From Klenkia sp. PcliD-1-E (lineage in GTDB: Bacteria > Actinomycetota > Actinomycetes > Mycobacteriales > Geodermatophilaceae): 33,003 nt of DNA. Each line of letters begins with the position of its first letter. Within the stretch, counting starts at the first letter, position 1. Positions 1 to 33,003 of the stretch are shown here, piece by piece. A program made the translations under genes and the position numbers. The stretch covers positions 1-33,003 of the forward strand of contig NZ_JAMXRZ010000041.1 in assembly GCF_024124375.1 (NCBI RefSeq), given 5' to 3'. The notes below the pieces were generated by a model. The model ran no database searches. It saw nothing but the letters and a program-made list of their open reading frames with translations, and had not been told where the DNA came from.

Positions 1-1
1 G

Positions 2-760
2 GCCGGGTCGGTCGCCGCGGCGCTGGCCGCCGGCGAGGTCGAGCTGCGCTACAGCGTCACCGGCCGCGACGGCCAGGAGCGCGCCCTGCACGGCGAACCG
101 GTCTGGGCCCACCCGTCCGGGGCGCTGCTGCCCACCGCCGAGCTGTGGGCCGCCGCCGGCCGGCAGGGCTGCGACGCCCAGCTGCAGACCTGGGTGCTCG
201 CCGAGGCCACCCGGCACGCGGCCGGCCTGCCCGCCATCGCCCTGCTGGCGCTGGACCTGCCCGCCGGGCACGTGCAGGCCACCCGGCTGGTGGACGACGT
301 CCGCACCGCGCTGGAGGCCTCGGGCCTGCCGGCCGAGCGGCTGTCGCTGGCCTTCACCGAGGAGGCCCTGCTCACCTCCACCGCCGACCTGGTCCCCGCC
401 CTGCACGAGCTGCGCGGCGACGGCGTCCGGCTGTGCCTGGACGACTTCGGCATGGGCCAGACGCTCTACGCGCACCTCTCGCGGGTGCCGCTGACCAGCG
501 TCCGGATCGACGTCTCCGCGCTCGGCGCCCGGGACGACGAGGACCTGCTGCGGCGGGTGCGGGCCATCGCCGCCAGCGCGGCGACGTTCGGGCTGCGGAC
601 GGTCGCGCACGGCATCGGCCCCGGCCCGCTGCTGGACGCCGTCCTGGAGTGCGGGGTGTCCATGGTGCGCACCCGCGCGGACCTGCAGCAGGTGCCCTTC
701 GCCCGGGTGCAGGAGGAACTCGCTGCGGGCCCGGCGGGCACACGGATACTGGCCGGGTGA
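2..760 (+). CDS. Degenerate EAL-domain protein (5' end outside window)
   Basis: The reading frame is open from the window edge to TGA 758-760 and shows an EAL fold from start to finish: an opening LAAGEVELRY strand, HGEPVW at the EAL position, LDDFGMGQ for the DDFGTG motif, RID for KID, and AHGIG where AEGVE is expected. Several phosphodiesterase residues are therefore lost. The glutamate in the usual ExTE strand is Ala (LAFTEE), the catalytic-loop Lys is Arg, and the AEGVE glutamate is His. Only the DD pair and the first Glu remain. I infer a c-di-GMP sensor or a purely structural domain rather than an active enzyme. Whether a GGDEF, PAS or other domain precedes it cannot be seen. The last four bases overlap the next gene, and it heads a coupled operon that ends in an equally degraded GGDEF domain. 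Confidence 0.8.
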   Translation, partial: AGSVAAALAAGEVELRYSVTGRDGQERALHGEPVWAHPSGALLPTAELWAAAGRQGCDAQLQTWVLAEATRHAAGLPAIALLALDLPAGHVQATRLVDDVRTALEASGLPAERLSLAFTEEALLTSTADLVPALHELRGDGVRLCLDDFGMGQTLYAHLSRVPLTSVRIDVSALGARDDEDLLRRVRAIAASAATFGLRTVAHGIGPGPLLDAVLECGVSMVRTRADLQQVPFARVQEELAAGPAGTRILAG

Positions 761-1518
761 GCCTGACCTTCCTCGGACACTCCACCGTCCGGGTCGAACT
801 GGCGGGCCGCACCGTGCTCACCGACCCGCTGCTCACCGGCCGGGTCGGTCCGCTGCGCCGCGTCGTGCCCCCGCTGCCGGCGTCCGCGTGGGCCGGGGTC
901 GACCTGGTGCTGCTCAGCCACCTGCACGGCGACCACACGCACCTGCCCTCGCTGCGTCGCCTGGGCCGCGGTACCCGGGTCGTCGTCCCTCCCGGCGGTG
1001 GCGAGTGGCTGCGCGGCCACGGGTTCACCCGCGTCGAGGAGCTCGCTCCCGGGGAGACCCTGACCGACGGCGGGCTGACCGTCACCGGCGTCCAAGCCGT
1101 GCACAGCGGCCACCGGTGGGGCCCGCGCTCCACCCGCGGGCCGGACGCCGTCGCCATGGGCCACCTGCTGCGCGGCGACGGGCGCACCGTCTACGCCGCC
1201 GGCGACACCGACGTGTTCCCCACGATGACCGACCTCGCGCCGCTGGACGTCGCGCTGCTGCCCGTGTGGGGCTGGGGCATGACGCTGGGCCCGGGCCACA
1301 TGGACCCCGCCGGCGCCGCGCTGGCCTGCTCGCTGCTGCGCCCGGACGTCGCCGTCCCCGTGCACTGGGGCACCCTGGCCCTGCCCGGCCTGGCCGGCAC
1401 CCGCCGGATGCGCTCGCTGCTGGTCGACCCGCCCCGCCGGTTCGCCGCCGACGTCGCCGCGGCCGGCCTGCCCACCCGGGTGCTGGTCACCGAGCCCGGT
1501 CGGGAGGTGGAGCTGTGA
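757..1518 (+). CDS. MBL-fold metal-dependent hydrolase (UlaG/RomA-like)
   Basis: A 253-residue metallo-beta-lactamase-fold protein of the single-domain UlaG/NAPE-PLD-like type. It opens with FLGHSTVRVEL, has the metal-binding HLHGDH at residues 55-60, further candidate ligands H116/H119, D150 in AAGDTDVF and H203 in VPVHWGT. All expected di-metal ligands are present, so it should be an active phosphodiester or lactone-type hydrolase. The substrate cannot be told from sequence. There is no signal peptide, so it is cytosolic. The GTG start at 757 overlaps the upstream TGA (GTGA); an alternative upstream start would lie inside the EAL gene and is unlikely. Its position next to DedA and a phosphatase-superfamily membrane protein suggests envelope-lipid or phosphodiester metabolism; that is inference. 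Confidence 0.88.
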   Translation: MSLTFLGHSTVRVELAGRTVLTDPLLTGRVGPLRRVVPPLPASAWAGVDLVLLSHLHGDHTHLPSLRRLGRGTRVVVPPGGGEWLRGHGFTRVEELAPGETLTDGGLTVTGVQAVHSGHRWGPRSTRGPDAVAMGHLLRGDGRTVYAAGDTDVFPTMTDLAPLDVALLPVWGWGMTLGPGHMDPAGAALACSLLRPDVAVPVHWGTLALPGLAGTRRMRSLLVDPPRRFAADVAAAGLPTRVLVTEPGREVEL

Positions 1519-1595
1519 GCGAGCTCGCGAGCGAACCCATGGGCACAGCAGCTCCGCGAACGCGGCCGACGAGCGCCGGCGAGGAGGACTCGTGA
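1515..1595 (+). other. 26-codon linker ORF bridging MBL and DedA genes
   Basis: The 73 bp between the MBL stop and the DedA start carry a complete short ORF, GTG 1515 to TGA 1593-1595, with peptide start VSELASEPMG. Its GTG overlaps the MBL stop and its TGA overlaps the DedA GTG, so translation could run through by two GTGA couplings. The DNA contains the perfect palindromes GCGAGCTCGC and CCCATGGG and ends in the GAGGAGGA ribosome-binding site of DedA. I recall similar SELASEP-type segments at many gene junctions in Geodermatophilaceae but cannot verify it here. It is probably a dispersed intergenic element that happens to be readable, rather than a functional peptide. Confidence 0.4.
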
Positions 1596-2197
1596 GCGTG
1601 CAGGTGCTCGCGTCGGGGTGGACCGACGGCAGCTCGCTGGGCTACCCGGTGCTGTTCGGCGGCGTCCTGCTGGGCTCGATCGCACCGGTCGTGCCCACCG
1701 GGCCGCTCCTCTCGGTGGCCGCGGCGGTGGCCATGACCACCGACCGGCTGGAGATCGCCGTCGTCCTGCTGCTGGCCACCCTCGCCGCGTTCATCGGCGA
1801 CGTCGTCACCTTCTCCATCGCCCGCTTCGGCGGGCCGGCCGCGGTGCGCTGGGTCTCCCGCGGCCAGCACGCCGACCGGCTGGAGGAGGTGCGCCGCCAG
1901 TTCACCGCGCACGGCTGGCAGATCGTCGTCGTCGGCCGGCTGCTGCCCGCCGGCCGCATCCCGGTGCTGGTCGCCGCCGGCGCGCTGGCCTACCCCTGGC
2001 GGCGGCTGCTCCCCGCCTCGTTGGCCGCCGCCGCGCTGTGGGCGATCGCCTACGCCCTGCTCGGCGTGGTCAGCGGCGGCATCTTCGACAGCCCGCTGGT
2101 CGCCACCCTGGTCGCCACCGGTCTGGTGCTCGTCGTCGGGCTGGTGTCCAACCTGGTGGCGTCCCGGCGCCGCCGTCGCCGCGAGCACTCGTCGTGA
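1592..2197 (+). CDS. DedA-family membrane protein
   Basis: A 201-residue polytopic protein of the DedA/SNARE-associated family, whose characterised members act in undecaprenyl-phosphate or phospholipid flipping. Seen here are an N-terminal hydrophobic re-entrant segment with PVVPTGPLLS, a central GDVVTFSIARFGG stretch matching the family's G-D-x(3)-Y/F-x(3)-R-G region, the later GRLLPAGRIPVLVAAGALAYPWRR motif (family F/G-R-x(2)-P-x-G-R), two C-terminal membrane helices and a basic RRRRRR tail facing the cytoplasm. The GTG at 1592 is supported by AGGAGG at 1582-1587. It overlaps the following membrane phosphatase gene by GTGA at 2194-2197, which implies co-translation. Confidence 0.85.
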   Translation: MSVQVLASGWTDGSSLGYPVLFGGVLLGSIAPVVPTGPLLSVAAAVAMTTDRLEIAVVLLLATLAAFIGDVVTFSIARFGGPAAVRWVSRGQHADRLEEVRRQFTAHGWQIVVVGRLLPAGRIPVLVAAGALAYPWRRLLPASLAAAALWAIAYALLGVVSGGIFDSPLVATLVATGLVLVVGLVSNLVASRRRRRREHSS

Positions 2198-4407
2198 CCC
2201 CGCCGCCGCACGTGCCGCCGGGCCGGGTGCTCACCGGCGGCCGGTTGGTCGCCCGGGTGCTGCTGGTCTGGGCGCTGACCACCGGCGCGCTGCTGCTGCT
2301 GGACCGCTGGCTGACCGGGTTCGCGATGACCGGCTGGTGGCAGCCGCCGGTGGCCGCGCTGCTGCTGGGCGTGCTGGCCGGCGTCGTCTGGCCGCTGCTC
2401 ATGCGGATCGCGCTGCCCATCGCCTTCTTCACCCTGGGCCTGGGCGGGTTCCTCGTGCTCGGCGCCGGGGTGCTGGGCATCTTCATCGCCATCCCCGGGG
2501 TCGTGGTCACCTCGTTCGCGACCTCGGTCGTCGTCGCGGTCTCCATGGCCGGGGTGGCCGCGCTGATCAGCAGCGTGCTGGCCATCGACGAGGACGAGGT
2601 CTTCTTCCGGCGCGCCCGCCGCAGGCGCACCGAGGGCGAGTCCAGCCCGGTGCCCGGCGTGCTGTTCCTGCAGGTCGACGGGCTGGGTCACGCCACCGCG
2701 CAGCGCGCCGTCCGCGACGGCACCATGCCGACGCTGGCCGCGTGGCTGCGCGAGGGCAGCCACCGGCTGACCTCGTGGCACACCGACTGGAGCTCGCAGA
2801 CCGGCGCCAGCGTCTGCGGCATCCTGCACGGTTCCAACTTCGACGTCGTCGGGTTCCGCTGGTACGAGAAGGACCGGGACAGGGTGGTGTCGGTCTCCCA
2901 CCCCGAGGACGCCGCCCTGGTCGAGGCCCGGCACTCCGACGGCGGCGGGCTGCTGGCCCCCGACGGCGCCGGCCGCGGCAACCTGTTCACCGGCGACGCC
3001 CGGTACGTCTCGCTGACCATGAGCTCGCTGGCCCTCGTCGTCCCCAAGGGTTCCCGGCGCACGCGGCGCGGCCGGGACCGGGTGGGGGCCGGCTACTACG
3101 CCTACTTCGCCAACCCGGTGAACGCGCTGCGCACCCTGGCCGTGTCGCTGGTCGACGTCGTCCGGGAGCTGGTGGCCGCCGGCAAGCAGCGGCGGGCCGA
3201 CGTCCGGCCCCGGATCGACCGCGGTGGCCTCTACCCGCTGGCCCGCCCCGGGACGACGGTCATCGCCCGCGACGTCGTCGTCGCCGCGCTCATCGAGGAC
3301 ATGCTCGCCGGCCGGCCGGTCGCCTACGCCGACTTCCTGGGCTACGACGAGGTCGCGCACCACTCCGGCATCGAGCGGTTCGACACCCTGCAGGTGCTGC
3401 GCTCCATCGACCAGCAGATCGGCCGGCTGTGGCGGGCCACCCAGCTCGCGCCCCGGCCCTACCACCTGGTCTGCCTGTCCGACCACGGCCAGACCCAGGG
3501 CGAGGCGTTCGCGAACCGGTTCGGCGAGACCATCGAGGAGCTGGTCGGGCGGCTGTGCTCCCCCTCCTCCTCCTCGGCGTGGATCAGCTCCCCTGATCAC
3601 CGTGCATCCTCCCTCGGCAACGTCGCCCCAGGAGGACGCACACTGCCCCAGGAGGACGGCGACCGGCAGCCCGCGCGGCAGCGGCAGAAGGCCACCGAGG
3701 GCTGGCAGGTCGGCGCCGCGCTCGCCGAGGCCGCCAGCGGGCCGGGCCTGGTCGCCCGCCGGCTGCGCGAGCGGGTGGAGCGCGCGGGCTCGGCCGACCA
3801 CACGCCCCGCGACACCACCGGCACACCGGGCAAGGTCGCCCGCGTCGCCCCCGGCGTGGTGTGCCTGGTCAGCGGCCACACCGCGATGGTGTCCTTCACC
3901 GACCTGGCCGGGCGGGTGCCGATCGAGGAGATCGAGCGCCGCTGGCCCGCGCTGCTGCCCACCCTCGTCGACCACCCCGGGGTGGGCTTCCTGCTGGTGC
4001 ACTCCACCGAGTTCGGCCCGGTGGTGCTCGGCCGCGACGGGCTGCACCGGCTGGACTCCGGCGTCGTCGTCGGGGAGGACCCGCTGGCGCCCTACGGCGA
4101 GCACGCCGCCCGGCTGGTCGCCCGCACCTCCACCTTCCCGCACTGCGCCGACGTCATGATCAACAGCCGGTTCGACCCGACGACGGAGGAGGCCTCCGCC
4201 TTCGAGCCGCACGTGGGCTCGCACGGCGGTCTCGGCGGGCCGCAGCAGCGCGGGTTCCTGCTGCACCCCGCCGGGTTCGCCGACCCCGGGGAGGTCGTGG
4301 GCGCCGAGCAGCTGCACCAGGTGCTGCGCGGCTGGCTCACCGACCTCGGCCACCCCGACCCCCGGGCCTCAAGCACCCCGGCCGCGGAGCCGATCACCAC
4401 CGGGTGA
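2194..4407 (+). CDS. Holin-like membrane domain fused to alkaline-phosphatase-superfamily enzyme
   Basis: A 737-residue protein. Residues about 18-130 form four hydrophobic helices resembling the phage-holin-4/MvIM-like membrane family. From about residue 155 an alkaline-phosphatase/phosphodiesterase fold follows. The expected metal and nucleophile positions are visible: VDGLG (D162), the nucleophile T203 in SSQTGAS, DFLGYDEVAHHSG near 379-390, SDHGQ near 429 and GSHGG near 677. It is therefore probably an active membrane-tethered phosphatase or nucleotide pyrophosphatase/phosphotransferase. Known relatives are annotated 'phage holin family / alkaline phosphatase family'; no substrate is established. 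A low-complexity loop at about residues 455-500 is encoded by an inverted and direct repeat (3582-3658) and looks inserted. The start GTG 2194 overlaps the DedA stop. Confidence 0.85.
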   Translation: MTPPPHVPPGRVLTGGRLVARVLLVWALTTGALLLLDRWLTGFAMTGWWQPPVAALLLGVLAGVVWPLLMRIALPIAFFTLGLGGFLVLGAGVLGIFIAIPGVVVTSFATSVVVAVSMAGVAALISSVLAIDEDEVFFRRARRRRTEGESSPVPGVLFLQVDGLGHATAQRAVRDGTMPTLAAWLREGSHRLTSWHTDWSSQTGASVCGILHGSNFDVVGFRWYEKDRDRVVSVSHPEDAALVEARHSDGGGLLAPDGAGRGNLFTGDARYVSLTMSSLALVVPKGSRRTRRGRDRVGAGYYAYFANPVNALRTLAVSLVDVVRELVAAGKQRRADVRPRIDRGGLYPLARPGTTVIARDVVVAALIEDMLAGRPVAYADFLGYDEVAHHSGIERFDTLQVLRSIDQQIGRLWRATQLAPRPYHLVCLSDHGQTQGEAFANRFGETIEELVGRLCSPSSSSAWISSPDHRASSLGNVAPGGRTLPQEDGDRQPARQRQKATEGWQVGAALAEAASGPGLVARRLRERVERAGSADHTPRDTTGTPGKVARVAPGVVCLVSGHTAMVSFTDLAGRVPIEEIERRWPALLPTLVDHPGVGFLLVHSTEFGPVVLGRDGLHRLDSGVVVGEDPLAPYGEHAARLVARTSTFPHCADVMINSRFDPTTEEASAFEPHVGSHGGLGGPQQRGFLLHPAGFADPGEVVGAEQLHQVLRGWLTDLGHPDPRASSTPAAEPITTG
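3582..3658. repeat. Palindromic repeat element inside the phosphatase coding sequence
   Basis: Three nested signals are packed here. GATCAG (3582-3587) and CTGATC (3593-3598) form a hairpin. GTGCATCCTCC (3602-3612) and GGAGGACGCAC (3631-3641) are inverted at 10 of 11 positions with an 18-base loop. GCCCCAGGAGGACG occurs twice (3625-3638 and 3645-3658). The encoded residues (Ser-rich, then PQEDGDRQPARQRQ-like) do not look like the surrounding enzyme fold. The 17-base block GATCAGCTCCCCTGATC has the same length and ends as GATCAGCGGGGTTGATC at 6788, so both may belong to one repeat family. The frame is preserved. Confidence 0.55.
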
Positions 4408-4808
4408 CCCTGCTCGAGCAGCCCGCGACCGCGCCCCCGTGCGCCGGTTCGCTGGCGGCTGCCCTGCTGGTCGCGGGTCGACCGGCCGCGGTGCTGGTCC
4501 TCGCCGTGGACGGGCCGGCCGACACCGCCGTCCTGCACTCGGCGCTGCGCCGGGAGTCCCGCGCCGAGGACTGGGTGGGCACCGACGGCGCGGACGTCGT
4601 CCTGGTGCTGACCGTGCTGCCCGCCGACCTGGACGCCGTGGCCGACCGGCTGCTGGCCGTGGCCGAGCGGGTCAGCGGCCGGCCCGCCGCGGGCGGGCTG
4701 ACCGTGGCCGCGCTCGACCGAACCCCCGGCGAGCTGCTCGACCGCGCCCGGGTGGGCCTGCAGGTGGCCTGGGTCTGCGGCGGCGGACGGGTCGTCCGCC
4801 ACCCCTGA
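4404..4808 (+). CDS. Degenerate GGDEF-domain protein
   Basis: A 134-residue protein with the architecture of a stand-alone GGDEF domain: a first strand LVLAVDG where family members have the LDLDxFK strand, VGTDGADVVLVL at residues 58-69 where RxGGDEFxxLL belongs, and a C-terminal LLDRARVGLQVAWVCGGGRVV matching LLxxADxALYxAKxxGRNRV. The catalytic signature reads G-T-D-G-A instead of G-G-D/E-E-F, so diguanylate cyclase activity is not expected. No I-site RxxD is visible. The assignment rests on pattern of strands, not on conserved catalytic residues. GTG 4404 overlaps the preceding TGA, making this the last gene of the operon that begins with the degenerate EAL protein. It could be a nucleotide-binding or dimerisation partner for that protein. 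Confidence 0.65.
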   Translation: MTLLEQPATAPPCAGSLAAALLVAGRPAAVLVLAVDGPADTAVLHSALRRESRAEDWVGTDGADVVLVLTVLPADLDAVADRLLAVAERVSGRPAAGGLTVAALDRTPGELLDRARVGLQVAWVCGGGRVVRHP

Positions 4809-4817
4809 TACGCAGAC

Positions 4818-4846
4818 GGCCCCGCCCTCCGGTGGAGGACGGGGCC
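4818..4846. terminator. Bidirectional stem-loop terminator
   Basis: GGCCCCGCCCTCC (4818-4830), loop GGT, then GGAGGACGGGGCC (4834-4846) pair at 12 of 13 positions. The hairpin lies 9 bp after the operon stop and 17 bp beyond the stop of the convergent secreted-protein gene, so it can serve both. There is no T-tract, as is common in actinobacteria. Confidence 0.75.
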
Positions 4847-4863
4847 GCGACGCTGGGTCCGGA

Positions 4864-5583
4864 CTACTTAGCGCGGGCGAAGGAGCTCACGCACTGGCCC
4901 TGGTTGCGGAACACCGGCTTCGTGCTGGTCGCCCAGCCGCCGTTCTTGCACTGGGCCGCGCTGGTCAGGACGACGTCCTGCCGGAAGGTGTACTGGGTGT
5001 CGGCGAAGGTGATCGAGTCGATCGTCCAGTCGCCCCGCACCCCGCTGCCGAGCGAGAACCCGAAGGCGAGGACCTGTGCGTCCGGGAACGCCGCGCGCCA
5101 CTCGTCGAGAGTGCCGTGGTTGGCGCTACCGGAGCCGGCAGTGTGGCTGGGGGCGGCGTCCTTCACGAACTGCTTCGAACCGTTGCTCGCCCACCAGTCA
5201 TTGCCGTAGGACGCAGGTTCGCCGACCAGGATCCCGTCGGAGGTGCCGTCCCCGTCGAAGTCGACGACGAGTTGGAACCCGGGTCGGATGGTCCCGTCAC
5301 CGTTGCTGGTCAGAGCCAGCGATGGCTCGCCGGCGGCGGCGAGGGGGGTGCTGGTGGCGACGTACTCGGCCACCTTGTCCGTGGTGGTGGAGCCCTCGGT
5401 GTAGACCCGCAGACCGCTGCCCACCACCTCGTAGTGGCCGGTGGCCCGGGTGTCCGACAGCACCGGGACGAAATCGTCGGGCACGGTGATGGCGGCGGCC
5501 GCGGGCGCGGCCTGGGCGGGCGCGGCCAGGCCGGCGACCACGCCGACCGAGAGAAGGGCAGCAGCGAGCAGTCGTCGTCTCAA
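4864..5583 (-). CDS. Secreted protein with C-terminal CxxGGW...NQGQCVS motif
   Basis: A 239-residue exported protein of unknown function. The N-terminus LRRRLLAAALLSVGVVAGLAAPAQAA is a Sec signal peptide with an AQA-A cleavage site near residue 26. The mature part has a Ca-binding-like DFDGDGTSDG loop and ends in CKNGGW...FRNQGQCVSSF. That ending is shared by many secreted actinobacterial proteins of unknown function, and its two cysteines probably form a disulfide. The best start is TTG at 5583: GGGGGAG lies 7 bases upstream and any earlier start would add a hydrophilic leader before the signal peptide. The gene stands alone, convergent with the c-di-GMP-like operon, and codes richer in AT-ended codons (AAG, ACC, TTC mix) than its neighbours. 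Confidence 0.75.
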   Translation of the reverse strand: MRRRLLAAALLSVGVVAGLAAPAQAAPAAAAITVPDDFVPVLSDTRATGHYEVVGSGLRVYTEGSTTTDKVAEYVATSTPLAAAGEPSLALTSNGDGTIRPGFQLVVDFDGDGTSDGILVGEPASYGNDWWASNGSKQFVKDAAPSHTAGSGSANHGTLDEWRAAFPDAQVLAFGFSLGSGVRGDWTIDSITFADTQYTFRQDVVLTSAAQCKNGGWATSTKPVFRNQGQCVSSFARAK

Positions 5584-5788
5584 GGTATTTCTCCCCCGTG
5601 ATGGGCCCCCCGCCACCGGTGCCGGGGTGGACGACGGGAGATTAACGGCACACCGCAGTCCGCAGGAAGCACCCGGCGTACCGCGTCTGCCGTGTCGCGA
5701 GCACGGCCTGTTCCGTTCCTGTGAAGATCGCGTGAACCCGGTCGGTCCGGCGCGACACCGGCCTGGGCGGTGGCTGAGAGTGGCGCCC
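5584..5788. promoter_or_regulatory. Divergent promoter region between secreted-protein gene and gpgS
   Basis: 205 bp without a gene, between two diverging genes, so both promoters must lie here. The only AT-rich spot is ATTAACGG at 5641-5648; on the minus strand it reads CCGTTAAT and could be the -10 element for the secreted protein, 58 bases before its TTG. A GTGAA direct repeat (GTGAAGATCGCGTGAA, 5720-5735) lies ahead of gpgS. Neither element can be proven by eye. Confidence 0.35.
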
Positions 5789-6769
5789 ATGCGACCCGAC
5801 GCCCGCGCCTGGTTCGAGCACCGCACCACGTCGGCCACCTCGGTGGCCGAGATCGACACCGACGCCCTGCTGGCCGCCAAACGCGCCGGCGGGCACCGGG
5901 TCAGCGTCGTGCTGCCCGCCCGGAACGAGGCCGCCACCGTCGGGGGGCTGGTCGCCGACCTGGTCGCCCGCTGGGTGGACGCCGTCCCGCTGGTCGACGA
6001 GCTGGTCGTCATGGACTCCGACTCCACCGACGACACCGCCGCCGTCGCCCGGGCCGCCGGGGCCACCGTGGTGGCCACCGCCGACGTCCTGCCCGGGCAC
6101 GGCTCGCGCCCCGGCAAGGGCGAGGCCCTGTGGAAGTCGCTGGCCGCCACCACCGGCGACCTGGTCGTGTTCATGGACTCCGACCTGCTCAACGACACCG
6201 CGCACTACGTCCCGGGCCTGCTCACCCCGCTGCTCACCGAGCCCCGGGTCTCCTACGTCAAGGGCTGCTACACCCGCCCGCTCGCCGTGGACGGCCAGGT
6301 CCGCCCGGCCGGCGGGGGCCGGGTCACCGAGCTGACCGCCCGCCCGCTGCTCAACGCCCTGTGGCCCGAGCTGGCCGGCTTCGTGCAGCCCCTGGGCGGG
6401 GAGTACGCCGGACGCCGCTCGGCGCTGGAGCAGGTGCCCTTCGTCTCCGGCTACGGCGTGGAGGTCGGCCTGCTCGTCGACCTGCTGCAGGTGTGCGGGC
6501 TGGCGGGTCTGGCCCAGGTCGACCTCGGCACCCGCGTGCACTCCCACCAGACCGACGAGGCACTGGGCGTGATGGCCGGGCAGATCGTGTCCACCGTCCT
6601 GTCCCGCGCCTCGCGCGGCAGCAGCGACCGGCACCGCAAGGCACCCGCCGGCCTGCTCACCCAGTTCGCGCACGACGGCGAGGGCTTCGTGCCGGCCAGC
6701 GTGCCGGTGGCGGTGGACCAGCGCCCGCCGATGGTCGCCGTCCGCGACTACGTGGAGCGCGCCGCCTGA
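5789..6769 (+). CDS. gpgS: Glucosyl-3-phosphoglycerate synthase
   Basis: A 326-residue GT81 retaining glycosyltransferase that transfers glucose from an NDP-glucose to 3-phosphoglycerate, the first step to glucosylglycerate and, in mycobacteria, methylglucose lipopolysaccharide. Visible motifs are VVLPARNEAATVGGLV (nucleotide-binding strand), MDSDSTDDTA, PGKGEALWKSL, the metal-binding DSD in FMDSDLLN, the acceptor-loop QPLGGEYAGRR and a late VHSHQ. Length matches the roughly 320-residue actinobacterial enzymes. ATG 5789 is chosen; the in-frame GTG at 5780 would add only three residues. No phosphatase (gpgP) is adjacent. The gene is monocistronic, ended by the large palindrome at 6784-6871. 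Confidence 0.93.
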   Translation: MRPDARAWFEHRTTSATSVAEIDTDALLAAKRAGGHRVSVVLPARNEAATVGGLVADLVARWVDAVPLVDELVVMDSDSTDDTAAVARAAGATVVATADVLPGHGSRPGKGEALWKSLAATTGDLVVFMDSDLLNDTAHYVPGLLTPLLTEPRVSYVKGCYTRPLAVDGQVRPAGGGRVTELTARPLLNALWPELAGFVQPLGGEYAGRRSALEQVPFVSGYGVEVGLLVDLLQVCGLAGLAQVDLGTRVHSHQTDEALGVMAGQIVSTVLSRASRGSSDRHRKAPAGLLTQFAHDGEGFVPASVPVAVDQRPPMVAVRDYVERAA

Positions 6770-6783
6770 CCCCTCCCGCTCCG

Positions 6784-6871
6784 CGTCGATCAGCGGGGTT
6801 GATCCAACTCCGTCCTGTTTCGCCAGATCTCGCGAGGGAGGACGGAGTTCGATCAACCACCCTGATCAACG
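6784..6871. repeat. Large imperfect palindrome between convergent gpgS and HAD genes
   Basis: Arms 6784-6816 and 6839-6871 are inverted copies matching at 29 of 33 positions around a 22-base loop. Each arm contains a GATCA-bounded 17-mer (GATCAGCGGGGTTGATC on the left) followed by AACTCCGTCCT. It lies 15 bp after the gpgS stop and includes the TGA of the HAD gene (6866-6868). It could act as a bidirectional terminator, but its arm length and the relative at 3582 also fit a short palindromic interspersed repeat. Confidence 0.8.
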
Positions 6872-7537
6872 CTGGCGGCCCAGGGGGGTGGTGTCCAGCG
6901 CGGCGGTGAGGCCGGCCGGGGTGTCGTACAGCTCGACGGCGCCCGCCGCCCGCAGCTCGTCGTCGCCGAAGCCGCCGGACCGGACGACGTAGGCCGGCAT
7001 CCCCGCCCGCTTGGCCGCCTCGACGTCGTAGACCGAGTCGCCGACGACGACGGCCGGTGCGTCGTCGGGCTCGCCGAGCTTGGCCAGCGCCGTCCGCAGC
7101 AGGTCCGGGGCGGGCTTGGAGGACTCGACGTCGTCGCTGGTGGTCCACGCCTCGGCCAGCTCCCGGGCGTCGAGCAGGTCCAGGTAGTGGTCGACCTGGT
7201 CGGCCTTGCCTGAGCTGGCCAGCACCAGCCGGTGCCCGGCCTCCCGGACGGCGATGAGCAGGTCGCGGGCACCGGGCAGCGGGGACAGCTCGCCGAGCAG
7301 CGGCTGCACCTCCTGCTGCCACCGGTCCCGCACCTGGTCGCCCAGCCGCTCCTCCAGCTCCTCGCCCCCCACCGCGGCCACCAGCTGGTCACCGCCCATG
7401 CCGATCAGCCGGTGCAGCCGCCACACCGGCACGGTCTCGCCGAGGGACCGGAAGGCCCGGTACCAGGCCAGCGCGTGGTGGTAGTTGGAGTCGACGAGGG
7501 TGCCGTCCACGTCGAGGACGGCGATGCGGGGAGCCAT
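6866..7537 (-). CDS. HAD-family hydrolase (phosphoglycolate phosphatase-like)
   Basis: A 223-residue HAD-superfamily phosphatase. Motif I is DVDGTLVDS near the N-terminus (nucleophile and acid Asp), motif II the SSGK segment in LASSGKADQV, motif III a Lys in SSKPAPD, and motif IV GDSVYDVEAA. A helical cap lies between motifs I and II, as in phosphoglycolate phosphatase and beta-phosphoglucomutase types; the exact substrate is not evident. ATG 7537 gives MAPRIAVLDVDG; a GTG at 7558 would add seven residues. It diverges from the DUF5946-type gene. Its being next to gpgS tempts a GpgP assignment, but GpgP belongs to the histidine-phosphatase family in mycobacteria, so I do not make that call. 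Confidence 0.85.
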   Translation of the reverse strand: MAPRIAVLDVDGTLVDSNYHHALAWYRAFRSLGETVPVWRLHRLIGMGGDQLVAAVGGEELEERLGDQVRDRWQQEVQPLLGELSPLPGARDLLIAVREAGHRLVLASSGKADQVDHYLDLLDARELAEAWTTSDDVESSKPAPDLLRTALAKLGEPDDAPAVVVGDSVYDVEAAKRAGMPAYVVRSGGFGDDELRAAGAVELYDTPAGLTAALDTTPLGRQR

Positions 7538-7618
7538 GGCCACCACGTTCCCGGCCACCCCGGGGGCTCAACCCCCTGCCCCCAGCGCGTCGCCGGGGCG
7601 TGCGGCAGGATCGCCCGG

Positions 7619-8068
7619 GTGACCCCCGCCAGCCCCACCGACGGGACCTCCGCCCTCCCCGAGCCGCCGACCGTGGTGTCGCGCTGCCCGGGCTGCGGGG
7701 CCGTGCTCGCCGCCGTCCCCGGTCTGGAGGCCCGGCACGAGGGCGCCTCGCCCGGCTGCACCCGGCTGTTCGACGTCACCGTCCGGGGCCTGCGCGACGA
7801 GGCGCCCAGCGACGTGCGCACCGCCGGCCTGGTCGAGCTCGCGACCGCCGCCTACGACGCGCAGCACGGCGGCGGCCCCGATGCCGTGGCGCGGCTGCGC
7901 ACCCAGCTCGGCGAGGGCGCCCGCCGTCCGGTGCTCGACGCCCCGCCGGCGCAGTGGCGCTCGACCGTCGCCGACGTCGCCGCCGACCTCGACGTCGTCG
8001 ACCTGCCGGTGCTGCTGCGCTCGTGGGCGCAGGCGGTGTCGGCGGACTGGGCCGGCGACCCCGCCTGA
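7619..8068 (+). CDS. DUF5946-type protein of unknown function
   Basis: A 149-residue cytosolic protein. It has an N-terminal CPGCGAVL knuckle (C at about residues 22 and 25) with a third Cys in ASPGCTRLF. It then has AYDAQHGGGP and the C-terminal pattern STVADVAADLDVVDLPVLLRSWAQAVSADW, which together resemble the DUF5946 family (CPGCGA, DAYAxQHP, TVADV, WAxSVWxAW). The cysteines could hold a metal, but a fourth ligand is not obvious. No function is known. The GTG start at 7619 has a weak CAGGA upstream. It precedes a TetR gene by 42 bp on the same strand, although that regulator appears to have its own promoter. Confidence 0.65.
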   Translation: MTPASPTDGTSALPEPPTVVSRCPGCGAVLAAVPGLEARHEGASPGCTRLFDVTVRGLRDEAPSDVRTAGLVELATAAYDAQHGGGPDAVARLRTQLGEGARRPVLDAPPAQWRSTVADVAADLDVVDLPVLLRSWAQAVSADWAGDPA

Positions 8069-8079
8069 CACCCTCCCCG

Positions 8080-8102
8080 TGTGACCGCTCTCACTTTATG
8101 AT
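8080..8102 (+). promoter_or_regulatory. Candidate CRP-like site plus -10 for the TetR gene
   Basis: TGTGACCGCTCTCACT (8080-8095) matches TGTGA-N6-TCACA, the CRP/GlxR-type consensus, at all but the last base. It is followed at once by TATGAT (8097-8102), 5 of 6 to the -10 consensus. Transcription would start about 8109, one or two bases before ATG 8111, so the mRNA would be almost leaderless. CCCGTG (8076-8081) and CACGGG (8103-8108) form a second outer inverted repeat that the TetR protein itself might use. Both readings are inference. Confidence 0.4.
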
Positions 8103-8110
8103 CACGGGCC

Positions 8111-8878
8111 ATGGGGGACGAGCCGGCCGACCGCCGGGCACGCAAGAAGGCCCGCACCCACGACGAGGTACGGGCCGTGGCCCAGCGGCTGTTCGCCGAG
8201 CGGGGCTTCGACGCGGTGACGGTCGCCGACGTCGCCGAGGTGGCCGACGTCGCCGTGCAGACGGTCTTCAACCACTTCCCCACCAAGGAGGACCTCTACT
8301 TCGCCGGGCGCTCACCCTGGGTCGACGGCCCCGCACATGCGGTCGCCGACCGGGCGCCCGGCACCGGCGCGGTGGGCACCGCGCACGCCTGGGTCGCCCA
8401 CCACGTGCTCGCCGTCCCGCTGCTGCTGCGACGCCCGGCGCACCGGAACTTCCTGTCCACGGTGCAGGCCAGCCCCGCGCTCATGGTCCAGCTCCGCGAG
8501 CTCACCCGGCGCAGCGAGGAGCGGCTGGCCGCCGCGCTGCTCGCTGACTGGACGGCCACGGTCGGGCGGGTGGACGGCCTACGCCTCGTTGCCCGCCTGA
8601 CCAGCGGCCTGCTGATCACCACGGGCCGGATTGCCCTCGTCGACCTGTGGGCCGACCTCGCCGACCTGCCGGTCGGCGACCCCCGCCTCCCCGCGGCCGT
8701 CGGCGACGCCCGCCGGCGCAGCCGCACCGCCCTCGACGCGGTGGGCGGCGGGTTCAGGCTCCTGGCCGACCGCGACGACGCATCGGCCGCGTTCCGCCTC
8801 GTCGCCGAGCTGGAACGCGGCCGCCAGCCGGACGCCCGGTTGGCCCGTCGGACCGTGATCAGGCCGCCGGTGCGGTGA
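8111..8878 (+). CDS. TetR/AcrR-family regulator
   Basis: A 255-residue one-component regulator. The N-terminal 60 residues carry the TetR helix-turn-helix: RTHDEVRAVAQRLFAERGFDAVTVADVAEVADVAVQTVFNHFPTKEDL, with the family's usual NHFxTKExL end. The rest is a helical ligand-binding and dimerisation domain with no recognisable ligand signature. ATG 8111 has no Shine-Dalgarno and the -10 lies right before it, so a leaderless transcript is likely. No efflux pump or enzyme sits next to it, so its target is unknown; self-regulation is plausible. Its 3' end overlaps the convergent TetR gene by 20 bp. Confidence 0.88.
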   Translation: MGDEPADRRARKKARTHDEVRAVAQRLFAERGFDAVTVADVAEVADVAVQTVFNHFPTKEDLYFAGRSPWVDGPAHAVADRAPGTGAVGTAHAWVAHHVLAVPLLLRRPAHRNFLSTVQASPALMVQLRELTRRSEERLAAALLADWTATVGRVDGLRLVARLTSGLLITTGRIALVDLWADLADLPVGDPRLPAAVGDARRRSRTALDAVGGGFRLLADRDDASAAFRLVAELERGRQPDARLARRTVIRPPVR

Positions 8879-9479
8879 CCGCGGGCAGCAGCACCCGGTC
8901 CACCATCGCGGTCACCTCGTCGCCCGACAGCGGCGAGGAGAAGGCGGTGTACCGCTCCCACCACAGGGCCTGCACCAGGGTGCGCAGCAGGGCCAGCCGC
9001 TCGGGGGCCACCGGCTCGCCACGCTCGCCCGACCGCCGTGCCAGCTCGTCCAGGACGGCGGCCAGCGGCTGCACCACCGCGGCGTCCAGCCCGGCCCGCA
9101 GCTCGTCGTCGTGGCGGGCCGCCCCCACCAGGCCGGCGGCGGCGCGCTCCTCGCGGGAGAGCTCCTGCGTCCACGGCTGCAGCAGTGCGACCAGGTCGCC
9201 CCGCAGCGATCCGGTGTCCTCGGGGCAGGCGACCAGCTCGAAGCCGCCGACGGCGTGCCGCACCAGGGCCGACATCGTGGGCCAGCGGCGGTAGATGCCT
9301 GCCTTCCCGGCCCGCGCCCGGGCGGCGACCCGGTCGCTGTTGAGCCGGCCCCAGCCCTCGTCGGCCAGGATGTCCACCGCCACGGCCACCAACTGCTCGG
9401 AAAGCTCCGGGCTGAGCGGGCGGCCGGGGGAACGGTGCGCGGCCCGCGCGGGCAGGTCGGTGTTCGTCACGAGGTCCAT
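8859..9479 (-). CDS. TetR-family regulator
   Basis: A 206-residue TetR regulator. The HTH region is ELSEQLVAVAVDILADEGWGRLNSDRVAARARAGKAGIYRRWPTMSAL, with the AGIYRRWPTKxxL-type recognition helix found in many actinobacterial regulators that have the TetR_C_16/TetR_C_11-like C-terminus. ATG 9479 starts MDLVTNTDLP just ahead of the HTH. An upstream GTG would add 27 residues without homology-like character. The target is unknown. It is not related closely to the convergent TetR gene with which it shares 20 bp at the 3' ends. It lies downstream of menB on the same strand, separated by about 100 bp that contain a palindrome. Confidence 0.85.
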   Translation of the reverse strand: MDLVTNTDLPARAAHRSPGRPLSPELSEQLVAVAVDILADEGWGRLNSDRVAARARAGKAGIYRRWPTMSALVRHAVGGFELVACPEDTGSLRGDLVALLQPWTQELSREERAAAGLVGAARHDDELRAGLDAAVVQPLAAVLDELARRSGERGEPVAPERLALLRTLVQALWWERYTAFSSPLSGDEVTAMVDRVLLPAVTAPAA

Positions 9480-9555
9480 CGTGCACGACTCAGTGGAGTC
9501 ACCACAACGACCGACACCGTCCAGCGTCCACGCGTCACACGTAACACGGTAAGCC

Positions 9556-9570
9556 TTCACGGGCCGTGAA
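9556..9570. promoter_or_regulatory. Perfect 15-bp palindrome upstream of the TetR gene
   Basis: TTCACGGGCCGTGAA has 7-base arms around one central base. It lies 77 bases upstream of the TetR ATG (9479) and 12 bases after the menB stop (9582-9584). It may be a TetR operator or the stem of a short terminator for menB. Next to it, 9538-9548 carries the direct repeat ACACGTAACACG. Confidence 0.4.
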
Positions 9571-9581
9571 CGGCCGCATCG

Positions 9582-10472
9582 TCAGACGTGCCACGGGAAA
9601 CGCGAGAAATCGGGCTTCCGCTTCTCCAGGAAGGAGTCCCGGCCCTCCACCGCCTCCTCCGCCATGTAGGCCAGCCGGGTGGTCTCCCCGGCGAACAGCT
9701 GCTGGCCGACCAGGCCGTCGTCGACGAGGTTGAAGGAGTACTTCAGCATCCGCTGCGCGGTGGGGCTCTTTGCCACGACCGCCCGGGCCCACTCCAGCGC
9801 CCGGGTCTCCAGCTCCGCGTGCGGCACGACCGCGTTGACCATCCCCATCCGGTGGGCGTCGGCGGCGGAGTACTCGCTGCCGAGGAAGAAGATCTCGCGG
9901 GCGAACTTCTGGCCCACCTGGCGCGCCAGGTAGGCCGAGCCGTAGCCGCCGTCGAAGCTGCCGACGTCGGCGTCGGTCTGCTTGAACCGGGCGTGCTCCT
10001 CGCTGGCCAGCGTCAGGTCGCTCACCACGTGCAGGCTGTGGCCACCGCCGGCCGCCCACCCCGGGACGACGCAGACCACGACCTTGGGCATGAACCGGAT
10101 GAGCCGCTGCACCTCGAGGATGTGCAGTCGGCCGTTCACCCCCGCACCGGCCTCGTAGCCGTAGCGGCCGCGCACCCGCTGGTCGCCGCCGGAGCAGAAC
10201 GCCCAGCCGCCGTCCCGCGGGCTGGGGCCGTTGCCGGTGAGCAGCACGCAGCCCACCGCGGTGTCCAGCCGGGCGTGCTCGAGCACCTGCAGCAGCTGGT
10301 CGACCGTCTGCGGCCGGAAGGCGTTGCGCACCTCGGGCCGGTCGAAGGCCACCCGCACGACCCCGCCCTCCACCGCGCGGTGGTAGGTGAGGTCGGTCAG
10401 CCCCTCGAAGCCGGGCACCTGCTCCCACACGGAGGGGTCGAAGATCTCCGAGACGCCGTCCAGTGCACTCAC
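9582..10472 (-). CDS. menB: 1,4-dihydroxy-2-naphthoyl-CoA synthase
   Basis: A 296-residue crotonase-fold enzyme that closes the second ring of menaquinone from o-succinylbenzoyl-CoA. The sequence is almost textbook actinobacterial MenB: PGFEGLTDLTYHRAV at the start, FDRPEVRNAFRPQTVDQL, the MenB-specific GPSPRDGGWAFCSGGDQR, LIRFMPKVVVCVVPGWAAGGGHSLHVV oxyanion-hole segment, KQTDADVGSFDGGYGSAYLARQVG with the catalytic Asp, and GQQLFAGETTRLAYM near the C-terminus. The start is GTG 10472, 10 bp after the stop of the upstream ThDP enzyme gene, so the two are probably co-transcribed. No other men genes are in the window. Confidence 0.97.
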   Translation of the reverse strand: MSALDGVSEIFDPSVWEQVPGFEGLTDLTYHRAVEGGVVRVAFDRPEVRNAFRPQTVDQLLQVLEHARLDTAVGCVLLTGNGPSPRDGGWAFCSGGDQRVRGRYGYEAGAGVNGRLHILEVQRLIRFMPKVVVCVVPGWAAGGGHSLHVVSDLTLASEEHARFKQTDADVGSFDGGYGSAYLARQVGQKFAREIFFLGSEYSAADAHRMGMVNAVVPHAELETRALEWARAVVAKSPTAQRMLKYSFNLVDDGLVGQQLFAGETTRLAYMAEEAVEGRDSFLEKRKPDFSRFPWHV

Positions 10473-10482
10473 GGGCGGGACG

Positions 10483-12309
10483 CTACCCGCCGGTGATCGC
10501 GTCCTTGGCCCGGTGCCACAGGCCCTTCGCCGGCGCGCCCACCGCCTCGCGCAGCCCGTCGGCGATCACCAGCGGAACACTGGGATCGCCCTTCAGCTGC
10601 GACTTCGCGGTGTTCACCACCTGCTCCAGGGTCAGGTGCGGCGGGATCATCGGCACGTTCGCGTCGACGACGGCGTCCACCACGAACGGCCGGTCGGCGG
10701 CCAGCGCCTCCTCCCAGAGCCCGGCCACCTCACCGGGCTCGCTGACCCGCCGCCCGCCCAGGCCCAGCAGCCCGGCCCAGTCGGCGTAGGGGACGTCGGG
10801 CAGGTCCTGGCTCTCGGCGAACGGGACGTCGCCGACCATCGCCCGCATCTCCCAGGTCACGAACGACAGGTCCCGGTTGTTCAGCACCAGGACGACGAAG
10901 GTCGGGTCGGCCCAGGTGCGCCAGTAGCGGCTGACCGTGATCAGCTCGTTGACGCCGTTCATCTGCATGGCGCCGTCGCCGACCAGGGCGAAGACCGGCC
11001 GGTCGGGGTGGGCGGTCTTCGCCGCGATGGCGTAGGGCAGGGCGCCGCCCATCGACAGCAGGGTGCCGCTCAGGCTGGCCAGCATCCCCGGGCGCAGGTC
11101 GACGTCCCGGGCGAAGTGGCTGGTCGACGTCCCGCAGTCCACGGCCAGCATCGCGTCGTCGGGCAGCCGGTCGGACAGCTCCCGGACGACGAACTCCGGG
11201 TTCAGCTCGTGGGTCGTCGTGGCCACCCGGGCGGCCGACTGCTCGCGCCAGGCGTGCGTCCACCGACCGACCTGCTCGCGCCAGCTGCCGTCGCGGTCGC
11301 CGCGCAGCAGGGGCAGCAGCGCGGCCAGGGTCTCCCGCGCGTCGCCGACCAGGTTGACGTCGGTGTCGTAGCGCAGGCCGCAGTTCGCGCCGTCGATGTC
11401 GATCTGCACCGCCCGGGCCTGGCCGGGGGCGGGGTAGAAGTCGGAGTAGGGCATGGTCGAGCCCACGATCAGCAGGCCGTCGCACTCGCGCATGAGGTCC
11501 CAGCTGGCCCGGGTGCCGAGCAGCCCGATGGCGCCGGTGACCCAGGGCAGCCGGTCGTCGAGCACCGCCTTGCCCAGCAGCGCCTTGGCCACGCCGGCGT
11601 CCAGCCGGTCGGCGACGGCGGTGAGCTCGCTGGTCGCGCCCAGGCAGCCGGCGCCGGCCAGCACCGCCACCCGCTCGCAGCCGTCGAGCAGGGCGGCGGC
11701 CTCGCGCAGCGCCGCCGCCGGCGGCACGGTCGCGGTCGTGCTGGGGACGGCGCTGGTGTGCGCGTAGCCGTGCGCGTCCGGTGGCTCCACCACGGCGTCC
11801 TCGACCAGGACGTCGCTGGGCAGGACGACGGCGGTGACGGTGCGGTGGGCCAGCGCGGTCCGGGCCGCGCGGTCGACCACGTGCCGCACCTGGCTGGGCT
11901 CGCTCACCTGGGCGACGTAGGCGCCGGCGACGTCCTTGACCAGGTTGAGCAGGTCGACCTCCTGGTAGTAGCCGCTGCCCTGCGCGTTGCGCGCGGTGTG
12001 CCCGAGCAGGGCCACCACCGGCACGTGGTCGAGCTTGGCGTCGTAGAGGCCGTTGAGCGCGTGGACGGCGCCGGGACCGCTGGTCACCACCGCGCAGCCG
12101 ATCGGCGACCCGCCGTACTTGACGTCCGCGCAGGCGGCGAAGGCGGCGGTCTCCTCGTGCCGGACCTGCACGAACTCCGCGTCGCCCGCGTCCACCGCCT
12201 TGCGGAGCGCGCTCATCACGCCGCCGATCCCGTCGCCGGGGTAGCCGTAGAAGCGCCGGACGCCCCACTCCCCCAGCCGTGCCACCACGTGCTCGCCGAC
12301 CGTCGTCAT
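10483..12309 (-). CDS. ThDP-dependent enzyme, PoxB-like (pyruvate oxidase/dehydrogenase quinone type)
   Basis: A 608-residue member of the acetohydroxyacid-synthase/pyruvate-oxidase family. The N-terminal domain has GYPGDGIGGVMSAL and the catalytic Glu in RHEETAAF (E52/E53); a central FAD/DHS-like domain follows; the C-terminal domain holds the ThDP motif GDGAMQMNGVNELITVSRYW through LVLNN. It is cytosolic or peripheral. PoxB-type enzymes oxidise pyruvate to acetate and CO2 and pass electrons to quinone, which would fit its location directly upstream of menB. Other members decarboxylate other 2-oxo acids, so the substrate is open. It is not MenD: that family's signatures are missing. ATG 12309; divergent from the EEP gene. 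Confidence 0.85.
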   Translation of the reverse strand: MTTVGEHVVARLGEWGVRRFYGYPGDGIGGVMSALRKAVDAGDAEFVQVRHEETAAFAACADVKYGGSPIGCAVVTSGPGAVHALNGLYDAKLDHVPVVALLGHTARNAQGSGYYQEVDLLNLVKDVAGAYVAQVSEPSQVRHVVDRAARTALAHRTVTAVVLPSDVLVEDAVVEPPDAHGYAHTSAVPSTTATVPPAAALREAAALLDGCERVAVLAGAGCLGATSELTAVADRLDAGVAKALLGKAVLDDRLPWVTGAIGLLGTRASWDLMRECDGLLIVGSTMPYSDFYPAPGQARAVQIDIDGANCGLRYDTDVNLVGDARETLAALLPLLRGDRDGSWREQVGRWTHAWREQSAARVATTTHELNPEFVVRELSDRLPDDAMLAVDCGTSTSHFARDVDLRPGMLASLSGTLLSMGGALPYAIAAKTAHPDRPVFALVGDGAMQMNGVNELITVSRYWRTWADPTFVVLVLNNRDLSFVTWEMRAMVGDVPFAESQDLPDVPYADWAGLLGLGGRRVSEPGEVAGLWEEALAADRPFVVDAVVDANVPMIPPHLTLEQVVNTAKSQLKGDPSVPLVIADGLREAVGAPAKGLWHRAKDAITGG

Positions 12310-12370
12310 GCGCCGCCCCTACCCGCTGGCGTCCCCGCCAGACGTGATCGGCGCGCCGGACCGCCGGGGA

Positions 12371-12389
12371 ACCGGCACGCTGTGCCGGT
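12371..12389. promoter_or_regulatory. Hairpin over the EEP start codon
   Basis: ACCGGCAC (12371-12378) and GTGCCGGT (12382-12389) are a perfect inverted repeat around GCT. The right arm ends in the first two bases of the chosen GTG start (12388) and contains the alternative GTG at 12382. In RNA the stem would bury the start region. In DNA it could be an operator in the 78-bp divergent spacer with the ThDP gene. Confidence 0.45.
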
Positions 12390-13164
12390 GCGCGTGGGCT
12401 CGTTCAACATCGCCTCCGGCCGGGACGCCGGCGGCCGGTCCGTCGACGGCACCGCCCTCGCCGCCGCGCTGGCCGACGTCGACGTCGACGTGCTGGCGCT
12501 GCAGGAGGTCGACGTCGACCAGCCGCGCTCGCACGGGGTGCACCAGCCGGCGGTCGCCGCGCAGGCCCTGGGGGCGGTCGACTGGCGCTACGCCCCCACC
12601 CTGGCCGGGACCCCCGACCCGTTCGCGTCGTGGTCGCGGCTGGACCCGGTGCTCGACCAGGGCTCGCTGACCGGCCCGCACTACGGGATCGCGCTGGTGT
12701 CGCGGCGTCCGGTGCGCCGCTGGCACGTGCTGCACCTGGACCCGGGCCCGCTCAAGCTCCCGCTGGTGGCGCCCGACCCGCGGACCGGGGCGAGGAGGCT
12801 CTGGTGGTTCCCCGACGAGCCACGGGCCGCCGTGGCCGCGGAGCTCGACGGGCTGACCGTCGTCGGCACCCACCTGTCCTTCGCCGCGCCCACCGCCGCC
12901 CGGCAGCTGCGCGAGGTGCACCGGTGGGTGGCCGGCATGCCCGGCCCGGTCGTGGTCGCCGGCGACCTCAACCTGGGCGGCTCGCTGTCGGCGCTGGTCA
13001 CCCGCGGGCGCCGGCTGGTCGCCGAGCGCACCTGGCCCGCCCCCGACCCCAGGGTGCAGTTCGACCACCTGCTGGCGCTGCACGGCACGCACGGCGCCGA
13101 CCCCGAGGTGCGTCAGCTGGCGGTCGGCGACCACCGGATGGTGGCGGTCACGCTCTCCCCGTGA
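12388..13164 (+). CDS. Endonuclease/exonuclease/phosphatase (EEP) family protein
   Basis: A 258-residue EEP-fold metal-dependent phosphoesterase. The ordered motifs are VGSFNIASG (Asn ligand), DVLALQEVD (Glu ligand), TVVGTHLSF (His), VVVAGDLNLGG (catalytic Asp/Asn) and the final VGDHRMVAVTL (Asp-His pair), all present. It has no signal peptide, so it should act inside the cell; the substrate could be nucleic acid, inositol phosphate or phospholipid, and nothing here decides. Three in-frame GTG codons (12382, 12388, 12394) compete as starts; 12388 is a compromise because none has a good ribosome-binding site. The 3' end overlaps the convergent Pr6Pr gene by 17 bp. Confidence 0.85.
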   Translation: MRVGSFNIASGRDAGGRSVDGTALAAALADVDVDVLALQEVDVDQPRSHGVHQPAVAAQALGAVDWRYAPTLAGTPDPFASWSRLDPVLDQGSLTGPHYGIALVSRRPVRRWHVLHLDPGPLKLPLVAPDPRTGARRLWWFPDEPRAAVAAELDGLTVVGTHLSFAAPTAARQLREVHRWVAGMPGPVVVAGDLNLGGSLSALVTRGRRLVAERTWPAPDPRVQFDHLLALHGTHGADPEVRQLAVGDHRMVAVTLSP

Positions 13165-13801
13165 CCGGCAACCGCCGGTCCAGCAGGCGGAACAGCGAGA
13201 GCAGGGCCACCGCGAGGACGGCGACGAACCCGGTGTTGCGCAGCGCCGCGGCGTAGCCGAGCTCGCCGACGTCCAGGAACGGGTAGGGGTACCAGCCGCT
13301 CACCGCGCCGTGGGCGAGGGTGTAGCCGATCCAGGCCAGCGGCCAGACCATCGCCCAGCCGACCGTGGCCCAGGTGACCCGAGGGCGGGGGCCGAACAGC
13401 AGCCAGCCGACCAGCGCCAGCGGCGGCGCGACGTAGTGCAGGCCGGCGTTGGTCACCGCGCCCAGCCCGGTCGGGTGCAGCATCGGCGCCAGGACGACGG
13501 CGTAGACCAGGCCGGTGACGACGATGCCCAGCAGCGCGGTCAGCCGCAGCGGCCGCCACCACCGCCCGTCGTGCTCCGGGTCGCGCACCAGCGGCAGCAC
13601 CGAGAGCAGCACCAGCACGTTGCTCTGGATGGTGAAGTAGCTCCAGAACCGGATGACCCGGGTGCCGGTGCCCGGGTCCTCGGCCGGCACCAGGACGCTC
13701 GCCCCGGTCAGCGACCGCCCGAACTCCGTCAGCACCGACAGCACGACGACGGCGGCCAGCACGCCCCAGAACACCCGGGCGAGCCGGGACCGATCGGTCA
13801 T
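13148..13801 (-). CDS. Pr6Pr-family integral membrane protein
   Basis: A 217-residue protein with six predicted membrane helices. Diagnostic stretches are RFWSYFTIQSNVLVLLSVL in the second helix, LHYVAPPLALVGWLLFGPRPRVTWATVGWAM, and AWIGYTLAHGAVSGWYPYPFLDVGELGY before the last helix. These match the actinobacterial Pr6Pr (FAR-17a/AIG1-like) membrane family, for which no biochemical role is established in bacteria; eukaryotic relatives are threonine hydrolases of fatty acid esters. ATG 13801 follows a 52-bp gap after the Nudix gene on the same strand, so the two may share a transcript. Confidence 0.85.
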   Translation of the reverse strand: MTDRSRLARVFWGVLAAVVVLSVLTEFGRSLTGASVLVPAEDPGTGTRVIRFWSYFTIQSNVLVLLSVLPLVRDPEHDGRWWRPLRLTALLGIVVTGLVYAVVLAPMLHPTGLGAVTNAGLHYVAPPLALVGWLLFGPRPRVTWATVGWAMVWPLAWIGYTLAHGAVSGWYPYPFLDVGELGYAAALRNTGFVAVLAVALLSLFRLLDRRLPVTGRA

Positions 13802-13853
13802 GGCGGTGATGATGCCGCCCGGCACCGGCCCGCGTCGTCGATCCGGGGCGGTG

Positions 13854-14321
13854 TCAGCCGATGAGGGCACGCAGCGCCGGCAGGCTCGCGGCCAGCCCCG
13901 GGTGCAGCTGCACCCCCGGGTCGGCCAGCGGCAACCAGGCCACCTCGGTGCTCTCCCGGTTGAGCACCAGCTGCCCCGGCTCGAGCTCGCCGGTGGGCAC
14001 CGCCAGCACCGTGGTGTAGCTCCAGCCGCCGTGGTCGTCGACCGACTGCGCGCCCAGGGTGAGCTGGCCGGGCTGCAGCCCGAGCTCCTCGCGGGCCTCG
14101 CGCAGCGCGCCGTCGGCCGGGGTCTCGCCCAGGTCCAGCGCACCGCCGGGGGTGCCCCAGGTGCCGCCGTGGTGGCTCCACTCCACCCGGTGCTGCAACA
14201 GCGCCTCGGTGCCCGCCGTCCCGGCGCGGTGCACCAGCAGCCCCGCGGCACCCACCAGGCCCCAGTGCCGGTGGCCCAGCGCGCAGGTGGTCCACCCGTC
14301 GGTCGGTGAGGTGTGCGGCAC
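13854..14321 (-). CDS. Nudix hydrolase
   Basis: A 155-residue Nudix protein. The complete Nudix box GALDLGETPADGALREAREELGL fits GX5EX7REUXEEXGU, so the Mg-dependent pyrophosphatase site should be intact. Before it lies WGTPGGALDLG and an N-terminal HWGLVGAAGLLVHRAG strand pair. Such proteins cleave NDP-X compounds (nucleotide sugars, oxidised nucleotides, ADP-ribose); no subfamily marker is visible. GTG 14321 is the first start in frame, with a GGATGGGGCC stretch upstream. A tempting ATG at 14329 is in another frame. Confidence 0.88.
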   Translation of the reverse strand: MPHTSPTDGWTTCALGHRHWGLVGAAGLLVHRAGTAGTEALLQHRVEWSHHGGTWGTPGGALDLGETPADGALREAREELGLQPGQLTLGAQSVDDHGGWSYTTVLAVPTGELEPGQLVLNRESTEVAWLPLADPGVQLHPGLAASLPALRALIG

Positions 14322-14370
14322 GGCCCCATCCTCCCCGCCGCACCCTCGCCGCGCCCGGCCCCGCCCTGGG

Positions 14371-14440
14371 GGTGGCCGCACATCTCCGACGGTCTGCGCA
14401 CCGTGCCACGTCCGGCCACCGCCAGGGATGTCGGGCCACC
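14371..14440. repeat. 70-bp palindromic repeat, copy A
   Basis: Begins GGTGGCCGCACATC and ends GATGTCGGGCCACC, so its ends are inverted repeats (GGTGGCC..ACATC against GATGT..GGCCACC), with another GGCCACC in the middle and an inner hairpin ACGGT-CTGCGC-ACCGT. The same 70 bases occur at 15720-15789 in the same orientation with 60 of 70 identical and no gaps. It is non-coding and lies in the 234-bp spacer between the divergent Nudix and AbiEi-like genes. The rest of that spacer holds two GTCCACA copies. Confidence 0.85.
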
Positions 14441-14479
14441 TCGGTACCGGATGGGCCGTAGCAGCTCGTGGGCGCAGGC

Positions 14480-14505
14480 GTCCACAACCGTCGCCCCTGT
14501 CCACA
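14480..14505. promoter_or_regulatory. Direct repeat GTCCACA upstream of AbiEi-like gene
   Basis: GTCCACA occurs at 14480-14486 and 14499-14505, 19 bases apart (about two helical turns), 51 bp before the ATG at 14556. The second, CTGTCCACA, resembles a DnaA box (TTATCCACA, 7 of 9). AbiEi antitoxins bind repeats in their own promoters, so an autoregulatory operator is possible. This is inference. Confidence 0.3.
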
Positions 14506-14555
14506 GATGCCGACTGAGCGAGCCACGGCGCACCGCCGCAGGTCAGGGTGCCGGC

Positions 14556-15623
14556 ATGTCCCTGGTCCTCCCGCTGGTCACCCGCGAGACCGCACGCCGC
14601 CGTCTCGGCCTGATGACCCGTAGCCACCTCCTGGCCCACGGGGTCACCGACCGGGAGATCGCCGCGGCCGTCCGGCGGGGCGAGCTGCGACGGGTGCGGG
14701 CCGGCGCCTACGTGCGCGCCGCGGACTGGGCGGAGGTCGAGCGCACCCGACGGCTGCCCGGTCTCCACGCCCTCGCGGTCGCCGAGGCCGTGGCGCCGGC
14801 GGGCACGCCCTTCGGCTTCGACACGGCAGCCTGGGTCTGGGCCCTCCCCCGCCCGGCCAGGCGCGCCGGTACCCCTGACCCGGTCCACCTGGTCGACCCC
14901 GCGTCCCGGGGCGGTCGCCGCGGCGACTGGGTGGTGCACCGGTCCTCCCTCCCGCCGGAGGAGGTCACCCGGCGCGGCGCCTACCCGGTCACGACGGCGG
15001 CGCGCACGGTCGTGGACGTCGCCCGCTCCTGGAGCGAGGTGGACGCGGTCGCGGCCGCCGACGCCGCGCTCCTGAGGGGGCTGACCACGCGGGAGGAGCT
15101 GCTGGAGGTGCTGGCCCGGCACAGCACGGTCGCCGGGACGCCCGCCGTCCGTCGGGTGCTGCAGCTGGCGGACGGCCGCGCGGAGAGCTGGCTGGAGACC
15201 TGCGGGCGGCTGGCCTTCGCGGCCGGGGGTCTGCCGCCGTTCGTCCCGCAGGTGGAGCTGTGGCTGGACGGCGAGCTGCTGAAGGTGGTGGACGGCTGGT
15301 ACGCGCAGGCCGCCCTGGCGATCGAGTTCGACGGGCAGTCGAAGTACGTGCTGGCCACCCCGGCCGACCTCCGCGAGGAGAAGCGCGTCGAGGACCTGCT
15401 GCGGTCGGTCGGCATCCGGTTCGTGCGGGTCACCTACGAGATGCTGACCCGCGGGTGGGCCCAGCTGAAGGCACGCATCCTGCGGGAGCTCGCGGTCGGC
15501 GGGCCCACCACCCGGGTCTTCGGCGAGCAGCCCCGTGAGGTGGGCAAGGTGCGCGGCGGGGTCCGGGCGGAGGACGGCTGGCTCTGGCGGGCGATGGACA
15601 ACGTCGGCGGTGCGGCCCCGTGA
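14556..15623 (+). CDS. AbiEi-type antitoxin-domain protein with C-terminal Vsr/DUF559-like nuclease fold
   Basis: A 355-residue two-part protein. Residues about 15-55 form the winged-helix AbiEi N-terminal domain (GLMTRSHLLAHGVTDREIAAAVRRGELRRVRAGAYV). The middle (60-200) resembles the rest of the AbiEi-like family, with HALAVAEAVAP and VTTAARTVVDVAR. The C-terminal part (about 208-300) looks like a Vsr/DUF559 PD-(D/E)XK domain: ESWLE, then D246 in VVDGWY, then E257 in IEFDGQSK, then LLRSVGIRFVRVTYEML. Classical AbiE has a separate AbiEii nucleotidyltransferase toxin; none is adjacent, so it is either an orphan antitoxin-like regulator or a stand-alone nuclease. Proteins of this build are common in actinobacteria without a known role. 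Repeats flank it on both sides. Confidence 0.8.
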   Translation: MSLVLPLVTRETARRRLGLMTRSHLLAHGVTDREIAAAVRRGELRRVRAGAYVRAADWAEVERTRRLPGLHALAVAEAVAPAGTPFGFDTAAWVWALPRPARRAGTPDPVHLVDPASRGGRRGDWVVHRSSLPPEEVTRRGAYPVTTAARTVVDVARSWSEVDAVAAADAALLRGLTTREELLEVLARHSTVAGTPAVRRVLQLADGRAESWLETCGRLAFAAGGLPPFVPQVELWLDGELLKVVDGWYAQAALAIEFDGQSKYVLATPADLREEKRVEDLLRSVGIRFVRVTYEMLTRGWAQLKARILRELAVGGPTTRVFGEQPREVGKVRGGVRAEDGWLWRAMDNVGGAAP

Positions 15624-15633
15624 CGCCGGGCAG

Positions 15634-15720
15634 GTCGCCCAGCTCGGGTCGGCAGCCCAGTTCGGGTCGGCAGCCCAGTTCGGGTCGGCAGCCCAGCTCG
15701 GGTCGGTCGCCCAGCTCGGG
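15634..15720. repeat. 18-bp tandem repeat, about 4.8 copies
   Basis: Units start at 15634, 15652, 15670 and 15688, with a partial one at 15706. The consensus is GCAGCCCAGTTCGGGTCG; outer units carry GTCGCCCAGCTCGGG instead. It starts 11 bp after the AbiEi-like stop codon and runs straight into copy B of the 70-bp repeat, sharing one base. A unit length divisible by three keeps frames open on both strands, but the resulting repeated peptides (such as AQFGSA) look artificial, so I treat it as non-coding. Confidence 0.9.
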
Positions 15721-15789
15721 GTGGCCGCACATCCTCGACGGTGTGCGCACGGGGCAACGGGCGGCCACCGCCAGAGACGTCGGGCCACC
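15720..15789. repeat. 70-bp palindromic repeat, copy B
   Basis: Same orientation and length as copy A (14371-14440), differing at 10 positions, with both ends GGTGGCCGCACATC and CGTCGGGCCACC kept. The inner ACGGT/ACCGT hairpin of copy A is broken here (ACGG replaces ACCGT on the right side). CGGATGGGCC follows both copies a little further downstream. It lies between the 3' ends of the AbiEi-like gene and the CoA-binding protein gene. Confidence 0.85.
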
Positions 15790-15834
15790 CCGGCCAGCAG
15801 GGCCCCGCCCGGATGGGCCCCGGCGCAGGGGGGG

Positions 15835-16308
15835 TCAGCGCAGGGGGCGGCGGCGGGAGGTGATGACGCCGGTGTCGAAGCCGGCCAGGTGCAGGCCGCC
15901 GTGGAAGCGGGCGTGCTCGATCTTCAGGCAGCGGTCCATCACCACGTCCAGGCCGGCGGCCTCCCCGCGGGCGGCCAGGGCGTCGTCGGAGAGGCCCAGC
16001 TGCAGCCAGAAGGTGTGCGCGCCCACCGCGATGGTCTCCTCCAGCACCCCGGCCAGGTCCGCCGGCCGGCGGAAGACGTCCACGAGGTCGGGGACGCCGG
16101 GGCACTCGGCCAGCGAGGGGTACACCGGCCGGCCCAGGATCTCGGTGACCCGCGGGTTGACGAACCAGACCTCGTAGTCGGTGCTGGCCAGCAGGTAGGT
16201 GGCCACGAAGTAGGAGGCCCGGGACGGGTTGTCCGAGGCGCCCACCACCGCGACGGTGCGGGTGCGGTCGAGGATCTCCTGCCGCTGACCCGCCGTGGGC
16301 CCGCTCAC
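15835..16308 (-). CDS. CoA-binding domain protein (YccU-like)
   Basis: A 157-residue single-domain Rossmann-fold protein of the CoA_binding_2 family. It has VAVVGASDNPSRASYFVATYLL (nucleotide loop), DYEVWFVNPRVTEILGRPVYPSLAE, VDLVDVFRRPAD, HTFWLQLGLSDDA and the closing DRCLKIEHARF typical of the family. Members bind CoA, and some relatives act as redox or protein-acylation partners, but this small type has no established reaction. Its GTG start at 16308 overlaps the TGA of metY by four bases (16305-16308), so it is translationally coupled to the sulfhydrylase. Confidence 0.9.
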   Translation of the reverse strand: MSGPTAGQRQEILDRTRTVAVVGASDNPSRASYFVATYLLASTDYEVWFVNPRVTEILGRPVYPSLAECPGVPDLVDVFRRPADLAGVLEETIAVGAHTFWLQLGLSDDALAARGEAAGLDVVMDRCLKIEHARFHGGLHLAGFDTGVITSRRRPLR

Positions 16309-17591
16309 TTGGTCGCCGCCGTCAGCGCCTGGTCCAGGTCCCACAGGATGTCCTCGACGTCCTCCAGGCCCACCGAGATGCGCACCAGGTCCGCCGACAC
16401 CCCGCCGGTCTCCAGCTGCTCGGCCGACAGCTGGCCGTGCGTGGTGGAACCGGGGTGGATGACCAGGGTGCGGGCGTCGCCGATGTTGGCCAGGTGGCTG
16501 CACAGCTGCACCGCCTCGATGAACCGGCGTCCGCCCTCGCGGCCGCCGACCACGCCGAAGCTGAACACCGCACCCGGGCCCTCCGGCAGGTACCGCTGCG
16601 CGAGCTCGTACGAGGGGTGCGAGGGCAGGCCGGAGTACCGCACCCAGGCGACCCGGTCGTCGGCCTCCAGCCACTCGGCCACCCGCCGGGCGTTGGCCAC
16701 GTGCTCGCGCATCCGCTGCGGCAGCGTCTCCACGCCCTGCAGCAGCAGGAAGGCGCTGTGCGGGGACAGCGAGGCCCCGATGTCGCGCAGCTGCTCGCTG
16801 CGCAGCTTGGTCAGGAATCCGTACTCGGCGAAGTTGCCCCACCAGGACAGGCCGCCGTAGGACGGCGTGGGCTCGGTCATCTGCGGGAACCGGCCGTTGG
16901 CCCACGGGAAGGTGCCGGCGTCGACGACCACGCCGCCGATCGTCGTCCCGTGGCCGCCGATGAACTTGGTGGCCGAGTGGATCACGATGTCCGCGCCGTG
17001 CTCGATCGGCCGGCACAGGTAGGGCGTGGCGGTGGTCGCGTCGACCACCAGCGGGATGCCGGCGGCGTGCGCGACGTCGGCCAGGCCCCGGACGTCGCTG
17101 ACCTCGCTGCCCGGGTTGGCCACCACCTCGGCGAACAGCAGCTTGGTGCGGTCGGTGATCGCCGCGGCGTAGTCGGCCGGGTCGGTGCCGCGGACGAACG
17201 TCGTCGACACCCCGAACCGGCGCAGCGTCACGTCGAGCTGGGTGATGGTGCCGCCGTAGAGGTTCGCCGACGCGACGACCTCGTCCCCGGCCCCGGCGAG
17301 CGAGGCGAAGGTGAGGAACTCCGCCGACTGCCCGGACGACGTCGCCACCGCGCCGAGGCCACCCTCCAGCGAGGCCATCCGCTCCTCGAAGGCGGCCACC
17401 GTCGGGTTGCCGATCCGGCTGTAGACGTTGCCGTACTTCTGCAGCGCGAACAGCGCCGCGGCGTCGTCCGGGCTCTCGAAGACGTAGCTGGTGGTCTGGA
17501 AGATCGGCACCGCGCGGGCGCCGGTGACCGGGTCGGGCTGCCCCCCGGCGTGCAGGGCGCGGGTGCGGAAACCCCAGCTTCGGTCGGCCAT
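16305..17591 (-). CDS. metY: O-acetylhomoserine aminocarboxypropyltransferase/sulfhydrylase
   Basis: A 428-residue PLP enzyme of the Cys/Met-metabolism family that makes homocysteine (or methionine) from O-acetylhomoserine and sulfide (or methanethiol). Typical features are FETR-like FRTRALHAGGQPDPVTGARAVPIFQTTSYVFES, YSRIGNPT, SSGQSAEFLT, the PLP lysine K209 in HSATKFIGGHGTTIGG, and the C-terminal RISVGLEDVEDILWDL. The stretch before the PLP site reads VVDATTATPYL, where most homologues have VDNTFATPYL; the PLP-contacting D184 is kept. Full length. ATG 17591 is 46 bp from the divergent NIPSNAP-like gene. No metX is adjacent. Confidence 0.93.
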   Translation of the reverse strand: MADRSWGFRTRALHAGGQPDPVTGARAVPIFQTTSYVFESPDDAAALFALQKYGNVYSRIGNPTVAAFEERMASLEGGLGAVATSSGQSAEFLTFASLAGAGDEVVASANLYGGTITQLDVTLRRFGVSTTFVRGTDPADYAAAITDRTKLLFAEVVANPGSEVSDVRGLADVAHAAGIPLVVDATTATPYLCRPIEHGADIVIHSATKFIGGHGTTIGGVVVDAGTFPWANGRFPQMTEPTPSYGGLSWWGNFAEYGFLTKLRSEQLRDIGASLSPHSAFLLLQGVETLPQRMREHVANARRVAEWLEADDRVAWVRYSGLPSHPSYELAQRYLPEGPGAVFSFGVVGGREGGRRFIEAVQLCSHLANIGDARTLVIHPGSTTHGQLSAEQLETGGVSADLVRISVGLEDVEDILWDLDQALTAATK

Positions 17592-17637
17592 GGCACCCAG
17601 TGAACCCGACCCGTCGGACCCCGGCAGACTCGGCGCG

Positions 17638-17937
17638 GTGACCACCACCGTGCAGCTGCGCCGCTACTCCGTCGAGCCCGGCCGGATGGCCGACTTCGTC
17701 GCCTGGTTCCCCTCGATCCTCCCCGTCCGGGAGCAGTACGGGTTCCGGGTGCTGGAGGCGTGGGTCGACGAGGCCAACGACGCCTTCGTGTGGTCGGTCG
17801 CCCTGGACGGCGACGAGGACCGCTTCCGCGAGGTCGAGTCCGTCTACAACGCCTCACCGGAGCGGGCCGCGGCGTTCGAGACCTTCCCCCGGGTGGTCAC
17901 CGGCCAGCTCAACTCCTTCGTGCGCCCGGCCCGCTGA
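17638..17937 (+). CDS. NIPSNAP-like dimeric alpha/beta-barrel protein
   Basis: A 99-residue small cytosolic protein. VQLRRYSVEPGRMADFVAWFPSILPVREQYGFRVLEAWVDEANDAFVWSVALDG followed by YNASPERAAAF matches the ferredoxin-like NIPSNAP/ABM fold (LRxYxIxPG, W, YxSPxR). No enzymatic residues are definable, and the function is unknown. The GTG start at 17638 is chosen because it begins the first beta-strand; there is no strong ribosome-binding site. It diverges from metY, and may be ended by the hairpin at 17991-18008. Confidence 0.7.
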   Translation: MTTTVQLRRYSVEPGRMADFVAWFPSILPVREQYGFRVLEAWVDEANDAFVWSVALDGDEDRFREVESVYNASPERAAAFETFPRVVTGQLNSFVRPAR

Positions 17938-17990
17938 CCCTGCCGCTGGCCGGACCGGGCGCCGTCCCCGGGAGTGGCAAGGTAACGACA

Positions 17991-18008
17991 CCCACCCGTC
18001 CGGGTGGG
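17991..18008. terminator. 18-bp perfect inverted repeat ahead of the diguanylate cyclase
   Basis: CCCACCCG-TC-CGGGTGGG. As RNA it would form a stem with a four-base GTCC loop, 53 bp after the NIPSNAP-like stop and 50 bp before the cyclase GTG. It suits a terminator without T-tract; an operator for the cyclase gene is the alternative. The rest of the 121-bp spacer shows no clear promoter. Confidence 0.5.
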
Positions 18009-18058
18009 CGCCACCGGACCGGGCTCAACCTCGGGTCCCCCTGCGACGAAGGGACGAC

Positions 18059-19672
18059 GTGGACCCCGGCCGACTGCGACCACCCGACGGGTCGCCGCGC
18101 GCCGTCGTGGAGGCGGCGGTCGGCGACCTCGAGGTGCTGTCCCGTCCCGACGCCGACCTGGACGGCGTCCGGGACGCCGCCGAGCGGGCCGCCACCGCGG
18201 CCCGCGCGCTCGACCTCACCGAGCTCGCCCTGCGCGCGGACCTCGTCGCCGCCGACGTCGGCCGCCGCCGCGGCGACCTGGCCGATGCCGGGTCCACCGC
18301 CCAGGCCGTGCTGCGGTGGGCCACCGAGCACCGGTCCCGGTTCCTGCAGGCCCGCACGCACCACCTGCTGGCCGCGGTCTTCCAGGAGCTGGGCGACCTG
18401 TCGGTGGCGCTGGAGCACGCGGTGCACTCCGTCGACCTGCTCGACGACGACGTCCCCGTGGCCGTGCGCATCGACCACCGCAAGCGGCTGGCCGACTGCC
18501 TCGGCCTGCAGGGCGACGCCGGTGCGCAGGACCGCTACGCCGAGGTCCTGGTGCTCGCCGAGCAGCTCGGCGACGTGGCCCGGCTGTCCCAGATCCTCAA
18601 CAACAGCGCCTACACCGCCTCGCTGGCGGGGCGGCACACCACGGCGCTGGCCGCCGTCCTCCGGCTGCAGGCGATGGAGTCCGACCACGGCGTCGAGACC
18701 GACCTCGCCACCCGCGACACCATCGGCCGGGTCTACCTGGGTCTGGGCCGCCTCGAGGAGGCCGAGCAGGCGCTGCGGCCCGGGGCCGGGTCGACGCTGC
18801 GCTCGCCCTCGGCCGAGGCGGGCGCCGACGCGGACTTCCTGCTCACCCTCGCGGAGGTGCAACGGGCACGGGGCCGGCTGGGTGACGCCCGGGCGGCGCT
18901 GGAGGAGTGCGTGCGGCGCTGCGAGCGGCACGGCCTGACCGCCGTCCGCATCCGGGCCCGCCGCGAGCAGGCCGCGCTGCACGCCGACGCCGGTGACTTC
19001 GAGGCCGCCTACGCCGAGCACGTGCGGTACGCCGACGAGGCCCTGGCCCTGCAGTCCGAGCAGCGCGAGGCCCGCGCCCGCACCCTGCAGGCCATGTACG
19101 AGGCCACCGAGGCCCGCCAGCAGAGCCGCCGCTACCGCGAGCTGTCCCTGCGCGACGCCCTCACCGGCCTGTACAACCGCCGGCACCTGGACGAGCAGCT
19201 CCCCGCGTTGCTGGCCGCGGCCGCCGGGCGCCGCCCGGTGTCGGTCGGCCTGGTCGACCTCGACCACTTCAAGCGGATCAACGACACCTGCTCCCACGAG
19301 GTCGGCGACGAGGTGCTGCGCCAGGTCGCCCGGGTGCTGGAGGCCGTCGCCGCCACCGTCGGCGACGAGGCCTTCGCCGCGCGGATGGGCGGCGAGGAGT
19401 TCCTGCTGGTCATGCCCGGCACCGAGATCGGCCGGGCGACCGCGGTGCTCGAGCAGCTGCGGCACGGCATCGCGCACACGCAGTGGGGCCACCTGGTCGG
19501 CGCGCTGCCGGTCACGGTGAGCATCGGTGCCGCGGGCAGCCCCGACCCGCTGCCGCTGGACACCCCCGAGCTGCTCGGCCGCGCCGACGCGCGGCTCTAC
19601 GAGGCCAAGCGCACCGGCCGGGACCGGGTGGTCGGCCCGCGCGACGCGCTCACTCCCCGAGCGACCGGCTGA
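18059..19672 (+). CDS. TPR-GGDEF diguanylate cyclase
   Basis: A 537-residue cytosolic sensor-cyclase. Residues 1 to about 330 are helical repeats of TPR type (for example GDLADAGSTAQAVLRWA, GRLEEAEQALRPG, GDFEAAYAEHVRYADEALALQ). A coiled-coil linker (about 325-365, EQREARARTLQAMYEATEARQQ) leads into a complete GGDEF domain starting DALTGLYNRRHLDEQL. The domain has LVDLDHFKRINDTCSHEVGDEVL, an intact active site GGEEF at 444-448 and VSIGAAG. Five residues before the GGEEF the I-site RxxD is replaced by TVGD, so product inhibition is probably absent. No membrane helix. The GTG start has a weak AAGGGA upstream. The 3' end overlaps the convergent IclR gene by 23 bp. Confidence 0.92.
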   Translation: MDPGRLRPPDGSPRAVVEAAVGDLEVLSRPDADLDGVRDAAERAATAARALDLTELALRADLVAADVGRRRGDLADAGSTAQAVLRWATEHRSRFLQARTHHLLAAVFQELGDLSVALEHAVHSVDLLDDDVPVAVRIDHRKRLADCLGLQGDAGAQDRYAEVLVLAEQLGDVARLSQILNNSAYTASLAGRHTTALAAVLRLQAMESDHGVETDLATRDTIGRVYLGLGRLEEAEQALRPGAGSTLRSPSAEAGADADFLLTLAEVQRARGRLGDARAALEECVRRCERHGLTAVRIRARREQAALHADAGDFEAAYAEHVRYADEALALQSEQREARARTLQAMYEATEARQQSRRYRELSLRDALTGLYNRRHLDEQLPALLAAAAGRRPVSVGLVDLDHFKRINDTCSHEVGDEVLRQVARVLEAVAATVGDEAFAARMGGEEFLLVMPGTEIGRATAVLEQLRHGIAHTQWGHLVGALPVTVSIGAAGSPDPLPLDTPELLGRADARLYEAKRTGRDRVVGPRDALTPRATG

Positions 19673-20381
19673 TCCCCCGCGCGGCGGCCATCACGCCGTT
19701 GACGTAGGGCCGGACGACGCCCGCCGAGTCCCCGCGCACCACGATCGACAGGGCCGCCACCACCGCGCCCCCCTGCCGCACCGGCGCGGCGACCGACACC
19801 GCGTCGTCGGTGACCTGCCGGTCGCTGACCGCGTGCCCGGTGCGGCGGACCTCGGCCAGCAGCCGGCGCAGCCGGACCGGGTCGGTCACCGTGTGCGGGG
19901 TGTGCCGCTCCAGCGGGCCGGCCAGCACGGCGTCCTGCACCTCGGTGGGGGCGTGCGCCAGCAGCACCAGGCCCACCCCGGTCGGGGGCAGGGCGAACCG
20001 GCCGCCGACCTGGGTGAGCACGGTGACCGCCCCGCGCGCGGCGAACCGCTCCACGAACAGCACCTGGTGGCCCTCGCGGACGGCCAGCTGCACGTTCTCG
20101 TGGGTGACCTCGTACAGGTCCTCCATGAACGGCAGGGCCGCCTCCCGCAGACCCAGCCCGCGGGGGGCGAGCGCGCCCAGCTCCCAGATCCGCAGGCCGA
20201 CGCGGTAGCCGCCGTCCTCGTCGCGCTCCAGCCCGCCCCAGGACGACAGCTCACCGACCAGCCGGTGCGCCGTCGGCAGCGGGACGCCGACGGCGCGGGC
20301 GATCTCGGACAGGGTCAGCCGCGGCCGCTCCCGGGTGAAGGCGTCGAGGACGGCGAGCAGCTTGGTGTTCGCCGTCCGCAC
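19650..20381 (-). CDS. IclR-family regulator (linked to Rieske unit)
   Basis: A 243-residue regulator. The N-terminal winged helix is TKLLAVLDAFTRERPRLTLSEIARAVGVPLPTAHRLVGELSSWGGLERDEDGGYRVG. The IclR effector-binding domain follows with LRIWELGALAPRG, FMEDLYEVTHENVQLAVREG, and VSVAAPVRQGGAVVAALSIVV. IclR proteins with this build commonly sense aromatic acids. The GTG at 20381 lies 2 bp after the reductase stop with GGAG 8 bases upstream, so it is the last gene of the Rieske operon. It is a paralogue of the regulator at 25012-25755, with the same domain order and several shared motifs. A likely target is the palindrome at 22745-22759. Confidence 0.9.
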   Translation of the reverse strand: MRTANTKLLAVLDAFTRERPRLTLSEIARAVGVPLPTAHRLVGELSSWGGLERDEDGGYRVGLRIWELGALAPRGLGLREAALPFMEDLYEVTHENVQLAVREGHQVLFVERFAARGAVTVLTQVGGRFALPPTGVGLVLLAHAPTEVQDAVLAGPLERHTPHTVTDPVRLRRLLAEVRRTGHAVSDRQVTDDAVSVAAPVRQGGAVVAALSIVVRGDSAGVVRPYVNGVMAAARGISRSLGE

Positions 20382-20383
20382 GC

Positions 20384-21310
20384 CTACAACTCCAGCACGA
20401 GCCTCGGGCACGCCGCGCGGGAGACGCACACGAACATGACGTCGTTGGCGGCCTGCTCGGCCGGGGTGAGCAGCGAGTCGCGGTGGTCGACCTCCCCCTC
20501 GAGCACCCCGGTCTCGCAGGTGCCACAGGTGCCCTCCTCGCAGGAGCTGAGCACCTCGACGCCGTTCTCCCGCAGCACCGCCATGATGCTGCGGTCCGGC
20601 GGCACGGTCAGGGTCTTCCCGCTCAGCGACAGCTCGACCTCGAAGGCGTCGCTGCGCACCGGGTCCCCGACGTCCTTGGGGGTGAACCGCTCCAGGTGCA
20701 GCACCTCGGGCGTCACCCGCTCCTCGACCGCGGCGAGCAGGGGCTCGGGGCCGCAGCAGTACACCAGCGTGCCGGGGTCGAGGTCGCCCAGCACCGCGTC
20801 GAGGTCGATGAGCCCGACCTCGTCCTGCGGGTGCAGGGTGTGCCCCTCCAGCTCCTCGAGGAAGGCCATCGACCGGCGGCTGCGGCCGCCGTAGTGCACC
20901 TCGGCGGGGACGCCGGCGGCCCGCGCGGCGGCCACCATCGGCAGGATCGGGGTGATCCCGATGCCCCCGGCGACGAAGACGTAGCGCGGGGCCTCGACCA
21001 GCTCGAAGTGGTTGCGGGGGCCCCGCACGCAGACCTCGTCACCGGGGTGCAGCCGGTCGTGCACGTGCGCGGACCCGCCCCGGCCGGCCGGCTCGCGCAG
21101 CACGCCGATGCGGTACCGCGTCCGGTCGGCCGGGTCGCCGCACAGGGAGTACTGCCTGGTGAGGTCGTCGGTCAGCACCAGGTCGACGTGCGCGCCCGGG
21201 GTCCAGGCGGGCAGCTCGGCACCGCCGGGGTCGGCCAGCTCCAGGACGACGACGCCCTCGGCCCCGTCGGTCCGGGAGGCGACGACCAGACGCAGCTCCT
21301 GCTCGCTCAC
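20384..21310 (-). CDS. Phthalate-dioxygenase-type reductase (FMN, NAD, 2Fe-2S), Rieske partner
   Basis: A 308-residue PDR/VanB-family oxidoreductase that moves electrons from NAD(P)H through flavin to a plant-type 2Fe-2S cluster. The flavin domain has HVDLVLTDDLTRQYSLCGDP (R52-x-Y54-S55-L56), the nucleotide domain GGIGITPILPMVAAARA and YCCGPEPLL. The C-terminal ferredoxin domain has C257-x4-C262-x2-C265 and C295. All cofactor residues are present. GTG 21310 overlaps the stop of the preceding 96-residue protein gene (GTGA 21307-21310). The operon order oxygenase, small protein, reductase indicates that it feeds the Rieske enzyme at 21594-22670. Confidence 0.92.
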   Translation of the reverse strand: MSEQELRLVVASRTDGAEGVVVLELADPGGAELPAWTPGAHVDLVLTDDLTRQYSLCGDPADRTRYRIGVLREPAGRGGSAHVHDRLHPGDEVCVRGPRNHFELVEAPRYVFVAGGIGITPILPMVAAARAAGVPAEVHYGGRSRRSMAFLEELEGHTLHPQDEVGLIDLDAVLGDLDPGTLVYCCGPEPLLAAVEERVTPEVLHLERFTPKDVGDPVRSDAFEVELSLSGKTLTVPPDRSIMAVLRENGVEVLSSCEEGTCGTCETGVLEGEVDHRDSLLTPAEQAANDVMFVCVSRAACPRLVLEL

Positions 21311-21597
21311 CGCAGCGGGGTCCGCGGCCCGGCCGCCTGCTCGGGGCGCAGCACCCGGTGCGGCGGGGGCACGTGGTCGACCGGGGCGCCGGCGTCGGGC
21401 TCGGCCACCCGGGCCGGGTGGTCGGGGTGGGCCAGCAGCCACTCCCACATGCCGATCGGGTCACCGCCCTCGGCGCGGGCGCCGCACGAGCACTCCCCCA
21501 GCAACCGGTCGCTGCCGGGCAGCCACGCCACCCGGGTGACGCGGTCGCCGTCCAGCACCCGGGTCGGCGCGACGGTCTCCGTCATCGGGCGGCTCAC
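21307..21597 (-). CDS. Small protein of unknown function in the Rieske operon
   Basis: A 96-residue protein (85-92 residues if a later start, such as ATG 21585, is used). I do not recognise it. It holds a central LLGECSCGARAEGGDPIGMWEWLLAHPDH with a CxC pair, followed by a proline-rich tail HVPPPHRVLRPEQAAG. The GTG at 21597 overlaps the Rieske TGA and its own TGA overlaps the reductase GTG, so it is coupled on both sides, which argues that it is a real gene. Possible roles are a metal- or cluster-handling helper, or a subunit between oxygenase and reductase. Neither can be shown from sequence. Confidence 0.65.
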   Translation of the reverse strand: MSRPMTETVAPTRVLDGDRVTRVAWLPGSDRLLGECSCGARAEGGDPIGMWEWLLAHPDHPARVAEPDAGAPVDHVPPPHRVLRPEQAAGPRTPLR

Positions 21598-22670
21598 CGC
21601 GACGCGAGGGTCGCCGGGGAGTCGGGGACCTGCTCGGCACCGGCGGCGGCCTGCGCGGCCATGATCCGGCGCGCGGCGAGGCCACCGGTGTCGATGTTGA
21701 TCGACAGCTCCTGGTAGCCGTCCGGCTCGCCGGCCAGCACCCGCTCCAGGGCGTCCAGCGCGACGACGTCCTGCAGCACGACGGTGCGGTTGCTCTCGCG
21801 CAGGAAGTCGCTGACGCCCTCGTCCTCCAGCGCGAAGTCCCGGGCGACGGCCCAGAAGTCGTGCGTGGAGTGCTCGGTCTCCGGGGTGATGGCGTAGACC
21901 ACCTCGACGTGGAAGCCGTCGGGGTCGGTGCCGTCCTCGTCGGGCAGCACGCCGACCGGGGCGACCCGGCTGTGCAGCAGGTACAGGCACGGCGGGTGGA
22001 ACTCGATGTCCTGCCAGCGCACGATGCGGCCGTCGATGCCGGTGGACTTCGCGTAGAAGGGCGGGCAGTCGGCGTCGTCCATGTGCCGGGAGACGTAGAC
22101 GACCTGGGCGTCCTCGTCGACCTCGGTGGTGATCGGGGTGTTGGCGACCTCGGGGGTCCCGATGTAGCCGCCGTGCAGGTAGGTCTCGTGGCTGAGGTCC
22201 ATGAGGTTGTCGACCAGCAGGCTGGCCCGGGCGGCCAGCGGCTCCATGCCGCTCACCGTCGTGTACCCCTCCTGGTCCAGCCAGGGGGCGCGCGGGATCG
22301 GCACCGAGTCCGACCGGTCGTCGTCGCCGATGAAGACCCAGATGAAGGAGTCCTGCTCGACCACCGGGTAGCTCTTCAGCCGTGCGGTGCGCGGCACCCG
22401 GGTCTGGCCGGGGACGGCGACGCACTTCCCGTCGGCGTCGTAGGTGAAGCCGTGGTAGCCGCAGACGACGGTGTCGCCCACGAGGTGGGAGGGCTTCTCG
22501 CTCAGGGGGAAGCGGCGGTGCACGCAGCGGTCGCTCATCGCGGTGACGGTGCCGTCCTCGCGCCGCCAGAACAGGATCGACTCCCCGCAGATGGTGCGGC
22601 CGAAGACCTCCCGGCCGATCTCGCGCCCGTAGGCGGCGACGTACCACTGGTTGCGGACGATCGAGGTCAT
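21594..22670 (-). CDS. Rieske non-heme iron oxygenase, VanA-like
   Basis: A 358-residue terminal oxygenase of the vanillate O-demethylase/phthalate-4,5-dioxygenase type. The Rieske motif is C49-x-H51 and C70-x2-H73 (CVHRRF ... CGYHG). The mononuclear iron site is in NLMDLSHETYLHGG, with H161 and H166 as ligands and D158 as the inter-subunit electron bridge. The start MTSIVRNQWYVAAYGREIG matches the N-terminus of this family. The substrate cannot be fixed; vanillate and related methoxylated aromatic acids are the leading guess from family and from the CYP199-like P450 next door. ATG 22670, in an operon with the small protein, reductase and IclR gene. Confidence 0.9.
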   Translation of the reverse strand: MTSIVRNQWYVAAYGREIGREVFGRTICGESILFWRREDGTVTAMSDRCVHRRFPLSEKPSHLVGDTVVCGYHGFTYDADGKCVAVPGQTRVPRTARLKSYPVVEQDSFIWVFIGDDDRSDSVPIPRAPWLDQEGYTTVSGMEPLAARASLLVDNLMDLSHETYLHGGYIGTPEVANTPITTEVDEDAQVVYVSRHMDDADCPPFYAKSTGIDGRIVRWQDIEFHPPCLYLLHSRVAPVGVLPDEDGTDPDGFHVEVVYAITPETEHSTHDFWAVARDFALEDEGVSDFLRESNRTVVLQDVVALDALERVLAGEPDGYQELSINIDTGGLAARRIMAAQAAAGAEQVPDSPATLASR

Positions 22671-22744
22671 GCGGGTCCCTCCCGGGGTCGTCGGCGGTGA
22701 CGTACACCATGGTGAGCCGCATCACCGGGGCTGCAGAAGACGAC

Positions 22745-22759
22745 TTCCACGATGCGGAA
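22745..22759. promoter_or_regulatory. Candidate IclR operator upstream of the Rieske operon
   Basis: TTCCACGATGCGGAA: outer arms TTCC/GGAA and inner C/G pair with only one unpaired position, 15 bp, the size typical of IclR-family sites. It lies 75 bp upstream of the Rieske ATG and 9 bp past the P450 stop, in the 97-bp gap separating the two units. No clear -35/-10 pair was found near it. Confidence 0.4.
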
Positions 22760-22767
22760 GGTGCTGC

Positions 22768-23964
22768 TCAGCAGACCAGGCGCAGGGGGAGCGACTCCCA
22801 GGACCGCAGGGTGTTGTTCAGGTGCCGCACCGGGTCCCCGGCCAGCTCCAGCGAGGACACCCGGGCCAGCAGCGCCGTCAGCAGCGACTCCGCCTCCAGC
22901 CGGGCGACGTGCTGGCCCACGCACTGGTGGATGCCCATGCCGAACCCCACGTGGCCCGACGGGTCGCGGGTGAGGTCGAAGGCGTCGGGGTCGGCCCACC
23001 GTCGCGGGTCCCGGTTGGCCGCGGCGAAGAAGACCAGCACCTTCTCCCCCGCCGGGACGACGGCGTCCCCCACCCCGACGTCGCGCACCGTCGTCCGGAA
23101 GAACGCCTGCACCGGGGACTCCCAGCGCACCGCCTCGTCGAAGGCCACCCGCACCAGCTCCGGCCGCTCCCGCAGCAGCTGCCACGCGCCGGGGGTGACC
23201 GCCAGGGCGTGCAGCACCGCGCCGATGCCGTGCACGGTGGTGTCCACCCCGGCGGTGAGCAGCGACCGCACCACCAGCGGGGCCTGCGCGTGCGTGAGCT
23301 CGCCGCGGTCGGCCGCGGCCCAGATGTCGGCACCGAAGCCGACCGGGGCCAGGGCCTCCCGCTCGCACTGCTGCCCGACCCAGCCCGCGTGCGCGGGCAT
23401 CGAGGCGTTGCCGGCCAGCACCAGCGGGTTGTCGGTGGGCCCGAAGGCGTTGAAGGCGTGGTCGCCGTAGGGCAGCAGGTGCTCCCGGCCGTCCTTCCCG
23501 AGCCCGACCGCGTCGGGGAACACCCGCAGCGGGAAGGCCGCGGCCAGCGCGGGGACGGCGTCCAGCTCCAGCGACCCCTGTCCGAGGACGTCGGAGACCA
23601 GCGCCTCGGCGTCGGCCAGCCAGTCGGCCCGCAGCGTGCGCAGCGCCCGGGGCCCGAGCACCTTCGCCAGGACGGCGCGGGGTGCGTCGTGGTGCGGCGG
23701 GTCGGCCTCCAGCAGCAGCGACGGCGGCCGCCACGGGGTCTCGGTGCGGAAGTTGGTCAGCCCCACACCGGCCGAGGACTCGAAGGACTGCCAGTCGCTG
23801 AGCGCGGCGTGCACCTCGGCGTAGCGGGCGATCGCCCAGGTGTCGTACCGCGGCAGCCGCACCAGCGGGCCGGCGTCGCGCAACGCGGCCTGCGCGGGCA
23901 GCGGGTCGCGCAGCACCTCGGGGTCGAAGGGGTCCAGGTCCAGGGTCGGCAGCACGGCGGTCAT
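22768..23964 (-). CDS. Cytochrome P450, CYP199-like
   Basis: A 398-residue soluble bacterial P450. The I-helix has LLTAGVDTTVHGIG (A/G-G-x-D-T-T), the ExxR pair is EAVR in FDEAVRWESPVQ, and the heme loop FGMGIHQCVGQ places the thiolate at C348. Segments such as GLGKDGREHLLPYGDHAFNAFGPTDN and LTNFRTETPWRPPSLLLEADPPHHDAPR resemble CYP199 enzymes, which O-demethylate or hydroxylate para-substituted benzoic acids such as 4-methoxybenzoate. That subfamily call is from memory of the family. ATG 23964 follows the stop of a PDR-type reductase by 10 bp, so the reductase is probably its electron donor; no ferredoxin gene is nearby. Confidence 0.88.
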   Translation of the reverse strand: MTAVLPTLDLDPFDPEVLRDPLPAQAALRDAGPLVRLPRYDTWAIARYAEVHAALSDWQSFESSAGVGLTNFRTETPWRPPSLLLEADPPHHDAPRAVLAKVLGPRALRTLRADWLADAEALVSDVLGQGSLELDAVPALAAAFPLRVFPDAVGLGKDGREHLLPYGDHAFNAFGPTDNPLVLAGNASMPAHAGWVGQQCEREALAPVGFGADIWAAADRGELTHAQAPLVVRSLLTAGVDTTVHGIGAVLHALAVTPGAWQLLRERPELVRVAFDEAVRWESPVQAFFRTTVRDVGVGDAVVPAGEKVLVFFAAANRDPRRWADPDAFDLTRDPSGHVGFGMGIHQCVGQHVARLEAESLLTALLARVSSLELAGDPVRHLNNTLRSWESLPLRLVC

Positions 23965-23974
23965 CGGGTCCCCT

Positions 23975-24910
23975 TCACAGGTCGAGCACCAGGCGGTCAC
24001 CGCGGGAGCGGGACACGCAGACGAGCAGGCAGTCCCCGGCGGCCCGTTCGGCCTCGTCGAGGACCGAGTCGCGGTGGTCGGGGTCGCCGGCCAGCACGGT
24101 GGTCTCGCAGGTGCCGCAGGTGCCCTGGCGGCACGAGGACAGGACGTCGGCCCCGGCGGCGCGCACCGCCTCCAGCACGCTGACGTCGGGCGTCACGACG
24201 ACCTCGGCGCCGGTGCGGTCCAGGACGACGGTGAACGGCTCGTCGCGCACCGGGGCGCCCTGTTCGCGGGCGACGAACCGCTCGGTGCGCAGCAGCCCCG
24301 GCGGGCAGGCGGCCTCCACCGCGTCCAGCAGCGGGGCGGGGCCGCAGCAGTACACCCGGGTGCCGTCGTCCAGGCCGGTGAGCAGGTCGCCCAGCGGGAG
24401 CAGGCCGCGCTCGTCCTGCGGCCAGACGGTCACCCGGTCGTCGTCCAGCTCGTCGAGGAAGGCCATCGAGGCGCGGGTCCGCCCGCCGTACACCAGCCGC
24501 CAGTCCGCGCCGAGCCGGCGGGCGGCGTCGACCATCGGCAGCAGCGGGGTGATCCCGATGCCGCCGGCGAGGAACAGGTAGCGGGGCGCGGGCGCCAGGC
24601 GGAACTGGTTGCGCGGCCCGCCCAGGCCGACCAGGTCGCCGACGGCCAGCTCGTCGTGCACCCACGCCGACCCGCCCCGGCCGGCGGGCTCGCGCAGCAC
24701 GGCGACCCGGTAGGTGTGGGCATCCCAGCGGTCCCCGCACAGGGAGTACTGCCGGGTGTCGCCGGTGGGCAGCACCAGGTCCACGTGCGAGCCGGGGGTC
24801 CAGTCCGGCAGCCGGGCGCCGTCCGGGTCGACCAGGGTCAGCGCGACGACGCCGTCGGCCAGCCGCTGCTTGGCGGCGACCCGGACCGTGGAGCGGGCGG
24901 CGGTGGTCAT
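23975..24910 (-). CDS. Phthalate-dioxygenase-type reductase, probable P450 partner
   Basis: A 311-residue paralogue of the reductase at 20384-21310, with the same order of domains. The flavin site is TRQYSLCGD, the nucleotide domain is FLAGGIGITPLLPMVDAAR and YCCGPAPLL, and the C-terminal 2Fe-2S domain has C260-x4-C265-x2-C268 and C298. It is complete and should be soluble. It is the first gene of a two-gene unit with the P450. Because it carries its own 2Fe-2S domain, it could donate directly to the P450, resembling the reductase half of CYP116B-type fusions but as a separate protein. ATG 24910; a palindrome at 24952-24972 lies just upstream. Confidence 0.9.
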   Translation of the reverse strand: MTTAARSTVRVAAKQRLADGVVALTLVDPDGARLPDWTPGSHVDLVLPTGDTRQYSLCGDRWDAHTYRVAVLREPAGRGGSAWVHDELAVGDLVGLGGPRNQFRLAPAPRYLFLAGGIGITPLLPMVDAARRLGADWRLVYGGRTRASMAFLDELDDDRVTVWPQDERGLLPLGDLLTGLDDGTRVYCCGPAPLLDAVEAACPPGLLRTERFVAREQGAPVRDEPFTVVLDRTGAEVVVTPDVSVLEAVRAAGADVLSSCRQGTCGTCETTVLAGDPDHRDSVLDEAERAAGDCLLVCVSRSRGDRLVLDL

Positions 24911-24951
24911 GGACGGGATCGTGGCGGCCGGGCAGTGACCGGGGCCATGCC

Positions 24952-24972
24952 GTTCTCATCCAGCGAGAGAAC
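24952..24972. promoter_or_regulatory. Candidate operator upstream of the reductase-P450 unit
   Basis: GTTCTC (24952-24957) and GAGAAC (24967-24972) form a perfect inverted repeat with a 9-base spacer, 42 bp upstream of the reductase ATG. It is a plausible IclR-type site. The surrounding 101-bp spacer (24911-25011) must also hold the unit's promoter, which I cannot pinpoint. Confidence 0.4.
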
Positions 24973-25011
24973 AGCCGTGCACCTGCGTGGCGGCGTTGCG
25001 GTTCTGCATGG

Positions 25012-25755
25012 TCAACGGGACGACGGGAGCTGGCGGCCGATGCCCCGCGCCGCCGCCCGGAGCGCCGGCACCTGCGCCCGCGCGTCGGCGTCGTTGGGCA
25101 CGATCACCGCCAGCGCGGCCACGACGGCCCCGGCCGGGTCGCGCACCGGGACGGCGATCCCGCACGCGTCGGGGTGGATGTGCCCCGGGCAGAAGGCCAC
25201 ACCCTCGCGGCGCACCTGGTCCAGCACCGACCGCAGCCGGGCCGCCGTCCCGATCGTCGCCGAGGTGAAGGTGCGCAGCGGCCCGGCGAGGGTGCGCTCC
25301 TGCAGGTCCCGCGAGGCGTGCGCCAGCAGCACCAGGCCGGACGACGAGGCGTGCAGCGGCAGCCGGCCGGCGATCCGGGTGTAGTTGACGACCGCGCCCG
25401 GTGCCGAGAGCCGCTCCAGGAACAGCACCTCGTCGCCGTCCAGCACGCCGAGCTGGGTGTGCTGGCCGACGACGGCGTGCAGGTCCTCCATCAGCGGCAT
25501 CGCCACCTCGCGCAGCGACAGCGCCGGCGAGGCCCGGGCACCCAGCTCCCACAGTCGCAGGCCCAGCCCCACCCGGCGGTCGCTCTCCCGGCGCAGCAGG
25601 CCCAGCTCCACCAGCTCGGCGACCAGCCGGGACGCCGTCGCCACGTGCAACCCCGACCGCCGGGCGATCTCGGAGACCCCGAGGACGGTCTCCCCCGGCC
25701 GGAAGGCCTCCACCACCGACACCACCCGGGCGACGGTGGACCGCGACCGGGTCAT
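25012..25755 (-). CDS. IclR-family regulator (last gene of the transporter operon)
   Basis: A 247-residue IclR regulator. The winged helix runs STVARVVSVVEAFRPGETVLGVSEIARRSGLHVATASRLVAELVELGLLRRE. The effector domain has LRLWELGARASPALSLREVAMPLMEDLHAVVGQHTQLGVLDGDEVLFLERLSAPGAVVNYTRIAGRLPLHASSSGLVLLAHA and the closing AVPVRDPAGAVVAALAVIVPN. ATG 25755 overlaps the synthetase stop (ATGA 25752-25755), so it is co-translated with the uptake and activation genes; it also sits 101 bp upstream of the reductase-P450 unit and may control both. It is a paralogue of the IclR protein encoded at 19650-20381. Confidence 0.92.
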   Translation of the reverse strand: MTRSRSTVARVVSVVEAFRPGETVLGVSEIARRSGLHVATASRLVAELVELGLLRRESDRRVGLGLRLWELGARASPALSLREVAMPLMEDLHAVVGQHTQLGVLDGDEVLFLERLSAPGAVVNYTRIAGRLPLHASSSGLVLLAHASRDLQERTLAGPLRTFTSATIGTAARLRSVLDQVRREGVAFCPGHIHPDACGIAVPVRDPAGAVVAALAVIVPNDADARAQVPALRAAARGIGRQLPSSR

Positions 25756-27251
25756 CCCTCCGCGGCGGTGGTGCGCAGCAGGGCGCGCTGCACCTTCCCG
25801 GACGCCGTCATGGGCAGATCGTCCACGACGTGCCAGCGGCGCGGGACCTTGAACGGCGAGAGCCGCTCGCGGCACCAGGCCTCCAGCTCGGCCGGGTCGA
25901 CGTCGGCGGCGACCGGGACGACGAAGGCCACCACCAGCTCGCCCCACCGCTCGTCCGGCCGGCCGACGACGGCGGCGCGGGCCACGCCGGGGTGCTCGAC
26001 CAGGGTCTCCTCGACCTCGACCGGGGACACGTTCTCCCCGCCGGTCTTGAGCATGTCCTTCAGCCGGCCGGTCACCTGGCAGCCCCCGGCCGCGGACACC
26101 GTGGCCAGGTCGCCGGTGTGCAGCCAGCCCTCGGCGTCGATGGCGGCCGCGGTGGCCACCGGGTCGTCGAGGTAGCCGTCGGTGATGCGGTCGCCGCGCA
26201 CCCACAGCTCGCCGGTCTCCCCCACCGGCACCGGGGCGCCGTCCGGGCCGGCGATGCGCACCTCGGTGCCCGCGATGGGCCCGCCCACGGTGCCCCGGCG
26301 CACCTCGTCGGGGTCGTCCGGGCCGGCCATCAGCGCGCACCCGCAGGTCTCGGTCATCCCGAACGTGGTGGCCAGCCGCGCACCGAACGCGGCCTCCACC
26401 CGGTCGACGAAGGCCGGCGTCACGGTCATCCCGCCGGTGAACAGCACCGCCAGGTCGGGCAGGTCGGGGACGCCCTCGGCCACCATCAGGTCCAGCAGCG
26501 TCGGCGCGGCCGAGAGCATCGTGACCCGGGACGACGCGAGGACGTCCAGGACCGCGGCCGGGGCGAAGGGCAGCACCACGTGGTCGGCCCGGGCCCACAG
26601 CGCCCCCACCACGCCGAGCACGTTGCCGGCGGTGTGGAACAGCGGCATCGGGTTGCACCACACCCGCCCGGCCGACGGCCCGAGCCGCTCGGCGAACGCG
26701 GCGCCGGTCGCCACCATCCCGGCGTGGGTGATCCGCACGCCCTTGGCCCGCCCGGTGGTGCCGGAGGTGAACTGCACCTGGGCCAGCGAGCCGGGGTCGA
26801 CGACCGGGAGCTCGACGGGGTCGGCCAGCAGCGAGCGCCAGTCCTCCACCACGGGCAGCCCGGCCATCGCCGTCCCCAGGTCCGCGACGGCCAGCGACGC
26901 CCCCGAGAGGGCGACCGCGTGCTCGACCTCGGCCGGGCGGGACCGCGGGTTGACCGGCACCAGGGTCTGCCCGGCCAGCGCGACGCCGAGCTGCACGAGC
27001 ACCGGTGCCGGCCCGTTGGCCAGGCAGGTGGCCACCCGCGCCCCGGGACCGGCCGCGGCGAGCAGGCCCGCGGCGAGGGAGGTCGCATCGGCGAGCAGCT
27101 GCGCCGCGCTCCAGCGCTCGCCGGTCGCCGGGGTCGAGAGCAGGACGTCGTCCGGCCCCCGGTCGACGGCCCGGCGGAGGACGTCACCCAGGACTCCGTC
27201 CGCCGGGCCGGTCGCCGGCGCCCGCAGCTCGCTGGTCACGAGTGCGGGCAC
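25752..27251 (-). CDS. AMP-forming acyl/aryl-CoA synthetase
   Basis: A 499-residue ANL-family enzyme. Core motifs are QFTSGTTGRAKGVRITH (P-loop, A3), TFGMTETCG (A5), GELWVRGDRITDGY, GWLHTGDL (A7), GRLKDMLKTGGENVSPVEVEE (A8 hinge) and PMTASGKVQR with the catalytic Lys (A10). It would activate a carboxylic acid to its CoA ester through an adenylate. The operon context with an ABC importer and aromatic oxygenases suggests an aromatic acid or a side-chain acid, but the specificity pocket cannot be read reliably by eye. The GTG start at 27251 is 3 bp after the stop of the binding-protein gene. Confidence 0.9.
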   Translation of the reverse strand: MPALVTSELRAPATGPADGVLGDVLRRAVDRGPDDVLLSTPATGERWSAAQLLADATSLAAGLLAAAGPGARVATCLANGPAPVLVQLGVALAGQTLVPVNPRSRPAEVEHAVALSGASLAVADLGTAMAGLPVVEDWRSLLADPVELPVVDPGSLAQVQFTSGTTGRAKGVRITHAGMVATGAAFAERLGPSAGRVWCNPMPLFHTAGNVLGVVGALWARADHVVLPFAPAAVLDVLASSRVTMLSAAPTLLDLMVAEGVPDLPDLAVLFTGGMTVTPAFVDRVEAAFGARLATTFGMTETCGCALMAGPDDPDEVRRGTVGGPIAGTEVRIAGPDGAPVPVGETGELWVRGDRITDGYLDDPVATAAAIDAEGWLHTGDLATVSAAGGCQVTGRLKDMLKTGGENVSPVEVEETLVEHPGVARAAVVGRPDERWGELVVAFVVPVAADVDPAELEAWCRERLSPFKVPRRWHVVDDLPMTASGKVQRALLRTTAAEG

Positions 27252-27254
27252 CGG

Positions 27255-28508
27255 TCAGCTCCCGTAGGAGAAGGACTCGGCGCTGGGCCCGCTGATCTGG
27301 TCCAGCAGCTCCAGGCCGGCCTCGGCCTCGTTGCTCACCCGCGAGATGAACACCGTGGTGGTCGGGGACTGGCCCAGCTCCGAGAAGTCCAGGTCGTCGG
27401 GCAGCACACCCTGGGTGTCGACCGTGCCGCCGTCGCGGAAGGCCGCCACCACGCCCTCCGGGGTGAGGTCACCGGCCTCGCAGGCGCCGTCGAGCGCCTG
27501 CTTGAGCAGCTCGGCCTGCACGTAGGCCAGCGGCACCTCCCAGCCCAGCGCACCCTGCGGGTCGGCCGAGGCGTAGAGCTCGTTGGCCGCCTGCACGCCC
27601 GCCGAGTCGGGGTTGTCGTAGGGCGACTCCGCGGTGATCGAGTACACGTTGGCCAGCAGCGCGTCCGCGGCCGGGGTGCCCAGCAGCGAGGGGTTGAAGG
27701 TCGGGTTCATGCCGATGATCGGCACGTCGGCGCCCTGCGCGGACAGCACGCCGGCCAGCGAGGCCAGCTGGGTGGGCGCGGCGGCCAGCACGACGCCGGC
27801 GACCCCGGCCTGGGCCAGCGCGGAGGCCTGCGCGGACAGGTCGGTGGTCTGGGAGGTGATCTCCTGGGCCACGACCTGCAGCCCCCGCTCGTCGGCCGCG
27901 TGCTCGGCGCCGGCCAGCGCGTCGCCGCCGTAGTCCCCGGTGAAGTAGACGACGCCGATGGAGGAGCCCTCGGCCACGCCCAGCTCGTCGACCAGGTAGT
28001 CCACGGCGTTGGCCCCCTGGATCGCGTAGGACGCACCGGGCAGCTGGTTGTTCTCGTAGGCCAGCGCCGACCCGGCCCAGCCCACGCCGCCCACGTACAC
28101 GGAGTCCTGCTCGGCCAGCGGCAGCACCGCGGCGCTGGTCGGGCCGCCGAGCACCTGCTGCAGGGCGATGACGTCGGGTGCCATCGAGCGGTAGAGCGTC
28201 ACCGCGCGCTGCGGGTCGTAGCCGTGGTCCTGCACGTCGACGGTCACGTCGCGGTCGCAGACCCCGCCGTCGGCGTTGACCTGGTCCCAGTAGGCCTGGG
28301 TCTCGGTCACCTGCACCGCGGCGCCGGCGGCGAAGGGCCCGGAGAGGTCGGTGAGCATGCCGATGGTGATGGCGTCGTCCGTCACGCCGTTGCCGGTCGT
28401 GACGTCGTCCCCACCTCCTCCGCCGGAGGCGGTCGGGGCGGTGGTGCTGCAGGCCGCCAGCGCCAGGGCGGCGGCGGCGAGCGTGGCTGCGCGGACGCGG
28501 TGCTTCAT
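27255..28508 (-). CDS. Branched-chain-type ABC transporter solute-binding lipoprotein
   Basis: A 417-residue type I periplasmic-binding-fold protein of the LivK family. The leader MKHRVRAATLAAAALALAACSTT has a lipobox LAAC, so the mature protein begins at Cys20, anchored outside the membrane; a Gly/Thr-rich tether (TASGGGGGDD) follows. The domain starts ITIGMLTDLSGPFAAGAAVQVTETQAYWDQVNADGG, as in LivK-like proteins, and contains YFTGDYGGDALAG and GMNPTFNPSLL. Members of this group bind amino acids, but many bind aromatic acids such as benzoates, which fits the operon. ATG 28508 overlaps the LivM stop (ATGA 28505-28508). Confidence 0.92.
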   Translation of the reverse strand: MKHRVRAATLAAAALALAACSTTAPTASGGGGGDDVTTGNGVTDDAITIGMLTDLSGPFAAGAAVQVTETQAYWDQVNADGGVCDRDVTVDVQDHGYDPQRAVTLYRSMAPDVIALQQVLGGPTSAAVLPLAEQDSVYVGGVGWAGSALAYENNQLPGASYAIQGANAVDYLVDELGVAEGSSIGVVYFTGDYGGDALAGAEHAADERGLQVVAQEITSQTTDLSAQASALAQAGVAGVVLAAAPTQLASLAGVLSAQGADVPIIGMNPTFNPSLLGTPAADALLANVYSITAESPYDNPDSAGVQAANELYASADPQGALGWEVPLAYVQAELLKQALDGACEAGDLTPEGVVAAFRDGGTVDTQGVLPDDLDFSELGQSPTTTVFISRVSNEAEAGLELLDQISGPSAESFSYGS

Positions 28509-29632
28509 CGGGTGGTCTCCTTCGACCGGGAGGGCTCCCCGGCGACCGGGCGGTCGGCGGGTGGGACGGGAGCAGGGGGTGCCGGCCGGAGCCGGTCGCG
28601 CAGCCGGCGGGCACCGCCGGCCAGGCCGCCGCGCAGGAACACCAGGACGGCGATGATCGCCAGCCCGTAGACGATCCGGGACGCGGTGGAGGGGTCCAGG
28701 CCGCCCGAACCGGGCGCGGCGAGGAAGGGCAGGGCCGAGCTGTACTGGGCCAATACCAGCGGCAGCGAGGTCACGAAGACCGCCCCGACGACGGCGCCGG
28801 CCACCGAGCCGAGCCCGCCGAGCACGATCATGACCAGGTAGTCCACCGACGCGGTCAGGCTGAACACGTCGGGGGCGACCCGGCCGTAGGCCAGCGCCAG
28901 CATCGCGCCGGCCACCCCGGCGTAGGCCGAGGAGACGACGAACGCCGATCGCTTGGCCCCGGCGACGCCGACGCCCATCGCGGCCGCGGCGGTCTCGGAG
29001 TCCCGGACGTTGGCCCAGGCCCGTCCGGTGCGGCCGCCGCGGATGTTGGCGGCCAGCCAGATCGCCGCGACGGCGAGCAGCAGGAACAGGTACCAGAGCC
29101 GGTGCAGGCCCTCGAACTCCACGCCGGCGACCGCCAGGTAGTCGGGGTCGCGGTTGCTGAAGCTGAACCCGCCGACGGCAAAGGGCTCCACCGACCGGCC
29201 GACGAACCCGCCGGTCCAGGAGTCGAGGTTGACCAGCAGGTGCCGGACGACGAAGACCAGCCCCAGCGTGGCCAGGCCCAGGTAGATGCCGCGCAGCCGG
29301 CCGGCGACCGGGGAGAACGCCGCGCCCACCCCGGCGGCGACCAGCGCGGCCAGCACCAGGCCCAGCAGCGGCGGTAGGCCCAGGCCTTCCACCGTCGTCG
29401 TCGACTCGCCGGTGGTGTAGGCGTAGACGTAGGCCCCGATCGCGGCGAAGGCCGCGTGGCCCAGGGACAGCTGGCCGGCGACCCCGACGAGCAGGGTCAG
29501 ACCGACCGCGCCGATGGCGGTGGCCATCACGAACAGGCCGGTCTGCAGCCAGAAGTCGCTCAGCACGAACGGCAGCGCCAGCGCGACCAGCAGCAGCACC
29601 AGGCCGACGACCTTGCGCGGGGCGTCAGACAC
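28505..29632 (-). CDS. Branched-chain-type ABC transporter permease, LivM
   Basis: A 375-residue polytopic permease with about ten membrane helices. LivM hallmarks are GVAGQLSLGHAAFAAIGAYVYA near the N-terminus, GRTGRAWANVRDSETAAAAMGVGVAGAKRSAFVVSSAYAGVAGAMLA in the coupling region (EAA-type loop contacting the ATPase), and MIVLGGLGSVAGAVVGAVF. A proline-rich, basic C-terminal tail of about 40 residues follows. GTG 29632 overlaps the LivH 3' end by 8 bp. Its partner subunits are LivH and the fused LivFG protein. Confidence 0.93.
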   Translation of the reverse strand: MSDAPRKVVGLVLLLVALALPFVLSDFWLQTGLFVMATAIGAVGLTLLVGVAGQLSLGHAAFAAIGAYVYAYTTGESTTTVEGLGLPPLLGLVLAALVAAGVGAAFSPVAGRLRGIYLGLATLGLVFVVRHLLVNLDSWTGGFVGRSVEPFAVGGFSFSNRDPDYLAVAGVEFEGLHRLWYLFLLLAVAAIWLAANIRGGRTGRAWANVRDSETAAAAMGVGVAGAKRSAFVVSSAYAGVAGAMLALAYGRVAPDVFSLTASVDYLVMIVLGGLGSVAGAVVGAVFVTSLPLVLAQYSSALPFLAAPGSGGLDPSTASRIVYGLAIIAVLVFLRGGLAGGARRLRDRLRPAPPAPVPPADRPVAGEPSRSKETTR

Positions 29633-30518
29633 GGACGGCCTCCTTGCTGCCCAGCAGGCCCGAGGGCCGCACGAGCAGGACGACGATCATCACGACGTAG
29701 GGCGCGACCTCGCCGAACCCCGACCCCAGGAAGGGCTCCAGGTCGGACTCGTAGCCGGTGACCAGCGCGCTGGTCAGGCCGATCAGCAGGCCGCCGACCA
29801 CCGCGCCGGGCACGGAGTCGAACCCGCCCAGCACCCAGGCCGGGATGGCCGCGAACGCGCTGAGCGCGACCGTCGGCGCGACGCCCGGGGCGGGGAAGGA
29901 GGTCAGGAAGATGCCGGCGACCGCGGCGAGGATGCCGGCCAGCGCCCAGCCGGTGGCCGCCGTCCGGGACAGCCGGATGCCCATGAGCGAGGCGGTGGGG
30001 CCGTCGGCGGCCGCGGCCCGCATGCCCACGCCCAGGTCGGTGCGGGAGAACAGGTACCAGAGCGCACCGAAGGCGACGAGCGTGACGCCGGCGGCGAGCA
30101 CCCGGCCGGTGGGCAGCGTGATGTCGCCCAGCCGCACCACCGAGGCGCCCCACGGCGCACCCAGGGTGAGCACCTGGTTGCCGATCCGGCGGGTGAGCTC
30201 GGTGAGCAGCACGATGTCCACGCCGAGCATGAGGATCGCCGCCGTCCCCGGGTTGGGGTCGGCGAGGTTGCGCACCAGCAGCGCGTTGATCAGCACGCCG
30301 ACGACGGCCGCGCCGGCCAGCCCGACGAGCACCGCGGGCCAGAAGCCGATGGTGTCGTGCAGGACGGCGACCAGGTAGGCGCCCAGCAGCACCACCGAGC
30401 CGTGCGCGAAGTTCAGCACGCCGGTGGAGGTGAACACGATGGCGAACCCGGCGGCGATGAGGCTGAGCACCAGGCCGTAGGACAGCCCGTTGAGCACCTG
30501 CTCCAGGAAGTAGCTCAT
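29625..30518 (-). CDS. Branched-chain-type ABC transporter permease, LivH
   Basis: A 297-residue inner-membrane permease. It opens LEQVLNGLSYGLVLSLIAAGFAIVFTSTGVLNFAHGSVVLLGAYL, the classic LivH start, and has SRTDLGVGMRAAAADGPTASLMGIRLSRTAATGWALAGILAAVAGIFL as its coupling segment and a late DSVPGAVVGGLLIGLTSALV. About eight membrane helices. ATG 30518 overlaps the stop of the fused ATPase gene (ATGA 30515-30518) and the 3' end overlaps LivM, so stoichiometric production by coupled translation is likely. Confidence 0.94.
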   Translation of the reverse strand: MSYFLEQVLNGLSYGLVLSLIAAGFAIVFTSTGVLNFAHGSVVLLGAYLVAVLHDTIGFWPAVLVGLAGAAVVGVLINALLVRNLADPNPGTAAILMLGVDIVLLTELTRRIGNQVLTLGAPWGASVVRLGDITLPTGRVLAAGVTLVAFGALWYLFSRTDLGVGMRAAAADGPTASLMGIRLSRTAATGWALAGILAAVAGIFLTSFPAPGVAPTVALSAFAAIPAWVLGGFDSVPGAVVGGLLIGLTSALVTGYESDLEPFLGSGFGEVAPYVVMIVVLLVRPSGLLGSKEAVRV

Positions 30519-32092
30519 GCGGCTGTGCCCTCTCCTGCGGAAGCTCCGAGGTAGGCCCGCAGCACCTCGGGGTCGCGCTGCACCTGCGCCGGCGTGCCCT
30601 CGGCGATCTTCTTGCCGAAGTCCAGGACCGTGACCTGCTCGGCCAGGCCCATGACGAAGGGCATGTCGTGCTCGACCAGCACGATCGACAGGCCCAGGTC
30701 GCGGCGGACCTGCCGGATGGTCTCGGCCATGTCCTGGCTCTCCCCGTGGGTCATGCCGGCGACCGGCTCGTCGAGCAGCAGCAGCGAGGGCCGGGCGGCC
30801 AGCGCGCGGCCCATCTCCACCCGCTTGCGGTCGCCGTAGGCCAGCGTGTGCACCGGGGTGCGCAGCAGGTGCGCGATGCCCAGCAGCTCGGCGATGCCGG
30901 CGACGGTCTCCCGGTGCTCGCGCTCCTCCCGGCGGGCGCCGGGCAGCTTCAGCGCGCCGGGCAGCAGGCCGCGGCGCATCAGCCGGTGCCGGCCGACCAG
31001 CAGGTTGTCCTCGACGGTGTCCTCGAGGGCCAGGGAGATGTTCTGGAAGGTGCGGGCCACGCCGAGACCCGCGACCCGGTCCGAGCGCAGGGCGGTCAGC
31101 TCGGCGTCGCCGTAGTGCACGCTCCCCTCGGTGGCCCGGTAGGCGCCGCCCAGGACGTTGACCAGCGTGGACTTGCCGGCGCCGTTGGGGCCGATGAGGG
31201 CGTGCACGGTGCCCGGCTCGACGGTGAAGGAGACCTCGGACAGCGCCGTGATGCCGCCGAAGCGGACGGTCAGGCCCTCCACGCGCAGCTGCTGCGGCGG
31301 CTCGGCGGTGGGGATCGCGGGCTCGCCGGTCACCGCGGCACCGGCGACGACGGGGGCGGCCGCACCCAGGTAGCGCTCGCGCACCTCGTCGCTGGCCGAC
31401 AGCTCGTCGGCGGTCCCCGACGCGGTCACCCGGCCGGTCTCCAGCACGTAGGCGGCGTCGGCGACGCGCAGGCCCATGACCGCGTTCTGCTCGATCAGCA
31501 GCACCGCCGTCCCCTGCTCGTTGATCTCGGTGACGATCTCGCCGATCTGGTCGACCAGCAGGGGTGCCAGGCCGAGGGAGGGCTCGTCGAGCAGCAGCAG
31601 CTGCGGGCTGACCATGAGCGCCCGGCCCATGGCGAGCATCTGCTGCTGGCCGCCCGAGAGCAGGCCGCCGGGCTGGTCGCGCCGCTCGGCCAGGATCGGG
31701 AAGAGGTCGAACACCCGGTCGCGGGCCGCGGCGCGCGCCTTCGCGTCCTTGACGGTGTAGCCGCCGGCGCGGAGGTTCTCGGCGACGGTGAGGTCGCGGA
31801 AGATCCGCCGTCCCTCGGGGACCTGCACCAGGCCGCGGCGCACGACGTCGGCGGCGTCCCGGCCGGCCAGGTCCTCGCCGGCGAAGCGGACGGTGCCGCC
31901 GGTGACGGTGCCGCCGTAGGGCTGCAGGGAGCGGGAGACCGCCCGTAGCAGCGAGGTCTTGCCGGCGCCGTTGGAGCCCAGCACGGCGACGACCTGGCCG
32001 GGCTCGACGACGAGGGAGACGTCCGACAGCGCGGTGATCGTGCCGTCGTAGACGACGTCGAGGTGCTCGACGGACAGCAGCGGTGGGGACAT
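30515..32092 (-). CDS. Fused LivF-LivG ABC transporter ATPase
   Basis: A 525-residue protein made of two complete ABC domains. The first (1-242) is LivF-like: Walker A GSNGAGKT at 39-46, LSGGQQQM signature near 145, Walker B LLLLDEPSLGL near 166-175, and LIEQN switch. The second (270-520) is LivG-like: Walker A GPNGAGKST at 301-309, signature LAYGDRKRVE near 417-426, Walker B LLLLDEPVAGM near 437-447, and VEHDM switch. A Pro/Ala linker (243-268) joins them. In most bacteria these are separate livG and livF genes. ATG 32092 is preferred (AAGGA 5-10 bases upstream); the GTG just before it adds one residue. First gene of the six-gene operon. Confidence 0.93.
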   Translation of the reverse strand: MSPPLLSVEHLDVVYDGTITALSDVSLVVEPGQVVAVLGSNGAGKTSLLRAVSRSLQPYGGTVTGGTVRFAGEDLAGRDAADVVRRGLVQVPEGRRIFRDLTVAENLRAGGYTVKDAKARAAARDRVFDLFPILAERRDQPGGLLSGGQQQMLAMGRALMVSPQLLLLDEPSLGLAPLLVDQIGEIVTEINEQGTAVLLIEQNAVMGLRVADAAYVLETGRVTASGTADELSASDEVRERYLGAAAPVVAGAAVTGEPAIPTAEPPQQLRVEGLTVRFGGITALSEVSFTVEPGTVHALIGPNGAGKSTLVNVLGGAYRATEGSVHYGDAELTALRSDRVAGLGVARTFQNISLALEDTVEDNLLVGRHRLMRRGLLPGALKLPGARREEREHRETVAGIAELLGIAHLLRTPVHTLAYGDRKRVEMGRALAARPSLLLLDEPVAGMTHGESQDMAETIRQVRRDLGLSIVLVEHDMPFVMGLAEQVTVLDFGKKIAEGTPAQVQRDPEVLRAYLGASAGEGTAA

Positions 32093-32134
32093 CACGGTCC
32101 TTCGGGATCGGACGAGGTGGTCCAGGTCACGGGA

Positions 32135-32163
32135 AAGCTAGAGAGGATGTAGACGTGCGTCAA
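32135..32163 (-). promoter_or_regulatory. Candidate promoter of the transporter operon
   Basis: On the minus strand TTGACG (32158-32163; 5 of 6 to consensus) is followed after a 17-base spacer by TAGCTT (32135-32140; 3 of 6). Transcription would start near 32128, about 35 bases upstream of ATG 32092. It lies within the 145-bp divergent spacer shared with the paaX-type gene. Confidence 0.5.
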
Positions 32164-32164
32164 G

Positions 32165-32178
32165 AACCTGTCTAGGTT
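32165..32178. promoter_or_regulatory. Palindrome in the paaX/transporter divergent spacer
   Basis: AACCTGTCTAGGTT: arms AACCT/AGGTT with a 4-base centre, one base upstream of the -35 box of the transporter promoter and 60 bp before the PaaX-like ATG. TAGAC (32150-32154) and GTCTA (32170-32174) form an overlapping wider repeat. It is placed where a divergent regulator would act. The match to known PaaX sites is not close. Confidence 0.4.
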
Positions 32179-32237
32179 TCCGATGCCAGTTCGTGATGTG
32201 CTGGGATCTGCGGGACCCGGCGGCGACAGGGAGGCAC

Positions 32238-33003
32238 ATGGACGGGCCCGAGGGCGGCGCACCGGCGCACCGCCCGCAGACGCTGCTGCTGAACTTCCTG
32301 GGCTCCCTGGTGCTCGACGAGGGCCTGCCCCCGCTGCCGTCGTCGGTGCTGCTGGACCTGCTCGCCGACCTCGGGGTCGCCGAGGCCGCCGGCCGGGCGA
32401 CCCTGCAGCGGATGACCCAGCGCGGCCTGCTCGAGCGCGGCCAGGTCGGCCGCACGGCCGAGTACGCCCTGACCCCCCGCATCGAGGCGGTGCTGCGCCG
32501 GGCCGACCGCCGGGTCAGCTCCCCCACGCCGTTCGAGCACCCGGCCGAGGAGTGGACGCTGCTGAGCTACTCGGTCCCCGAGAGCCGCCGGGACCTGCGG
32601 CACCGGGTGCGTGCCGCGCTGACCTGGGCCGGGTTCGGCGGGGTCCGCGACGGGCTGTGGCTGGCGCCGGGCACCGTCGACGTCGCCGCCGTCCTCGCCC
32701 CGCTGACCGACGCCGCCGGGCTCGCCGACGCCTTCTCCGCCCGGCCGCTGCCCGGCACCGACGTCGCCGCCCTGGTGCACCGGGCGTGGGACGTGCCGGC
32801 GGTGCGCGACGCGCACACCTGGTTCGTCCGCACCTGGGTGCGCCCGCCGCGGGTGGCCGGGTCGATGGCCCAGTTCACGCTGCTGGGGGCCGACTGGCTG
32901 CACCTGCTGCAGACCGACCCCGGCCTGCCCGGTGAGCACCTGGGCCCCGACTGGCCGGCCGCGGCCAGCACCGCGGCCTACCGCCGGGCGCGCGAGGCCC
33001 TGG
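32238..33003 (+). CDS. PaaX-family transcriptional regulator (3' end outside window)
   Basis: An open frame of 255 codons from ATG 32238 to the window edge with no stop. The ribosome-binding site AGGGAGG lies at 32228-32234. The N-terminal winged helix resembles PaaX: LLLNFLGSLVLDEGLPPLPSSVLLDLLADLGVAEAAGRATLQRMTQRGLLERGQVGRTAEYALTPRIEAVLRRADRRV. The central domain has EEWTLLSYSVPESRRDLRHRVRAALTWAGFGGVRDGLWLAPG, another family hallmark. PaaX itself represses phenylacetate genes in response to phenylacetyl-CoA. Here the gene diverges from an aromatic-type importer and CoA synthetase operon, so a CoA-thioester-responsive repressor of that operon is a reasonable inference. Confidence 0.88.
   Translation, partial: MDGPEGGAPAHRPQTLLLNFLGSLVLDEGLPPLPSSVLLDLLADLGVAEAAGRATLQRMTQRGLLERGQVGRTAEYALTPRIEAVLRRADRRVSSPTPFEHPAEEWTLLSYSVPESRRDLRHRVRAALTWAGFGGVRDGLWLAPGTVDVAAVLAPLTDAAGLADAFSARPLPGTDVAALVHRAWDVPAVRDAHTWFVRTWVRPPRVAGSMAQFTLLGADWLHLLQTDPGLPGEHLGPDWPAAASTAAYRRAREAL

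Follow-up and report, generated by a model that had tools for sequence, protein, structure and literature searches.

How a cytochrome P450 obtains its electrons when no ferredoxin gene lies beside it is the question raised by a pair of genes from Klenkia sp. PcliD-1-E, located in the stretch of 33,003 nucleotides analysed here (the window). A preliminary description of this DNA had recognized a CYP199-like P450 preceded by the gene of a reductase carrying flavin and 2Fe-2S domains, and had regarded a discrete donor of the phthalate dioxygenase reductase (PDR) type as an uncommon electron-transfer arrangement for such a P450. In the comparisons below, we take Pux to be the ferredoxin, and PuR the flavoprotein, of the CYP199A4 system.

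CYP199A4 is encoded in a CYP199A4-HaPux-HaPuR operon (PMC10825196), and the contrast drawn earlier between that system and the window is a fair one. In Rhodococcus jostii RHA1, PbdA and its cognate reductase PbdB O-demethylate p-methoxybenzoate, veratrate and isovanillate with O2 and NADH, PbdB containing near stoichiometric amounts of flavin and iron-sulfur cofactors (PMC11530827); in the main text of that article, for which a correction has been published, the words "ferredoxin" and "phthalate" are both absent. Judging from sequence and from the analogy with PbdAB, the window pair is very probably a two-component P450 O-demethylase of the PbdAB type, whose reductase would feed the heme directly. 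With this, the locus is placed as a PbdAB-like pair carried by a genome of the Klenkia type, and the claim of novelty falls, as this arrangement has already been described and recurs widely in close relatives.

The P450 and reductase genes

The P450 gene (22768-23964, minus strand, as are all window features described below) encodes 398 aa when read from an ATG, and the open reading frame originally listed, with a GTG start at 24000, overlaps the reductase gene. The product was assigned as a CYP199A-type, PbdA-like P450 from its PDB match, motifs and tree position. It displays the heme motif FGMGIHQCVG at residue 341, the I-helix motif AGVDTT at 238 and ExxR at 277. PbdA of R. jostii RHA1 (9g9q) was the top PDB match with 595.9 bits, above CYP199A4 (467.8 bits) and 2fr7, which we take to be CYP199A2 (445.5 bits), so the earlier CYP199-like assignment holds.

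The substrate-binding residues reported for PbdA, namely R84, S87, L90, R236, S237, A241, T245, V288 and F291 (PMC11530827), correspond to R79, S82, L85, R233, S234, A238, T242, V285 and F288 in the window P450; all nine mapped residues are thus kept, including the carboxylate-binding Arg/Ser/Ser set of the CYP199A group. They were also invariant across 11 actinobacterial CYP199s, in an alignment that leaves out one non-CYP199 P450 (24%). Phe173 and Phe176, as numbered in PMC11530827, misfit the offset of the other residues of that article and are outside the nine counted; by motif, they probably correspond to F171 and F174 of the window P450.

Directly upstream lies a gene for a PDR/VanB-type reductase of 311 aa (23975-24910), with flavin, NAD and C-terminal 2Fe-2S domains in a single chain. 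Its TGA stop codon is followed by AGGGGACCCG (10 bp) and by the ATG of the P450 gene. The flavin motif RQYS is found at residue 53 and the NAD motif GGIGITP at 116, and the plant-type 2Fe-2S cysteines C260, C265, C268 and C298 are at the C-terminal end; Pfam matches to Fer2 (50.8 bits, cut-off 21) and NAD_binding_1 (28.5 bits, cut-off 22) agree with this layout, as had been described. The closest PDB relatives were 6kbh (267.0 bits) and 6laa (260.8 bits), both reductase parts of self-sufficient P450s, and then 2pia (192.6 bits), the phthalate dioxygenase reductase; together with the separate open reading frame, these matches uphold the reading of a discrete PDR-type donor. The same top matches, 6kbh, 6laa and 2pia, were obtained with a modest-quality fold model (mean pLDDT 74.5, below 50 in the 2Fe-2S loops); TM-scores to the query were 0.64 to 0.67 and whole-chain rmsd values 10.6 to 12.3, and the model adds little to the sequence evidence.

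Relation to known redox systems

The likeness to PbdAB extends from the closest solved P450 and the same substrate residues to a one-chain flavin and iron-sulfur reductase (PMC11530827). In the genome of R. jostii NBRC 16295, a P450 matching PbdA with 842.3 bits likewise has a PDR directly upstream, whose match ends 54 bp before the P450 and which is 69% identical to the window reductase; from this locus and the cofactors reported for PbdB, we infer PbdB to be a PDR-type protein, and the window reductase to be of the PbdB type. The window differs in that its P450 is 68% identical to that of R. jostii NBRC 16295, its activity is a predicted one, and a Rieske demethylase cluster adjoins the pair.

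CYP199A4 and CYP199A2 (Rhodopseudomonas, Pux and PuR) belong to the same P450 family and share the substrate-binding residues (PMC11530827), but CYP199A4 has separate redox proteins in its operon (PMC10825196), and the proteobacterial plasmid loci examined here carried no adjacent PDR gene. On the window contig, a stand-alone Fer2 or Fer4_15 ferredoxin gene, as in a three-component system of the CYP199A4 type, was absent. CYP116B enzymes (6kbh; 6laa is CYP116B46) contain a PDR-type part with FMN and 2Fe-2S (PMC11889516) in one fused chain, whereas the window holds two genes, the first ending in its own stop codon and the second starting anew 10 bp further on. A CYP116B-type fusion split by a frameshift was rejected, given that each open reading frame has a start of its own and is of full length, and that the two-gene state is kept in 79 of the best 80 loci among at least 496 relatives. 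Elsewhere in the same genome, an open frame of 835 aa with P450 and 2Fe-2S matches (contig 207, 46065-48188) probably encodes a CYP116B-like fused P450, by its sequence.

GcoAB (CYP255A, PMC6021390) likewise comprises two proteins, a P450 and a reductase with its own 2Fe-2S domain; however, the P450 is of another family, and GcoB carries its 2Fe-2S domain at the N-terminus, the window reductase at the C-terminus, where residues 225-306 match residues 2-85 of 5ogx (GcoB). Membership in this group was thus rejected on domain order. VanB, with FMN, NADPH and 2Fe-2S domains, is the reductase of Rieske vanillate demethylases (PMC9867520), so that a discrete reductase of this type, far from uncommon, is an ordinary partner, and the window itself holds one such gene at 20384-21310. 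VanAB has the same reductase type but a Rieske oxygenase, and the Rieske-linked reductase of the window falls in a separate branch, as detailed below.

Conservation of the gene pair

For the survey, one genome per species was searched (84,980 species), yielding at least 496 relatives of the P450, of which the best 80 were used. These were all actinobacterial by title and 65 to 95% identical to the window P450, so the survey spans close relatives only. A PDR match lay directly upstream on the same strand in 79 of these best 80 of at least 496 loci, R. jostii included, with match ends -1 to 138 bp apart (median 54), a distance that somewhat exceeds the true intergenic gap. The recurrence of the pairing makes the adjacency in the window more than chance, and, together with the published two-protein PbdAB system (PMC11530827), it overturns the view of an uncommon arrangement. 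At the single exception, a Mycobacterium locus (L108), there is an IclR match together with a PDR of 59% identity some 5.5 kb downstream. In the window, an IclR-family regulator gene recognized by Pfam lies upstream of the pair (25012-25758), and an IclR match was present somewhere in 73 of the best 80 of at least 496 loci. The consistently co-occurring ferredoxin that the preliminary description had raised as a counter-argument did not appear: tblastn with one Pux-like query gave no match above 35 bits in the best 80 of at least 496 loci, a search of limited recall, since the 2Fe-2S protein annotated 1.7 kb from the P450 in L138 went undetected.

A second search of 60 relatives yielded 18 genomes, that of the window included, with 19 P450 matches at E <= 1e-80, 17 of them adjoined by a PDR. 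At L130 there was no PDR within the 1.5-kb flanks of the P450, and at L131 a PDR lay near the P450 but on the opposite strand. In an evenly drawn sample of the phylum (396 genomes, four candidates scored per genome), four genomes matched at E <= 1e-80, the window's own among them, and the three other P450s, at about 40% identity, had no PDR in their 1.5-kb flanks. From this sample and the 79 pairings among the best 80 of at least 496 loci, the P450 itself is sparse across the phylum, and the pairing regular in its close copies. Within the window's genus, the P450 gene was found in 7 of 8 other genomes, the absentee (G403) being 73% complete; the locus of one of them (G398) is identical over 7041 bases to that of Klenkia marina in the survey (L031), which places the window genome with Klenkia.

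Among plasmids, 50 records had a match and 16 were examined. A PDR was directly upstream of the P450 in all five actinobacterial loci, and an adjacent PDR was found in none of the 11 proteobacterial loci. In 7 of these 11, a stand-alone 2Fe-2S protein is encoded beside or near the P450, six by annotation and one by tblastn (L014, with a P450 that matches CYP199A4 closely at 781.5 bits); L133, L137, L140 and L141 had no recognized redox partner near the P450. Two Paracoccus plasmids (L012, L132) carry two different P450 genes in tandem, then a single 2Fe-2S protein and a single FAD reductase, the P450s following an ABC transporter of the branched-chain type, a kind shared with the window.

Phylogeny of P450s and reductases

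Trees were built by a quick method from 53 P450 and 50 reductase rows, drawn from 31 of the best 80 (of at least 496) genome loci and chosen others, and both were flagged for long branches. In the unrooted P450 tree, which answers the call for a P450 phylogeny in the preliminary description, PDR versus ferredoxin as partner required one change when rows with no partner were left out, and seven when these were scored as a third state; the ferredoxin label of L138 was set by hand from annotation. The donor type thus follows the P450 branch, with PDR in the close actinobacterial CYP199s and a ferredoxin-like gene, or no recognized donor, in the 11 copies studied from proteobacterial plasmids, a pattern useful for choosing redox partners of lignin-demethylating P450s.

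In the reductase tree, 37 of 39 P450-adjacent PDRs formed one branch (SH-aLRT 97), which contains the window copy, that of R. jostii NBRC 16295 (used here in place of RHA1 PbdB) and the downstream PDR of L108, while the Rieske-linked reductases of four genomes of the window's genus formed another (SH-aLRT 97). Three reductases were placed outside the main branch, namely those adjoining the P450 in L129 and L135 and the one located near it in L131. The window's P450-linked reductase is 67% identical to a Rhodococcus plasmid copy versus 58% to the other PDR of the window. From the branch split and these identities, the gene upstream of the P450 most likely encodes its dedicated reductase partner.

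Neighbouring genes

Downstream of the P450, at a distance of about 100 bp, lies the gene of a VanA_C-domain Rieske oxygenase (Pfam; 21594-22670), followed by a 92-aa open reading frame with no Pfam match (21307-21585) and by the second PDR-type reductase, the presumed Rieske partner (20384-21310, its GTG start picked by eye). The window also contains a second IclR-family regulator (19650-20429) and an AMP-binding, acyl-CoA ligase-type protein (25752-27251), both recognized by Pfam, and a branched-chain-amino-acid-type ABC transporter with a binding protein, two permeases and an ATPase with two ABC_tran stretches (27255-32095). Among the best 80 of at least 496 loci, a strong match to the ligase was seen only in Klenkia marina.

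The distance between P450 and Rieske oxygenase varies within the genus: 1.4 kb in G396, 10.5 kb in G397 and 10.8 kb in G398, where homology breaks a few bases from the P450 stop codon (window 22759-22768), and over 200 kb or different contigs in G399 to G402. Therefore, the two pairs are separate units, and the inclusion of the Rieske oxygenase and second reductase in the P450 unit was ruled out; furthermore, no Rieske match above 100 bits was found in the best 80 of at least 496 loci, whose flanks were covered out to at most 7 kb. The stretch that G397 has at this junction carries ABC-transporter, solute-binding and PaaX-type regulator genes.

On the Pseudonocardia plasmid pBCI1-2 (L135, 2159-5691), genes for a Rieske oxygenase, a small protein, one PDR and a CYP199 are found in a row. 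The Rieske oxygenase is 72% identical to that of the window, and the small protein (3220-3486) is kin to the 92-aa open reading frame at the same position (52% over 46 aa, two cysteines kept), whose product is perhaps a small companion of the Rieske demethylase. In the reductase tree, the PDR of the plasmid clusters with the window's Rieske-linked reductase (SH-aLRT 94, not starred) and lies apart from the main P450-linked branch. As this single PDR lies between both oxygenases, one reductase might serve both heme (CYP199) and Rieske demethylase within the family, a tentative and rather doubtful proposal, and the only lead of this locus beyond the known arrangement; in the window, the two demethylase pairs stand side by side.

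Alternative electron donors and substrates

The PbdAB-type reading draws on gene order, domain order, motifs, closeness to PbdA, conserved residues and the conserved pairing, all obtained here. If the P450 were instead fed by a stand-alone ferredoxin encoded elsewhere, in the manner of CYP199A4, which is used with HaPux and HaPuR (PMC10825196), the upstream PDR would serve another oxygenase. The stand-alone 2Fe-2S proteins of the seven proteobacterial plasmid loci would agree with this, as would two Fer4_15 ferredoxin matches in the genome, neither on the window contig. However, kin of these two ferredoxins were absent from the surveyed loci (two narrow queries), a Pux-like ferredoxin had no match in the genome (a search run without positive control), and all 12 Fer2 matches of the genome fall in open frames of at least 205 aa, an open frame possibly exceeding the gene. 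On the window contig, the Fer2 matches are the two PDR reductases, and there is no Fer4_15 match, which confirms that the P450 has no neighbouring ferredoxin gene. Set against the PDR directly upstream in 79 of the best 80 of at least 496 loci, and the single-query search in which those loci gave no Pux-like match above 35 bits, a remote ferredoxin donor is highly improbable.

The two PDR reductases of the cluster could also be interchangeable, either of them feeding both Rieske oxygenase and P450, in keeping with their 58% identity, the closeness of the P450 and Rieske genes in the window and the single PDR of pBCI1-2. Their positions in different starred branches, and the P450 and Rieske oxygenase lying apart as separate units in all seven further members of the genus that have both genes, make this unlikely. 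As for the substrate, PbdA also oxidizes p-ethylbenzoate efficiently (PMC11530827), so another para-substituted benzoate, such as 4-ethylbenzoate, might be the natural one in place of methoxybenzoates; yet RHA1 does not grow on p-ethylbenzoate according to the same article, and the residues by which PbdA binds p-methoxybenzoate are kept in the window P450, which leaves this idea quite improbable. We therefore retain the PbdAB-type reading for the window pair.

Proposed reaction

Cofactors, NADH use, substrate and direct electron transfer would carry over from PbdAB and phthalate dioxygenase reductase. The flavin (FMN) of the reductase would accept a hydride from NADH and pass electrons one by one to the C-terminal 2Fe-2S domain of the same chain; this tethered domain would dock on the P450 and reduce the heme directly, and a separate ferredoxin would therefore be superfluous in this proposal. 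Arg79, Ser82 and Ser234 of the P450 would bind a para-methoxybenzoate, whose methoxy carbon would be oxidized, giving formaldehyde and the corresponding para-hydroxybenzoate; p-methoxybenzoate would thus yield 4-hydroxybenzoate, and veratrate would yield vanillate. By this analogy, the pair looks like an ordinary actinobacterial copy of PbdAB, an enzyme that demethylates methoxybenzoates derived from lignin. The genome also contains a pobA-like gene (490.9 bits, below the curated cut-off of 538.7), located together with pcaHG-like (protocatechuate-dioxygenase) genes on contig 35, and the expected products could therefore enter the protocatechuate pathway.
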